Below are positions 1 through 64,000 of a DNA stretch of 64,000 bases, one piece after another (the stretch's first letter is position 1; each line of letters begins with the position of its first letter). Both the position numbers and the translations under genes were made by a program. The DNA comes from Lelliottia wanjuensis (GTDB lineage Bacteria; Pseudomonadota; Gammaproteobacteria; Enterobacterales; Enterobacteriaceae), in assembly GCF_030238365.1 (NCBI RefSeq), contig NZ_JASSOT010000061.1, forward strand, positions 124,001 to 188,000, in the 5' to 3' direction. The notes under the pieces were generated by a model. The model was not told where the DNA came from. It searched no databases and saw nothing but the letters and a program-made list of their open reading frames with translations.

Positions 1-252
1 GCGCATATATTACTTTCTGGGACTTATAAGTCAAACAATTTTCCACAAGCTTTTATCGTTTGCACAAATCACACTCAATTCGCATGTAAAAGCTGCAAAG
101 AGGGTGTTTTATAAACGGATTTTGCGGGCATCAGCACAGAAATCCTCAGGCTAAATTGCGGACTTTGGGCGAGATAAGGTCTGGAGAGTGACAAAAAACA
201 GAAGGAATGAAATCGAACGGTAACTTTATGCAGGAAGAATATCGAGAGGGTT

Positions 253-276
253 GCGTCTCGCCGGGCGGCGAGACGC
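253..276 (-). terminator. Hairpin downstream of csrA
   Basis: A perfect 10-bp inverted repeat (GCGTCTCGCC / GGCGAGACGC) with a 4-base loop lies just past the csrA stop. It is not followed by a T-run on the minus strand. It may therefore be an RNA-stabilising or processing hairpin rather than a classical intrinsic terminator. The first 250 bases of the window show no gene. Confidence 0.5.
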
Positions 277-283
277 GATAATA

Positions 284-469
284 TCAGTAACTGGACTGCT
301 GGGATTTTTCAGCCTGGATACGCTGGTAGATCTCTTCACGATGGACAGAGACTTCTTTAGGGGCGTTCACACCAATACGTACCTGGTTACCCTTCACCCC
401 TAAAACTGTCACGGTGACCTCATCCCCAATCATGAGGGTCTCACCAACTCGACGAGTCAGAATCAGCAT
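284..469 (-). CDS. csrA: Carbon storage regulator CsrA
   Basis: This 61-residue RNA-binding dimer represses or stabilises mRNAs by binding GGA motifs in their leaders, controlling glycogen, biofilm and motility genes. The sequence starts [16 protein letters not shown] and has the full family length; the N-terminal LILTRR and the RAEEIYQRI-like C-terminal helix (here HREEIYQRI) are intact. It lies downstream of alaS in the same orientation, as in E. coli, separated by about 240 bp that should hold its own promoters. Identification is secure. Confidence 0.98.
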
Positions 470-664
470 TCTTTGCTCCTTGAAAGATTAAAAGAGTCGG
501 GTCTCTTGTATCCCGGCATTATCCATCATATAACGCCAAAAAGTAAGCGATGACAAACACGTAATGTGTAAGCAGTCACGGCATCACATTCTGTTAAACG
601 TAAGTTTAGCCGATATACACAAACTCAACCTGACTTTATCGTTAGCGATAGCGTAGTGATAAGA

Positions 665-690
665 ACGCCATAACCCTGAAGTTATGGCGT
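665..690 (-). terminator. Hairpin after alaS
   Basis: ACGCCATAAC and GTTATGGCGT form a perfect 10-bp stem around a 6-base loop, about 20 bases past the alaS stop. On the minus strand it is followed by the T-containing tail TTCTTATC. It probably limits read-through from alaS into csrA. Confidence 0.6.
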
Positions 691-710
691 CTGTTTACGC
701 TTTGTAATTA

Positions 711-3338
711 TTACAGTTTAGCGCTTACCCAGCTTTCAACGCTGGCCAATGCTGCTGGAAGTGCTGCCACGTCCGTACCACCGGCTTGCGCCATGTCTGG
801 ACGACCACCACCTTTGCCACCCACCTGCTGGGCGACCATGCCAATCAATTCCCCTGCTTTCACGCGATCCGTCACATCCTTAGAGACGCCCGCAATCAGA
901 GAAACCTTACCTTCTGCCGCTGTCGCCAGGACGATAACCGTGGAACCGAGTTGGTTCTTGAGATCATCAACCATGGTGCGAAGCATCTTAGGCTCAACGC
1001 CTGCCAGTTCGCTGACCAGCAGTTTAACACCTTTAATATCAACCGCTTTGCTGGAAAGGTTTGCACTCTCCTGCACCGCAGCCTGCTCTTTCAGCTGCTG
1101 CAGCTCTTTTTCCAGCTGACGGGTACGTTCCAGCGCGCTACGCACTTTCTCGCCCAGGTTGTGGCTGTCGCCCTTCAGCAGCTGCGCAATGTCGTGCAGC
1201 TGATCGCTTTCTGCGTGCAGGCTCGCCATCGCACCTTCGCCGGTCACGGCTTCGATACGACGCACACCCGCCGCAGTACCTGATTCAGACAGGATACGGA
1301 ACAGGCCGATATCACCCGTACGCGAGGCGTGAGTACCGCCGCACAGTTCGGTAGAGAAATCACCCATGCTCAGCACACGAACGCGCTCGTCGTATTTCTC
1401 GCCGAACAGCGCCATCGCCCCTTTCGCTTTCGCTGCTTCCAGATCCATGATGTGGGTCTCGATAGGCAGGTTACGACGAATCTGAGCGTTGACCATGTCT
1501 TCCACCGCGCGGATTTCAGACGGTTTCATCGCTTCGAAATGGGAGAAGTCAAAACGCAGCACTTTGTCATTGACCAGAGAACCTTTCTGAGCAACGTGTG
1601 TACCCAGTACATCGCGCAGAGCGGCGTGCATCAGGTGCGTGGCAGAGTGGTTCAGACGAATGCGCGCACGGCGAGCTTCATCCACTTCCGCTTTCACGCC
1701 CGCACCCACTTTCAGGGAGCCTGAAGCGAGTTTGCCGACGTGACCAATTGCCTGGCCGTATTTCTGAGTATCGGTGACGGTAAAGGCAAAGTCGTTACCT
1801 TTCAGTGCGCCTTTATCGCCCACCTGGCCGCCCGATTCCGCGTAGAACGGCGTTTTGTCCAGAACCACAACCGCATCCTGGCCTGCGCTGATGCTGTCCA
1901 CGGCTTTGCCGTCAACAAACAGCGCGGTCACTTTGCCGGTCAGTTCCAGATGATCGTAACCCTGGAATTCAGACGCGCTATCCACGCGGATCATCGCGTT
2001 GTAGTCTGCGCCGAAACCGCTGGATTCACGCGCACGGCGGCGCTGCTCTTCCATTGCGGCTTCAAAGCCTGCTTCGTCTACTTTAATGTTGCGCTCACGG
2101 CACACGTCGGCGGTCAGATCGACCGGGAAGCCGTAGGTGTCGTACAGACGGAATGCGGTGTCACCATCCAGCGTATCGCCGGTCAGCTTAGACAGCTCTT
2201 CGTCGAGCAGAGCCAGACCGCGCTCAAGGGTACGCGCAAACTGCTCTTCTTCGGTTTTCAGAACCTGCTCAACCTGCGCCTGCTGGCGTTTCAGTTCGTC
2301 GCCCGCTGCGCCCATGACGCCAACCAGTGGCCCCACCAGCTTATAGAAGAAGGTGTCTTTCGCGCCCAGCATGTTGCCGTGACGGATCGCACGACGAATG
2401 ATACGACGCAGCACGTAGCCACGGTTCTCATTCGACGGGATAACGCCGTCGGCAATCAGGAACGCACAAGAACGAATATGGTCCGCGATAACGCGCAGGG
2501 ATTTGTTGCTCAGATCGGTCGCACCGGTCACTTCCGCCACGGATTTGATCAGGGTGCTGAACAGATCGATGTCGTAGTTGGAGTTGACGTGCTGCAGAAC
2601 AGCCGCGATACGCTCCAGACCCATACCGGTGTCCACAGACGGCTTCGGCAGCGGTTCCATGGTGCCGTCAATCTGACGGTTGAACTGCATGAAGACGATG
2701 TTCCAGATCTCAATGTAGCGATCGCCGTCTTCTTCTGCGGTTCCCGGAGGGCCGCCCCAGATGTGGTCGCCGTGATCGTAGAAGATCTCGGTGCACGGAC
2801 CGCAAGGACCGGTGTCACCCATCTGCCAGAAGTTGTCAGACGCGTAAGGCGCGCCTTTGTTGTCGCCGATGCGAATAATGCGCTCACGCGGGATACCGAC
2901 TTCTTTTTCCCAGATTTCGTAAGCTTCATCATCGGTTTCGTAGACAGTTACCCACAGACGCTCTTTCGGCAGGTTGAACCAGTTTTCACCGGTCAGCAGT
3001 TCCCACGCGTATTGAATAGCGTCGTGTTTGAAGTAGTCGCCGAAGCTGAAGTTGCCCAGCATCTCGAAGAAAGTATGGTGACGTGCGGTGTAGCCGACGT
3101 TTTCCAGATCGTTGTGTTTACCGCCCGCACGCACGCAACGCTGTGACGTTGTGGCGCGGGAATAATTACGCTTGTCGAGACCAAGGAAAACATCCTTGAA
3201 CTGGTTCATCCCGGCGTTGGTAAACAGAAGAGTCGGGTCATTGTTCGGTACCAGGGAGCTGCTGGCAACAACCTGGTGTCCCTTACTATGGAAAAAGTCG
3301 AGAAACGCCTGACGGATCTCAGCGGTGCTCTTGCTCAT
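711..3338 (-). CDS. alaS: Alanine--tRNA ligase
   Basis: This class II aminoacyl-tRNA synthetase charges tRNA-Ala. The protein is 875 residues (E. coli 876) and begins [16 protein letters not shown]. The N-terminal catalytic domain (about 1-440) is followed by the editing domain with the zinc motif [11 protein letters not shown] (about 665-675) and the C-terminal C-Ala domain, ending in the glycine-rich [15 protein letters not shown]. It sits between recX and csrA, the conserved enterobacterial order. Several long open frames antisense to it are composition artefacts. Confidence 0.99.
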
Positions 3339-3469
3339 AATTATCCTGAAATCAAGCTAACGAAATGTCGCAGCCAGCCTGTCTCTGTTGATGCCCGGAC
3401 GGACTGACTACTGGAAAAAGTGGGAATAAGATAAGTTTTCTTGCAAGGGAAGTAAAATCCCGCATGCGC

Positions 3470-3970
3470 TCAATCGGCAAAATTACGCCATATATCCTGA
3501 ATATCTTCCATCAGGAAGCCGCGGTACAACAAAAATCGCTGGATTTTGACTTTTTCTGAAAATTCGCGCGAAAGGGGTTCACCGTACTTGCGCACGGCCT
3601 GCTCGCGGGCCAGTTCACACCAGTCAATGTCGCATTCACGCATCGCCTGTTCGGTGGCCTCACGAGGGATACCTTTTTGGTTGAGTTCCTGACGGATCCT
3701 GGCCGGGCCATAACCCTTGCGGCTGCGGCTGGCGATAAAGCGAGTCACAAAACGACTGTCGTCGAGATAATGGTATTCATAGCACCAGGCAATGACGCGG
3801 TCATAATCTTCTGCCGTGGCATCGATAGCTTCCGGGCCGTTTTTCCCCATCACCGGAGCCGAGAGTTTGCGGCGCAGCTCTTGTTCACTGTGGTCACGCA
3901 CCGCCAGAATGCGCACTGCGCGATCCAGTAAACGCGCGTAGGCAGGGCGACGCGGGGTGTTTTCGCTCAT
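3470..3970 (-). CDS. recX: Regulatory protein RecX
   Basis: RecX binds the RecA filament and inhibits its ATPase and strand exchange. The 166-residue protein has the three-helix repeat organisation of the family ([11 protein letters not shown] near the N-terminus) and the conserved [11 protein letters not shown] segment. It lies 67 bp downstream of recA behind a hairpin and is probably expressed by limited read-through from the recA promoter, so it is SOS-controlled. Confidence 0.97.
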
Positions 3971-3995
3971 AACAAACCTGCTGTTTTACAAATGC

Positions 3996-4020
3996 AAAAA
4001 GGGCCGCAATCGCAGCCCTT
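3996..4020 (-). terminator. recA-recX intergenic attenuator hairpin
   Basis: On the minus strand AAGGGCTGC-GATT-GCGGCCCTT followed by TTT forms a stem with one G-T pair and a short T-tail between the recA and recX reading frames. In E. coli the equivalent terminator lets only a minority of transcripts continue into recX. Confidence 0.75.
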
Positions 4021-4037
4021 GTTTTTAGAAGAAGTGG

Positions 4038-5156
<1,119 letters not shown>

Positions 5157-5159
5157 TTA

Positions 5160-5179
5160 TACTGTATGGTCATACAGTA
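5160..5179. promoter_or_regulatory. LexA (SOS) box of recA
   Basis: TACTGTATGGTCATACAGTA is an almost perfect 20-bp palindrome matching CTGT-N8-ACAG and nearly identical to the E. coli recA operator. It abuts the stop of pncC and lies upstream of recA. Confidence 0.97.
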
Positions 5180-5677
5180 TCAAGTGTTTTGTAGAAATTG
5201 TTGCCAGAGCGTTTTTAACGCGTATTCCGTCGCCTGTCTGCGCACGCTTTCGCGGTCACCGCTGAAGCATTCGCGGAAGGTAACGCCCTGCCCCTGCGAG
5301 GTCGCAAAACCAAACCAGACGGTGCCGACCGGTTTCACATCGCTGCCGCCATCCGGCCCGGCGATGCCGCTGATGGAGATCGCGTAATCCGCACGCGCGG
5401 CTTTGAGCGCGCCTATCGCCATTTCCACCACGACCGGTTCGCTCACCGCGCCGTGCTGTTCGAGCGTCGATTCACGCACGCCAATCATCTGGGCTTTGGC
5501 TTCGTTACTGTAGGTGACAAAACTGCGTTCGAACCAGGCGGAGCTCCCCGCGATGTCCGTAATCACTTTTGCCACCCAGCCGCCGGTGCAGGATTCTGCC
5601 GTCGTTAAGGTCGCGCCGCGCTGCTTCAACGCCAGCCCGACAACTTCGCTCAGCTGCATCAATTCATGGTCAGTCAT
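5180..5677 (-). CDS. pncC: NMN amidohydrolase PncC (CinA C-terminal type)
   Basis: PncC deamidates nicotinamide mononucleotide in pyridine-nucleotide salvage. The 165-residue form starting MTDHELMQLSE matches E. coli YgaD/PncC in length. TTAESCTGGWVAKVITDIAGSS near the N-terminus and SGIAGPDGGSDVKPVGTVWF are the CinA-C active-site segments. An alternative Met lies one codon upstream and a longer frame starts at 5728. It sits directly before the recA SOS promoter, as in E. coli. Confidence 0.96.
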   Translation of the reverse strand: MTDHELMQLSEVVGLALKQRGATLTTAESCTGGWVAKVITDIAGSSAWFERSFVTYSNEAKAQMIGVRESTLEQHGAVSEPVVVEMAIGALKAARADYAISISGIAGPDGGSDVKPVGTVWFGFATSQGQGVTFRECFSGDRESVRRQATEYALKTLWQQFLQNT

Positions 5678-5770
5678 CATCGCTTCAGGCTCCTGAAAAA
5701 CATGCAGCACAAGATAGCACTTTCTCATGGGATATGGGGATGAGGTTCCGGTTTTACGAGGAGGCTTCAG

Positions 5771-5799
5771 AAAAAAGCCGACGCGGTCGCATCGGCTTT
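5771..5799 (-). terminator. Intrinsic terminator of the zinc-uptake operon
   Basis: On the minus strand AAAGCCGATGC / GCGTCGGCTTTTTT forms a GC-rich stem followed by six T. It lies 10-40 bases past the stop of the substrate-binding protein gene and isolates the operon from pncC. Confidence 0.85.
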
Positions 5800-5809
5800 G
5801 AAAAGCGAA

Positions 5810-6688
5810 TTACTTCATGCTGTCGGCGAGCGTATTCACGTTGTGGCGAAAGGCGTTCACATAGGTGTCCGCCACGCCGCCTTTGGCGGAGAGCGCTTCA
5901 GGATAGAGTTCACCGCCCGGCTGCGCGCCCGTCGCACTGGCAATTTGCTTCACCAGACGCGGATCGAGCTGGTTTTCCATAAACCAGGTTTTAACCCCGT
6001 CAGCCTTAATCTGATTGATGATCTCAGCCACCTGCGCGGCGCTGGCCTCGCTCTCGGATGACAGCCCTTGCGGTGCCATAAAGGTCACGCCGTAGGCGCG
6101 GCTGAAATAGCCGAAAGCGTCATGGCTGGTGAGCACTTTACGTTTCTCCTGCGGGATAGCACTAAAGCGCGATTTCGCCCAGCCGTCGAGCTGTGTCAGC
6201 TGCGCAATGTAAGGTTTGCCCGTAACCTCCAGCGCCGCTTTCTCTTGCGGATCAGCCTTGACCAGCCCCGCCAGAATATTTTGCGCGTATAACGCCCCAT
6301 TGGCGGCGCTGTTCCAGGCGTGCGGATCGGTCACGGTTTTGCCGTCTTCCTCCAGGGTATGTGTTTTGATCCCGGCTGATGCGACGACCAGCGTGCCTTT
6401 AAAGCCCGAGGCTTTCACCAGACGATCCAGCCACCCTTCCAGCCCGAGGCCGTTGACCACCACCACATCTGCCTTACTTAACGCGGCGCTGTCTTTCGGC
6501 GACGGCTCAAAGGTATGCGGATCGCCGTCCGGTCCCACCAGCGTGGTGACCTTCACATGATCGCCGCCCACTTCCTGGGTGATGTCTCCCAGAATAGAAA
6601 AACTGGTCACCACGTTCAGCGTCTTTGCCAGCGCGCCGTGAGACATCAGCCCCAGCGCGAGCGCCATCATTATTCCTGTCTTCTTCAT
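5810..6688 (-). CDS. Zinc (metal) ABC transporter, periplasmic binding protein
   Basis: This is a cluster A-I (ZnuA/TroA-type) metal-binding lipocalin-like periplasmic receptor that hands metal to the permease encoded just upstream. I start at MKKTGIMMALALG (292 residues, AGGGGA site upstream), which gives a cleavable signal peptide ending near GALA-KT; an in-frame Met at 6811 would lie inside the permease gene. Likely ligands are His in DPHTFEPSP, the His in TDPHAW, the His in VLTSHDAFGYF and an acidic residue in MENQLDPR. There is no long His-rich loop. The Zur-like box upstream of the operon argues for zinc rather than manganese; specificity is otherwise inferred. Confidence 0.88.
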   Translation of the reverse strand: MKKTGIMMALALGLMSHGALAKTLNVVTSFSILGDITQEVGGDHVKVTTLVGPDGDPHTFEPSPKDSAALSKADVVVVNGLGLEGWLDRLVKASGFKGTLVVASAGIKTHTLEEDGKTVTDPHAWNSAANGALYAQNILAGLVKADPQEKAALEVTGKPYIAQLTQLDGWAKSRFSAIPQEKRKVLTSHDAFGYFSRAYGVTFMAPQGLSSESEASAAQVAEIINQIKADGVKTWFMENQLDPRLVKQIASATGAQPGGELYPEALSAKGGVADTYVNAFRHNVNTLADSMK

Positions 6689-6702
6689 CTTTTCCCCTTG
6701 CG

Positions 6703-7551
6703 TTAAAAAAGCGCGCGCAGCCTGCTGCGCGAGCCACATAAAACCGAAATAAAGAACCATGCGCTTGCGGTCAGCACGATGGAGGGCCCGGCAGGCAAGC
6801 TCGCCGCCCACGACAGGCTCAATCCGAGCCAGGCGCAGAACACGCCGCTGACGCCCGCCATCAGCAGCAGTCCCGGCAGAGTATGCATCCAGCAGCGTGC
6901 GGCCACGGCGGGGAGCATCATCAGTCCTACCGCCATCAGCGTGCCGAGCACCTGGAATCCAGCGACCAGGTTCAGCACCAGCAATGCCAGGAACAAACCG
7001 TGTAACAGTGCGGGAAGCCGTCGGGAATTAACCTGCAGCCACGCGGTATCAAAGGCCTCGGTGACCAGCCCCCGGTAAAACAGCGCCAGCAGCATTAAGG
7101 TCAGGCCGCAGACGCCCGCCACGAATAGCGCCGCATCGTTATCCACCGCCAGAATCGAGCCAAAAAGCAGATGCAACAGATCGACGTTTGACCCGCGCAG
7201 GGAAACCAGCGTGACGCCGAGCGCCAGCGAGCCCAGATACAGCCCGGCAAAGCTGGCGTCCTCTTTCAGGGGCGTGCGTCGACTAACCAGGCCTGCCACC
7301 AGCGCCACGACGATCCCGGCGATGAACCCGCCAAGACTCATCGCCAGCAAAGACATTCCGCTGACCAGATACCCCACCGCCACGCCCGGTAAAATGGCGT
7401 GCGACAGTGCATCGCCCATCAGGCTCATCCGCCGGAGCAGTAAGAAAACGCCAAGCATCGTGGTGCTGACGGAGAGCGCGAGGCACACCACCAGCGCGCG
7501 GCGCATAAAGCCGTATTCGATGAACGGCTGGAAGAAAATATGCCAGATCAT
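6703..7551 (-). CDS. Zinc (metal) ABC transporter, permease
   Basis: This is the integral membrane subunit of an ABC-3 family metal importer (ZnuB/YfeC/SitC type). The 282-residue form starts MIWHIFFQPFIEYGFMRRAL; its ATG overlaps the ATPase stop (ATGA), so the two are translationally coupled. About eight or nine hydrophobic segments are visible, together with the family segment LGVFLLLRRMSLMGDALSHAILPGVAVGY. It lies between the ATPase and binding-protein genes of the same operon. Confidence 0.92.
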   Translation of the reverse strand: MIWHIFFQPFIEYGFMRRALVVCLALSVSTTMLGVFLLLRRMSLMGDALSHAILPGVAVGYLVSGMSLLAMSLGGFIAGIVVALVAGLVSRRTPLKEDASFAGLYLGSLALGVTLVSLRGSNVDLLHLLFGSILAVDNDAALFVAGVCGLTLMLLALFYRGLVTEAFDTAWLQVNSRRLPALLHGLFLALLVLNLVAGFQVLGTLMAVGLMMLPAVAARCWMHTLPGLLLMAGVSGVFCAWLGLSLSWAASLPAGPSIVLTASAWFFISVLCGSRSRLRALF

Positions 7552-8201
7552 GCGACTCTCACCCGCTCGGTGCCCCAATGAGGCGTCGCCGTATCGAGGC
7601 GCAACGTCTGCGGAAAATGGCGCGACACGCGTTCGCTGTCGTGTAATACCGCCAGCACCGTCTGCCCGCTCAGATACATGTCCAGCATCAGCTCCATCAG
7701 CACGTTACAGGTGGCTTCATCGACGCCGGTAAAAGGCTCGTCCAGCATCACCAGCGGCGCGTTCTGCACCAGCACGCGGGCGAAAAGCATGCGCTGGAAC
7801 TGGCCGCCCGAGAGTTCGTCGATGGTGGCGGTCCCAAGATCCTCAAGACCGACGCGTTCAAGCGCTTCAGCGATCCTGAGCCGGGTTTCGCGGCGATACG
7901 CCTTCAGCAGGGAGATTTTCGGCCAGCAGCCCATGCTCACCACGTCCTGAACAGTCAGCGGGAACTGCGCTTCCAGGGAGTGACGCTGCGCCAGCCAGCC
8001 GATCGTCGGGCGTTTTTCGCGCCAGCGAAATCCCCCGCTGACCGGCGGAATAAATCCCGCCAGGGTTTTGAGCAGCGTCGATTTGCCGCAGCCGTTGGCC
8101 CCGACAATCGCCGTCATGCTGCCGCGCTCGATGACGCCGTTGAGCGCCTGAGTCACCGGCTGGCGGTCGTATCCCGCCACCAGGTTTTGCAGTTCAATCA
8201 T
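7548..8201 (-). CDS. Zinc (metal) ABC transporter, ATP-binding protein
   Basis: This subunit powers metal import through the adjacent permease. The 217-residue form starts MIELQNLVAGYDRQPV. Walker A is GANGCGKST (about 33-41), the signature is LSGGQFQR (about 125-132) and Walker B/D-loop is LVMLDEPFTGVD; the H-loop His is in LAVLHDSERV. I reject the longer in-frame start at 8333 because the upstream segment in this frame is unconserved and overlaps a separate microprotein frame whose stop overlaps this ATG. Confidence 0.93.
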   Translation of the reverse strand: MIELQNLVAGYDRQPVTQALNGVIERGSMTAIVGANGCGKSTLLKTLAGFIPPVSGGFRWREKRPTIGWLAQRHSLEAQFPLTVQDVVSMGCWPKISLLKAYRRETRLRIAEALERVGLEDLGTATIDELSGGQFQRMLFARVLVQNAPLVMLDEPFTGVDEATCNVLMELMLDMYLSGQTVLAVLHDSERVSRHFPQTLRLDTATPHWGTERVRVA

Positions 8202-8299
8202 GGAAGAACCACCGCCCAGCGCACCGCCAGGCCAATGAGCACAATCAGAATGGCCGCCAGCCACAGCCGGTTGAGCGCGGAAAGAGAAAAGAGAGACAT
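8198..8299 (-). CDS. Membrane microprotein (33 aa) leading the zinc-uptake operon
   Basis: This unlisted small frame starts at an ATG at 8299 behind GGCGGTGCAACG and encodes MSLFSLSALNRLW, then a hydrophobic run LAAILIVLIGLAV, then RWAVVLP and TGA. The stop overlaps the ATPase start as ATGA, the same coupling used between the ATPase and permease. It is the first frame after the Zur-like box. Seen: one strong transmembrane segment flanked by Arg, with a short tail. Inferred: a single-pass inner-membrane peptide that assembles with or regulates the ABC importer, or a leader that sets ATPase translation. I do not recognise a named family. Confidence 0.65.
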   Translation of the reverse strand: MSLFSLSALNRLWLAAILIVLIGLAVRWAVVLP

Positions 8300-8318
8300 C
8301 GTTGCACCGCCAATAAAT

Positions 8319-8331
8319 GTTATAACATAAC
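8319..8331. promoter_or_regulatory. Putative Zur box
   Basis: GTTATAACATAAC differs at one position from the Zur core GTTATANTATAAC and is embedded in the longer dyad AATGTTATAACATAACAAT. It lies 20 bp upstream of the microprotein start, where zinc-loaded Zur would block transcription of the importer operon. Confidence 0.72.
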
Positions 8332-8410
8332 AATAATCAAATGCGATGCGGATGTAAACGCGAATCAAAAAGAGGGAGTGTGGCGAAATGTTTCTGTGCG
8401 GAGGAGTGTG

Positions 8411-8469
8411 TTGCCCGGTGGCGCTTCGCTTACCGGGCCTACAAAACCGTCGTAGCCGCCACCCGGCAA
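8411..8469. repeat. REP/BIME-type palindromic repeats
   Basis: Two inverted REP-like units, TTGCCCGGTGGCGCTTCGC..ACCGGGCCTAC and GTAGCCGCCACCCGGCAA, lie between mltB and the zinc operon. A near-identical pair occurs at 23.4 kb. Such extragenic elements are dispersed in enterobacterial genomes and affect mRNA 3' stability. Confidence 0.85.
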
Positions 8470-8481
8470 TCTCAAAGCAAA

Positions 8482-9582
8482 CTACTGACTAAACGGCGAC
8501 GTCCCCGGAACGCGCGCCAGCGAGACCGCCTGACCAAGCTGCCACACGGCCATCGCATAGTGCGTGCTGTGGTTATAGCGGGTGATGGTGTAGAAGTTTG
8601 GCAGACCGTACCAGTACTGATAGCCGGTGCCGATATCCAGACGCAGCAGGCTGGCCGTCTGATGATTACCCAACGATTGCATCGGCGTTAAACCTGCCGC
8701 CGCCAGCTGCGACACGCTGTAGTTGGTTTTGAAGCCATTCTCCAGCCCTGGCGCCTGGCCGTTCGCCTGCACCGCCACCGGATCGCCCTTCACCCAGCCG
8801 TGCGCTTTGAAGTAGTTCGCCACGCTGCCGATGGCATCCACCGGATCCCATAGATTGATATGCCCGTCGCCGTTAAAGTCGACCGCATACTCTTTATAGG
8901 AGGACGGCATAAACTGGCCGTAGCCCATCGCGCCTGCGAAGGAACCTTTCAGATCGAGCGGATCGTCCTGCTCGTCGCGCGCCATCAGCAGGAAGGTTTC
9001 CAGCTCAGACTGGAAGTATTCCGCACGACGCGGATAGTTAAAGGAGAGCGTCGCCAGCGCATCGAGAATGCGGGTTTTGCCCATCACGCGGCCCCAGCGG
9101 GTTTCGACGCCGATAATCCCGACGATAATTTCCGGCGGCACGCCGTACACCTGCCACGCGCGCGTCAGGGCATCCTCATACTGATTCCAGAACGCCACGC
9201 CGTTTTGCACGTTGTCCGGGGTGATGAATTGTTTGCGATAGCGCAGCCACGCGCCGTTTGGCCCGGTCGGCACCTGCGCCGTCGGTGCCTGGCGGTCCAT
9301 CAGACGCAGCACGTAGTCCAGACGTTTCGCCTGAGACAGAATCTCGTGCAGCTGCTGTTTGTTGAACCCATGTTTGTTCACCATCTTATCAATGAACTGC
9401 TCGGCGGCCGCGTTGTTCGCGAAATCCCCGCCCATCTGCATCATGTTGTGCTGCGGCTCGAGGAGAAAACCACCCGATGGGGTGCCCGCCGTCTGTTGAA
9501 CTTCCTCTGTTTTCGGTTTGCTGCTACAGGCAGCAAGCATAATCAGCGCGGGTAGGAGCGCTGCGTAACGACGCTTGACCAT
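8482..9582 (-). CDS. mltB: Membrane-bound lytic murein transglycosylase B
   Basis: MltB cleaves the MurNAc-GlcNAc bond of peptidoglycan to give 1,6-anhydro-muropeptides and is anchored in the outer membrane. The 366-residue protein has a lipoprotein signal with lipobox MLAAC (Cys19), the catalytic segment GIIGVETRWGR (catalytic Glu near 166), and the downstream AGAMGYGQFMPSSY. Length is close to E. coli (361). Its conserved neighbour pncC is separated from it here by the zinc operon. Confidence 0.97.
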   Translation of the reverse strand: MVKRRYAALLPALIMLAACSSKPKTEEVQQTAGTPSGGFLLEPQHNMMQMGGDFANNAAAEQFIDKMVNKHGFNKQQLHEILSQAKRLDYVLRLMDRQAPTAQVPTGPNGAWLRYRKQFITPDNVQNGVAFWNQYEDALTRAWQVYGVPPEIIVGIIGVETRWGRVMGKTRILDALATLSFNYPRRAEYFQSELETFLLMARDEQDDPLDLKGSFAGAMGYGQFMPSSYKEYAVDFNGDGHINLWDPVDAIGSVANYFKAHGWVKGDPVAVQANGQAPGLENGFKTNYSVSQLAAAGLTPMQSLGNHQTASLLRLDIGTGYQYWYGLPNFYTITRYNHSTHYAMAVWQLGQAVSLARVPGTSPFSQ

Positions 9583-9783
9583 GAGACATCCATTTAAACG
9601 AATTCGATAAGTGGCAAGTATGGTAAAGCATCCTCAATGCCTCAAGGAAGCGGTTCTGCGACCCTTCGCAAAACTTTTGTCATTCCTTAAGATTCTGACC
9701 TTTCGAATGCACTATCATGAGCGCTGCCCTTCTGTTTGCTCCGCGCAGACAGGAAGAGAAAGGAACGCTAACCGGAGAGAAAG

Positions 9784-10749
9784 ATGAGTGATTTTCTGCT
9801 AAACACAGGCCGTCAGACGTTAATGCTGGAGCTTCAGGAAGCCAGCCGACTGCCGGAAAGGCTGGGCGAGGATTTTGTCCGCGCGGCCAATACCATCATC
9901 CATTGCGAAGGCAAAGTGATTGTCGCAGGCATCGGGAAGTCCGGCCATATCGGCAAGAAAATTGCCGCCACCCTCGCCAGCACCGGCACCCCCGCCTTCT
10001 TTGTCCATCCGGCCGAAGCGCTGCATGGCGATCTGGGGATGATTGAAAGCCGCGACGTGATGCTGTTTATCTCCTACTCCGGCTCGGCGAAAGAGCTCGA
10101 TTTAATCATTCCGCGCCTGCAGGAAAAATCGGTCGCCCTGCTGGCGATGACCGGAAAATCACGCTCACCGCTGGCGCTGGCCGCCAAAGCCACGCTGGAT
10201 ATTTCTGTGGAACGCGAAGCCTGCCCGATGCATCTCGCCCCGACCTCCAGCACCGTCAACACCCTGATGATGGGCGATGCGCTGGCGATGGCGGTAATGC
10301 AGGCGCGCGGCTTTAACGAAGAAGATTTTGCCCGCTCGCATCCGGCGGGTGCGCTGGGCGCGCGGTTGCTGAACAAAGTGCATCATCTGATGCGCACCGA
10401 CGACGCCATCCCGCAGGTGAAACTCACCACCAGCGTGATGGACGCAATGCTCGAACTGAGCCGCACCGGCCTGGGGTTAGTCGCCGTGTGTGATGAGACC
10501 GGGCTGGTCAAAGGGGTCTTTACCGACGGCGACCTGCGTCGCTGGCTGGTCGGCGGCGGCAAACTGGAAGCCATCGTCAGCGATGCCATGACCACCGGCG
10601 GCCTGACGCTCAACGCCGAAAGCCGCGCCATCGAAGCCAAAGAGATCCTGATGAAACGCAAAATCACCGCCGCACCGGTGGTGGACGACAGCGGCAAGCT
10701 GTGCGGCGCGATCAACCTGCAGGATTTCTATCAGGCCGGAATTATCTAG
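9784..10749 (+). CDS. gutQ: Arabinose-5-phosphate isomerase GutQ
   Basis: GutQ interconverts ribulose-5-phosphate and arabinose-5-phosphate, the Kdo precursor, as a paralogue of KdsD. The 321-residue protein has an N-terminal SIS domain ([37 protein letters not shown]) and two C-terminal CBS domains (about 205-321). In E. coli it ends the sorbitol operon srlAEBD-gutM-srlR; none of those genes is present here, so gutQ stands alone between mltB and norR. Its stop overlaps the norR stop tail to tail. Confidence 0.96.
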
Positions 10750-12260
10750 CCCTTCAGCCCAAGACGTTTCGCCAGCCGATGCAGGTTGGCGACGTCTGTC
10801 TCTAACGCCCGGGCGCTGGCCGCCCAGCTGCGGTTATTCTGCTCCAGCGCGCGGGTGATCATCTGACGCTGGAAAGCTTCCGTCGCCTCACGCAGGTTTT
10901 CAGCGGTTATCGCGGGCGCGTCCGCCACCGCGACAGGCATCGCCTCGTCATGCAGGGCAAAATGCCGGGCGTGGATCACCACTTCATCGCCGGTCCGCGC
11001 CGCGCGCGCCAGTACCACCGCACGGTGGATGGCATGTTCCAGCTCGCGCACATTCCCCGGCCAGCCGTAGCTCAGGAGATGGCGGCGCGCGCCGGGGCTG
11101 AGCACCACGCGGGAGAGTCCCATTTTTAGCCGACACTGCTCGCAGAAATAACCTGCCAGCAGGACCACATCTTCACCGCGCTCGCGCAGCGGCGGAACCG
11201 AAAGCGGAAACACACTTAAGCGATGGAACAGATCGGCGCGGAAATTCCCGGCCAGCACCTCCTCGCGCAGATCGCGGTTCGTCGCCGCCAGTACACGCAC
11301 GTCCACCCGCAGGCTACGGTCGTCGCCGACGCGCTGAATATCACCGTACTGCAACACGCGCAGCAGCTTGGCCTGCAGTGCCAGCGACAGCTCGCCGATT
11401 TCATCGAGGAACAGCGTGCCGTTGTCGGCCATCTCAAACTTGCCGCTGCGGTTGCTGATCGCCCCGGTAAACGCCCCTTTCGCGTGACCGAACAGCTCGC
11501 TCTCCGCCACGCTCTCCGGCAGCGCGGCGCAGTTCAGATAGACCAGCGGATTGACCGCCCGCGGCGAGCCTTCGTGGATCGCCTTCGCCACCAGCTCTTT
11601 GCCGGTGCCGGTTTCCCCGCTGATTAAAACGTTCAGATCGGACGCTGCAACGATATCGATCTCTTTTTTCAGCTGCATCATGCCCGCCGACAGTCCGATC
11701 ATCTCCGTGTGCGCCACCTGCTCAAACGCCGCCGGGCTGCCCGGCAAAATGTTCTGGCTCTCCAGCTGTTCAATCAGCAGCGCGTTGTTCAGCGCCCCGG
11801 CGGTCAGAGCGGCAATCAGGCGCAACTCTTCGTCGCTAAAAGAATCGAACTGATCGGGCTGAAGCCCGTCGAGGGTCAGGGCACCAATCAGGTTTTGCCC
11901 GGCGAACAGCGGCAGGCCGATGCAGGCATGGACTTTCAGGCTCTCCTGACCAGGAATTAAACCGTCGTAGGGATCGGGCAGATCGCTGTCAGCCGGGAAA
12001 CGCACCACGTCGCCCGCACGGGCAATGGTTTCGAGACGCGGATGGCCTTCAAGCTTAAAGCGCCGTCCCAGTACGTCCTGCGCCAGCCCGTCGATCGCCA
12101 ACGGAATGAACTGCCGCCCTTCGTAGCGCAGCAGCGCCGAGGCGTCGCAATCCAGCACGTGGCGCAGGGTGGAGATCAGCCGCTGGAAGCGGTCCTGATG
12201 GCCGATACCGGTCTGTAATTCAATGGCGATCTTCGCCAGCACTTCTACGGAAAAGCTCAT
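10746..12260 (-). CDS. norR: NO-responsive sigma-54 activator NorR
   Basis: NorR senses nitric oxide at a non-haem iron in its GAF domain and activates norVW. The 504-residue form starts [12 protein letters not shown], matching E. coli; a start 10 codons upstream would run into the NorR sites. Domains: GAF (about 20-170), AAA+ with Walker A GETGTGKE and the sigma-54 contact loop GAFTGA, and a C-terminal Fis-type HTH ([15 protein letters not shown]). It is divergent from norVW. Confidence 0.97.
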
Positions 12261-12272
12261 TTGCGCCTCGCG

Positions 12273-12328
12273 GTCATTTTGACAATCCATACTGTCATAT
12301 TGACGATAAATCGCATAGTCATATCGAC
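12273..12328. promoter_or_regulatory. Three NorR enhancer sites
   Basis: GTCATTTTGAC (12273-12283), GTCATATTGAC (12294-12304) and GTCATATCGAC (12318-12328) are three near-identical 11-bp dyads matching the GT-N7-AC NorR motif. They lie in the norR-norV intergenic region upstream of the sigma-54-like promoter. Three sites are the arrangement known to be needed for NorR hexamer formation in E. coli. Confidence 0.9.
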
Positions 12329-12383
12329 TACCTCTTGCGGGTGACTTTTTATAAAACCATTTTAAATTAACAACTTAAAAAAC

Positions 12384-12398
12384 TGGCACGCAACTTGA
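12384..12398 (+). promoter_or_regulatory. Sigma-54 promoter of norVW
   Basis: TGGCACGCAACTTGA has the -24 element TGGCACG and a -12 element TTGA at the right spacing; the usual TTGC is altered by one base. It lies 56-85 bp downstream of the last NorR site and 50 bp before the norV start. Confidence 0.75.
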
Positions 12399-12447
12399 TA
12401 TAGCTAAACCATCTTATTGAAAAACACCGTCTTAATTTGAGGTTGCT

Positions 12448-13896
12448 ATGTCTATTCTGGTTAAAAATAACATTCATTGGGTTGGCCAACGTGACTGGGA
12501 AGTGCGTGATTTTCACGGGACCGAATACAAAACGCTGCGCGGCAGCAGCTATAACAGCTATCTGATCCGTGAAGGCAAAAACGTGCTGATCGATACCGTC
12601 GATCACAAATTCAGCCGCGAGTTCGTGCAAAACCTGCGCAGCGAAATCGATCTGGCTGACATTGATTACATCGTGATTAACCATGCGGAAGAGGACCACG
12701 CGGGCGCGCTGACCGAGCTGATGTCTTATATTCCGCACACGCCAATCTACTGCACCACCAACGCCATCGATTCGATAAACGGCCACCATCACCACCCGGA
12801 ATGGAATTTCCACACCGTCAAAACCGGCGATGCGCTGGACATTGGTAACGGCAAGCAGCTGATCTTCGTCGAAACCCCGATGTTGCACTGGCCCGACAGC
12901 ATGATGACCTACATGACCGGCGATGCGGTGCTGTTCAGTAACGACGCTTTCGGCCAGCACTACTGCGACGAACGTCTGTTTAACGACGAAGTGGATCAGA
13001 CCGAGCTGTTCGAGCAGTGCCAGCGCTACTACGCCAATATCCTGACCCCGTTCAGCCGCCTGGTGACGCCAAAAATCACCGAAATCCTCGGCTTTAATCT
13101 GCCGGTCGATATGATTGCGACCTCGCACGGGGTGGTCTGGCGCGAAAACCCAACGCAAATCGTGGAGCTGTATCTGAAATGGGCGGCGGACTATCAGGAA
13201 GATCGTATCACCCTGTTCTACGACACCATGTCCAACAACACCCGCATGATGGCAGACGCCATTGCCCAGGGCATTAACGAAGTCGATCCGAACGTGGCGG
13301 TAAAAATCTTCAACGTGGCGCGCAGCGATAAAAACGAGATCCTGACCAACGTCTTCCGCTCGAAAGGCGTGCTGGTCGGCACCTCCACCATGAATAACGT
13401 GATGATGCCGAAAATCGCCGGTCTGGTCGAAGAGATGACTGGCCTGCGTTTTCGCAACAAACGCGCCAGCGCCTTTGGCTCCCACGGCTGGAGCGGCGGC
13501 GCGGTGGATCGTCTCTCTACCCGTCTGCAGGATGCCGGTTTCGAAATGTCGATGAGCCTGAAAGCGAAGTGGCGTCCGGACATCGACGCGCTGGAAATTT
13601 GCCGTCAGCACGGCCGCGACATCGCGCGTCAGTGGGCGCTCGCTCCACTGCCGGAAGCGGCCCCAAAAGCGCCTGAACAGAAAGACGATTGCGCCTGCGC
13701 TGCGGCGGCAGCCGCCGATCTCGGCCCTTGCATGCAGTGCAGCGTCTGCCAGTGGATTTACGATCCTGCCCTCGGCGAACCTTTACAGGATGTCGCCCCA
13801 GGCACCCCGTGGCGCGACGTGCCAGACAATTTCCTGTGTCCGGAATGTTCCCTCGGGAAAGACGTCTTCGACGAACTGGCGACGGAGGCAAAATGA
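12448..13896 (+). CDS. norV: Anaerobic nitric oxide reductase flavorubredoxin
   Basis: NorV reduces NO to N2O under anaerobic conditions. The 482-residue protein has a metallo-beta-lactamase-like di-iron domain (about 1-250; [11 protein letters not shown] carries the metal ligands), a flavodoxin-like FMN domain ([18 protein letters not shown], about 254-395) and a C-terminal rubredoxin ([10 protein letters not shown]...CPECSLG) reached through an Ala-rich linker. Its stop overlaps the norW start (ATGA). It is controlled by NorR. Confidence 0.98.
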
Positions 13897-15026
13897 GCCA
13901 CGGCATTGTGATCATCGGCTCGGGCTTTGCCGCCCGCCAGCTGGTGAAAAATATACGCAAGCAAGACACCAACGTCCCGCTGACGCTGATCGCCGCCGAC
14001 AGCATGGACGAGTACAACAAACCTGATTTGAGCCATGTCATCAGCCAGAATCAGTGCGCCGACGACCTCACCCGCCAGACGGCGGGGGAGTTCGCCGAAC
14101 AGTTTAACCTGCGCCTGTTCCCGCACACCTGGGTGACGGACATCGATGCCAGCGCCCGTGTGGTGAAGAGCAAAGACCAGCAGTGGCAGTACGACAAACT
14201 GGTGCTGGCGACGGGCGCGTCTGCCTTTGTGCCCCCCGTTGAAGGTCGCGAACTGATGCTGACGCTGAACAGCCAGCAGGAGTATCAGGCCTGCGAAACC
14301 CGGCTTCGTAACGCGCAGCGGGTGATGATTGTCGGCGGCGGTCTGATTGGCACCGAACTGGCGATGGATTTTTGCCGCGCCGGGAAAGCGGTCACCCTGG
14401 TCGATCACGCCGCCAGCATTCTGTCGGCCCTGATGCCAGCGGAAGTGAGCAGTCGCTTACAGCATCGCCTGACCGAGATGGGCGTCCATGGGCTTCTGAA
14501 ATCTCAGCTCCAGAGCCTGACGGAAACCGAAAATGGCATTCGCGCCACGCTGGATCGCAACCGCAGCGTTGAGGTGGACGTGGTCATCGCCGCAACGGGT
14601 CTGCGCCCGGAAACGGCGCTGGCGCAGCGAGCCGGAGCGGACATTCACCGCGGTGTGAAGGTGGACAGCTATCTGCAAACCTCGCAGCCCGACATTTATG
14701 CCCTCGGCGACTGCGCGGAAATCAACGGGCAGGTCCTGCCGTTCCTGCAGCCAATTCAGATAAGCGCGATGTATCTGGCGAAGAATCTGCTTGGGGTCAA
14801 CGCACCGCTGAAGCTGCCCGCGATGCTGGTGAAAGTCAAAACGCCAGAGTTGCCGCTGCATCTCGCGGGAGAGACGCAGCGCCAGAATCTCAACTGGCAC
14901 ATAGCGATTGAGCCACAGGGGATGGTCGCAAAAGGCATCGATGGTGACGGCCAGCTGCGCGCCTTTGTGGTCAGCGAAGATCGGATGAAGGAGGCTTTCG
15001 CTCTGCTAAAGTCGCTGCCCGTTTAA
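13893..15026 (+). CDS. norW: NADH:flavorubredoxin reductase
   Basis: NorW passes electrons from NADH to the rubredoxin domain of NorV. The 377-residue FAD protein starts [20 protein letters not shown] with the dinucleotide fold GxGxxA, a second fold [16 protein letters not shown] for NADH, and the C-terminal FAD motif [12 protein letters not shown]. The start at 13893 overlaps norV by four bases and equals the E. coli length; a longer frame from 13689 runs through norV and is not used. Confidence 0.97.
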
Positions 15027-15075
15027 CCCTTAACCCTCTGCCACGTTTACTTAACCTTAGGATTTTATTATCCGC

Positions 15076-15102
15076 TACCCCGTTTTTACGGGGTATTTTT
15101 TT
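15076..15102 (+). terminator. Intrinsic terminator of norVW
   Basis: TACCCCG-TTTTTA-CGGGGTA followed by TTTTTT is a GC-rich stem with a T-run, 50 bp past the norW stop. The next 210 bp, up to the nickel permease gene, are AT-rich and show no gene. Confidence 0.92.
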
Positions 15103-15316
15103 GCGCATTCTATTCACAAGGTAAATGCAAAGAAGATAAATCATCGCCATCAGTCCCTTTTTTATTATTTATATGAATACATAGAGCGAAAGGAGTGAAT
15201 ATATAAATGCGCGTTATTCATTCCTCTCGAACCATATATATTTTATATTTTTTGATAAATTGATTATCAGGCGTAATTTAATTGAAACAGATAATAAAAA
15301 GCAATTTATGCTTAGA

Positions 15317-16345
15317 TTATTTTTTTAAATAATGATTAGACACATCAGCCAGCCCCAGCGCATCGTAGCCGCGCCAGCGGTAGTTCAGCATCGACAGGCA
15401 CCAACAGACAACAAACAAACCGATAACAATAAATCCGGCGTCGCCGAGATTATTATTAATGGCAGCCACCGCGTCCCAAATACTGCCGCTTAATGCAAAT
15501 TTATCCATAATCAGGCCGAGCGCTTCCAGGCCGCCGATAAATAACGCCACCACCACCGAGGTCCCCGTGATGGTCATATTGTAATAAAGCTTGCGCTGCG
15601 GTTTATTGAATGCCCAGCCGTAGGCGCCAATCATCAGTAAATTATCGAGGGTATCCACCAGCGCCATGCCGCTGGCAAACAGGGCCGGAAAGATCATAAT
15701 CGACCACACCGACATGCCGTTCGAGGCGCTGGCGGCTGAAATCCCCAGCACGCCGATTTCGGTGGCAGTATCAAACCCGAGGCCAAACAGAAAACCGACC
15801 AGATACATCTGCCAGCTTTTGCTCACCAGACGAAACGTCGCGCCAAACAGCCAGCTCATCACCCCGCCCTGCGCCACGGGTTCAGCATTGACCGCCTGAC
15901 CTTTTTTCAGCGCCTGAAAACTGCGCCAGACGCCGCGGAGAATGACCATGTTCACCAGCGCCATCGCCAGTAAAAAGGTGGCGGAAACGGCGGTGCCGAT
16001 CAGGCCGCCGGTCTCGTGAAACCAGCTCATGTTCTTTTGAAACGCCGTCGCCGTGGCGGCAATCGCTACCGAGGCTAGCACCACAATGGTCGAGTGCCCC
16101 AGCGAAAACCACGCCCCGACGCCGGACGGCCGTTTACCCTGCTGCATCAGCTTGCGCGTCACCGTATCAATCGCGGCGATATGATCGGCGTCGACCGCGT
16201 GGCGCAGGCCGTAACACCACGCCAGCAGGCTCGCCGCCATCAGCGTGGTACTCCCGCTGAAGGTGTGCCAGGCCCAGCCCCAGGCGAGCAGATTAGCCGC
16301 CAGCAAAATCAGAAGAAGCGGTTCGTTATAGAGGCGTCGAAGCAT
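15317..16345 (-). CDS. Nickel/cobalt permease (NiCoT, HoxN/NixA family)
   Basis: This is an inner-membrane high-affinity nickel transporter. The 342-residue protein starts MLRRLYNEPLLL and carries the diagnostic helix-II signature HAVDADHIAAIDT, the LGHSTIVV motif and LFGLGFDTATEI, with about eight hydrophobic segments. Its ATG lies one base from the hypF stop, so it is probably the third gene of a hydN-hypF operon. That context implies nickel supply for the hydrogenase built by the hyc and hyp genes. Confidence 0.93.
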   Translation of the reverse strand: MLRRLYNEPLLLILLAANLLAWGWAWHTFSGSTTLMAASLLAWCYGLRHAVDADHIAAIDTVTRKLMQQGKRPSGVGAWFSLGHSTIVVLASVAIAATATAFQKNMSWFHETGGLIGTAVSATFLLAMALVNMVILRGVWRSFQALKKGQAVNAEPVAQGGVMSWLFGATFRLVSKSWQMYLVGFLFGLGFDTATEIGVLGISAASASNGMSVWSIMIFPALFASGMALVDTLDNLLMIGAYGWAFNKPQRKLYYNMTITGTSVVVALFIGGLEALGLIMDKFALSGSIWDAVAAINNNLGDAGFIVIGLFVVCWCLSMLNYRWRGYDALGLADVSNHYLKK

Positions 16346-16346
16346 G

Positions 16347-18569
<2,223 letters not shown>

Positions 18570-18574
18570 GATGA

Positions 18575-19120
18575 CTAAAACAGCATCGATGACGAGGTGT
18601 CGAACGCCGCGCGGCGACGCTTCTCGGCGCTCATCTGTTCCAGCTTATTACGATCGACGCAGACCAGGGCGTGCGTCGGGCAGGCTTCGATGCACGCCGG
18701 GCCGCTTTCGCGGTGGTTGCACAGATCGCATTTGTTGGCTTCGGCTTTGTCGGCGCGCACGCCCAGGCCCGCGCCGCTGTTGCGCACAACCGGACGCACG
18801 ACCACTTCCATCGCGCCGTACGGACAGGCCACGACGCAGGTTTTACACCCGATGCAGCGCTGCTGCATCACCTGCACAAAGCCGTTTTCACGGTTAATCG
18901 CCCCGTTAGGGCAGACATTCGCACAGGGCGCGTCTTCGCACTGGCGGCAAATCGCCGCCGTTGAGATATTCACGCCCTTGATGACATGAATACGCGGCAG
19001 GAAAGATTCCGGGGTCAGGGACGCGCAGTCCTGCTGCGCCTGATGGGACACAACACACGCCACTTCACAGGTACGACAGCCAATACATTTACTGGCATCA
19101 GCCATAATAAAACGGTTCAT
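18575..19120 (-). CDS. hydN: Electron transport protein HydN
   Basis: HydN is a small iron-sulfur protein linked to formate dehydrogenase H and hydrogenase 3 electron flow. The 181-residue form starts [22 protein letters not shown]; the frame reaches back to 19171 without conserved sequence. Four CxxCxxCxxxC-type clusters are visible ([36 protein letters not shown]). The C-terminus has a short Ser-rich extension before MLF compared with the E. coli protein as I recall it. It is the first gene of the operon. Confidence 0.96.
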
Positions 19121-19155
19121 CTGCTTCTCCAGCATTAAGTTATGCGGCGAAACAT

Positions 19156-19170
19156 ACATAAAGCGTGCCA
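19156..19170 (-). promoter_or_regulatory. Candidate sigma-54 promoter of hydN-hypF
   Basis: The minus strand reads TGGCACGCTTTATGT: a good -24 element with a weak -12 (GT for GC). It lies 36 bp upstream of hydN. FhlA-like motifs lie about 50-90 bp further upstream. Confidence 0.5.
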
Positions 19171-19212
19171 CATTTTAATTCACTGATTTCACTGAACTTA
19201 ATCAGTGGCCCC

Positions 19213-19250
19213 AGATGTCATCGTCACGAGTGACGATGACATCTGTCGAC
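19213..19250. promoter_or_regulatory. 14-bp inverted repeat and candidate FhlA site upstream of hydN
   Basis: AGATGTCATCGTCA and TGACGATGACATCT form a perfect 14-bp dyad around CGAG, followed by TGTCGAC. CATCGTCACG and TGTCGAC also occur together in the hycA-hypA promoter region, which suggests a shared FhlA upstream activating sequence. The dyad also lies just past the ascG stop and could act as its terminator, though no T-run follows. Confidence 0.5.
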
Positions 19251-19251
19251 A

Positions 19252-20265
19252 TCAGACATGAACGTGAGCGGCAACCGAATCACGCAGGATTAGCTCACCG
19301 GGGAAGGCCTGTTGATAGTTGAACTCGCCGCCGTCGAGCATAAAAATCAGGCGGCTGATGGTCTCTTTGATCATCTCCGTGACCGGAATACGCACGCTGG
19401 AGAGCGAGGGCACGATGTAGGGGGCGATAGCCACATCATCAAACCCAACCACCGACACCTCGCCCGGCGTGGCGATCCCGCTTTCATGAAGCTGTTTCAG
19501 CGCACCGATCGCCATATCGTCATTGCTGGCGACCAGTGCGGTAAATTTTGCGTTGCGTTCAAGCAGCGTGGCAACGCCCGCCGCCCCGCTCTCCGGGGTC
19601 CATTTCCCCTCGACCTGCAACTCGTCGCGCAGGGGAATGTAGTGCTGTAACAGCGCCTCTTTGTACCCGGAAAGACGCTCGATACCGGTCGGGGAATCCA
19701 GCGAACCGGTGATAAAAGCGATATCCCGATGGCCCATCGCAATCAGCTGCGACACCGCGTCCTGGCACGAGGTTTTATGATCGGACCACACGCAGTGGCT
19801 GCTGTTTTTGCGCAGTCGACGGTTCAGCACCATGATCGGCTGCTCCTGCTTTTCGATAATCTCATCCATCTCATCGACGCTTAAAAAGCGCGGATAGATG
19901 ATGATCGCATCGCAGCGCATGTCGAGCAGATACTGGATCGCCTCGCGCTCTTCGTCGGCGCTGTGCTTCCCGTCCGCCAGAATCAGCTGACGGCCTTTTT
20001 CTTCCGTCATGCGCGCCGCGTGGAACAGCAGTTCGCTGAAATAGACGCCGTGATACAGGGTGTTGGTGACCACCAGCCCCAGGGTTTGCGTCCGTTTGGT
20101 GGCGAGGTTTCGCGCCAGTAAATTCGGGCGGTAGCCGCTCTCTTCAATCGCCTGAAAAACCCGGTCTTTTGTCTCCTGGCTCACGTAGCCATTGCCCGAA
20201 AGCACCCGAGAAACCGTGGCCTTCGACACCCCTGCCCGCTTCGCCACTTCCAGCATCGTGGTCAT
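19252..20265 (-). CDS. ascG: LacI-family repressor AscG
   Basis: AscG represses the ascFB beta-glucoside operon. The 337-residue form starts MTTMLEVAKRAGVSKATVSRVLSGNGYVS, a LacI-type HTH; a frame back to 20397 adds unconserved sequence over the promoter. The sugar-binding core contains LVVTNTLYHGVYFSELL and VASNDDMAIGALKQL. It is divergent from ascF, and an AACCGGTT palindrome lies in between. Confidence 0.95.
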   Translation of the reverse strand: MTTMLEVAKRAGVSKATVSRVLSGNGYVSQETKDRVFQAIEESGYRPNLLARNLATKRTQTLGLVVTNTLYHGVYFSELLFHAARMTEEKGRQLILADGKHSADEEREAIQYLLDMRCDAIIIYPRFLSVDEMDEIIEKQEQPIMVLNRRLRKNSSHCVWSDHKTSCQDAVSQLIAMGHRDIAFITGSLDSPTGIERLSGYKEALLQHYIPLRDELQVEGKWTPESGAAGVATLLERNAKFTALVASNDDMAIGALKQLHESGIATPGEVSVVGFDDVAIAPYIVPSLSSVRIPVTEMIKETISRLIFMLDGGEFNYQQAFPGELILRDSVAAHVHV

Positions 20266-20356
20266 CTGAATATTCCGTCTAAAACTGATGCGCCGAAGTG
20301 TACTGCACCGCGCGAAAATTGTCGCAGCGCGTATCTCACGCTTTTGAATGGTCAAA

Positions 20357-20370
20357 GTGATCGCTATCAC
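20357..20370. promoter_or_regulatory. Putative CRP site
   Basis: GTGATCGCTATCAC is a perfect dyad fitting the CRP consensus TGTGA-N6-TCACA at nearly every key position. It lies between ascG and ascF and is consistent with catabolite control of the asc genes. Confidence 0.75.
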
Positions 20371-20432
20371 GAATGTAAAAAATGCATAAATCACCATCTT
20401 GTTTCATACGAAGAAACTCATCATGATTTTGT

Positions 20433-20445
20433 GGAACCGGTTTCC
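20433..20445. promoter_or_regulatory. Putative AscG operator
   Basis: GGAACCGGTTTCC is an imperfect dyad centred on AACCGGTT, the GalR/LacI-family type of operator reported for AscG. It lies 36 bp upstream of ascF. A second inverted pair, GTTTC-N7-GAAAC, is 18 bp further upstream. Confidence 0.65.
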
Positions 20446-20480
20446 TACACGTTCTCACTATTACAACAGGATCACTTCCG

Positions 20481-23374
<2,894 letters not shown>

Positions 23375-23383
23375 TCAGTTTTT

Positions 23384-23470
23384 GTAGGCCGGGTAAGGCG
23401 TAGCCGCCACCCGGCGGAAACAGCGCTGCGGCCTGAAATTGCCCGGTGGCGCTGCGCTTATCGGGCCTAC
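23384..23470. repeat. REP/BIME-type palindromic repeats
   Basis: GTAGGCCGGGTAAGGCG..GCCGCCACCCGGC and an inverted partner GCCCGGTGGCGCTGCGCTTATCGGGCCTAC lie between the convergent ends of ascB and hycI. Spacing and sequence match the pair at 8.4 kb. Confidence 0.88.
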
Positions 23471-23498
23471 AAAACTCTGTAGACCAGGCAACAACGGC

Positions 23499-23954
23499 TC
23501 ATAACTGCGCAAATCCCCCATCCGCTTCCCACCCCGCCAGCCGGGAATAGACCAATTCTACCGCCGCTTTAATCGCTGGCGTCATCGGGTAATAAAACCC
23601 GACAATATCCGGCTGAATGCCCAAAAACAGCACCTCGCCCACGTCGTCTTTAATCTGATCGACCAGATAGTTGAGCGGCATATTGTGGGTGGTCATCATG
23701 AACATCTCCGCGATATCGTCCGGGTCGATCAGACGGATTTCGCCGGGGTTGAGCCCCATGTCCGTCGCATCGACAATCAGCAGACGGTCCGGGCGCAGTT
23801 CGCGCAGGGCGACCACGTCGTTTTCCGGCGCGCTGCCGCCGTCGATCACCCGCCAGTTGCCCTGCGGATTCGCGAAGCACATTTCCGCCAGCAGCGGGCC
23901 TGCGCCGTCATCGCCCATCATGCTATTGCCGACACACAGTAAAACGTCAGTCAC
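23499..23954 (-). CDS. hycI: Hydrogenase 3 maturation endopeptidase HycI
   Basis: HycI removes the C-terminal peptide of HycE after nickel insertion, which lets the large subunit fold shut. The 151-residue protein opens with VLLCVGNSMMGDDGAGPLLAEM, the M52-family nickel-recognition motif, and has the conserved VDATDMGLNPGEIRLI and TTHNMPLNYL. It is the last gene of the hyc operon and overlaps the hycH end by 8 bp. Confidence 0.96.
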   Translation of the reverse strand: MTDVLLCVGNSMMGDDGAGPLLAEMCFANPQGNWRVIDGGSAPENDVVALRELRPDRLLIVDATDMGLNPGEIRLIDPDDIAEMFMMTTHNMPLNYLVDQIKDDVGEVLFLGIQPDIVGFYYPMTPAIKAAVELVYSRLAGWEADGGFAQL

Positions 23955-24357
23955 GTAATCTCCTCACCATCAGGTAGATGGCGCTCTCCTGATGAATATC
24001 ATGCAGCATGCTGAGCAGCGTTTTGCTCCACGCCTGCTGGGCGGGGGTTTGCACCGCCAGCGCCGCGTCAAAGGCGTTCGCCAGCATGGCGATATGGTTG
24101 CTGTCGATGACGATCTCGCCATACTTCGGCACGCCTTCCATTTTACGCCGCGCCGTACTGCCCGCCTCCAGCGTGCCGATCCACGCCAGATACTCTTGCC
24201 ACGGGCAGCTCAACGCCGCCTCTAGACAGTCGATCACGCCAAGGTGGTGGCCAATCGCCAGGCTGTAATAGACCACCTGCTGGGCCGCATCCGGCGTCGC
24301 ATCGTTCTCATCGATAAATTTACGGCTCAGCTGACTGAACACCACCTGTTCGCTCAT
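23947..24357 (-). CDS. hycH: Formate hydrogenlyase maturation protein HycH
   Basis: HycH is a small cytoplasmic protein needed for maturation of the hydrogenase 3 large subunit; its exact action is not known. The 136-residue protein starts [19 protein letters not shown] and has the family features [17 protein letters not shown] and [14 protein letters not shown]. It overlaps hycG by four bases and hycI by eight. Confidence 0.95.
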
Positions 24358-25121
24358 CGGATGCGCGCCTCGTCGACCACCTGGTTGAGGTTCGCCACGA
24401 TCTCGTTCAGACGCGGATCTTTTTCCGCCTCCAGCCAGCGCTCAACCTGATGCTCGCCCTGGCTCAGCAGACGCAGATAGTCATCGGCAATCTGGCGGCC
24501 ATAGCGATATCCGGCAAGACGACGCGCCGTCCTGTCGACTTTCACCCGCAGCGGCTGCACCATGTCCGGATGCAAAATCTGCGCGGGCTGATTGTCGATT
24601 TCCCCCGGCTCGCGGGCGTGGATTTTCTGCTCCAGCAGCCCCAGCGCCATCGCAAAACCGTACAGCGTCGCGGCAGGCGTCGGTGGGCAGCCGGGAATAT
24701 AGACATCCACCGGCACGATTTTGTCGGTGCCGCCCCACACGCAGTAGAGATCGTGGAAGATGCCGCCGCTGTTGCCGCACGCCCCGTAGGAGATGCAGAT
24801 TTTCGGATCCGGCGCCGACTGCCAGGCGCGCAGCGCCGGAGATCGCATCGCGCGCGTCACCGCGCCGGTGAACAGCAGAATGTCCGCATGACGCGGAGAC
24901 GGCACCACTTTGATGCCAAAACGTTCGGCGTCAAACAGCGGCGACAGAGTGGCGAAGATTTCAATCTCGCAGCCGTTGCACCCCCCGCAGTCCACGCGGT
25001 AGACGTAGGCGGAACGTTTGATTTTCTTTAGCAGGGACGCTTTCATGTTGGCGATGGATTCATCCACCGTCATCGGCACCGGAATGCCGTTATCGTCGCG
25101 CGGGCCGAGTAAATTATTCAT
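24354..25121 (-). CDS. hycG: Hydrogenase 3 small subunit HycG
   Basis: HycG is the [4Fe-4S] small subunit that relays electrons to HycE, homologous to NuoB. The 255-residue form starts [16 protein letters not shown], its ATG overlapping the hycF stop (TGATG). Cluster ligands are in [24 protein letters not shown] and [10 protein letters not shown] longer frame to 25193 lies within hycF. Confidence 0.97.
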
Positions 25122-25663
25122 CAGCTGGCTTCTCTCATGTGGCGGGTAATATCGATGCGGTCGGACGGCAGCAGGCACTTCTGACGCTTGCACTCCGGGC
25201 AGGTTTCAAACCCTTCCCGGTGCAGTTCCGCGCGCGCATCGCCGTTGTGTTTCAGCAGCGCGATGGCGTAGTCGATCTCTTTTTGCACGGCGAACGGATG
25301 GTTGCAGACGCGGCAATGGCACAGGTCAAAGCGCGACTGCTGAAGGAAATCGGTTTTGTTCCACACCGCCAGCTCGTACTCCTGCGAGAGCTTAATCGCC
25401 GCCGTCGGGCAGACCTCTTCGCAGCGGCCGCAGAAAATGCAGCGCCCGAGGTTGAACTGCCAGGCCAATTCATTCGTTGCCAGATCCGTCTCCACCGTCA
25501 GGGCGTTCGACGGGCAGGCGTTCACGCACGCCGCGCAGCCGATGCACTGCTGCGGGTTGTGCTCCGGTTTGCCACGAAAGTTTTTATCGACCGGCATCGG
25601 CTCAAGGGGATAACTGCTGGTGACCGTGCCGGTTTTGATCACTTTTTTGATAAAGGTAAACAT
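25121..25663 (-). CDS. hycF: Formate hydrogenlyase ferredoxin-like subunit HycF
   Basis: HycF is a 180-residue iron-sulfur subunit, homologous to NuoI, in the electron path from formate dehydrogenase to hydrogenase 3. Two clusters are plain: [12 protein letters not shown] and [12 protein letters not shown]. The C-terminal part has further Cys pairs ([15 protein letters not shown]) that could bind zinc or another cluster. It lies 9 bp after hycE. Confidence 0.97.
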
Positions 25664-25672
25664 GACGGCTCC

Positions 25673-27382
25673 TTATTTCAGCGGCGAGTTCTTGCGCTCG
25701 ATGCTGTAGCGTTCAAGCTCTTTGTACGGCACCACCTGGCTTTTCTTCTTGCGTACATCCACCACCGTCATGCGGTCGGTACAGGAGTAGCAAGGATCGA
25801 GGCTACCGATGATCAGCGGCGCGTCAGACACCGTGTTGCCGCGCAGCATGTAGCGCAGGGTCGGCCAGTTGGCGTAGGTCGCCGCACGACAGCGCCAGCG
25901 GTAGAGCTTCTGGTTGTCGCCGGTCATGCTCCAGTGGATATCATCCCCGCGCGGCGCTTCGGAGAACCCGAGCGCGAAGCGGTTCGGAATATAGGTAAAG
26001 CCTTCCACCGCCAGAGGACCGCCCGGCAGGTTATCCAGACCAAAGTCGATCATATTCAGCGCGGTAAAGACTTCGTTGATGCGCACTTTCAGGCGGGAAA
26101 TCACGTCGCAGCCCTGCTCGGTGTGAACCGTCATCGGCAGCAGGCCGTAGCCAACGAACGGATGATCGGCGCGGGTATCGCGGGCGTGACCGCTGGCGCG
26201 CACCATCGGGCCGACGTTGCTGAAGTCGCGGGCGATCTGCGGATCGAGACGACCCACGCCGACGGTACGCTGCTCGATGTTGGGCGTGCTGAGCAGCATA
26301 TCCACCAGATCCTGCACGTCGCGGCGCATCTGCTGCGCCAGCAGGCGGGTCTGGATCATGTCGTCTTTCAGCAGATCGCGGCGAATCCCGCCGATCAGGT
26401 TCAGACCGTAGGTTTTACGCGCCCCGGTGAGGATCTCCGCCATTTTCATCGAGGCTTCACGGACGCGGAAGAACTGCATAAATCCGGAATCAAAGCCGAC
26501 GAAGTGACAGGCCAGGCCGAGGTTGAGCAGATGCGAGTGCAGGCGCTCCACTTCCAGCAGAATGGCGCGGATCATCTGGGCGCGCTCCGGCACCACGATC
26601 CCCATCGCGTTTTCCACCGAGGTGGTGTAGGCGGTGCTGTGGGCGAAGCCGCAGATCCCGCACACGCGATCCGAGAGGAAGGTGACTTCGTTGTAACCCA
26701 TGCGGGTTTCCGCCAGTTTTTCCATTCCGCGGTGGACGTAGAACAGGCGGTAATCGGCGTCGATAATGTTTTCGCCATCGACAAACAGGCGGAAGTGGCC
26801 CGGTTCATCGGAGGTGACGTGCAGCGGGCCAATCGGCACCACGTTGTTCTTTTTGCTGCCGAGTTCGTTGATGAACTCGTAGGTTTCGCTGTCGGTGGTC
26901 GGCGCAGGACGCTGGCGATAGTCCATGCTGTCTTTGCGCAGCGGGTAGAGTTCATCCGGCCAGTCGTCGGGAAGCACCAGACGACGTTCATCCGGCAGGC
27001 CGACCGCGATCAGACCGTACATGTCGCGCACTTCGCGCTCGCCCCACACGGCAGCAGGCACGCGCGGCGTGACGGATGGGTATTCCGGTTTATTCGGATC
27101 GACTTCGACGCGCACCGTAATCCAGCACTTCTCGCCCTGCTCCATCGACAGCACGTAATAGACCGCGTAGTTGCCGCACAGCTGGCGTTCGTCGTTGCCG
27201 AACAGCACCGACAGCCAGCCGCCCTGCTGGTAATAAAGAAACTCCACCACTTCCGGCAGATAGTTCACCTTGATGGTGACGGTGATCTGGTCTTTGGTCT
27301 GCCAGCTCTCCTCCAGCACCACGCCGGGAAACGCCTGATGCAGTGCGGCGAGATACTGTTGACCTGTTTTTTCTTCAGACAT
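25673..27382 (-). CDS. hycE: Hydrogenase 3 large (NiFe) subunit HycE
   Basis: HycE holds the NiFe centre that makes H2. The 569-residue form starts MSEEKTGQQYLAALH, as in E. coli. The N-terminal third is NuoC-like and the rest NuoD-like. Nickel ligands are in DRVCGICGFAHS and DPCYSCTDR. The 32-residue tail after that Arg is the extension removed by HycI. A frame back to 27403 overlaps hycD. Confidence 0.98.
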   Translation of the reverse strand: MSEEKTGQQYLAALHQAFPGVVLEESWQTKDQITVTIKVNYLPEVVEFLYYQQGGWLSVLFGNDERQLCGNYAVYYVLSMEQGEKCWITVRVEVDPNKPEYPSVTPRVPAAVWGEREVRDMYGLIAVGLPDERRLVLPDDWPDELYPLRKDSMDYRQRPAPTTDSETYEFINELGSKKNNVVPIGPLHVTSDEPGHFRLFVDGENIIDADYRLFYVHRGMEKLAETRMGYNEVTFLSDRVCGICGFAHSTAYTTSVENAMGIVVPERAQMIRAILLEVERLHSHLLNLGLACHFVGFDSGFMQFFRVREASMKMAEILTGARKTYGLNLIGGIRRDLLKDDMIQTRLLAQQMRRDVQDLVDMLLSTPNIEQRTVGVGRLDPQIARDFSNVGPMVRASGHARDTRADHPFVGYGLLPMTVHTEQGCDVISRLKVRINEVFTALNMIDFGLDNLPGGPLAVEGFTYIPNRFALGFSEAPRGDDIHWSMTGDNQKLYRWRCRAATYANWPTLRYMLRGNTVSDAPLIIGSLDPCYSCTDRMTVVDVRKKKSQVVPYKELERYSIERKNSPLK

Positions 27383-27399
27383 GCTAAAACTCTCTGTAA

Positions 27400-28323
27400 T
27401 CACGTCACCAGCAAGGAGACGAAGGCTAAAAAGGCGAACCCGAAACCGGCCCAGGTGATGCGCGAAGTGGCGTTGAAACGCAGACGCGCCATGCTGTTTT
27501 CAAACAGGGCGATGATCAGCACACCGACCACCAGCTTGAGCACGGCCATTACTACCGCCAGCAGCAAACCCGCCGCCGTGAAGTGCGTCATCTGTCCCCA
27601 CGGGAAGAAGACGCCGACAAACATCTGCAGCACCACCAGCTGTTTAAGGCTGATGCCCCATTTCAGGACCGCAAAACCGTAGCCGCTGTACTCCGTGAGC
27701 GGGCCTTCCTGCAGCTCCTGCTCCGCTTCCGCGAGGTCAAACGGCAGTTTTCCCATCTCGATAAAAGTGGCGAACGCACAGGCGCAGAGGGCCAGAATCA
27801 GCGGAACGCTGCGGGCAACCGGCCAGTGATAGACGGTATCCGCGATAAAGCTGATGTGGGTCGAACCCGCGACCTGCGCCGCGACCCACAGGCCCAGGAG
27901 CAGAATCGGCTCAACCAGCACGCCGAGCATCGCTTCGCGGCTGGCGCCGATACCGGTAAACGGACTGCCCGTATCCAGCCCGGCAATCGCAAAGAAAAAG
28001 CGCGCGATGGCGAAGAGGTAGATCAGGGTAATCAAATCACCCAGCACCGGCAGCGGCGACGCGACCGTCACCACCGGCAGCGCAGTGGCGATGGTCAGCA
28101 TCACGCCGACCATCACGAACGGCGTCAGGCGGAAGACCCAGCCGGAGGCATCCGGAGCGATGCTCTGACGACCCATCAGCTTGAAGAGATCGCGGTACTC
28201 CTGGAGGACGCCAGGACCGCGACGGTTGTGCATCCGGGCGCGGGCCACGCGGGTGATGCCCGAGAGAAGTGGCGCAGCGGCGAATAACACCAGCGCCTGA
28301 AGTAATGCCAGTAACAGACTCAT
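27400..28323 (-). CDS. hycD: Formate hydrogenlyase membrane subunit HycD
   Basis: HycD is a NuoH-like inner-membrane subunit that anchors the hydrogenase arm. The 307-residue protein has about eight hydrophobic helices and the conserved cytoplasmic loop ELPFDLAEAEQELQEGPLTEYSG (given here as KLPFDLAEAEQEL and GPLTEYSG). It lies 17 bp upstream of hycE and 1 bp after hycC. Confidence 0.97.
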   Translation of the reverse strand: MSLLLALLQALVLFAAAPLLSGITRVARARMHNRRGPGVLQEYRDLFKLMGRQSIAPDASGWVFRLTPFVMVGVMLTIATALPVVTVASPLPVLGDLITLIYLFAIARFFFAIAGLDTGSPFTGIGASREAMLGVLVEPILLLGLWVAAQVAGSTHISFIADTVYHWPVARSVPLILALCACAFATFIEMGKLPFDLAEAEQELQEGPLTEYSGYGFAVLKWGISLKQLVVLQMFVGVFFPWGQMTHFTAAGLLLAVVMAVLKLVVGVLIIALFENSMARLRFNATSRITWAGFGFAFLAFVSLLVT

Positions 28324-28324
28324 G

Positions 28325-30151
28325 TCAGGCTCCTCGTGAAATCACAATCACCACCAGCACCGCCAGCTCGACCAGCGCCAGGCGACGGAACAGCGTGGGC
28401 GCGACCGCGCTTTGCCAGCCGGGGATCATCCTGACCGGATTCAGGGCGTGGCGCAGTTTCAGCACAAAGGCGAAGTTCTCTTTCACCGGCATCGCAAAAC
28501 CGTGTGCGGTAATCACCATCGACTGCTCGTGCTCATACCCGCACGCCCATGCCGTGCCGCGTGAACGGGCGGGCAGACGGTCGCGTTTGAAGAACATCAT
28601 CAGCACAAGCGGCAGAAGCGGCGCGGCGATCAGCAGCAGAGCTATCATCGGCTGCGAAACGGCGGTGTGCGCGGTGGTGAGCGGCAGTGGAACCGCCGAA
28701 CCCAGCAGCGGCAGCAGCCACGGCGCAGCTACCCCGCCTGCGATGCAGCACAGGGCCAGCAGCACTACGCTCGCCGTCATCAGGGCCGGTGCGCAGCGGG
28801 CGTTTTCCGCCTCGCGGGTGCGCGGCGCGCCGAGGAAGGTGACGCCGTAAACTTTCGCCATACACATCACCGCCAGCGCGCCGGTGATCGCCAGACCGAC
28901 AACCAGCATCGGCCCCAGCAGACGGGCGATAAAGACGTCGCTCTGGCCGAGAGCAAAGAAGGACTGATAGATCACCCACTCACCGGCAAAGCCGTTGAGT
29001 GGCGGCAGCGCGGCCATCGCCATCAAACCGACCAGCATGGCGAGCGAAATCAGCGGCATTTTCTTGCCGATACCGCCGAGCTTCTCGATATCGCGATGCC
29101 CGGTGCGGAACCAGACGCTGCCCGCCCCGAGGAACAGCGTGCTTTTAAACAGGCTGTGGTTAACGAGGTGATACAAACCGCCGATAAACCCGGCGGCGAT
29201 CAGCGCCGGATGGTTCAGCGCCAGGCCGGTCAGCCCCGCGCCCAGACCGAGCAGGATGATGCCGATGTTTTCCAGGGTGTGATACGCCAGCAGACGCTGG
29301 ATGTTGTGCTCCATCAGGGCGTACAGGCCGCCGACAAACGCGGTGATCATCCCGGCAATCAGCAGCACTACGCCCCACCACAGCGGCGGCTGGCCGCCAA
29401 CCAAGGAAAGGGTCAGGATGCCGAACAGACCGACTTTCATCACCACCGTCGAGAACAGCGTCGCGGCGGGGGCGGACGCATTGGCATGCGCCTGCGGCAC
29501 CCAGCCGTGCAGGGGAATAATCCCCGCCAGCAGACCAAAGCCGACCACGCCCAACAGCCAGATATCCGCGCCGAACGGCAGCATCTGCGCGCGGGCGCTC
29601 AGGAGATCGAGCTCCAGCGTGCCGTAGCGCTGCCACACCAGCCAGCAGGTCAGCGCCAGCAGGACGGTGCCGAGACGCCCGAGGGCAAACCACAGTTTCC
29701 CGGACGGGCTGCACCCGGTCAGGAACACGCCGCACAGGGCCATGATTTCCGCCATCACCACCAGCGCGGCCAGGTTGCTGGCGACCACCGTACAGACGGC
29801 GGCGGCGAGCAGGAGATTAACCAGCAGACCGTTCGGTTTGGTCTGCGGATGGCGATGCCAGTCAATGTTGAACAGACTGACGAACAGGCCGCACAGGCCA
29901 AAGGTGATGAGCCAGATCGCGTTCAGCGGTGTGAGCTGGACGGTGTGGCGAACCAGCGGCATCACGCCTTGCGCATGCAGACCGCCGGTAAGCACCATAA
30001 ATCCGGCGCAGGTTGTGATCGCACCCCCCAGCGCGCCGCCGATCCCGGCGGTCCATCCGCTGAGGGTTTTGTGGAACGAGAAGAGCAGCGACAGCACGGC
30101 GGCAGCCACAAACCAGGCCACGGCGCTGTTAATCAGAGTCACAGCGTTCAT
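28325..30151 (-). CDS. hycC: Formate hydrogenlyase membrane subunit HycC
   Basis: HycC is the large antiporter-like membrane subunit (NuoL/M/N family) of formate hydrogenlyase. The 608 residues match E. coli and contain some 14-16 hydrophobic helices, with conserved charged segments such as PLHGWVPQAHANASAPAATLFS and YHTLENIGIILLG. Its start overlaps the hycB end by four bases. Confidence 0.97.
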   Translation of the reverse strand: MNAVTLINSAVAWFVAAAVLSLLFSFHKTLSGWTAGIGGALGGAITTCAGFMVLTGGLHAQGVMPLVRHTVQLTPLNAIWLITFGLCGLFVSLFNIDWHRHPQTKPNGLLVNLLLAAAVCTVVASNLAALVVMAEIMALCGVFLTGCSPSGKLWFALGRLGTVLLALTCWLVWQRYGTLELDLLSARAQMLPFGADIWLLGVVGFGLLAGIIPLHGWVPQAHANASAPAATLFSTVVMKVGLFGILTLSLVGGQPPLWWGVVLLIAGMITAFVGGLYALMEHNIQRLLAYHTLENIGIILLGLGAGLTGLALNHPALIAAGFIGGLYHLVNHSLFKSTLFLGAGSVWFRTGHRDIEKLGGIGKKMPLISLAMLVGLMAMAALPPLNGFAGEWVIYQSFFALGQSDVFIARLLGPMLVVGLAITGALAVMCMAKVYGVTFLGAPRTREAENARCAPALMTASVVLLALCCIAGGVAAPWLLPLLGSAVPLPLTTAHTAVSQPMIALLLIAAPLLPLVLMMFFKRDRLPARSRGTAWACGYEHEQSMVITAHGFAMPVKENFAFVLKLRHALNPVRMIPGWQSAVAPTLFRRLALVELAVLVVIVISRGA

Positions 30152-30756
30152 TTCGCCCCCTCGTTTTGCGCCTGGAACAGCGAAAGATCGCCAAAATCGG
30201 TATTTATCGTCAGCTCGCGTTTGCGTTTACTGGTGCGCGCGATATCGCGGATGTTGACCAGAATCAGCGCTTTGGTCGGGCAGGTGCGCACGCACGCCGG
30301 GCCTTGCTCATCGAAGCTGCACAGATCGCATTTCACCGCTACGGCGCGCACGCCCGGCACCCAGTCCAGCAGGCTGCTGACGCGGGCCGGTGCGGGAGGC
30401 GCTGGCGGCGCTTTTGGCGAGTTGGCGTTGGCCGGAATATGCAGCGGGCGGCTGCCGGAAAATTCAATCGCGCCAAACGGACAGGCGATGCCGCACAGCT
30501 TGCAGCTCACGCACAGGCTCTCGTTCAGCTGCACCGCGCCATCGATACGGGTGATGGCATTCACAGGACAGACGCCCGCGCAGGGGGCATCCTCACATTG
30601 ATGGCAGAGCTGCGGGGCAGACTCTTTTTCATTACGCATAACGCGCAGGCGCGGCATCGACTGCAGCCCGTGCAGACGGTGTGTTTCGGAACACGCCGCT
30701 TCACAGGTGTGGCAGCCAATACAGACCGTCGAGTCAGCAATTACAAAACGGTTCAC
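30148..30756 (-). CDS. hycB: Formate hydrogenlyase iron-sulfur subunit HycB
   Basis: HycB is the polyferredoxin that takes electrons from formate dehydrogenase H (FdhF). The 202-residue protein has four [4Fe-4S] motifs: [37 protein letters not shown] and CDLCSFDEQGPACVRTCP. It resembles HydN throughout. fdhF itself is not in the window. hycB is preceded by a short intergenic region with repeated TGTCGAG motifs. Confidence 0.97.
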   Translation of the reverse strand: MNRFVIADSTVCIGCHTCEAACSETHRLHGLQSMPRLRVMRNEKESAPQLCHQCEDAPCAGVCPVNAITRIDGAVQLNESLCVSCKLCGIACPFGAIEFSGSRPLHIPANANSPKAPPAPPAPARVSSLLDWVPGVRAVAVKCDLCSFDEQGPACVRTCPTKALILVNIRDIARTSKRKRELTINTDFGDLSLFQAQNEGAK

Positions 30757-30801
30757 CGGGTAGTCCTCAGGACAGTGTCATTTTTGACGACGACGTGCCA
30801 T

Positions 30802-30818
30802 CTCGACACATCTCGACA
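30802..30818 (-). promoter_or_regulatory. Candidate FhlA site between hycA and hycB
   Basis: The minus strand carries TGTCGAGATG twice at 10-bp spacing, followed by GGCACGTCGTCA. The position matches the intergenic FhlA binding site known between hycA and hycB in E. coli. The motif resembles TGTCGAC in the hydN and hycA-hypA regions. Confidence 0.5.
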
Positions 30819-30826
30819 CGTAAACA

Positions 30827-31282
30827 TCAGGCAGTGCGCGATTCGCTCACCAGTTCGTGCAGATTCACCGGGAGGTTGTGTTCCACCGCCGCATAGAGGC
30901 CGTCGTACACCGGCGCGATTTTTTCCAGATAGTGTTCAAGCACCTGGTGGCGATCGCGGGTGCTGACGTGACCGTCAACCATGCCGTCGGTCATCAGCTG
31001 CGCCTGGGCAATGCGCTGCCTTTCGCCGTCTTTGGTTTCGACGTGGTATTCGATGACATGGCTGTTGAAGTTGTCCGCCAGGGTGACGTAAATCGTGAAG
31101 TGGCCGAAGAGGATGAAGCACAGATCCTCCTGCGCCGCACAGCTCATGGCGTGGTGCAGATGGGCTTTTGACAGGGTGATGCCCTGAACCAGTGAGTTGC
31201 AGTAGAGGTGCCACTGCTCCTGTAATTGTTGATGGCGTTGCGCGATGTAATCCGCTTTTTCGCTAAGTTCCCAAATAGTCAT
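30827..31282 (-). CDS. hycA: Formate hydrogenlyase regulatory protein HycA
   Basis: HycA antagonises FhlA-dependent activation of the formate regulon. The 151-residue protein starts MTIWELSEKADYIAQRHQQLQ and keeps the family length (E. coli 153). It is acidic and soluble, with no recognised domain beyond its own family. It is the first gene of the hyc operon, expressed from a sigma-54 promoter 37-51 bp upstream and divergent from hypA. Confidence 0.94.
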   Translation of the reverse strand: MTIWELSEKADYIAQRHQQLQEQWHLYCNSLVQGITLSKAHLHHAMSCAAQEDLCFILFGHFTIYVTLADNFNSHVIEYHVETKDGERQRIAQAQLMTDGMVDGHVSTRDRHQVLEHYLEKIAPVYDGLYAAVEHNLPVNLHELVSESRTA

Positions 31283-31318
31283 CTCAGGTATCCGGTTAAT
31301 GGAGATGAGGGCTGATAA

Positions 31319-31333
31319 GCAGATTTTGTGCCA
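31319..31333 (-). promoter_or_regulatory. Sigma-54 promoter of hycABCDEFGHI
   Basis: The minus strand reads TGGCACAAAATCTGC: GG and GC are exactly 12 bp apart, the -24/-12 spacing. It lies about 37 bp upstream of the hycA start. Confidence 0.88.
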
Positions 31334-31390
31334 GTTTTTATCATGCTGATATTTATCGATTTTTTATCATCATCACTGTCAACATCAGCG

Positions 31391-31428
31391 TGTCGACGTG
31401 TCATTTCGTCAGCGCCGACATCGTCACG
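31391..31428. promoter_or_regulatory. Candidate FhlA upstream activating sequence
   Basis: TGTCGAC (31391-31397) and CATCGTCACG (31419-31428) recur together upstream of hydN at 19.2 kb. They lie between the divergent hycA and hypA sigma-54 promoters, where FhlA binds in E. coli. Confidence 0.55.
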
Positions 31429-31446
31429 CCTTATCTCAAATTAAGC

Positions 31447-31462
31447 TGGCATCGTTATTGCA
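31447..31462 (+). promoter_or_regulatory. Sigma-54 promoter of hypABCDE-fhlA
   Basis: TGGCATCGTTATTGCA matches the consensus TGGCAY-N5-TTGCA with GG and GC 12 bp apart. It lies 28 bp upstream of the hypA start. Confidence 0.93.
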
Positions 31463-31489
31463 TTAACGCCTAAAACATCAGGAGGCGTC

Positions 31490-31840
31490 ATGCACGAAAT
31501 CACCCTCTGCCAGCGCGCGCTGGAACTTATCGAACAGCAGGCCAGGCAGCACCACGCAAAACGCGTCACCGGCGTGTGGCTGAAAGTCGGGGCGTTTTCC
31601 TGCGTCGAGCCCAGCGCCCTGACCTTTTGCTTTGAGCTGGTGTGCCGCGACACGCTGGCGGAAGGCTGCGAGCTGCATCTCGAAGAGCAGCAGGCCGAAT
31701 GCTGGTGCGAGACCTGCCAGCAGTACGTCACGCTGCTGTCATCGAAAGTGCGAAGCTGCCCGCAGTGTCAAAACACCGGGCTTAGGATCGTCGCGGACGA
31801 CGGCTTGCAAATCCAGCGCCTCGAAATAGACCAGGAGTAA
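31490..31840 (+). CDS. hypA: Hydrogenase nickel insertion protein HypA
   Basis: HypA passes nickel, with HypB, to the hydrogenase large subunit. The 116-residue protein starts MHEITLCQRALELI (the N-terminal MHE binds nickel) and has a zinc domain with CWCETC and CPQC. It opens the hyp operon, 3 bp before hypB. Confidence 0.97.
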   Translation: MHEITLCQRALELIEQQARQHHAKRVTGVWLKVGAFSCVEPSALTFCFELVCRDTLAEGCELHLEEQQAECWCETCQQYVTLLSSKVRSCPQCQNTGLRIVADDGLQIQRLEIDQE

Positions 31841-31843
31841 ATC

Positions 31844-32707
31844 ATGTGTAGTACCTGCGGTTGCGCCGAAGGCAACCTGTATATCGAAGGGGACGAGCAT
31901 CGCCCCCACTCCGCGTTTCGCTCCGCGCCCTTCTCTCCCGCCCCGCGCAACGCATCAGCGTTGACCGGCCTGCGCTTTGCGCCGAAGCCATCGGACGAAG
32001 GCGACCTGCATTACGGCCACGGCGAAGCGGGCACCCACGCGCCGGGCATGAGCCAGCGTAAAATGCTGGAGGTGGAGATCAACGTGCTGGACAAAAATAA
32101 CCAGCTCGCCGCCCGCAACCGCGCGCGTTTCGCCGCTCGCCAGCAGCTGGTGCTGAACCTGGTTTCCAGCCCCGGCTCCGGCAAAACCACCCTGCTGACG
32201 GAAACCCTCAAACGCCTGAACCAGCGCGTCCCGTGCGCGGTGATCGAAGGCGATCAGCAGACTGTGAATGACGCCGCGCGTATTCGTGAAACCGGCACCC
32301 CGGCCATTCAGGTGAATACCGGCAAAGGCTGTCATCTGGATGCGCAGATGATTGCCGACGCCGCGCCGCGTCTCCCCCTTCCTGATACGGGCATTCTGTT
32401 TATCGAGAACGTGGGCAACCTCGTCTGCCCGGCCAGTTTCGACCTCGGTGAACGACATAAAGTGGCGGTGCTCTCCGTCACCGAAGGGGAAGACAAACCG
32501 CTGAAATACCCGCATATGTTTGCCGCCGCCTCGCTGATGCTGCTCAACAAAATTGACCTGCTGCCGTACCTCGATTTTGACGTCGAGAAGTGCCTGGCCT
32601 GCGCCCGGGAAGTGAACCCGGAGATTGAAATCCTGATGGTCTCCGCCACCAAAGGCGACGGCATGGAGAGCTGGCTGAGCTGGCTGGAGAACGAGCGATG
32701 TGCATAG
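31844..32707 (+). CDS. hypB: Hydrogenase nickel incorporation GTPase HypB
   Basis: HypB uses GTP hydrolysis to drive nickel delivery. The 287-residue protein has the N-terminal high-affinity nickel motif CSTCGCAEG, a His-containing linker, then a SIMIBI-type GTPase: Walker [10 protein letters not shown], the metal site GKGCHLD, and NKID for guanine recognition. Its stop overlaps hypC by 10 bp. Confidence 0.98.
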
Positions 32708-32970
32708 GCGTTCCAGGACAGATTCGCGCCATCGACGGCAACCAGGCCAAAGTCGAAGTCTGCGGGGTGCTGCGCGATGTCGATCTCACGCTGGTGGGCG
32801 TTGTGGATGAAAACGGCGCCTCACGCCTCGGTCAGTGGGTGCTGGTCCACGTCGGTTTTGCCATGAGCGTGATTAACGAAGACGAGGCCCGCGACACCCT
32901 CGCGGCGCTGCAAAACATGTTTGAAGTCGAGCCGGACGTCGGCGCGCTGCTGTTTGGCGAGGAGCGTTAA
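32698..32970 (+). CDS. hypC: Hydrogenase assembly chaperone HypC
   Basis: HypC carries the Fe(CN)2CO intermediate with HypD and binds the HycE precursor. The 90-residue protein begins MCIGVPGQI, in which Cys2 is the essential residue. It overlaps the hypB end and lies 3 bp before hypD. Confidence 0.97.
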
Positions 32971-32973
32971 ACC

Positions 32974-34095
32974 ATGCGCTACGTTGATGAATATCGCGCC
33001 CCGGAACAGGTGATGCAGCTGATCGCGCATCTGAAAACGCGCGCTTCGCTGCTGGAGTACACCGCCGCGCGCCCGCTGCGCATCATGGAAGTGTGCGGCG
33101 GCCACACCCATGCCATTTTCAAATTCGGCCTCGACCAGCTCCTGCCCGATAACATTGAATTCATTCACGGCCCCGGCTGCCCGGTGTGCGTCCTGCCGAT
33201 GGGCCGCATCGACAGCTGCATTGAGATTGCCAGCCAGCCGGAGGTGATCTTCTGCACCTTTGGCGACGCCATGCGCGTGCCGGGGAAAAATGGTTCGCTG
33301 ATGCAGGCCCGCGCGCGCGGCGCGGATGTGCGGATCGTCTACTCGCCGATGGATGCCCTCAAGCTGGCGGCGGAGAACCCGGCGCGTAAAGTGGTCTTTT
33401 TCGGCCTCGGGTTTGAAACCACCATGCCCGCGACGGCCATCACCCTCCAGCAGGCCAAAGCGCAAAATCTCACGAACTTTTTCTTTTTCTGTCAGCACAT
33501 TACGCTGATCCCCACCCTGCGCAGCCTGCTGGACGAGCCCGACAACGGCATCGATGCGTTTCTGGCGCCGGGTCACGTCAGCATGGTGATTGGTACCGGG
33601 GCCTACGGTTTTATCGCCGCCGACTATCATCGCCCATTAGTGGTTGCTGGATTCGAACCACTTGATCTACTACAAGGCGTGAACATGCTGGTTGAGCAGA
33701 AAATAGCAGCCCTGAGTACGGTGGAAAATCAGTATCGCCGCGTGGTCCCCGATGCGGGCAACCGGCTGGCACAAGAGGCCATCGCCGAAGTGTTTAGCGT
33801 CGAAGGCGACAGCGAATGGCGCGGGCTGGGGCTGATTGCCGAATCCGGCGTCCATCTGACCGAGGCCTATCAGGCATTCGACGCCGAAGCGCATTTTCGG
33901 CCTGTGCCGCAGCAGGTGTGCGACGCCCCTCGCGCCCGGTGTGGCGCGGTGTTAACCGGTAAATGCAAACCGCATCAGTGCCCGTTATTTGGCAACACCT
34001 GTAATCCGCAAACCGCGTTTGGCGCGCTGATGGTCTCTTCCGAAGGAGCCTGCGCCGCGTGGTATCAGTACCGCAATCAGGAGTGTGAAGCATGA
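32974..34095 (+). CDS. hypD: Hydrogenase assembly protein HypD
   Basis: HypD is the iron-sulfur scaffold on which CN and CO ligands are added to iron. The 373-residue protein has MEVCGGHTHAIFKFG, HGPGCPVCVLP and a C-terminal Cys-rich cluster region (CGAVLTGKCKPHQCPLFGNTC). An AT-richer patch at 33630-33725 happens to contain a T-arm-like palindrome but is coding. It overlaps hypE by four bases. Confidence 0.98.
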   Translation: MRYVDEYRAPEQVMQLIAHLKTRASLLEYTAARPLRIMEVCGGHTHAIFKFGLDQLLPDNIEFIHGPGCPVCVLPMGRIDSCIEIASQPEVIFCTFGDAMRVPGKNGSLMQARARGADVRIVYSPMDALKLAAENPARKVVFFGLGFETTMPATAITLQQAKAQNLTNFFFFCQHITLIPTLRSLLDEPDNGIDAFLAPGHVSMVIGTGAYGFIAADYHRPLVVAGFEPLDLLQGVNMLVEQKIAALSTVENQYRRVVPDAGNRLAQEAIAEVFSVEGDSEWRGLGLIAESGVHLTEAYQAFDAEAHFRPVPQQVCDAPRARCGAVLTGKCKPHQCPLFGNTCNPQTAFGALMVSSEGACAAWYQYRNQECEA

Positions 34096-35102
34096 AGACG
34101 GTGGAAATGGCCCACGGCAGCGGCGGACAGGCGATGCAGCAGCTGATTGGTCAGCTGTTTATGTCCGCCTTCGACAACCCATGGCTGGCAGAGCAGGAAG
34201 ATCAGGCGCGTATCGCGCTCTCATCCCTGACCGCCCAGGGCGATCGGCTGGCGTTTTCCACCGACAGCTACGTCATCGACCCGCTGTTTTTCCCCGGCGG
34301 TGATATCGGCAAGCTGGCGGTGTGCGGCACGGCGAACGATGTGGCGGTGAGCGGGGCGATCCCTCGCTTCCTCTCCTGCGGTTTTATCCTCGAAGAGGGG
34401 CTGCCGATGGAGACCTTAACCGCCGTCGTCCACAGCATGGCGCAGACCGCGCGCGATGCGGGCATCGCCATCGTCACCGGCGACACCAAAGTGGTGCAGC
34501 GCGGCGCGGCGGACAAACTCTTTATCAATACGGCAGGCATGGGCGCGATCCCTACGGAAATCCACTGGGGCGCACAGCAGCTCGCGGTTGGCGATGTATT
34601 GATGGTCAGCGGGTCGCTGGGCTGTCACGGCGCGACGATCCTGAATCTGCGCGAAGGACTGGGGCTGGACGGCGAACTGCAGAGCGACTGCGCGGTGCTG
34701 ACGCCGCTTATCCAGACGCTGAGCGACTGCCCTGGTGTCAAAGCCCTGCGCGACGCGACGCGCGGCGGTGTGAATGCCGTGGCCCACGAATTCGCTGCCG
34801 CCAGCGGCTACGGAATTGAACTGGTCGAAAGCCAGCTGCCCGTCAAACCGGCGGTGCGCGGCCTGTGCGAACTGCTGGGTCTGGATCCGCTCAACTTTGC
34901 CAACGAAGGCAAACTGCTGATTGGCGTGGAACGCGCTCACGCCGAAGCGGTTCTGGAAAAACTGCGCGCCCATCCGCTCGGGCAGAATGCCGCTATCATT
35001 GGTGAGGTGGTTGAACGCAAAGGGGTGCGACTGACTGGCCTGTATGGCATCAAACGCACGCTGGATCTCCCGCACTCGGAACCGTTACCCCGAATTTGCT
35101 AG
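34092..35102 (+). CDS. hypE: Hydrogenase maturation dehydratase HypE
   Basis: HypE dehydrates the carbamoyl group received from HypF to thiocyanate on its C-terminal Cys, giving the CN ligands. The 336-residue PurM-like protein starts MKTVEMAHGSGGQAMQQLIG and ends in the required PRIC. It contains DSYVIDPLFFPGGDIGKLAV and TGDTKVV for ATP binding. It ends 60 bp before fhlA. Confidence 0.98.
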   Translation: MKTVEMAHGSGGQAMQQLIGQLFMSAFDNPWLAEQEDQARIALSSLTAQGDRLAFSTDSYVIDPLFFPGGDIGKLAVCGTANDVAVSGAIPRFLSCGFILEEGLPMETLTAVVHSMAQTARDAGIAIVTGDTKVVQRGAADKLFINTAGMGAIPTEIHWGAQQLAVGDVLMVSGSLGCHGATILNLREGLGLDGELQSDCAVLTPLIQTLSDCPGVKALRDATRGGVNAVAHEFAAASGYGIELVESQLPVKPAVRGLCELLGLDPLNFANEGKLLIGVERAHAEAVLEKLRAHPLGQNAAIIGEVVERKGVRLTGLYGIKRTLDLPHSEPLPRIC

Positions 35103-35162
35103 AACCACGCGAAAAGTGGTCAGCACTGTTTCTCTTTTTTTGCCAGTTTCTTTGGAAGCGAT

Positions 35163-37235
35163 ATGTCGTATACACCGATGAGTGATCTTGGACAGCAAGG
35201 GCTGTTTGATATTACGCGCACACTTTTACAGCAGCCCGATCTGGGTTCACTGAGCGATGCGCTCACCCGGCTGGTCAGGCAGTCTGCGCTGGCAGACCGC
35301 GCCGCGATTGTGCTCTGGAACAGTACCAGCCAGCGTGCGAGCTACTTTGCCACGCGCGACAACGGCAAGCCCGTCGAATATGAAGATGAAACGGTGCTGG
35401 CGCACGGCCCGGTGCGCCGTATGTTGTCGCGCCCGGACGCCCTGCACTGCAACTTTGAGGAGTTTCGTCAGGCCTGGCCGCGGCTCGCCGACAGCCCGCT
35501 GTATTCGCCCTTCGGTCACTACGGCCTGCTGCCGCTGGCAGTGGATGGCCGCATCTTTGGCGGCTGCGAATTTATCCGCAATACCGATCAGCCCTGGAGC
35601 GAAGCGGAATACGAGCGCCTGCATACCTTCACCCAGATCGTCAGCGTGGTTGCGGAGCAGATCCACAGTCGCGTCACGGATAACGTCGATTACGACTTGC
35701 TGAGCCGCGAGCGCGATAACTTCCGCATTCTGGTCGCCATCACCAACGCGGTACTCTCCCGGCTGGACATGGACGAGCTGGTGAGCGAAGTCGCCAAAGA
35801 GATCCATCACTACTTTAAAATTGACGCCATCAGCATCGTGCTGCGCGGTCATCGCAAGGGCAAACTGACGATTCACTCCACGCACTATCTGGATGAAACC
35901 AACCCGGCCCACGAGCAGAGCGAAGTCGACGAAGCGGGAACGCTCTCCGAGCAGGTGTTCAAAAACAAAGAGATGCTACTGCTTAACCTCAGCGAGCGCG
36001 ACGAGCTGGCGCCCTACGAGCGGATGTTGTTCAACTCCTGGGGCAACCAGATCCAGACTCTGTGCCTGCTGCCGCTGATGTCCGGCAACACCATGCTCGG
36101 CGTGCTGAAACTCGCCCAGTGCGAAGAGCACATCTTCACCACCACCAATTTAAAACTGCTGCGCCAGATCGCCGAGCGCATCGCCATTGCGCTCGATAAC
36201 GCCCTGGCCTATCAGGAGATCCACCGCCTGAAAGAGCGGCTGGTGGACGAAAACCTGGCCCTGACCGAACAGCTGAACAACGTCGACAGCGAATTCGGCG
36301 AGATCATCGGCCGCAGCGACGCCATGTTCAGCGTGCTCAAACAGGTCGAGATGGTGGCCCAGAGCGACAGCACGGTGCTGATCCTCGGCGAAACCGGCAC
36401 CGGGAAAGAGCTGATCGCCCGCGCGATCCACAACCTCAGCAACCGCAACAGCCGCCGGATGGTGAAAATGAACTGCGCGGCGATGCCGGCAGGCCTGCTG
36501 GAAAGCGACCTGTTTGGTCACGAGCGCGGCGCGTTTACCGGAGCCAGCACCCAGCGCATTGGCCGTTTTGAACTGGCGGATAAAAGCTCGCTGTTCCTCG
36601 ATGAAGTGGGCGATATGCCGCTGGAGCTGCAGCCAAAATTGCTGCGCGTATTGCAGGAGCAGGAGTTCGAGCGTCTCGGCAGCAACAAGCTGATCCAGAC
36701 CGACGTGCGCCTGATCGCCGCCACCAACCGCGATCTGAAAAAGATGGTCGCCGATCGCGAGTTCCGTAACGATCTCTACTATCGCCTGAACGTGTTCCCG
36801 ATTTGCCTGCCGCCGCTGCGCGAGCGTCCGGACGATATTCCGCTGCTGGTTAAAGCCTTTACCGCCAAAATCGCCCGTCGGATGGGACGCAATATCGACA
36901 GTATTCCGGCGGAAACTCTGCGCACGCTTTCCGCGATGGAGTGGCCGGGCAACGTGCGCGAGCTGGAAAATGTGATTGAGCGGGCGGTGCTGCTCACGCG
37001 CGGGAACGTGCTGCAGCTTTCCCTGCCGGAGGTCATGGTTTCACAGGAACCGATGCCGGTGGCAGAGCGCCCACAAGAGGGCGAAGACGAATATCAGCTG
37101 ATTGTCCGCATCCTGAAAGAGACCAACGGCGTCGTCGCCGGGCCGAAAGGTGCCGCGCAGCGTCTGGGGCTGAAACGCACCACCCTGCTTTCGCGCATGA
37201 AACGCCTCGGGATTGAGAAGGATATGCTGGTCTGA
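35163..37235 (+). CDS. fhlA: Formate-responsive sigma-54 activator FhlA
   Basis: FhlA activates hyc, hyp, hydN and fdhF when formate accumulates. The 690-residue protein has two GAF domains (about 20-170 and 200-345), an AAA+ domain with Walker A GETGTGKE and the loop GAFTGAS, and a C-terminal HTH (KGAAQRLGLKRTTLLSRMKRL). It lies at the end of the hyp operon, so it is partly self-activated. Confidence 0.97.
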   Translation: MSYTPMSDLGQQGLFDITRTLLQQPDLGSLSDALTRLVRQSALADRAAIVLWNSTSQRASYFATRDNGKPVEYEDETVLAHGPVRRMLSRPDALHCNFEEFRQAWPRLADSPLYSPFGHYGLLPLAVDGRIFGGCEFIRNTDQPWSEAEYERLHTFTQIVSVVAEQIHSRVTDNVDYDLLSRERDNFRILVAITNAVLSRLDMDELVSEVAKEIHHYFKIDAISIVLRGHRKGKLTIHSTHYLDETNPAHEQSEVDEAGTLSEQVFKNKEMLLLNLSERDELAPYERMLFNSWGNQIQTLCLLPLMSGNTMLGVLKLAQCEEHIFTTTNLKLLRQIAERIAIALDNALAYQEIHRLKERLVDENLALTEQLNNVDSEFGEIIGRSDAMFSVLKQVEMVAQSDSTVLILGETGTGKELIARAIHNLSNRNSRRMVKMNCAAMPAGLLESDLFGHERGAFTGASTQRIGRFELADKSSLFLDEVGDMPLELQPKLLRVLQEQEFERLGSNKLIQTDVRLIAATNRDLKKMVADREFRNDLYYRLNVFPICLPPLRERPDDIPLLVKAFTAKIARRMGRNIDSIPAETLRTLSAMEWPGNVRELENVIERAVLLTRGNVLQLSLPEVMVSQEPMPVAERPQEGEDEYQLIVRILKETNGVVAGPKGAAQRLGLKRTTLLSRMKRLGIEKDMLV

Positions 37236-37240
37236 TTCAC

Positions 37241-37262
37241 ACCCTCTCCGGGGGGAGAGGGT
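37241..37262 (+). terminator. Terminator after fhlA
   Basis: ACCCTCTCC-GGGG-GGAGAGGGT forms a 9-bp GC-rich stem followed by TTCCTTTC, just past the fhlA stop. Confidence 0.75.
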
Positions 37263-37327
37263 TTCCTTTCAAATTCATGTTATAAATTTCCCGGTACATC
37301 CCATTCAACTGTTCTCCAGGAGGTAAC

Positions 37328-37756
37328 ATGTCTGTTTCCGCACGCAACCAGCTCGCCGGTACCGTCAGCGCCACATCGCACGGTGCCGTTAACGATGAAG
37401 TTGAACTCACCCTGACCGGCGGTGCAAAACTGGTGGCGATCGTCACCACCAGCAGCAAAGAGGCGCTGGGTCTGGCACCGGGGAAAGAAGCGATTGCGCT
37501 GATCAAAGCGCCGTGGGTGACGCTGGCGACGGAAGAGTGCGGCCTGAAGTTTTCCGCGCGTAATCAGTTCGCAGGTGCGATCAGTCAAGTGACCGAAGGT
37601 GCGGTTAACGCCACGGTGCATGTGAAAACTGATGCAGGGTTTGAAATCGTTGCAGTGGTCACCAACGAGAGCCGCGAAGAGATGCAGCTTGCGGCGGGTA
37701 AGCGCGTTATCGCCCTCGTAAAAGCGTCTGCCATTCTTATCGCCACCCGCGCATAA
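37328..37756 (+). CDS. Di-Mop (TOBE) molybdate-binding protein
   Basis: This molbindin-type protein has two tandem Mop/TOBE domains. The 142 residues hold two clear repeats: SARNQLAGTVSATSHGAVNDEVELTL and SARNQFAGAISQVTEGAVNATVHVK, each followed by a segment ending in the A-L-[IV]-K-A strand. Molbindins store or buffer molybdate in the cytoplasm. Its place next to fhlA is suggestive, because formate dehydrogenase H needs molybdopterin; any co-regulation is an inference. It has a good AGGAGG site. Confidence 0.88.
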   Translation: MSVSARNQLAGTVSATSHGAVNDEVELTLTGGAKLVAIVTTSSKEALGLAPGKEAIALIKAPWVTLATEECGLKFSARNQFAGAISQVTEGAVNATVHVKTDAGFEIVAVVTNESREEMQLAAGKRVIALVKASAILIATRA

Positions 37757-37783
37757 TCCTCAGTTGCCGTACGGTGTGCGGCG

Positions 37784-38128
37784 CTATTTCTTTGGGCGGT
37801 ACTTTTCCGGCAACTCCGGCACCGGACGGCGATCGTCAATCAGATGGCGAATCGTCAAAATCGGGTGTCGCCATAACATCCGTGGCCCGGCCCAGCGCAT
37901 CACCTGCTTCATCTCTTCCCGTTTCGCGGGCTGGTAGCAGTGAACGGGACACTGTTTGCAGGCGGGTTTTTCTTCGCCAAACACACACTTATCCAGACGT
38001 TTATCAGCATAGGCGTTCAACGCCTGATAATGCCCCACCTCGCGCGATGCCTCAGGGCATTGCCGCGCATACAGCGCAATCATTTTGCTGATGGTCTCTT
38101 TTTCGCGAGAGATGCGTTTTCCTGACAT
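37784..38128 (-). CDS. ygbA: YgbA family protein
   Basis: The 114-residue protein belongs to the YgbA (nitrous oxide-stimulated promoter) family, an NsrR-regulated protein linked to nitrosative stress. It starts MSGKRISREKETISKMIALYAR and has Cys residues in CVFGEEKPACKQCPVHCYQPAKREEMKQVMRWAGPRM (shown here as KPACKQCPVHCYQP and MRWAGPRM) that suggest a metal site. In E. coli it lies next to mutS, and here too the mutS start follows. Confidence 0.92.
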   Translation of the reverse strand: MSGKRISREKETISKMIALYARQCPEASREVGHYQALNAYADKRLDKCVFGEEKPACKQCPVHCYQPAKREEMKQVMRWAGPRMLWRHPILTIRHLIDDRRPVPELPEKYRPKK

Positions 38129-38146
38129 GTCACGTTACCGGTCAAT

Positions 38147-38170
38147 AAAGTGCATTTATAATACATTTTT
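38147..38170. promoter_or_regulatory. Candidate NsrR site upstream of ygbA
   Basis: AAAGTGCATTTATAATACATT is a near-palindrome resembling the 11-1-11 NsrR motif (AAGATGCATTT and inverse). It lies 20-40 bp upstream of ygbA, a known NsrR target in E. coli. Confidence 0.55.
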
Positions 38171-38315
38171 ATAGCCCCCGTTTCAGCCCGTTTCATTATT
38201 TGCATTCCATTTTCTGAAGACCGCTTCCAGTTTTAAACCTATCCTTGCCGCATTTTACTGGTATTTTATACAGGTAAATTTAATGCCACCTGGCCGCTGT
38301 TAAGGGAGTTTTTTT

Positions 38316-38546
38316 ATGTCAGAAATGATCGCTGTTCAGCCGCAACGCCATCTTAAAGTGGGCTACTTCAGAAAGCGCCACGAAGATCGGAACACCAAAA
38401 TCCCCAAACGCTATAGCGTACACGCCGCATTAAGCCTGAAAGGCGACTGGCTGGAACAGGCAGGATTTAAAACCAATTCGCAGGTCCGGGTGGTGGTAGA
38501 GCACGGAAAATTACTCATTGAGCTCATGGATAAACCGGTGGCGTAA
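38316..38546 (+). CDS. SymE-like type I toxin family protein
   Basis: The 76-residue protein resembles the SymE toxin core, an AbrB-like swapped-hairpin fold: LKVGYFRKR...IPKRYSVHAALSLKGDWLEQAGFKTNSQVRVVVEHGKLLIEL (given by its pieces LKGDWLEQAGF and VVVEHGKLLIEL). SymE in E. coli is SOS-induced and countered by the antisense RNA symR; I see no LexA box here and cannot confirm an antisense RNA. It lies between ygbA and the mutS start, so it probably precedes the island insertion. Start follows TAAGGGAGTTTTTTT. Confidence 0.7.
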   Translation: MSEMIAVQPQRHLKVGYFRKRHEDRNTKIPKRYSVHAALSLKGDWLEQAGFKTNSQVRVVVEHGKLLIELMDKPVA

Positions 38547-38659
38547 ACTCTCGACTTTTTACTGCGCCTGGTCATTTTTTCATGCGACAATAGAGGGAAT
38601 TAACGAGCTGTTGGCCGCTCAAAACGCAACAATTTCAAAGAAATGGATATCATAACTCC

Positions 38660-38725
38660 ATGAGCACAATCGACAATTTAACCGCGCATACCCCGATGAT
38701 GCATTGGTGTGTTGACGCTGATTAA
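38660..38725 (+). pseudogene. mutS: 5' end of mutS, interrupted by the island
   Basis: An ATG at 38660 opens MSTIDNLTAHTPMM, which matches the MutS N-terminus (E. coli MSAIENFDAHTPMMQQ). The frame then leaves the family after codon 14 (HWCVDAD) and stops. ygbA lies upstream, as in E. coli. The remaining 840 or so codons are not in the following 25 kb. The join is near 38701-38703 and marks the left end of the island. Whether the rest of mutS is intact beyond the window cannot be seen. Confidence 0.82.
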
Positions 38726-38871
38726 TAACGATTATTGTCCATCAGAGAATAAAAACCACATTTTAACCTACACTTTTGTAACTATCTGATTTTACGAATA
38801 TTGTTTACTGTACTCATCCAGCGTTATAATCCCTCTGTTTTTCCATCCCTCTAATAACACAGGGCATCTCC

Positions 38872-39489
38872 ATGAGCCGATATCATGTATCCAGCAGTGA
38901 AGGCCAGTATGAGAAAGACTCTGGCGAGCAGGTTTTGGCTAATAAGCTGGGGATCGCTACTTCTGATGAGATGGATGAGGCTGAACTTGTCCTGTTAGAA
39001 CAACTCTACCAGTCCGTTTTTGAAGAACAGTTCCCGGAAGGACGGCTCAGCGTAGCCATGCTAAAAAGCTGGCATCGCCGCTGGTTAGGCAACATCTACG
39101 AGTGGGCTGGACAAGAAAGAGCGGTTAATATCAGCAAAGGCGGCTTTATGTTTGCCCCCTCAGCACAGTTGCCAAAACTGCTGAACGAATTCGACACTAA
39201 GTATCTGGCTCAATACACACCGTGTAGCGGTATGGACGAAGAACAACTCATCACCGCTATCGCCATCACCCATGTCGAGCTGATACTTATCCATCCATTC
39301 AGAGAGGGAAACGGACGCCTGTCGCGACTGCTAGCCGACGTGATGGCCGTTCAGGGTGGGTACAAACCGCTGGATTATCAAAGCTGGGAGCAAAACAAAA
39401 CCCAGTATATCTCGGCTATCCATGCAGGTGTATCAATGGACTACGAGCCGATGAAACACTGGGTCGGTGAGGCATTAAGAAGGTGTTAA
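38872..39489 (+). CDS. Fic domain protein (AMP transferase-type toxin)
   Basis: Fic proteins usually transfer AMP from ATP to target proteins such as gyrase or small GTPases. The 205-residue protein has the complete motif HPFREGNGRLSRLL (about 143-156), with the catalytic His and GNGR. WAGQERAVNISKGGFMFAP is the conserved flap segment. I see no obvious inhibitory (S/T)xxxE(G/N) helix inside it, so a class I Fic with a separate antitoxin is likely. The stop overlaps that of the small gene on the other strand. It is the first complete gene of the island. Confidence 0.9.
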   Translation: MSRYHVSSSEGQYEKDSGEQVLANKLGIATSDEMDEAELVLLEQLYQSVFEEQFPEGRLSVAMLKSWHRRWLGNIYEWAGQERAVNISKGGFMFAPSAQLPKLLNEFDTKYLAQYTPCSGMDEEQLITAIAITHVELILIHPFREGNGRLSRLLADVMAVQGGYKPLDYQSWEQNKTQYISAIHAGVSMDYEPMKHWVGEALRRC

Positions 39490-39656
39490 ACCGCAAGACG
39501 CAAATGAGCAAATTTTTTGCGTGTGGCTTCAAGTGAAGCTTCGATCTTCGCGGATGACTGCCCTGTTTCAACAGCCGTAGATGTTGCTACTGAGCGAACG
39601 ATATCAGCACGAGATGGCTTAGCGTAGCTTGCCTGAGTTTTTTTGTTGTTGCTCAT
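39486..39656 (-). CDS. Small protein convergent with Fic; possible antitoxin
   Basis: The 56-residue form starts MSNNKKTQASYAKPSRADIV behind a strong CAGGAG site; a longer start at 39713 has no such site. It is predicted helical and charged. SSAKIEAS has an S-x-x-x-E spacing like the (S/T)xxxE(G/N) inhibition motif of Fic antitoxins, with Ala in place of Gly/Asn. It is not a member of the YhfG or VbhA families that I can recognise. Its stop overlaps the fic stop, an unusual convergent layout for a toxin-antitoxin pair. Confidence 0.6.
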   Translation of the reverse strand: MSNNKKTQASYAKPSRADIVRSVATSTAVETGQSSAKIEASLEATRKKFAHLRLAV

Positions 39657-39803
39657 AATTACTCCTGAAAAGCAGAATCTGGGCTGAAAGACATCGTTCA
39701 AACAGTATACCAAAATTTCTACGCAAATTCACTGCAAGCCCTGTCAAAAGACTCACTCAACGGGCAAGTCCTTTAAGTAATACATCAAGTATAAATCGGG
39801 TGA

Positions 39804-39959
39804 CTAACGAGCAACATCCTTATCAGACAGGTAAGCAACTGAATGTTTCTCAAATGCCCCCATGCTTTCAATGACAGCATCAATCGTTTCTTCGCCCAAA
39901 AATGCCTTACCACAAACTGGCCAACTGAGATTAAATGTTATGCAGCTAGTCCTTCTCAT
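39804..39959 (-). CDS. Small hypothetical protein, perhaps a gene remnant
   Basis: A 51-codon frame starts MRRTSCITFNLSWPVCGKAF and ends in SVAYLSDKDVAR. The acidic, well-behaved C-terminal part reads like a real protein end, but there is no ribosome binding site I would trust. It lies about 95 bp past the HNH gene in the same direction, where an hsdR gene might once have stood. It may be the surviving 3' end of a deleted gene. I do not recognise it. Confidence 0.3.
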   Translation of the reverse strand: MRRTSCITFNLSWPVCGKAFLGEETIDAVIESMGAFEKHSVAYLSDKDVAR

Positions 39960-40054
39960 TTCTTGGGTTTTGTTAACCTATCTTTGGTACTTAGGGTGTA
40001 AGAAACGCTCAACGAATTGCGCTGAAATGATCGTTTTTCCAATAAATGCTTACG

Positions 40055-40864
40055 CTAATCCAAGTTCAGTATGTCTTTCACCTCAGGAAGTTCTCTATGC
40101 GCCCGCAAGTACACTACTGCTGCGCGCGATAACTTTTCAGTATCTCTTACCATTCGACGCAACTTAGCTTTGGCTTCTTGCACATTATCGTTAGTCTTTA
40201 TTTTGCGAACCTGTCTCTCCACTTCTAAGCGTACTATGTTCCTGGCTCTGACTATTCTGCTTTCGTGGAGGTGAAATATTTCAATAGAATTTTGTACTTT
40301 TGTTTGCTGCTCTACTGTTGCTGATGGCTTAGCGAGTGGCAGCCCATCGTTATCAAACCAAAGCAACTTCTCATCATCCGGATTGAAAGGATCAAGAAAG
40401 TACGGTCGTTCATTGTTCAGTTTGTTTTGGTCCGCAGGTGTAAAGGCCCTCTCGTCTGGGTTTTCAAGTGGGAAACGGCATGCTTTGCCCCCCTCAGTGT
40501 CATCGAATACTCTACGACTATTACAGAACGTGCAAGCGCAACGATAATTTTGCCAATCGAATGCTAACCACCAATAACCATCATGTTGTTTATCATCTTC
40601 TACCTTATTCTTTGGTCTGAAATGATCAACCGGCATATCTGACCGGATCTCCTCGGCTTCGCAATACCAACATTTTCGCTTTAAAGGCTCTGGTAGCAAT
40701 TTATAGAATTCACGCCAAATATTTGAGGAAGCGACTCTTTTTAATATCGCTTTCCTTGCTTCTTCGTCCGGGGCGGCAATTAATTCAGCATTTGCTTGCT
40801 CAGCCATATCATTCCACGCCTGAGTCAAGCATTCCTCAATCTCATCCTTACAAATCCAACGCAT
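40055..40864 (-). CDS. HNH endonuclease, PtuB/TIGR02646-like
   Basis: This is a predicted HNH nuclease of the type paired with an AAA ATPase in Septu (PtuB) and some retron systems. The 269-residue protein has CWYCEAEE, then MPVDHFRPKNKV (the first His of the motif), and YRCACTFCNSRR, a zinc-binding CxxC pair with the HNH His/Asn between. The C-terminal 120 residues are helical and charged. Its start overlaps the ATPase stop (TAATG), so the two are coupled. It is the last gene of an hsdM-hsdS-ATPase-HNH operon. Confidence 0.83.
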   Translation of the reverse strand: MRWICKDEIEECLTQAWNDMAEQANAELIAAPDEEARKAILKRVASSNIWREFYKLLPEPLKRKCWYCEAEEIRSDMPVDHFRPKNKVEDDKQHDGYWWLAFDWQNYRCACTFCNSRRVFDDTEGGKACRFPLENPDERAFTPADQNKLNNERPYFLDPFNPDDEKLLWFDNDGLPLAKPSATVEQQTKVQNSIEIFHLHESRIVRARNIVRLEVERQVRKIKTNDNVQEAKAKLRRMVRDTEKLSRAAVVYLRAHRELPEVKDILNLD

Positions 40865-42426
40865 TAATGACTTTCCTCATGTTTGGCGTGGTACTTATTA
40901 CGAAGAAACTCAAGGTAATCTGGGTCATCCGTTGCCAGGTTGAAACCCAAATGCTCGAGTTGAGCATTAAGCCTAGCCAGGTACTGCTCTTCATCCTCAG
41001 GCGGAAATCCTTGCTCCCGAACAAGTTTTTCTTTAGATAAAGTTTCCTTTGCAGCGAGCGCATTTCTGCTTGTAAGCCTTTGGTTAGTATCATCATCAAG
41101 AGTAGTCTGCAGACCGAACATATCGCTACGCAAAATTAAGTTAATTCCCATTCCTCGCGGATTTTCATCAGGCATCTTGGCCGATATTTGCTTTTCATCA
41201 TCGCGTTTCATTACCTGAACTTGCTCTTTCTTCAGCTCGGCAATAGCTAGAGGGTGATGAGTTACCATCAGCAAGTGACTGGTTTCATGATTAGGTACAA
41301 ATTCATGCAAGAAGTTAAGATATTTAACGGCCCAAGAGGGGTTAAGATGAGTGTCAGGTTCGTCGAGTAAGGATAAGGAATCTTTTCCACCAGTGAACCT
41401 GAGTAGGCCCAAGACGGTCAATAGCTGCTGCTCACCTTCGCTGAGTTCACGGAAAGTGAGAGGCTCCGTGCTGCTGGATACTTTCACCCGTATACTAACC
41501 TCAGAGATAATTTCTGACAGCAGAGTGCTTTCAAGCATTTTAAACAGTTCGTCAGCACTGAGATCCTTAGCAAATTCATGTAGTGCGTTTACATCAGGTA
41601 AAAATAGATGGAAGAACTCATTACGAATATAACTACCTGTTAACGACGTATCTTCTTGACGAGTTACTTTTATCGGTGACAATGTGTGCTGTATCAATTC
41701 ATCCAAAAAGCGACGAACTACACCTTGTGCTCCCCAGAATAATTCCCCCTTCTGCTTAGCCCACTCAGGTTGGCGCATCACAAAATGAATACTATCCAAC
41801 CCCTCAATACCCAAATGCTCCTTAATAAACTTGCGCTGAGGACTATTTTCATCTGACAGGAAAAATGCCAAGAGCACAAACTGGCTGTGATAGGGTTTGG
41901 CATAAAATAGAGAACGAATATCTGCTTTCAAGTCAAGCTTGTTGTAGAGTAGGTTTCGATAATAATCATCACGATGCTTTCGAAAGTATTTTTCTAATCT
42001 ATCCGATGGTCCAGAATAATAGGCGAACAGAAAGTTAGGAAGAAACTCTGCTTGTTTGGTTTTCTTATCGCGTTTCACTTTGGAGAAGGGTGTAAGCTTG
42101 AAATCCGCTTTGCTATCGTGTTTATCTTTGACATAAACTTGGTATTGCTTTGCTAGCGTTCCGCGGTCTGGATCTGCATCAACCTTAACGTCATACCACT
42201 TAACCCCGCCTTCCTCACCTAGTTGATAGTCCAACTCATAAGAAAATGTTGGTGCTTCACCTAAATCAAGATTGCGAAATATAGCAACCAAAGCCTCCAG
42301 AACGTTGGATTTACCGGAACCATTACGGCCTACGATAACGGTCATCAAGTGGTTTTCGTCAAAGTCCACTTTCACGTTTTCAAGATTTTTAAAGCGTGAG
42401 CGAATATGCAGTTTGTCGACTTTCAT
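40864..42426 (-). CDS. AAA/ABC-type ATPase, PtuA/RM-associated
   Basis: The 520-residue protein is a RecF/OLD-like ATPase. It has Walker A VGRNGSGKSN (about 32-41), the signature LSEGEQQLL, Walker B SLLDEPDTHLNP and the switch His in MVTHHPLAI. Between them is a large variable insert (about 60-310). This architecture fits PtuA of Septu and the ATPases found inside type I restriction loci. It lies 10 bp after hsdS and overlaps the HNH gene by one base. No TOPRIM domain is visible. Role: probably senses phage DNA or replication state and controls the HNH nuclease; this is inferred. Confidence 0.83.
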   Translation of the reverse strand: MKVDKLHIRSRFKNLENVKVDFDENHLMTVIVGRNGSGKSNVLEALVAIFRNLDLGEAPTFSYELDYQLGEEGGVKWYDVKVDADPDRGTLAKQYQVYVKDKHDSKADFKLTPFSKVKRDKKTKQAEFLPNFLFAYYSGPSDRLEKYFRKHRDDYYRNLLYNKLDLKADIRSLFYAKPYHSQFVLLAFFLSDENSPQRKFIKEHLGIEGLDSIHFVMRQPEWAKQKGELFWGAQGVVRRFLDELIQHTLSPIKVTRQEDTSLTGSYIRNEFFHLFLPDVNALHEFAKDLSADELFKMLESTLLSEIISEVSIRVKVSSSTEPLTFRELSEGEQQLLTVLGLLRFTGGKDSLSLLDEPDTHLNPSWAVKYLNFLHEFVPNHETSHLLMVTHHPLAIAELKKEQVQVMKRDDEKQISAKMPDENPRGMGINLILRSDMFGLQTTLDDDTNQRLTSRNALAAKETLSKEKLVREQGFPPEDEEQYLARLNAQLEHLGFNLATDDPDYLEFLRNKYHAKHEESH

Positions 42427-42435
42427 GGGCTGTCC

Positions 42436-44178
42436 TTAGTTCTTTGCTTTATTATTAGCCAAGGCGAACCAATCTTGACTGTCGCCACCGCGCTCAAGCT
42501 TTACAATGGACTCTTCGATGGTAAGAGCGTCACGAATATCCAGAAAGAACTGTTCCAGTTGCTCAGTACTGCTATCGTTGGGGTAGCCAGCCGCCGCTAA
42601 CAACTGCTGACCACTAAGCGGTTCTCCAGCTTGCTTTAACGCTTCAACCACTTTAATGGGTTTACTCATACGGTTACCTTTTTTTTTGTCTACCGCGGGG
42701 CGTTTTGGCTTCGGTTGTCTTTTGATAACTTCACGTTCGGCCTTAATTTTTTCCAGCAGGGCTTCGGCGCTGTTTTTTCCGCTGATTAAATCTGGATTAG
42801 CGGCGCGCCAGTCAGCAGTAAGATCACCCCGGAAAGCTTTGGCTAAGATGGATTGAGATATTTTATTGACACGATCTAGTGCGGCATTGGCTTTTTGCTC
42901 GATGCTATCGGCAAAGTCGAATAGCTGTTCTACATGGCGGACGACTTCGGTTTGTTCCTCGGTTGGAGGAACTGCAATCACTAGGTTGCTTACATCCCCA
43001 ATCCTATAATGTTTAACGCCTGTACCTACAGCCAATTCTTCTGAACGTTTTCTAAAATTTGGATCCATTAACGAAATAAGTAAAAACTTGGCAGACATGT
43101 ATCTTTCAACAGGACGAATGAGCATGGTCCTTTGACCTAAACATAACTTATGTTTAGGTGGAATAATTTCTGCTTCACCCATAGGCGCTTCACGTGTAAA
43201 TATTATATCGCCTGGTTCAGGTGGACAGCGACGAGACCAATATTTGTATGTATCATCAGAGACAAATTTCAAATTATCCCAAATAAATTTACCATCGCGA
43301 ATATTCGATGTTCTGATTAGGGGGAGGCCAACATTAGAGTATGGGGCTGTTTTGTTATGACAGTCAACGATCATTAATACACAATCTTCAAGTTGGCTCC
43401 ATGACCACATTTCAGGCAATTTTACTTCATTAAGTTTGGTTTGATTTGAGTATTCTTTGACCCGCTTTAACACGCGCTTAACTTCGTTATGATCTGGATT
43501 ATTTTTAATCCAAGATTTTTTTTCTTTTTGGATGTTGTGTAGCACATTATCCACACATTCAGTTTCTTCCCTCCACTTCTCCGTCAACTTGCCACTTACA
43601 GCCGCAACGAGCACGGATTGGCGAAAAATTTTTAGAATTTTAGGAATGCGTTCGAGGCGGGCTTTGGTGGCTTCAACTTGTGCAAGCAGGGTGTCGAGTT
43701 TGTCGGCAATAACTTTTTGCTCAGCCAACGGAGCTAGAACAAAGGGGGCAGTTACCCCATCCTTTGTACCAAGTCGAGGCATATTTACGCCATAGCTCAC
43801 AGAATTTACAAACTCTAAAAACATTTCGCTTTTTAGCCAGTAAAAGAGGTACCTATTGTCAATATATGGTTCAGCATTTAGAGGAATGATTTCAGTCGAA
43901 CAAACCCCAGAGTTGTCCGCAATAACAACCTTATTTAAGTAAGGTCGTAGTTTTCCGTAAAGAACGTCTCCTTTACTGAATTTATTTTTTGTGCTTTTAA
44001 ATGGTCGTGCACTGGCATCTAACCGTTGAATGATCTTCGAGCTATCTTTTTCTATATCTTCAAGTTCAAGTATCCAAGTATCGCCTGTAACGTCAGATAA
44101 TTCACATTTTTCAGTTTTACCGTAGGAAACTACGTCACCGAGCTGAACTGTCAGCCATGGTAGAGAAGTCACAACCAT
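42436..44178 (-). CDS. hsdS: Type I restriction-modification specificity subunit HsdS, with C-terminal extension
   Basis: HsdS sets the bipartite DNA target for the HsdM methylase. The 580-residue protein has two target-recognition domains (about 8-145 and 240-400), each followed by a conserved coiled-coil spacer (LAPLAEQKVIADKLDTLLAQVEATK and VPPTEEQTEVVRHVEQLFDFADSIEQK in part). At 580 residues it is over 100 longer than common HsdS proteins. After a Lys/Pro-rich linker (KRQPKPKRPAVDKKK) an extra domain of about 75 residues (KPIKVVEALKQAGEPLSGQQL... DWFALAN) looks like a winged helix. It overlaps the hsdM stop by one base (TAATG). Confidence 0.92.
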   Translation of the reverse strand: MVVTSLPWLTVQLGDVVSYGKTEKCELSDVTGDTWILELEDIEKDSSKIIQRLDASARPFKSTKNKFSKGDVLYGKLRPYLNKVVIADNSGVCSTEIIPLNAEPYIDNRYLFYWLKSEMFLEFVNSVSYGVNMPRLGTKDGVTAPFVLAPLAEQKVIADKLDTLLAQVEATKARLERIPKILKIFRQSVLVAAVSGKLTEKWREETECVDNVLHNIQKEKKSWIKNNPDHNEVKRVLKRVKEYSNQTKLNEVKLPEMWSWSQLEDCVLMIVDCHNKTAPYSNVGLPLIRTSNIRDGKFIWDNLKFVSDDTYKYWSRRCPPEPGDIIFTREAPMGEAEIIPPKHKLCLGQRTMLIRPVERYMSAKFLLISLMDPNFRKRSEELAVGTGVKHYRIGDVSNLVIAVPPTEEQTEVVRHVEQLFDFADSIEQKANAALDRVNKISQSILAKAFRGDLTADWRAANPDLISGKNSAEALLEKIKAEREVIKRQPKPKRPAVDKKKGNRMSKPIKVVEALKQAGEPLSGQQLLAAAGYPNDSSTEQLEQFFLDIRDALTIEESIVKLERGGDSQDWFALANNKAKN

Positions 44179-45713
44179 TATTCAGCCCCTTCCAATGCGA
44201 CCAGCAAACAACTCAGCTCACTAAGTGCAGCTTCCAATTCTTCTTTTGCCGCCCGTGCCAATATGTCCGGTTCGGGTAAACCAGCTGCACCTACGCTGTT
44301 GCTATCTTTCAACCAAGAGATATCCAGTGAGTCAACTTTGTTGTTTGCAATCCACTCACGGCTAAAGCTGCGCCAGCGAGAATGGGCGAGATAATCATCA
44401 ATGTCCTGATTTTCGTCTACGGCATCTTCATCTACTTCAGTCTCTTGAGCACCAAAACTATATTCACCTTCTGTACGCTTGCTGGTTCCATCAGGGCTGT
44501 CACCAAACACTTTCTCGAATGCACCAAGGTGTGGGTCTATGCCTAAGTCCTCTGGTGCAAAGCCAATGTCGGGATTACCAAAGGGCGTGCGCTTACCAAA
44601 ACTTGGCATATTGGTACGTAGGTCGTATACCCAGACATTTTTAGTACAGTTCTCTTGCTGATATTTGTCTTTGGCGGAGCCTTTGGTAAAGAACAAGACG
44701 TTAGTTTTAACGCCTTGAGCGTAAAAAATACCGGTAGGCAGGCGCAAAATAGTATGCAAATTGCACTTATTCATTAAGTCGCGGCGTACATCAGTACCGG
44801 CACCGGATTCAAACAGTACGTTATCTGGCAACACTACAGCAGCCCGACCGCCAGCTCTAAGCCCCAAATAAATATGCTGCAAAAAAGCGATTTGCTTATT
44901 TGTATTGGGGAATGGAATATCGCTGCGCAAAGGACGCTGTCCCCCAGCCTTATTACCAAAGGGAGGATTGGCTACAATTACATCAGCCTTATCCAATTCC
45001 AATGCATCATCAGTCAGTGCATCACCGTAAATAATATTTGCATCTAAATCATGTAGAAAGGTATTCATTAAGCAAATTCGACGAGTATTTTTTTCTATTT
45101 CCACCCCTTGATATTTAGGAGAGTTGGATTTGTATTTTTCTCGTGAATATTTAGTTCGAATATAGCTGTCAGCAGAAACTAAGAAACCACCACTTCCCGT
45201 CGCTGGGTCTTGGATTAAGTCTCCAAGATTTGGCTGTATTAATCTTACTATAGTGTTAACTAAAGAGCGTGGCGTAAAATACTGCCCAGCCCCCGAACGA
45301 GTATCCTGAGCACTCTTATCAATTAATCCGCTGTAGAGATCACCAAATCCATCTTTTCCTACTTGGTGCCACTCTATTTTCGAAATACCGTCGACAACAG
45401 CTTTTAAATTCTCAGAATGGGAGAAAACAGTTGTAGGGAATGCGTAAATCTCCCTTATGACTTCATTTTTAACATGCGCCCCCAAGTGGGTGAGCATCTC
45501 TTGATAGAACCCTAGTAATCCCTGCTCTTCATGGGACTCTAGATCAGCCCATCGATAGCCTTCGGGTATCAATTTTTCTGAACCATTTTCCTGAGCAATC
45601 TTGAGAAACAGTAGATAACTTAGCTCTGAAACATACTGATAATAGGTGATACCGTCACCTCTAAGTATGTTACAGAGATTCCAAATTTTTTGAACGATTG
45701 TTTCTTGCTTCAT
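44178..45713 (-). CDS. hsdM: Type I restriction-modification DNA methylase HsdM
   Basis: HsdM methylates adenine (N6) at the site chosen by HsdS. The 511-residue protein has an N-terminal helical domain, then GAGQYFTPRSLV, the SAM motif DPATGSGGFLV (about 168-178) and the catalytic NPPFGNK. An acidic tract (TEVDEDAVDENQDIDD) lies in the C-terminal third. It is the first gene of the operon; the promoter should lie in 45714-45845. No hsdR occurs anywhere in the window. Confidence 0.95.
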   Translation of the reverse strand: MKQETIVQKIWNLCNILRGDGITYYQYVSELSYLLFLKIAQENGSEKLIPEGYRWADLESHEEQGLLGFYQEMLTHLGAHVKNEVIREIYAFPTTVFSHSENLKAVVDGISKIEWHQVGKDGFGDLYSGLIDKSAQDTRSGAGQYFTPRSLVNTIVRLIQPNLGDLIQDPATGSGGFLVSADSYIRTKYSREKYKSNSPKYQGVEIEKNTRRICLMNTFLHDLDANIIYGDALTDDALELDKADVIVANPPFGNKAGGQRPLRSDIPFPNTNKQIAFLQHIYLGLRAGGRAAVVLPDNVLFESGAGTDVRRDLMNKCNLHTILRLPTGIFYAQGVKTNVLFFTKGSAKDKYQQENCTKNVWVYDLRTNMPSFGKRTPFGNPDIGFAPEDLGIDPHLGAFEKVFGDSPDGTSKRTEGEYSFGAQETEVDEDAVDENQDIDDYLAHSRWRSFSREWIANNKVDSLDISWLKDSNSVGAAGLPEPDILARAAKEELEAALSELSCLLVALEGAE

Positions 45714-45845
45714 ATTTTCAATTAACTCAGGATATAAGTGCGCTCACTTTAAATGAGATTACACCATAACATAATGAAAAGATACAATAATTTCTCCGAA
45801 TGCCAGCCTAATCTACAAGATCTTAGATAACGTATATCTCGATAG

Positions 45846-46118
45846 TTAATGCTTTTTCTGAATCAGCAGGTATGGATGGGACCAGTCAGTAACCTCCTCG
45901 TATGAAACAAACCCATCTTGTTCCAATGCGCACACACCTGAATGGGTTCTTGCATAATCATACACTGCTCTACTTTCCAGTCCCTGTAACATGTGCGACA
46001 ACAGCTTTCGGCGCATCACATCTGACTTCCTGCGTTTACGCGACGCCACATCTTTAAAGGTGATGTTGAATAGTTGCCCTATCACATTGGCAACGCATTT
46101 GCCGTAACGGTAAGTGGA
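45846..46118 (-). pseudogene. C-terminal fragment of a palm-domain polymerase-like gene
   Basis: The frame from a stop at 46119 reads STYRYGKCVANVIGQLFNIT, then RRKLLSHMLQGLESRAVYDY, then a Cys/Ala-rich end with ALEQDGFVS. It aligns closely with the last 90 or so residues of the 494-residue protein at 54841-56325 (RYGLCVRNAVGQNFNCTY, MRRKLLAHMIQGLESRAVYD, ALEHDGFVS). Only the C-terminal end survives, and the HDG motif has become QDG. An ATG-started frame of 79 codons (from 46085) exists but is probably not a functional gene. Confidence 0.78.
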
Positions 46119-46229
46119 TCACGTTTTACCCGTTATTGACATTACATTAGTTGCCTTAAAAACCTCGGCTGGAGCGGAACTTATAGCCCTCATGCTACCA
46201 GAACAACTGGTAGTACGAGATTAAACTAG

Positions 46230-46391
46230 ATGGGTTACAGACCGGATGCCATTGAGGCACAGCTCGCTCATGCAGATACAAATAACGTTCGTCGCACATA
46301 TAACCATGCGACCTATCTTGAGGAGCGGAAAGTGATGATGCAGGAATGGGCAGATAAACTTGATGTCTGGGTACAAAGAATAACCAAATGA
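46230..46391 (+). pseudogene. C-terminal remnant of a P4-family integrase
   Basis: MGYRPDAIEAQLAHADTNNV, followed by RRTYNHATYLEERKVMMQEW, is the end of a P4-type tyrosine recombinase: the IEAQLAH helix, the second His region and the catalytic Tyr in YNHATYLEERKVMM. The rest of the gene is missing: an in-frame stop lies directly before the ATG. A perfect 7-bp hairpin (CTACCAG/CTGGTAG, 46192-46210) sits just upstream. From 46392 to 46649 I see only weak frames and no supported gene. Confidence 0.85.
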
Positions 46392-46649
46392 AGCGGGAAT
46401 TGACCCAATGATTGTCGATTTACTCTTTGGCTACAGCGTGAAGATCGTTACGTCCAAGATTGTGGTTGCTTACCAGCGAAAGCCTTTCGGGAAAGTCTAA
46501 ACTCTGCATGCCCTGTTTGGTTAATAGGTTTCAGAAACACATCATCGGGAAGGACCATTAATAGCTCAAAACGTTCATATATCCAAAGCATTAGCAGGTT
46601 AACATAGTTTTGAGAACAACAGAGTCTAGCTATAAAAAGGATATTTGTT

Positions 46650-47438
46650 ATGCCAAATAATCGTGATGATTTCACTCCCGCAATTAAAAGAGATTTAGCT
46701 GATCGCGTAGGCTGGATCTGCTCCTATCCGCAGTGTGGACAAAGTACAATCGGTCCAGCGTCTGAGTCCGAAGCCGAAAAGATAAACAATGGGATTGCAG
46801 CACATATTTGTGCAGCTGCGCCGGGTGGGCCCAGATATGATAGCAGCATGTCTCCTGCAGAGCGTAAATCCATAAGCAATGGGATATGGATGTGCCGTAA
46901 TCATGGTAATCTAATCGACGCAGACGATAGCAATTTTTCGGTAGAGGAACTTAAGCAGTGGAAAAAAGATGCAGAATCGGCGGCTTATGCACGTCTTTCT
47001 TATCCTATCCAAAGTCAATCAGTAGGTTATTCTCAACGAGATATTAATATTCTCGTTGCTTATACAGACATTTTTAGCTACCAGTATATTCAACAACTTA
47101 TAAATGAACCTTTCCGCGCAAAAGTACCTGTAGCTGTGATCGATCCTTTATATAACTGTATGAACCTAATGGGTAATCCAAATTATTCGTTTAATGCACC
47201 TGATTTGGAAATAATTAGGAAAGAGTTAAATGACAAGATAATTGCTTTTAATACACACTTTAGTAAAGAAAGTGGCGGGAATCCTACATATTATGATTAC
47301 ATTGATCTTAATTTAATACGACAACGAAATCCAAATAGTGTAGATTATTACGTTAAGTATATTGAAAATACACAGTTGCTTGCATCATGCGTAGGCGATG
47401 TTGCCATGAAACTTCTCAATATCCGAGCGAGACTTTAA
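46650..47438 (+). CDS. HNH-type zinc-finger nuclease-like protein with unknown C-terminal domain
   Basis: The 262-residue protein opens with an HNH-like domain: WICSYPQCGQST, then AAHICAAAPGGPRYD, NGIWMCRNHGNLIDADD and FSVEELKQWKKDAE. Cys pairs and His fit a zinc-stabilised HNH core seen at the N-terminus of several defence and unknown bacterial proteins. Residues from about 130 on are helical and Tyr/Asn-rich with no recognised domain. It is monocistronic with an AAAAAGGAT site, beside the graveyard region. A stand-alone defence or accessory nuclease is an inference. Confidence 0.6.
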   Translation: MPNNRDDFTPAIKRDLADRVGWICSYPQCGQSTIGPASESEAEKINNGIAAHICAAAPGGPRYDSSMSPAERKSISNGIWMCRNHGNLIDADDSNFSVEELKQWKKDAESAAYARLSYPIQSQSVGYSQRDINILVAYTDIFSYQYIQQLINEPFRAKVPVAVIDPLYNCMNLMGNPNYSFNAPDLEIIRKELNDKIIAFNTHFSKESGGNPTYYDYIDLNLIRQRNPNSVDYYVKYIENTQLLASCVGDVAMKLLNIRARL

Positions 47439-47498
47439 TGCTTTCTATTTGCTGTTAAATTTTAATATTTGTAATTTATTTTCAATAAAATTTAGCTA

Positions 47499-47524
47499 AA
47501 GTCCTAACCATTAGGAAAGGACTT
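47499..47524. terminator. Hairpin between convergent genes
   Basis: AAGTCCT and AGGACTT flank an inner CCTAA/TTAGG pair, giving a stem between the HNH gene and the convergent phage-like operon. No strong T-run follows on either strand. Confidence 0.45.
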
Positions 47525-47557
47525 CATTGACGATAGCATATATAAAAATAATAACAG

Positions 47558-48301
47558 TCAGCGAATAAACCAGCTTTTATACTGTTCACTAGAAATATCC
47601 AAGGCTACACCAAACTGGCAGGATACAGTTGTTATCAAGGCTTCACCCTGACCAAGACGTTCTTTAGATTGGGTCATTGCAGCACTTTCAAGAATAAAAC
47701 CAGAGGCCATAAAATAAGTACCAATCTGGATATTCCATGTACCTTGTGGCATACCGTTAGATCCGATCCTATATCCACAAGGTGGTCTTAATGCTTGTTT
47801 CAGAACACTTGCGTCCATCTGGAAATAAGATAAAGCTGACTCACCTGCTTCCCCTGAACCACCCTCATAATTAGTTTCTGGATATACACAACTAGAAAGT
47901 TCTATTGCATCGTGATACCTAGATATGTTGGAGCGGCTAGTAACAATAAAGATCATATCAAGATTTATGCCACCAAATTGAGAACCTTGATACATTCGAA
48001 TTGTTTGTGCCCTGGTTTTATATAATGCATGCTTAGTTAAATCCAACTTACCGAAAGCTTTTTCCATTAGTCCACTGTATGCCATGTTACCTGCTAGAGC
48101 CATTTTCTGCGAGGTACTTTGTATGTCGCTCATATATGCATCAAAGGGTTGAACCATTGCACTACTCCCTGACAACCCAAAATCATTAACTATAGGGGCT
48201 ATAAATTCAGTAGTTGTGTATCCTGGGCATGTTAATTTTACAATAGCATCTGGCACATTACCTGAATACATATCATCAAGGTCTAACGGTATCTTTGACA
48301 T
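47558..48301 (-). CDS. Putative phage tail/baseplate-associated protein
   Basis: I do not recognise this 247-residue protein with certainty. It lacks a signal peptide or membrane segments, is rich in Ser/Gly/Tyr, and ends in a beta-rich segment (GTWNIQIGTYFMASGFILES... ITTVSCQFGVALDISSEQYKSW in pieces). That composition and its place directly after a tape-measure-like gene (1-bp gap) suggest a tail-tube initiator or baseplate component, like the genes following the tape measure in T4-type phages. The assignment rests on context. Confidence 0.4.
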   Translation of the reverse strand: MSKIPLDLDDMYSGNVPDAIVKLTCPGYTTTEFIAPIVNDFGLSGSSAMVQPFDAYMSDIQSTSQKMALAGNMAYSGLMEKAFGKLDLTKHALYKTRAQTIRMYQGSQFGGINLDMIFIVTSRSNISRYHDAIELSSCVYPETNYEGGSGEAGESALSYFQMDASVLKQALRPPCGYRIGSNGMPQGTWNIQIGTYFMASGFILESAAMTQSKERLGQGEALITTVSCQFGVALDISSEQYKSWFIR

Positions 48302-51300
48302 TTAGTTATCCCACAAAAGTTTGTTGGCAAAGGCCAATCCATAATCATCAATATTGGAAGGTGGTCTGATAGAACCTGCATTACTAGGCATAATAGGAGC
48401 AGGTTGTGAGGGAATAACAGATGGATTATTATTTCTTGTATTTTTCAATACTTCATTCTCACGAACCAACGTAGAAGAACTAGCGTCCAGTTGAGCAGGT
48501 TTAGCAATAATACCAGAAGCAGTAGGTGTTAATGGTGTATCACCAGCTACAATACCGGATGCTCCTGATGGTGTTATTCCGGTCTGTTGTCCAGTATTCA
48601 TCGGCATAACCGCTTGGCTTGTTGTATCAACCGCAGTAATACCTTTAGCCGCATTTTCTTTAGTTAATACAGCTTTTGCTACGGCCCATTCTCGTTGATA
48701 TCTAGCGGTCATAGATCTTTGTGTACTTATAGGACTCTTGCTGTAATCCTGCTGGATATGAGCAATTCTATCTTGATAAATAGTATCAATCATTTTTGCT
48801 TGGTCTTGTGGGCCATCACCTGATATACCAGCCTCTTTAAATGCCCTTTCAAGCTTGCTGGCACCACCCGATGAGCCATAAGCAACTGCTGACACATAAG
48901 CGGCTTCCTGCACTGCTTTAGACTGTTTATTTATATCAACACCAGTATTCTTCTGAACTCTGTTTACCACAGGGTTATAATGAGTAGCTATTATGAAATC
49001 ATCCTGTGCTTTATCCATTGCAGCAGCACCTTCAGAAGTTGAAGTAAATTGCCTGTATGCTGCATTGAATGCAGGTGTTCCAGGAGTCAAGCCAGCGAAT
49101 TGTCCCGCAAAAGCCTTAGCTTGAGGACTACGCATAAACTCACCCATAGTACCTGTTTTGGATGCTATCTGATGCCCACCGTAACTAACTCCGCCTATAT
49201 CCCCAGCCCCTGTTGAAATAGACCGTACATTACCGCGAGATTCAAAATAACCAGACATACCCCCCCGTTCATTACCTGCCATGACTGTATTAGCAACATC
49301 CTCAGCTTCATTTCCGGTATTTGAGACAGTTGATTTAATACTATTTAATGCTTCTGGGGGGAGTACTCCTCCCGGCTGATTTTTTGTAGGTCCAAAAAAT
49401 CCACCACCCCCACCGCCAAACATATTAGCAAGCCAATCCGATACATTACCACCAGTCATAGCGTCTGCTGACACACCCATTGTAACCATAGGGAATATAC
49501 CAGTAGGTAACACATTGGACACCCACCCCATTAGCTTATTCACTAAACTATGTTGGCCTGCATCATCTACATAAGCATCTGCTTTAGCACTGCCATCTAT
49601 TCCGGCATCAATAAGGTCGCTGACTTGTTTTTGATCTTGTGCGGGTAATGAATCAATAGCAGTAATAGATTTCTGTGTTTTAATCTGCAATGAATCGATT
49701 GAATTAGACGGTTGATTTTCGCCACCTGTAGATGTGATAGATTTACCCACATCTTGTTTCTGGTTAATCACATCCAGAGCAACACCAATACCCTGAACAT
49801 TTTTAGCATCCACACCTTTCTGGTTAGGTATCACGGTTGTATTAACATAATCCATAATGGCAGAGTATACTTCTGGATAGGCAGAAGGCATAGCAGAACT
49901 CTCCATTATCTGCATCAGCCTCTGTACATTACCACCTGCGGTATTATTAATATAGTCACTGATATTCTGAGTGCTCAGACAACTTTTCTGATACTTGCGG
50001 AGTTCTTTTATATCATCTTCGTCATATTTTCCGCTTTTAATCATTTCATCTACATACATAGCCTCAGCTATTGGGCCTTTTTTCTTGATAGCGTCAGGAA
50101 TATTATCTTGTGGGTCTTCAAATAAACCTGTTGCGCTTGAGCCAAGGAAACTACCGCCAACAGAACCGATTATTCCGCCGATTACACCACCAATAGCAGT
50201 ACCGACAATAGGAACCACTGAACCAATAGCAGCACCTGCTGCGGCTCCAGCCCAAGCGCCTCCCATACTACCAACGGTAGAACCTACGGCTTCTTTGCGT
50301 TCAGCAGTATTATTGGCCGTCGCATAATCGTAAGCACCAACCGCCACGTTAGCTACACCGCTTGCCTTACCTAATACTGATTTAGCGCCTTTAGCTAATG
50401 CACCACCAGCACCCTCACCTAAAATGCTTGTTGCTGCTTTGGTAGCACCTTTACTGGATAATGCAGAGACACCTGTTTTAGCGGCAACCTTAGGAGCGGC
50501 TGCATAAATAGCAGCTTCCGTTAACGGATTAGCAGATGATTCAGGAACAGCAACCCCTTGTGGTGTCATGGGAGCCGCTTCTGCGTCATCACCTGACAAC
50601 ATAAGGTAGCCAGCACCGGCAGCCGCTGCTAATTTACCCCACTTACCACCTTTACCAAGAAGTTTCAGTAATCCTTTGCTACCCCCACCTCTTAATGCGG
50701 CACGTTCAGCAGCTCCAATAGCTCCAGATTCAGCAGCACGAGTTGCTGTACCACCACCGCGTTTGAATAAGCCTTTAGCTTTACCCGCTACTTTCGCTCC
50801 TACATATCCAGCTCCAATACCTGCTATATCAGAAACCTTATCTGAGATTGCACCATCGGTAGCCATATCTACTACATTGAGGCCAGGTATCATACTCATC
50901 AAGAGTTTGGTTATATCACTGCCGTGCTCACTGGCTTTACCGGCTGCGGCTCCACCTACAAAAGCGGCGCCGCTTTTCAGTTTGGCCTTAGTGGTGTCAG
51001 ACAGTCCACGTTTCTTCAATCCAAATTCTATTTGTTGTAGGGTATGCAGGGTTCTTGTTTGCAGGGAACTGGTTTCAAGATGCTTTAATAAAGGTCCCAG
51101 CTTATTTAACTTGGCCGACATAGCATCAGATGAATTAGCAATTGCCTTTAATTGATTCAACTCATTAAGAAATTTATTACTATCCCCCAAACTAACGATG
51201 ATATTATTCAGCGCATGTATCTGCGTCTTCTCATCTTTAGATGAATCCTGAGCTATTTTAATTAAGTCATTAAGCCTATCGACAGATTGAACCTCACTAT

Positions 51301-51889
51301 TCATCCTATCAACTAACTCTATAAGCTGTTTTGTAGATTGTTCAGTTAAATCTGTCTGATTTTTAGTAAATGCGAGGAGTTCCTTGAATGCGGGACTCTT
51401 ATCAAACATGCCAGAGCTGCCAATAGCCTGAGCCAATTGTTTGGCAGAATGCAATTTAGCCTGCTTACTGGTGTCGCCATTCACAGCCTTAACAATATCA
51501 TCAGATAAATTAGATAGGCTTGTCTGCAAAACCGAGTTTAAGTCAGTAGATAATCCCGTCATCTTTTGGAGGTATTTATCTAACTGTTGATACTGAGTAG
51601 CATTTAATTTCTGCCCCTGTTGAAACAACCGGGCCAGTTCAGCATCCTGCGTTTTACTAAGTGCCTGTGCTACCTTTAAACTTTCCAATTGTTTCTTCAA
51701 CAGGGTAGCAGCTTGCTCATTACCCGTGGTAATAGCAGAGTCGAGATCTTTAGTTACCCTCTTGATAACCTTTTGGCTCACCATAGAGCTTTGTTGGACA
51801 GCCTTATTAATGGCTTCTATAAATTTCTTATCTTGTTTAACAGAGCCGCCGCTGGCAGCCCTGGCTAATCTGGAAACGCCGATGTACAT
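48302..51889 (-). CDS. Tape-measure-like protein with C-terminal lysozyme-like domain
   Basis: The 1195-residue protein has an N-terminal coiled-coil/helical region (about 15-310), then long Gly/Ala-rich hydrophobic stretches: SGAAFVGGAAAGKA, KLAAAAGAGYLMLSG and AGAAAGAAIGSVVPIVGTAIG. These glycine-zipper stretches and the helical start are typical of phage tail tape-measure and ejected virion proteins. At about 885-1050 lies ESRGNVRSISTGAGDIGGVSYGG..., a Glu-led SYGGHQ segment like those of phage lysozyme domains, with AVAYGSSGG further on. The C-terminal 120 residues are Pro/Ser/Thr-rich. Start follows CGGAGATAATA. It is the second gene of a three-gene operon. No capsid, portal or terminase gene occurs in the window. 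Confidence 0.6.
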   Translation of the reverse strand: MYIGVSRLARAASGGSVKQDKKFIEAINKAVQQSSMVSQKVIKRVTKDLDSAITTGNEQAATLLKKQLESLKVAQALSKTQDAELARLFQQGQKLNATQYQQLDKYLQKMTGLSTDLNSVLQTSLSNLSDDIVKAVNGDTSKQAKLHSAKQLAQAIGSSGMFDKSPAFKELLAFTKNQTDLTEQSTKQLIELVDRMNSEVQSVDRLNDLIKIAQDSSKDEKTQIHALNNIIVSLGDSNKFLNELNQLKAIANSSDAMSAKLNKLGPLLKHLETSSLQTRTLHTLQQIEFGLKKRGLSDTTKAKLKSGAAFVGGAAAGKASEHGSDITKLLMSMIPGLNVVDMATDGAISDKVSDIAGIGAGYVGAKVAGKAKGLFKRGGGTATRAAESGAIGAAERAALRGGGSKGLLKLLGKGGKWGKLAAAAGAGYLMLSGDDAEAAPMTPQGVAVPESSANPLTEAAIYAAAPKVAAKTGVSALSSKGATKAATSILGEGAGGALAKGAKSVLGKASGVANVAVGAYDYATANNTAERKEAVGSTVGSMGGAWAGAAAGAAIGSVVPIVGTAIGGVIGGIIGSVGGSFLGSSATGLFEDPQDNIPDAIKKKGPIAEAMYVDEMIKSGKYDEDDIKELRKYQKSCLSTQNISDYINNTAGGNVQRLMQIMESSAMPSAYPEVYSAIMDYVNTTVIPNQKGVDAKNVQGIGVALDVINQKQDVGKSITSTGGENQPSNSIDSLQIKTQKSITAIDSLPAQDQKQVSDLIDAGIDGSAKADAYVDDAGQHSLVNKLMGWVSNVLPTGIFPMVTMGVSADAMTGGNVSDWLANMFGGGGGGFFGPTKNQPGGVLPPEALNSIKSTVSNTGNEAEDVANTVMAGNERGGMSGYFESRGNVRSISTGAGDIGGVSYGGHQIASKTGTMGEFMRSPQAKAFAGQFAGLTPGTPAFNAAYRQFTSTSEGAAAMDKAQDDFIIATHYNPVVNRVQKNTGVDINKQSKAVQEAAYVSAVAYGSSGGASKLERAFKEAGISGDGPQDQAKMIDTIYQDRIAHIQQDYSKSPISTQRSMTARYQREWAVAKAVLTKENAAKGITAVDTTSQAVMPMNTGQQTGITPSGASGIVAGDTPLTPTASGIIAKPAQLDASSSTLVRENEVLKNTRNNNPSVIPSQPAPIMPSNAGSIRPPSNIDDYGLAFANKLLWDN

Positions 51890-51891
51890 TA

Positions 51892-52119
51892 TTATCTCCG
51901 TTTCATGGCTTCATATGCTTCCGGAAATAGCTGACGGAAATCAGTAAAACTTTCGATAAGATCAAAATCTGGCTTTCCATAGTCTGTAAGAAGCCCCTTT
52001 ACTGGAGTCTCTCCCTCTAACAATAAATCATCAACGAACTTAGTATCCTTTAAGTGATCTGGAACTACACTTTTATCTATGCTTCGCTCTTTCCTATTTT
52101 TACTATTCTCAACACTCAT
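51892..52119 (-). CDS. Small hypothetical protein upstream of the tape-measure-like gene
   Basis: The 75-residue protein starts MSVENSKNRKERSIDKS behind AAGGAATAACAA. It has a basic N-terminus and an acidic, helical C-terminal half (LIESFTDFRQLFPEAYEAMKRR). It ends 2 bp before the tape-measure-like gene. In tailed phages this position is often held by a tail assembly chaperone; I see no sequence proof of that. Confidence 0.55.
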   Translation of the reverse strand: MSVENSKNRKERSIDKSVVPDHLKDTKFVDDLLLEGETPVKGLLTDYGKPDFDLIESFTDFRQLFPEAYEAMKRR

Positions 52120-52469
52120 TTGTTATTCCTTATATAAATAATGGCTCAATTGGCTGTTTATTAAGTATTGACATGAATAAAATTGACTTAAATCAAATAA
52201 AATGAATTTATTTAAACATTCCTAATATCTGTATATTTGATGATACTCATATATAAGGACACATAATTCACCCTCTTTATGTAACCTCACTTAACTTATC
52301 AATATTAAAAGGAATTATCATGACTTCAACTGCTTAAATGCGCATATTTACTCATGCCAATTTACAGCTATAATAGTAGCTAATTACAGCATATTGAAAT
52401 TTAAAATCATGATGAACCATATTTGCTATACCAGAATAATCCTTGATACGTATTATTATAGGTTTTCAA
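52120..52469. promoter_or_regulatory. Divergent AT-rich promoter region
   Basis: This 350-bp gap separates the minus-strand phage-like operon from the plus-strand XRE operon. It is very A+T-rich. TATAAT at 52369-52374 is a credible -10 for the plus operon, and AAATAAA..TTTATTT near 52195-52215 is a dyad. A five-codon frame (ATG at 52320) sits behind AAAAGGAATTATC, possibly a leader or chance. No other gene is supported. Confidence 0.5.
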
Positions 52470-52730
52470 ATGCAAAGAAAAATGACACCTCATGATGTTC
52501 AAGAAAAAATACGTTCGACCTTGAGACTCACCAGAAAAAGATTGAAACTATCACAAAAAGAATTAGCTGATAAATCAGGCGTACCGCTAGGTACTATTAA
52601 AAAGTTTGAACATACAGGTAATATTTCGTTTAGACAATTTATACTGATCTATGCAGCTCTTAATGACATAAGCCAGATAGTTTATTTAACTAGCAGTCAA
52701 GATATTAAAAAACAGCCAACGAACAATTAA
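52470..52730 (+). CDS. XRE-family HTH regulator
   Basis: The 86-residue form starts MQRKMTPHDVQEKIRSTL. A helix-turn-helix is plain in LKLSQKELADKSGVPLGTIKKFEHTGNISF, like Cro/C1-type repressors and HipB. It heads a plus-strand operon and faces the phage-like operon across a shared promoter region, so it may control both. A TTG start at 52443 is possible but has no better ribosome site. Confidence 0.8.
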   Translation: MQRKMTPHDVQEKIRSTLRLTRKRLKLSQKELADKSGVPLGTIKKFEHTGNISFRQFILIYAALNDISQIVYLTSSQDIKKQPTNN

Positions 52731-52772
52731 ATAGATATTAATATCCACAATAAGAAATCGGGATAACATCAA

Positions 52773-53123
52773 ATGAATATAATCAGCTTTGCCAACACTC
52801 GTCCATACGATGTATATAAATGGTCCACAGAATACTTCTTACAGAATGGATGCTCAAAGAATAAAATCCAACTCATTCATCCCAACACCAGATATAACAA
52901 AAGGGCAAAAGTCATTATATGTTGGTTCATTGAAGCCCTCCAGAAGGACATAGAACTTATAAATAAAGAGGATGCTATTATTATCTTAATGGATAACAGA
53001 GAGACTGAACTGGAGAGATATGGGATTTTAATTGCAGATACGCTTAGGCCGAACAAATGTACAGATAAAGCCAGCTTCACATCTATTATATCAAGCGCGT
53101 GTTGCAATTTACCAAAATCATAA
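52773..53123 (+). CDS. Hypothetical protein
   Basis: This 116-residue protein starts MNIISFANTRPYDVYKWSTE and is not recognised. It has alternating hydrophobic strands (AKVIICWFIEAL, DAIIILMDN) that suggest an alpha/beta fold, and a Cys pair near the end. It lies between the XRE gene and the sigma-like gene in the same orientation. Confidence 0.6.
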   Translation: MNIISFANTRPYDVYKWSTEYFLQNGCSKNKIQLIHPNTRYNKRAKVIICWFIEALQKDIELINKEDAIIILMDNRETELERYGILIADTLRPNKCTDKASFTSIISSACCNLPKS

Positions 53124-53190
53124 ATAACTTTTATTCATCTAAAATCATCAATACCACATTCAACAAAATAGTAGAAACCCAGGGTATCTC

Positions 53191-54270
53191 ATGACTCGTA
53201 TTCACCAATTAATCAGGAAGCACCTCAATATTAGAAAAGCATCAGTTCAAGATAAAATAACCGTGGTTAGCCTCGCGTACATACTAAAAGTAGCATCGGC
53301 AAAAGATCTAAATGCTGTAGTTTTACGTTACACAAGTCAGAATGCTTTAGCCTATCGAACAAGCCTCAATCATCATTACGTGATTAAGAATATTAAATTC
53401 TGGTTGTGGTATTGCATATACAGCGGATTGAATGAAGAAGAAGCTGACGAGGCGTCTGATAACTTCGATATCCGTCCTAAAGATTTCCCTCTTTATCACC
53501 TGCTGAAACGGAGTCAATACTGGAAGGCCATTAAACAATTAAGCCTCAGCCAAACAAAAGAAGGTGGATTGCGTTATAAGGCCTGGTCTAGCTTACATCG
53601 GTTTGAGAGTATTATTCAAAAAGTCCTGAAAGAACAAGAGACTTATTTAAAGAAGTATATCCACAAGAAGCTTAAATTCCTAACCTTCAGTGGATATAGC
53701 GATGTTGAAGATATTTATTTTGAATTGCAGTACGCCGGGGTGATGGGTCTTTACAAGATGTATCCTATGTTCGACAGCAGGTTACATCTTACAAATATTT
53801 ATAAAAGGTCAATTCAAAATTTTGGGTGCAACCAGATTAAGCACCATACGACACAGGGACGTTCAGTACTAGACAGGCAAGCAGACGGTACATTCCAGAG
53901 CAGAAAGGTATCACTTGATTCATTAATGTCTGTAGATTCAACTATTGAAGGTGACTACAGCTTATCAGGTGAAGACGAAGACACAAACGCGCTATCCTAT
54001 GAAGATATTAACAATAAATTAGCTGTCCGAAAAGCACTGGCCAAAGTTACACATAAAGAGAAGCGGTTATTGGTTCTTTTAAAAGGAAACTATGATAAAG
54101 GGTTTTCATCATATCTACATAAGAACGGTCACAGTGACTCAGACGAATTATTCGACAAGATGCTCAAGTCAGGAATTCATAAATATGTAAATCTCGCAGC
54201 CAAATATCTAAAGATGAGTGTCTATGATGCTCACTCTTGTCTTATAAAATTAAGAGCAGTCGTTCAGTAA
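53191..54270 (+). CDS. Putative sigma-factor-like protein
   Basis: The 359-residue protein looks like a divergent sigma-70 family member. SDVEDIYFELQYAGVMGLYK followed by MYPMFDSRLHLTNIYKRSIQ and NFGCNQIKHHTTQGRSVL resembles region 2 (GL-x-K-x(4)-FD and an I-x(3)-R-based recognition helix) and the start of region 3. The C-terminal end (AAKYLKMSVYDAHSCLIKLRAV) could be a region 4 HTH. The N-terminal 170 residues are basic and not recognised. It is probably a late-gene or element-specific transcription factor. The call rests on pattern only. Confidence 0.45.
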   Translation: MTRIHQLIRKHLNIRKASVQDKITVVSLAYILKVASAKDLNAVVLRYTSQNALAYRTSLNHHYVIKNIKFWLWYCIYSGLNEEEADEASDNFDIRPKDFPLYHLLKRSQYWKAIKQLSLSQTKEGGLRYKAWSSLHRFESIIQKVLKEQETYLKKYIHKKLKFLTFSGYSDVEDIYFELQYAGVMGLYKMYPMFDSRLHLTNIYKRSIQNFGCNQIKHHTTQGRSVLDRQADGTFQSRKVSLDSLMSVDSTIEGDYSLSGEDEDTNALSYEDINNKLAVRKALAKVTHKEKRLLVLLKGNYDKGFSSYLHKNGHSDSDELFDKMLKSGIHKYVNLAAKYLKMSVYDAHSCLIKLRAVVQ

Positions 54271-54310
54271 CCATTAAAAATCACACTAATATTATTAAAT
54301 AGAGGATGCT

Positions 54311-54730
54311 ATGCAACCCACCTTATTTGTAGTTGGAACATTAGCTGATATTAATTTCGTCCATACCATTCTTGAAGCTATTGACTTTAATGTTACAGCC
54401 AGCAATCTTTATAAGATTAATAAAATACGATACAAACATATTAATAATGAAGAAAAACACGAAGTATGTCACATTGATAAAGATGTCAAATTGCAAGGAT
54501 GTATATTTGCATTGCCTACCGGTCACGATTTTAACATCATGAAAGAATTAATTGTGTTGAATCTTGAAATGCAATGCACAGATCGAAAGCATAAAATTAA
54601 GTTTTACTATAACATAGCACAAATAGATAAACTCTCAGATATTATACAGTTCAGATCAGGTGATGCTACATTCAGCAGTTTCCTTAAAACTTGCAGTCAA
54701 TATAATACACTAATACAAGATTATAAATAA
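54311..54730 (+). CDS. Hypothetical protein
   Basis: This 139-residue protein starts MQPTLFVVGTLADINFVHTI behind GAGG. It is not recognised. The early segment LFVVGTLADINFV resembles the first strand and loop of an alpha/beta fold. It is the last gene of the plus-strand operon, 40 bp after the sigma-like gene, and ends at a large bidirectional hairpin. Confidence 0.55.
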   Translation: MQPTLFVVGTLADINFVHTILEAIDFNVTASNLYKINKIRYKHINNEEKHEVCHIDKDVKLQGCIFALPTGHDFNIMKELIVLNLEMQCTDRKHKIKFYYNIAQIDKLSDIIQFRSGDATFSSFLKTCSQYNTLIQDYK

Positions 54731-54781
54731 TCATCAAGATTCATTATTGCCATAGCCTATAATCTGACTATAATAGATGCG

Positions 54782-54833
54782 CTTCCACTTTTCACTGTAA
54801 GGGTTGGTTTGTTACTGGAGTGATTAGTGGAAG
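54782..54833. terminator. Long imperfect hairpin between convergent operons
   Basis: CTTCCACTTTTCACT (54782-54796) pairs with AGTGATTAGTGGAAG (54819-54833) with two mismatches, and inner GTAA/TTAC extends the stem. It sits between the convergent ends of the hypothetical gene and the polymerase-like gene and probably terminates both. Confidence 0.6.
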
Positions 54834-54840
54834 TAACAAC

Positions 54841-56325
54841 TCAATATTTCCTCACAAGTTTAAGATATGGATGTTTCCACTCCTTTTCAATATTCAGCTT
54901 CCGGTTACTAACAAACCCATCGTGTTCCAATGCACACACACCTGAATGGGTTCTTACATAATCATACACAGCCCTACTTTCTAACCCTTGAATCATATGA
55001 GCCAGTAGTTTCCTGCGCATCTGCTGTGGTTGTCGTTTGACTCCAGGTTCTTTATAAGTACAGTTAAAATTCTGACCTACTGCATTTCTTACACACAGGC
55101 CATATCGGTTTGTTTTTCCTGTCGAACAATAATGATTTACCAGCTTTGTCAAAGCTTTTCGCAAGGGTTTCATAAAAATCCTCCACTGCTCAAGAACTGT
55201 CCTGCATTTATCCTCACCAAGAAACTTATTTAATTTTTTAAACACAGATGCTTTAGGGGATAAACTGACAGTCCCTGCATTAAAAATGGTTGCAAATCTG
55301 ATCTCCTTTGCATGTTCCTCTTCAACCTCCAATTTATTTATAATATAATCTGTATCTAATCGCTTCAGGCATTTATCTGAAATCCCTATTTTATTAAATT
55401 CATGCCTCAGGATCTCAAGCTGACAACTTTTTATATCATAATTATAAGCAGATTCTAGACATGCCTTTTTCATATTGCCCGGAAGATATTGATATCCCGT
55501 ACCTACTTCAAATGATCGCCCCCCTAGCTTTGCTGATTTATAAGCTTGTTTATACTTTACTATCAATGGTTCCAAAGAAACGATTTGTGATTCAACAGAG
55601 CAAAGGTGTGATATAAAATTATAATAATACCCCATGTTGACAGGGGTTGGATTCTGATTGCAATAATCCATCAAAGCATCTATGTTAATTGATATATATC
55701 CTATACTGTAATATACTTCCTTCAAAACATCCCTGAAGGATGAATCTTTAACATTTCGCTCAGATGTCATATGTTTAATCTTTTGTTTTCCTACATTATT
55801 ATTTAATATGTCATTTAGTTTTTTTATACAACCCCGCTTATTATAAATATCAGTCAAGTATGTATATCGGTCATCTTTAGATAAATATTCCTCTCGTTCT
55901 TCAGGAAAGAGTTGAGCCAAAAAACCCTTTGATAAGGAAAACTCCCTACATTTTCTTGTGCAGTAATCATTTTCGATAATTTTAATTACCCCTTCTTTTG
56001 CTAACTCCTCAAGAGCTCTGTCAAAGGGTAAATTTCTGGATTGTTTGAATACTTCTGGCGCAACATCTATGCCTAGTTCATAAGGGAACGGTACAGAATA
56101 TGTCCATTCTTTATCACCTTTAAACCTTGCTCTCTTCTTTGTGTTTCTACTCACCGTGGCACTACAGATCAGATGCTGAAGAAAATATGCAATAGCCGAG
56201 TAGTATTTTCTTTTATCACACGCTTTCCTGCGGTTTGCAATAGGGATACTGAAAATTATACGCTTATATGCAGTTAATGTTCTATCTGTAACTAAGATAT
56301 TTTTCTCTGTGCTATATGGTTTCAT
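54841..56325 (-). CDS. Palm-domain polymerase-like protein
   Basis: The 494-residue protein has features of family A / T7-RNA-polymerase-like single-subunit polymerases. A motif A-like block SAYNYDIKSCQLEIL holds Asp297; a motif B-like block HAKEIRFATIFNAGTVS follows (Lys340 onwards); and HMIQGLESRAVYDYVRTHSG with ALEHDGFVS gives motif C (HDG, Asp469). Both catalytic Asp are present. The first 250 residues are basic and unrecognised. Whether it makes DNA, RNA or primers is unknown. A decayed relative lies at 45846-46118. It is monocistronic on the minus strand, convergent with the sigma-like operon. Confidence 0.5.
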   Translation of the reverse strand: MKPYSTEKNILVTDRTLTAYKRIIFSIPIANRRKACDKRKYYSAIAYFLQHLICSATVSRNTKKRARFKGDKEWTYSVPFPYELGIDVAPEVFKQSRNLPFDRALEELAKEGVIKIIENDYCTRKCREFSLSKGFLAQLFPEEREEYLSKDDRYTYLTDIYNKRGCIKKLNDILNNNVGKQKIKHMTSERNVKDSSFRDVLKEVYYSIGYISINIDALMDYCNQNPTPVNMGYYYNFISHLCSVESQIVSLEPLIVKYKQAYKSAKLGGRSFEVGTGYQYLPGNMKKACLESAYNYDIKSCQLEILRHEFNKIGISDKCLKRLDTDYIINKLEVEEEHAKEIRFATIFNAGTVSLSPKASVFKKLNKFLGEDKCRTVLEQWRIFMKPLRKALTKLVNHYCSTGKTNRYGLCVRNAVGQNFNCTYKEPGVKRQPQQMRRKLLAHMIQGLESRAVYDYVRTHSGVCALEHDGFVSNRKLNIEKEWKHPYLKLVRKY

Positions 56326-56903
56326 AATAAATTCTCATTGTTTATTTATTTTTACAACAAGAACTTATTGATATTTCTGCAAATAATAGCTAGACGCGGT
56401 TTTTGATAGCTAACTCAAAAACCTGATTTTTTAAATTAACCGTATCCAGAGCATTATCTTTATATAGAAATGCATGTTATATAAGGTCTATAAAGAGACA
56501 TATGTATTATTATATATCTGAGTTTTACCAGACTATAGCCATATATATATCATGCTCGCTGATAGCACCTGGGTGCGATGATATGATATATTTTTTTTTG
56601 TGCTTCTTTTTTTGCACCCTTCCTGATTCTGAGCACTTTCTGAGGGATGACGGCGTTACTGGATTACCGCTTGCCTTTTGGAATTATTAAAGAAAGCATT
56701 GAAGATGTGAGACAGAGCTTTGTAGTCGACAGATTCATCGGTCAATCAAATCTGTAATAATGTACTTAGAAGGTTTTAGCCGCAGATAACTGACGGCTTT
56801 GCGCCGATTCAGTGGGTTTATTTTCCAGTAGAGCGATAATTCATCACCAATTTACTAAAAATTTGCCATGACTTGTACTCATTCTTGTCAATGATATCTT
56901 GAA
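56326..56903. other. 578-bp gap between polymerase-like and retron genes
   Basis: This stretch is mostly AT-rich with long T-runs (56588-56596, 56606-56613). GGGTGC/GCACCC flank the T-runs and AGCCG/CGGCT (about 56779-56800) makes a small stem. A 62-codon plus frame at 56502 is hydrophobic and T-driven and I do not call it. The part at 56635-56690 is less AT-rich and might be a remnant. It presumably holds the promoter of the polymerase-like gene and the end signal of the retron. Confidence 0.5.
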
Positions 56904-58592
56904 TCAAAGATTAAAATTCTGATTTACCTTCTTTTGATAATGCAGGATAACATCATTGAATAAGTCGATTATTTTTTTAAAATTAGAAAAATCAATTTCC
57001 TTATGATTTTGCTTTACAATTATCTCCGCAAACTTTCTTTTTCCATAATGCTGTTCTTTATCAAATTTATTCTCAGCCGTGAAAGTTTTACTACCAAGCG
57101 TCTTCGAGAGTGTCTTACTATCAAAGAAATCCTCTATTTTTGACTCTTTCTTATCACCAATAAGCGGTGTTTTTACTATATAAAGGTTCTCACACACATA
57201 AGTAAATCCGTCACAAACTTCTCTGAAGTCGCTAAAATCACGGTTTATAATGCCATCTATACTACTTGAACCACTATCATTATCTAGTAATACTATTACA
57301 GGAAATACCTTTGGCGGGGAAGTGTATCTCCTCATTGACTGCCGATATGTTTTAATAAATTTTATGTTATTGCCTGTCCCATCTGTTATATCCAACAGTT
57401 TTCCCAATGTCCGGGTCTGCTTATAGATGGATAAATCTAATCTTTTTTTGGCTCCTTTTCTAATCAATTGAAGTTCAGGATAGCTATCAACAAGGCTCTG
57501 GAAAGCATATTTCAGATATATATTATCTGTTTCTCCTTCACATATGATGATCGTGCTTTTATTTGCAGCAAAGTTTTTATAGAACAAAAAAGAAGCATAC
57601 ATCCTTTCGAAAGAATCATGCTGAGATATATGTTTACACCCGCGTGTACCATTAACACCTGCTCTGATATTATATATAAAACTGAGCATACCATTTAGTC
57701 TTTCTAAACTGACATTCTCTTTTTTACCATCAATAGAAATAAAAGCAGTATTGATCTTAAAGAAACTATCTGCCATTGCGCGTACAAGATGCTTCACTTC
57801 ACTTTTCACGCTTACCTTTTGATTAACAACTAATCCTGTGACATCTTGTCGTGAATTACTTAATTGTATCCTCGTCTTGCTATCATTAACTTTAAATCCT
57901 GCTCTATCGATCTCATTCCTTAATTTTTTACCAATAATGATCTGTATGTCATTGATGCTTGCAATTGATTCAGGGAAGGTTTTCTGATTGGTGGAAAATG
58001 TAATATCATCAACATAGCGAGTATAAAAACATTTATTCCTTTTAGCCAAGGAACTAAGTTTTACATCTAATATTTGACCTATTAGATTAGATATTATCGG
58101 TGAACAAGGACTTCCCTGAGGGAGTTTATTTTCATTGCAAGCTATTTGAGCAATAACGGATGCAACCTTTTCTGTTAATGCAAAGTTCTTATTGTAAATA
58201 AAATACCCTCTAACTCTACCAAAGTTAATGGTATCGAAAAAATTTTCAAGATCTATATTTAGAACTAGGTTTTTATTCTTATGCTTATAGGCATTCGTAA
58301 GAATGGATTTACCCTTAACAAAGCCATGTGCTGAAGTTTCAGTTTCCCTATCTTTACTAATCTGGTCAACACATTCCTGTAACCCCTTGGCAAGTCGTTT
58401 CTGGAGTTCTTTGAGTTTTCGTTCAGGAGCAGTAATACACCGATCTTCTCCACTTTTCTTTTTTATCTTAAATGTATTATATTTTACCTTACTTTTATAT
58501 ATCGTATAGGTTAATGCGGCAGGAGAACAACCAAGAATATGGGCAACATCAGATATGTTCTTAGCTTGTTTTAATTTTGTCAAAAATGACAT
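56904..58592 (-). CDS. Retron reverse transcriptase fused to TOPRIM (Ec67/Eco2-like)
   Basis: The RT makes the branched msDNA from the adjacent non-coding RNA; the TOPRIM part is the probable effector in antiphage defence. The 562-residue form starts MSFLTKLKQAKN behind AAAGG; an upstream in-frame Met at 58655 lies inside the ncRNA. RT motifs: retron NAYKH (NAxxH), IDLENFFDTI, LPQGSPCSPIISNL, catalytic YVDD in YTRYVDDITFS, and the retron VTG in RQDVTGLVVN. TOPRIM: IICEGETDNIYLKYA (Glu) and VIVLLDNDSG (DxD). The order and length match the Ec67 RT. Confidence 0.94.
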   Translation of the reverse strand: MSFLTKLKQAKNISDVAHILGCSPAALTYTIYKSKVKYNTFKIKKKSGEDRCITAPERKLKELQKRLAKGLQECVDQISKDRETETSAHGFVKGKSILTNAYKHKNKNLVLNIDLENFFDTINFGRVRGYFIYNKNFALTEKVASVIAQIACNENKLPQGSPCSPIISNLIGQILDVKLSSLAKRNKCFYTRYVDDITFSTNQKTFPESIASINDIQIIIGKKLRNEIDRAGFKVNDSKTRIQLSNSRQDVTGLVVNQKVSVKSEVKHLVRAMADSFFKINTAFISIDGKKENVSLERLNGMLSFIYNIRAGVNGTRGCKHISQHDSFERMYASFLFYKNFAANKSTIIICEGETDNIYLKYAFQSLVDSYPELQLIRKGAKKRLDLSIYKQTRTLGKLLDITDGTGNNIKFIKTYRQSMRRYTSPPKVFPVIVLLDNDSGSSSIDGIINRDFSDFREVCDGFTYVCENLYIVKTPLIGDKKESKIEDFFDSKTLSKTLGSKTFTAENKFDKEQHYGKRKFAEIIVKQNHKEIDFSNFKKIIDLFNDVILHYQKKVNQNFNL

Positions 58593-58616
58593 GAGCAAAC
58601 CTTTATATAGAGAATA

Positions 58617-58747
58617 GTGGGCACTATAGAAACTCTTTAGCACAGCGTGAGGCATTTACCTCTGGCGTAAAGCATACTTAGGGCGTTGCCTCTAACATTT
58701 TTTTCACATATCACGAAACATGATACAAAATCTATCTATAGGCCCAC
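58617..58747 (-). ncRNA. Candidate retron msr-msd RNA
   Basis: On the minus strand GTGGGCCTATAGA (58747-58735) and TCTATAGTGCCCAC (58630-58617) are complementary with one bulged base, like the a1/a2 repeats that bracket every retron RNA. Inside are a small stem (TATCA/TGATA), then a long hairpin: TTAGAGGCA (58695-58687) with TGCCTC..CTAA (58654-58637, 8-base bulge), fit for the msd. It ends 25 bp before the RT start, as usual. The branching G cannot be fixed by eye. Confidence 0.72.
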
Positions 58748-58864
58748 AGACATCCTAATCAGATCCAGCAATTATTTCAACATGCAGAGTAGCTTATGTC
58801 TTGAGAAGAACATCCTGATATACAGTGATAGATGCAAGTTATGCCACTAAGCAGCGGCTTGAAC

Positions 58865-59911
58865 TTACCTAACTAACAGGCCTAAACGTTTCAGGCACTT
58901 AGTCCACAGCTTCCAAACCTGCTCCTTATCAAATAATTCGATCTTGTGTTTCTCAATGATGCCTTCAATTTTCCTTGAGATACGCCGTGTGTTCTGAGAA
59001 AGCCTCATATGCCGTTTCCATGCATTAAGGGTAAAACTCTTTGGCCTTTCCCGGAAGAACTTATCGATCTCCAAATAGGTATCCAGCCCTGTTTTGTACA
59101 CCTCAAGACGTTCAAACGGATTAGCCATCTTATGCAATTCCTTCAGCATCACAGGCTCTTTCTGCTTACCTTTCTTCCTCTTACTTCCCGGTTTAGCATC
59201 TGGCTTAACACGGGCTTCTATGCGCAAAAACATCGGGTGGTCGTTCAGATTGATCTCCAGCTTCCCATCCACCTCACGGAATTTACGGGTTGATCCAGTG
59301 ATATCAACTTTCTCATAAACCAGCATATGTAGATCAGACCTCACGCTGCCCAAACGAACTCCTGGCAATCCATCTGTACTAAGGTAGCTATCATCTCTGC
59401 GTATCCTCTTGACCCCCCAGATATAGTCATCTAGCCAGCAGCCATAAAGATCCAACGCCACATCGACCTGTGTTATCCATGCGGTTCTTAGCAGAGCCAA
59501 CAGTTCCCCCTTCATGCGGTCATCCAGCCACTTAATTAACTTATCCATTTCTTCTGGTTCCAGATGCTGAGGCCGTATATCAAGACGAACAGCAGCAGCA
59601 TGTTTATTAATAGGGTCAAAATCGATATGTATTAACATGCGGCCATTCTTAAAAATAAGAATCGCCCACCGATAACGATCCGGTCTCTTATCTTTGTGCT
59701 TATTCTTGATTAAGCGAGTTTCATAGTGTTTCCAAGATTTATTCCCTGTATACCTTAACCTCTTGTATAGAAACTTATATAATTTTGATTCTACATTCAC
59801 ATCCAACATGACGGTTATTTTGTCGGCCCGTATTTTCATTTTATGGCCTTCATTGCTATAACCTGCATCTTGAGATCCACAGCGTTCTACGTTCTTTTTG
59901 TTCAGAAGCAT
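58865..59911 (-). CDS. Replication initiator, Rep_trans-like
   Basis: The 348-residue form starts MLLNKKNVERCGSQ behind CAGGA; other possible starts are 59956 and 59842. RWAILIFKNGRMLIHIDFDP and AWITQVDVALDLYG resemble rolling-circle initiators of the Rep_trans class, in which the strand R/T-x-V/I-D-x-A-x-D-x is typical; PMFLRIEARVKP fits the following core strand, and a Tyr-containing segment (ERLEVYKTGLDTYLEI) could carry the nicking Tyr. Function: nicks an origin to start element replication, or acts as a conjugation-like relaxase. It lies between the retron and alpA. Confidence 0.6.
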   Translation of the reverse strand: MLLNKKNVERCGSQDAGYSNEGHKMKIRADKITVMLDVNVESKLYKFLYKRLRYTGNKSWKHYETRLIKNKHKDKRPDRYRWAILIFKNGRMLIHIDFDPINKHAAAVRLDIRPQHLEPEEMDKLIKWLDDRMKGELLALLRTAWITQVDVALDLYGCWLDDYIWGVKRIRRDDSYLSTDGLPGVRLGSVRSDLHMLVYEKVDITGSTRKFREVDGKLEINLNDHPMFLRIEARVKPDAKPGSKRKKGKQKEPVMLKELHKMANPFERLEVYKTGLDTYLEIDKFFRERPKSFTLNAWKRHMRLSQNTRRISRKIEGIIEKHKIELFDKEQVWKLWTKCLKRLGLLVR

Positions 59912-60016
59912 AATAATTCCTGATTTTAAGAAATAGAGAGCCATGCTGATTTTCATAAGCTCCCTATTCAATTTATCTTGTGTTTATAACGGGCTATTAG
60001 AGGAACTAACTTTGAG

Positions 60017-60211
60017 TTACCCAGCCAGTTGTACTTTCTGCAAGTTCTCAATGTGTTGCTCAATCTCATCCAGACGCCATGCAACACGTCGTGCTCCAAT
60101 CTGCACCGGAGCGGGTAACAACCCAGCTTTGATCTGCCGATACACTGTTGCACGTGAAATTGGATAGATTTTCATGAGTTCTTTGAGAGAAATCAGTTGT
60201 ACGTTCTTCAT
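60017..60211 (-). CDS. AlpA-family regulator/excisionase
   Basis: The 64-residue form starts MKNVQLISLKELMKIYPISR, a MerR-like winged HTH of the AlpA family, with ATVYRQIKAGLLPAPVQIGARRVAWRLDEIEQHI in sequence (pieces quoted: ATVYRQIKAGLLPAP, GARRVAWRLDEIE). AlpA proteins activate integrase or excision genes and are typical of P4-like satellites and PICIs. It lies upstream of the initiator gene and next to the palindrome array. A longer start at 60256 has no ribosome site. Confidence 0.92.
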   Translation of the reverse strand: MKNVQLISLKELMKIYPISRATVYRQIKAGLLPAPVQIGARRVAWRLDEIEQHIENLQKVQLAG

Positions 60212-60292
60212 TGCTTTGTGCCTTGAGTTACGTGCAGGAATTGCACGTAGAGGCATTTACAACTTACTGTTTTTCCTTGATTCATGCATTCC

Positions 60293-60419
60293 ATGACGGT
60301 CATTGCTATAAAAAACTCGTTTATGACCGTCATCGCATATATTTTCTTGTGATGACGGTCATAGATAACAATCAATGGGAGGAGTACGCTACCATCCATT
60401 GCGGTACAATGACGGTCAT
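60293..60419. repeat. Four iterated ATGACSGTCAT palindromes
   Basis: The 11-bp dyad ATGACGGTCAT or its complement ATGACCGTCAT occurs at 60293-60303, 60323-60333, 60352-60362 and 60409-60419. Start-to-start spacings are 30, 29 and 57 bp, close to multiples of about 29. The first and last copies share the longer ATGACGGTCATTGC. They fill the divergent promoter region between alpA and the 174-residue gene and may be operators or replication iterons. Confidence 0.88.
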
Positions 60420-60451
60420 TGCCTCATAAACCAAAAGTTGCAGGGAGACGT

Positions 60452-60976
60452 ATGAAAAAAGATAGTGATGACTCTGAACAGCTCGTAGTGAAACGAAATA
60501 GCCGCAAATCTCTTGCAGAAAAATTTGGGCCATCTATAAGCTTAAACTTGCATGACGATAGCCGCGAACGGCTGGTTGAGATAGCTCAGTGGCTCAATCC
60601 TTCATATTATAATGAACTTAAGAAGACTAAAGGACTTGTACTTCGCCAAACAATCAGCAATCTAATTAACATGATTTATATTGATAGTATCTATGAACCT
60701 AAAACAAAAGCTGCTAAAACGCTTAAAAAACTGTATGAACGTCACTTTGAATTAATTAGCAATCCTGAAATTGATCTAATTAAACTAAAATCCACCTTAA
60801 CCAAGGAATATGCTAAACCTATAGATATAAAAAAAGGGAAGCTAGTTATTACCGAAAAGGGTTGGACCTATAAAGATCTAAAGCTAATTCAGGATTACCA
60901 TTGGGTTATTCAAACTATGGAAGAGCTCGATGGTATTTCACGAAAACAAGTTAAAAACACAAGCACGAAGAAATAA
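60452..60976 (+). CDS. Hypothetical protein next to the palindrome array; possible DNA-binding protein
   Basis: The 174-residue form starts MKKDSDDSEQLVVKRNSRKS behind CAGGGAGACGT; an in-frame Met at 60419 has no such site. It is Lys-rich and helical, with NLHDDSRERLVEIAQWLNPSYYNELKK resembling a ribbon-helix-helix-like start (pieces SINLHDD-like SISLNLHDDS and RLVEIAQWL). I do not recognise a family. Being next to the repeats, it is a candidate to bind them. Its 3' end overlaps the convergent integrase gene by 26 bp. Confidence 0.6.
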   Translation: MKKDSDDSEQLVVKRNSRKSLAEKFGPSISLNLHDDSRERLVEIAQWLNPSYYNELKKTKGLVLRQTISNLINMIYIDSIYEPKTKAAKTLKKLYERHFELISNPEIDLIKLKSTLTKEYAKPIDIKKGKLVITEKGWTYKDLKLIQDYHWVIQTMEELDGISRKQVKNTSTKK

Positions 60977-61871
60977 TTCGACTGGCTTCATCACTGCGCC
61001 TGTCGTACAACGCGGTAGTACTGATATCTCTGTGCCCCGCTAACTGACGCACAATGTTGACATCAGCGCCCTGCTCCAGCAGCCGGGTAATGAAAGTTCT
61101 GCGCAGGTCATGCGGAGTGAACGCTTCCAGCCCCGCTACTTCAGCTAACTGGTCAAGAATGACGGTAACACCTGCTGGTGTCAGCGCCTTCTGACCTACA
61201 AGCCCACTGCGGCAGATACCGGTGAATATTGCGTTACCGTTGCCCTTAGCCTTCAGCCACGCCTGTATCGCACGGGCAACCATGGGCGACACTGTAATCT
61301 GACGATGCTTTCGCCCTTTTCCCTGCCGTACCGTCAGTGTCTGCGTTTTCGGGCAATAGTCCTTTATATCCAGCGCGACAAGCTCGCCAACGCGCAACCC
61401 CGCACCACACAGCGTAAGAACAATAGCTTTATCTCTCAACTGGCGTAACTTTTGCGGATGCGCTTTCGTTGCCTCAATCAACCTTTTCACTTCTTCCCTG
61501 TTCAGCGCCCTCCCTTTATTACCGCTGTCGCCTTTAACGCGCTTCACCGTCTTAATGCGAGCAAGAGAATCAGCATCCAGCAGTTGCAGGTTGAAAGCCG
61601 TCTGGGTGACACCTTTCAGTGCCGCCAGTACCATATTGACCGTCGCCACAGCGTAAGTATTGTCCAGCAGGGTCGCCCTGACTTTAGCCACGTGCTCATA
61701 GCGTAACTGCGTCCAGTCATAACTATGGGCCGTTCCGTTATGCTGGAGTATGGCAGCACTCAGATTTAACAGACTCAACATGCTTTTTCTTCCGCTGACG
61801 GCAAGCCCGTTGAGATACACGTCTACCACGCTGGTTTCCTGCTGCTGCGCTGCTAATTTCAGTCGGCTCAT
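60951..61871 (-). CDS. Tyrosine recombinase/integrase
   Basis: This is a phage-integrase family recombinase. The 306-residue form starts MSRLKLAAQQQETS; a start four codons upstream (61883) is equally open. The N-terminal core-binding domain spans about 15-110. Catalytic residues are in LCGAGLRVGELVALD (Arg), HDLRRTFITRLL (His-x-x-Arg), LAGHRDISTTALYDRR (His and nucleophile Tyr). It is XerC-like in length. It is the only intact integrase in the window and is probably responsible for moving part or all of the island. Confidence 0.93.
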   Translation of the reverse strand: MSRLKLAAQQQETSVVDVYLNGLAVSGRKSMLSLLNLSAAILQHNGTAHSYDWTQLRYEHVAKVRATLLDNTYAVATVNMVLAALKGVTQTAFNLQLLDADSLARIKTVKRVKGDSGNKGRALNREEVKRLIEATKAHPQKLRQLRDKAIVLTLCGAGLRVGELVALDIKDYCPKTQTLTVRQGKGRKHRQITVSPMVARAIQAWLKAKGNGNAIFTGICRSGLVGQKALTPAGVTVILDQLAEVAGLEAFTPHDLRRTFITRLLEQGADVNIVRQLAGHRDISTTALYDRRSDEASRIISSCLCF

Positions 61872-61908
61872 AGTTAGTCTCATTAATACATGTTAAACCA
61901 AGTTACTT

Positions 61909-62352
61909 TCACACCAGCCCAAGTTCGGCCATCGAAACTGTTTGATCGCCGGCAACGATAAAGTGGTCGAGAACCCTCACATCCAGCAGTTCCATAGCCA
62001 GTTTAATTTTTTGAGTTATCCGCTTATCGGCATCGCTGGGTGAGGCTTCGTTACTGGGGTGGTTGTGGACGAGGATGAGTGCTGCGGCATTGTGCTGGAT
62101 AGTGGCTTTGATGATTTCTCTGGGGTAAACCACCGTCTGGCTTAATGTTCCCTGAAACAACTCATGGAAAGCCAGGACTCTGTGCTGGTTATCAAGCAAG
62201 AATACGCCAAACACTTCTCTTTCATATTGCGCCAGCCGGAACAGCAAATAGTCACGTACATCATCAGGTGAAAGCAGTTTGCGTCCTTTCCGTACCTGTC
62301 GCGCAAGTATGCGTTTGGCTTGCTGGATAACAGCCTGATCATTCGGACTCAT
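61909..62352 (-). CDS. RadC/JAB-domain protein
   Basis: The 147-residue protein is a short RadC family member common in genomic islands (YeeS/YkfG type). It has the metallo-site of the JAMM fold: AALILVHNHPSNEASPSDADKRIT in pieces (VHNHPSNEASPSD). The N-terminal helix-hairpin-helix of full RadC is absent. Its ATG overlaps the stop of the upstream peptidase-like gene (ATGA), so they are translated together. Function in islands is unknown. Confidence 0.9.
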   Translation of the reverse strand: MSPNDQAVIQQAKRILARQVRKGRKLLSPDDVRDYLLFRLAQYEREVFGVFLLDNQHRVLAFHELFQGTLSQTVVYPREIIKATIQHNAAALILVHNHPSNEASPSDADKRITQKIKLAMELLDVRVLDHFIVAGDQTVSMAELGLV

Positions 62353-62882
62353 GAGTTCACCTCTCCACGCTCAATAAAATAGATACCATCCGGGTAAAGC
62401 TGGAGTTTCCCTTCCTCATAGCGAAGTGAGTATCTGCTACGTGCTTTTTTCCTGTAACTGCTGCTGTCAAAGAAATATAAGTTTTGACTATCTGCATGAA
62501 TAACAACTGACCAGTGAAATTGATCGCGTATGATTATTGCCCTGCTGTCGTTGCCCTCTAAATAAGACTGGATAGCGCGAAGAATTCTTGTCTTACTCAA
62601 TGAACTTTGTGATTTGAAAGGTTGAGTGACCGTGACAGGGTATTTTCTGTATCGACTCTGAGAAAGGTCATTCAGCAATATATCCATTTGCGCGGAACCC
62701 ATACCAGTAGTTAAACATTCAATAAGAGGCCAGTGCTGGCTATAACGTTGCAACAATGATTTGAATAATGTCTTTCTTTTTATTTTATTCCCATACAGCC
62801 AGTACATCATATTGGCTATACTATAAAAACCACATAAACAATCCAGATCGCCCTGCCGTGATGGCGTTACTTTATTTTTCAT
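62349..62882 (-). CDS. Papain-like cysteine-peptidase (C39-like) protein
   Basis: The 177-residue protein has the layout of a papain-fold cysteine peptidase: QGDLDCLCGFYSIANMMYWL with Cys after Leu/Asp (candidate nucleophile, about residue 15-17), HWSVVIHAD (His) and YFFDSSSYRKK (Asp). It has no signal peptide. It is coupled to the RadC/JAB gene by a 4-bp overlap. Substrate unknown. The call rests on the Cys-His-Asp order and spacing, so a structural non-enzyme remains possible. Confidence 0.6.
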   Translation of the reverse strand: MKNKVTPSRQGDLDCLCGFYSIANMMYWLYGNKIKRKTLFKSLLQRYSQHWPLIECLTTGMGSAQMDILLNDLSQSRYRKYPVTVTQPFKSQSSLSKTRILRAIQSYLEGNDSRAIIIRDQFHWSVVIHADSQNLYFFDSSSYRKKARSRYSLRYEEGKLQLYPDGIYFIERGEVNS

Positions 62883-62964
62883 TGCTGATTCGCATCTTAC
62901 TCATGACGTCATGATACTTATTTTTCGCGCGGGTTACTTCACTTAATCTTTATACTGCTATTAG

Positions 62965-63390
62965 TTAATCCCATGATGTTATCACAGTATATATTTTCGT
63001 TTTCCAGTATCGAATAAAATTTCGCTGCCACAGCTCAAATAATTCTTCTCCGTCTTCAATCTGCATATCACCCATCATAAAGTGCCATACATAGCCATGT
63101 GACCAGCTCACATCAAACTCCTTTTCCAGCTCTGGGTATGGATGTCCCATGTAGCTAAAGTCTGTCAGATAATCGAAATGCCATTCTTCATTTCGTTTTA
63201 TCAGCCTGATTTCAACAGGATGAAACCCACCACTTTCACTGGAATAGTCATCATCGCGAAAGTTAATGACAACAGACCTTGATGCTGAATAATCAGGCCA
63301 TTGGGATAATTCGCTGTAGATGGCATTAATAAAAGCGGGACTGATGGGCAAATTTATATTGGATTGATGGATAAGCATTTCAGCTTTCAT
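62965..63390 (-). CDS. DUF2787-like hypothetical protein
   Basis: The 141-residue protein starts MKAEMLIHQSNINLPISPAF and contains VVINFRDDDYSSESGGFHPVEIRLI (pieces NFRDDDYS, GGFHPVEI) and a Trp-rich end, features of the DUF2787 family found on mobile elements. No function is known. It lies 82 bp upstream of the peptidase-like gene in the same orientation. Confidence 0.65.
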   Translation of the reverse strand: MKAEMLIHQSNINLPISPAFINAIYSELSQWPDYSASRSVVINFRDDDYSSESGGFHPVEIRLIKRNEEWHFDYLTDFSYMGHPYPELEKEFDVSWSHGYVWHFMMGDMQIEDGEELFELWQRNFIRYWKTKIYTVITSWD

Positions 63391-63638
63391 TGTGCGTTTT
63401 CCAGTTAATTTGATTTATACGTATAGCTGTAATAAACCATTATGGTTTCAGTCAGAATTAAAGTTATACGTTGAATATCAAGCATATTAATAATGCAATG
63501 ATACTGACTTGAATATAAATATAACCAGCCAGTGACGCACACATTAGCAACAAATAAATTTCAAAGCAAATAATTTCACAAAGAAACCATTTGCTCATTG
63601 ATAATATCTAGAGGGCATTTTAATTAAACAACGAGGGA

Positions 63639-63992
63639 TTATTTAGTATTCAGGGATAATTCAGCCGCTACCTGTTCCATAACTATTTTCAGCATTTTCT
63701 CGCGTGAAGAAGGCTTCATTGTTTTGAAGAGCTGAATCCAGAGATTTAATTGTTCATCACCATTAGCATGCACGTCCTGCTTTTTACTTCTTTCAGTTTT
63801 CAGACTCATTCCCGCAGCACTGATATGGTACACAAACCCCTTATGACCGGTTCGTTTCCTCTTTAACTCCGGGTGCATCTCCGCCAGCTTCTCCAGACGT
63901 AAACGCGCACCTCGTGCTGTTGAGGGCATTCCTTCCCTGCCTGCAAATCCCTCAGCCGTCAGCCACTGATCTGCATCATCGTTAATGGACAA
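63639..63992 (-). CDS. Mu-type DNA-binding domain protein (5' end uncertain at window edge)
   Basis: The visible 117 residues include DQWLTAEGFAGREGMPSTARGARLRLEKLAEM (pieces WLTAEGFAGREGMPST and ARGARLRLE), which matches the N-terminal winged helix of Mu transposase and Mu/D108 repressors. The rest is basic and helical. The most upstream codon in the window is TTG at 63992; an ATG may lie beyond the edge. It may be the regulator of the right-hand island module. The 248 bp to the next gene hold nothing I can call. Confidence 0.6.
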   Translation of the reverse strand: MSINDDADQWLTAEGFAGREGMPSTARGARLRLEKLAEMHPELKRKRTGHKGFVYHISAAGMSLKTERSKKQDVHANGDEQLNLWIQLFKTMKPSSREKMLKIVMEQVAAELSLNTK

Positions 63993-64000
63993 GGTAGAAA

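Follow-up and report, generated by a model that had tools for sequence, protein, structure and literature searches.

What does a conserved gene do when protein family models give it no name? A stretch of 64,000 nucleotides of the Lelliottia wanjuensis genome, here referred to as the window, carries on its minus strand a gene, POL, whose product received no name from Pfam, NCBIfam or PADLOC models. The initial annotation had described it as a divergent single-subunit polymerase-like protein with motifs A, B and C, and the locus raises the question of whether POL is indeed a polymerase and which process it serves. The open reading frame proved genuine, encoding 494 aa from an ATG start. The protein and the parts of it discussed below are as follows.

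54841..56325, minus strand: POL, divergent family A polymerase, 494 aa (open reading frame, AF2 model, Foldseek, VIA, 40-row alignment)
55771..56325, minus strand: N-terminal domain, residues 1-185, tentatively a winged helix (AF2, Foldseek, VIA)
54844..55770, minus strand: thumb-palm-fingers core, residues 186-494 (Z up to 16.3 versus family A DNA polymerases)
55516..55518, minus strand: R270, invariant Arg of GGR(x8)Q(x)LP, in the Pol I 'GR..LQN.P' region (40/40; hhalign to PolA)
55435..55437, minus strand: D297, motif A catalytic Asp (40/40)
55420..55422, minus strand: Q302, at the position of the Pol I steric gate E710 (hhalign alignment; Glu in 0/40)
55306..55308, minus strand: K340, motif B Lys, Pol I K758 (40/40; Pol gamma match)
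54919..54921, minus strand: D469, motif C catalytic Asp, in HDG (40/40)

The protein matched PHROG phrog_30690, a family of unknown function, at 3e-28, and so did 28 of the 30 POL members that we aligned (alignment A6; a further 40-row alignment consists of A6 plus more distant relatives). PF00476 (DNA_pol_A) gave no match at E ≤ 1 among the 30 members, and a search of the PDB sequences with POL as a single sequence returned two chance-level matches only. Pfam detected no exonuclease domain in the 30 members and no nuclease family above its cut-off within the POL protein. The gene is under strong purifying selection, as pairwise dN/dS was 0.07-0.13 in eight of nine POL pairs; in the ninth, the window POL against that of locus L027, synonymous sites were saturated.

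Eight residues (H51, R270, N295, D297, K340, E449, D469 and G470) are invariant in the 30 members of A6. Since R270, D297, K340, E449, D469 and G470 are fixed in all 40 members of the wider alignment as well, the motifs go beyond chance, and D297, K340 and D469 do lie at the positions claimed for motifs A, B and C. The motif B pattern K-x7-[F/Y] is kept in 35 of 40 members, with Phe (24), Tyr (11), Asn (4) or Met (1) at position 348, seven residues past K340. Equally telling is a motif absent from the initial annotation, GGR(x8)Q(x)LP upstream of motif A, which profile-profile alignment places on the GR..LQN.P motif of Pol I. The fifth residue after the motif A Asp aligns by hhalign with the Pol I residue that gates against ribonucleotides, E710, and is Gln in 29 members, His in 7, Asn in 3, Ser in 1 and Glu in none of the 40. 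At the RxxxK of the fingers, Lys is present in 40/40 and Arg in 12/40 members, the window POL having E336 at the Arg position. Motifs A and C are 172 residues apart in POL, the spacing being 177 in Pol I and 275 in T7 RNA polymerase.

A palm fold, the test named beforehand, was found in the core of the AF2 model of POL (mean pLDDT 87.1, pTM 0.64). A Foldseek comparison of this model with the PDB yielded 37 matches at E ≤ 0.001 (best, 1.1e-4), and the 50 matches listed were Pol theta, Pol I types and T7 DNA polymerase, with query TM-scores of 0.27-0.39 that are low because part of POL alone aligns. VIA-align, run on the top chains from Foldseek, gave Z-scores of 13.9-16.3 among the 50 matches listed (Pol theta, Taq, Klenow, T7 DNA polymerase and apicoplast polymerase), the best being Pol theta, with Z 16.3 and an rmsd of 3.9 Å over 276 residues within model positions 188-494. 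All 50 VIA matches listed are family A DNA polymerases; RNA polymerases do not occur among the matches listed (50 each) in the Foldseek and VIA comparisons with the PDB, which in itself excludes nothing. From the superposition, D297 and D469 would be clustered. The model further contains two thumb helices, H215-224 and H228-243, followed by strands. Fold and motifs together upheld the initial description of POL as divergent and single-subunit polymerase-like. Judged from the model and the alignment, POL very probably has a polymerase fold and is a probable catalyst, and by fold and motifs it is a member of the family A superfamily that lies outside PF00476 as modelled.

Among predicted viral structures, the best matches were the proteins of Dickeya phages JA29, JA11 and JA13 and of Erwinia phage Yoloswag, which are members of the POL family; uncultured phage proteins came next and, lower, the replication proteins of the virophages Qinghai Lake (5.3e-5) and Zamilon (3.1e-4). 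The N-terminal half had been said to match nothing recognized, and we likewise found no clear fold or sequence match for it. Modeled alone by AF2, this domain had a pLDDT of 81.6 and a mixed alpha/beta fold, and Foldseek gave nothing below E 0.13. Its best VIA match had Z 5.8, with many winged-helix proteins among the matches and plasmid initiators at 4.6-5.0; since these values are below the background of Z 7-8 stated for the tool, the weak likeness of the modeled domain to a winged helix is a lead only.

The A6 profile had 16 matches at E ≤ 10 among the PDB sequences, 13 of them DNA polymerase gamma, which aligned at motif B with a best E of 0.011. Compared by hhalign with 36 bacterial PolA sequences, the widest POL profile reached E 8e-4 at a probability of 24%, placing GRSFEVGTGYQYLP on GRLSSTDPNLQNIP, D297 on the motif A Asp of Pol I, and K340 and F348 on the Lys and Tyr of the Pol I O helix. 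With the same widest profile, eight unrelated controls gave E ≥ 0.14. The core-only profile, built without the distant relatives, stood at E 0.55 against PolA, not apart from the controls, of which HsdM scored high against the core profile (E 0.013). By hmmsearch, the wide profile reached PolA only at E 29 or worse; the decoys of the hmmsearch runs with the core and wide profiles contained family members re-read from the loci, which were identified by locus and not scored as false matches.

Kinship to T7 RNA polymerase gained no support by sequence, as hhalign of the POL profile against the single T7 gp1 sequence gave E 0.47-0.74, nothing over background. A search with PF00940 was silent in every genome and in controls alike and is therefore uninformative.

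By profile, POL is nearer to a TV-Pol than to T7 RNA polymerase. TV-Pols were described by Iyer, Abhiman and Aravind in 2008 (PMC2579912) as polymerases of mobile elements and phages that have a bihelical thumb, a hairpin Arg, a palm with two Asp and helix-turn-helix fingers with RxxxK, that lack a nuclease, that occur in mobile elements with an integrase or resolvase and that are linked to a D5-like helicase in part of the family. POL resembles them in its minimal family A core with a hairpin Arg (R270, 40/40), two Asp and the fingers Lys, in the two-helix thumb and hairpin Arg found in the AF2 model and alignment, in the absence of a nuclease fusion, and in its linkage to an integrase and AlpA within an island. 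It differs in that the RxxxK Arg is missing from the window POL (E336), that no D5 helicase lies beside the window POL (a DUF927 protein takes the place of the initiator-like protein REP in loci L031 and L037) and that the N-terminal domain is all-helical in TV-Pols and mixed alpha/beta in POL. A TV-Pol was reported in Microcystis phage Ma-LMM01 (PMC2579912). In this phage, gp030 matched the wide POL profile at E 2.5e-13 (Z=1e6) and the core profile at 0.02, and it also lacks the RxxxK Arg in the 40-row alignment. Because gp030 adjoins two transposase genes, we infer that it is the reported TV-Pol. The species abbreviations of PMC2579912 include E. coli as the only member of the Enterobacterales, and the Erwinia, Dickeya and Yersinia phages are absent from them.

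A comparable enzyme, CCPol-MP of SCCmec, was classed as a TV-Pol and primase-polymerase, and CCPol was presented there as the sole TV-Pol characterized biochemically by 2020 (PMC7581432). As far as these accounts describe it, CCPol-MP is, like POL, a family A polymerase that lacks an exonuclease and is encoded in the replication operon of its integrative element (PMC7581432, PMC10061031); in contrast to POL, it keeps the Pol I gate Glu and a PolA annotation (PMC7581432). CCPol is also described with a small single-stranded DNA-binding partner beside it, whereas no small open reading frame is widely common beside POL in 16 elements. The family A section of a 2026 survey of bacterial DNA polymerases covers PolA1, PolA2, PolA3 and PolA1-like enzymes, and our literature search found no paper on the POL group. 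We conclude that POL is a variant of the TV-Pol-like family A polymerases rather than a separate kind.

A POL match was present in 7 of 149 genomes of the same family, own genome included, and 84,980 scanned species genomes yielded 19 confirmed loci, 18 from Enterobacterales and one from a Desulfobacula MAG. On plasmids, matches were found in an E. coli plasmid island and in two small Polaromonas plasmids (L012 and L013), where the POL relative occurs with RepA_C, ParA and a recombinase-family gene, POL and RepA_C being adjacent in one of the two. One Polaromonas relative is annotated as 'Clp protease N-terminal domain'.

Among phages, tblastn returned 69 records, 40 of which cover at least 80% of POL at 22-27% identity, with relatives in phages of Erwinia, Dickeya and Yersinia; matches at the weak end of the list, such as tape measure proteins (E 8), are due to chance. 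Viral scans with the POL2 (a second POL type, see below), Vibrio and Polaromonas versions gave no confirmed relatives. We searched 11 POL-bearing phage records, nine of them larger than 200 kb, for other polymerases. PF00476 was above its cut-off in 11/11 (in pieces in Ma-LMM01), so that POL is a second family A enzyme there, and neither a family B polymerase (0/11) nor Pol III alpha (0/11) was found. Of the eight Erwinia, Dickeya and Yersinia records, six have two genes upstream of POL, one of about 370 aa and one of about 180-230 aa, and in the other two the analyzed stretch stops within the shorter upstream gene; three such upstream proteins, when tested, had no known function. An annotated RNase HI gene directly follows POL in two Vibrio phages (L023:5220-5879 and L025:4538-5188), a position that would suit RNA primer removal. 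The jumbo-phage relative QQO90367 (L022:904-2571) is annotated, probably wrongly, as a 'putative helicase', and the annotated POL start of phage AD1 (L019:1933) seems too far downstream of the start of the open frame.

A phylogenetic tree placed 13 of 14 island POLs in one supported clade and the jumbo-phage and Yoloswag POLs in another. These separate clades give no support to a recent transfer of POL between the islands and jumbo phages, L041 being unplaced. Several branches were flagged as long, and since they meet, the deeper order of the tree is unsafe.

The element genes that accompany POL in the window are as follows.

56904..58655, minus strand: retron Ec67-type RT-TOPRIM, cargo in the slot between REP and POL (NF038237, 1.7e-196; PADLOC I-C)
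58865..59971, minus strand: REP, initiator-like protein with Rep_trans-like motifs (13/19 loci; motif and weak profile match)
60017..60256, minus strand: AlpA-type regulator (PF05930, 1.2e-10)
60419..60976, plus strand: 185-aa protein of unknown function on the opposite strand (related open reading frame in L038 only, 35%)
60951..61883, minus strand: XerC-like tyrosine recombinase (PF00589, 1.5e-30)
61909..62352, minus strand: RadC (PF04002, 2.9e-43)
62349..62882, minus strand: 177-aa conserved element protein (16/19 loci)
62965..63390, minus strand: DUF2787 protein (PF10980; 15/19 loci)
63639..63992, minus strand: conserved element protein whose open reading frame continues past the window (tblastn versus loci)

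POL belongs to a recurrent Enterobacterales island with DUF2787, RadC, an integrase, AlpA and an initiator-like protein. When the window genes were compared by tblastn with 25 loci, of which the 19 confirmed ones were counted (some truncated by contig ends), the 177-aa protein was detected in 16, DUF2787 in 15, REP in 13, RadC in 11, and the XerC-like integrase and AlpA in 9 each. The gene order in the Enterobacterales loci, where detected, is DUF2787, 177-aa protein, RadC, integrase, AlpA, REP, slot and POL. Exceptions are L029, L030, L038 and L043, which have the first gene (g117) in inverted orientation and diverged in sequence and in which tblastn detected neither RadC nor the window-type integrase; in the Desulfobacula locus (L045), a relative of the 177-aa protein is located past POL. 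Across 16 elements, the open reading frames most widely common within 2.5 kb of POL are REP (11) and AlpA (8), others of at least 40 aa being common to at most 5 of the 16, and downstream ones to at most 2. Opposite-strand frames placed like 60419..60976 are present in other loci, and relatives of the retron RT-TOPRIM were found by tblastn in none of 25 other loci.

The initial annotation had placed an initiator and a sigma-like protein in the same element as POL. The initiator-like gene held up, REP being present in 13 of 19 loci; the sigma-like gene (53191..54270) is not conserved with POL. It was rejected as a partner because it had no match in the 25 loci, four of them shorter than 4 kb, and it occurs in one of 295 family genomes, that of Lelliottia wanjuensis itself; the gene is outside the POL system. 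REP had no convincing Pfam match, no match in the plasmid collection and one chance-level match in the PDB sequences, and a search of its own genome with PF02486 did not reach it. Its conserved pattern (ALD, LG....Y-x-K and FLR-x-E-x-R) resembles that of the Rep_trans protein L118, which passes the Pfam cut-off, and hhalign gave E 0.09 against L118 and 5.6e-4 against the sub-threshold Rep_trans protein L119. A 280-aa protein and a DUF927 protein replace REP in L031 and L037, and POL occurs without a window-type REP in 3 of 15 loci with called open reading frames, among the matches listed. No helicase or SSB-like partner was found beside POL in the window.

On its flanks, the island is bounded by what we take to be the fhlA side and mutS. 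The arm-binding tyrosine integrase beyond the window, presumably of P4 type, adjoins the gene that we take to be mutS. A search for a duplicated site at the island ends gave no common 14-mer between the two stretches compared. The left part of the island (window 38872-45713) is defense-rich, with a Fic-domain gene, an AAA ATPase and its small neighbor, HsdM and HsdS. Window 46650-54730 contains genes whose products resemble phage proteins, many of them those of jumbo phages, such as the sigma-like gene at 53191-54270 (33% to Vibrio phage GR11A), a 247-aa protein at 47558-48301 (24% to a PmgG-like head protein of a P. putida phage) that occurs in one of 295 family genomes, and a 1195-aa protein at 48302-51889, the C-terminal domain of which is 33-34% identical to Erwinia jumbo-phage proteins.

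The window also holds part of a second POL gene.

45846..46085, minus strand: C-terminal remnant of a POL of another lineage (84-87% to L032-L037; one stop in a 96-residue match)

The QDG reported for a decayed copy is present here, but the remnant is not a duplicate of the window POL. Its identity is 84-87% to C-termini in the L032-L037 lineage versus only 59% to the window POL, so that it derives from another lineage; moreover, it adjoins hsdM, as POL does in L036. Lineage and hsdM adjacency, as read from the sequence, together suggest that an earlier, second element was probably present, was lost and left this remnant as its trace. POL was found lost or broken in several islands. The remnants are C-terminal pieces (L002, L006, L008/L010, L009, L015 and L040:11495-11692); no N-terminal-only piece was found in the plasmid, family-genome and species-genome scans, and L044 is a short piece from the interior of the gene. 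Recombination of cargo or elements may have its boundary at the 3′ end of POL. A second divergent type, POL2, occurs in L014, L007, L011 and L040 (7769-9163), the last having both types, and a gene of about 285 aa without a Pfam match (L040 copy) precedes it in L014 and L040.

The explanation that we consider moderately probable is that POL serves replication of its island as a DNA primase/polymerase, together with the initiator-like REP. As a divergent family A polymerase of TV-Pol type, POL would be catalytically competent and would serve to replicate its mobile island: after excision, REP would expose single-stranded element DNA, POL would lay primers and/or copy the exposed strand, and its N-terminal domain might grip the template or origin. 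Being Rep_trans-like, REP would probably be an initiator of the nicking or rolling-circle type. Since the Pol I gate Glu is absent, the substrate could be dNTPs, rNTPs or both; the GR..Q.LP motif and the ranking of folds, read from alignment and model, favor the DNA-polymerase side. The presence of initiator genes of differing types beside POL (REP in islands, RepA_C in plasmids) points to a role in replication. Against such a role, the POL phages show no obvious need for further primer or DNA synthesis, as all 11 have their own family A polymerase and one, fHe-Yen9-02, has a DnaG-type primase about 6 kb from POL. The explanation is also weakened by the missing helicase or SSB-like partner beside the window POL, the low scores behind the family assignment of REP, the loci that have POL but no window-type REP, the islands in which POL is lost or broken, and the PolA comparisons that stayed at control level (core profile in hhalign, wide profile in hmmsearch).

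The best-surviving alternative, in our view unlikely, makes POL an RNA polymerase of the single-subunit type, or an RNA primase, that would transcribe or prime the element as the T7 and N4 enzymes do. The lack of the gate Glu in 40/40 members and the DNA polymerase already present in the phage relatives agree with it, and so does a T7-like RNA polymerase model at rank 47 (E 2.0e-3) in the viral fold list. Phages with a regular DNA polymerase may also encode divPolA2, an extra divergent PolA that, like POL, has its own N-terminal domain and no exonuclease, and that its authors suggested to be a DNAP or RNAP (PMC11348598). One divPolA2 representative, AUR84708, was not found with the wide POL profile (hmmsearch E 720 at Z=1e6), and hhalign to POL gave E 0.003 over 14 columns only. 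However, the background-level score against the one T7 RNA polymerase sequence, the DNA-polymerase-like GR..Q.LP motif and A-to-C spacing, and the 50 listed VIA matches, all DNA polymerases, argue against an RNA polymerase.

A bolder and rather unlikely reading regards the islands as jumbo-phage satellites and POL as their dedicated gate-less primase-polymerase, which would start chains de novo with ribo- and deoxynucleotides and so replicate or prime the island while a jumbo phage infects the cell; its jumbo-phage cousin would have a parallel role next to the phages' own family A polymerase. It is based on the POL cousins in jumbo phages, on the jumbo-phage-like genes in the island and on the likeness to the I55-like Pseudomonas islands transduced by a jumbo phage (PMC12595487). 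As outlined in that source, these islands share a tyrosine integrase, AlpA, RadC in many, defense cargo and the absence of recognized transfer genes, and have a Gp2-like protein as a feature; they differ in the Pseudomonas host and the tmRNA site, and the word 'polymerase' is absent from the main text. Against the satellite explanation, the sigma-like and 247-aa genes are each present in a single one of 295 genomes, that of Lelliottia wanjuensis itself, and the tree gives no sign of recent exchange with phages.

That POL is a defense or counter-defense polymerase carried as cargo, akin to RT- or polymerase-based anti-phage systems, is suggested by its place among retron Ec67, type I restriction genes, Mrr and AAA genes, but we consider it quite unlikely: POL has no PADLOC match, it behaves like backbone by recurring after REP in loci with differing surroundings, and its relatives occur in phages and small plasmids. 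Least probable is a repair or gap-filling polymerase completing the element ends after excision or integration, with which the lack of a detected exonuclease domain, the other family A polymerase of the phages and a Holliday junction resolvase gene near POL in two phages are consistent, but from which the co-occurrence with different initiator types (REP and RepA_C) points away, towards replication.

POL represents a conserved polymerase family under selection, so far unnamed, in Enterobacterales, phages and small plasmids, whose members have to date been labeled 'unknown function' in PHROG, 'hypothetical protein' or, once, 'putative helicase'. It extends the TV-Pol idea to the Enterobacterales, a group of easy genetics, and the absent gate Glu makes the question of DNA versus RNA directly testable. 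POL also offers a handle on the replication of islands with RadC, AlpA and defense cargo, one Pseudomonas type of which is described as being carried by a jumbo phage (PMC12595487).
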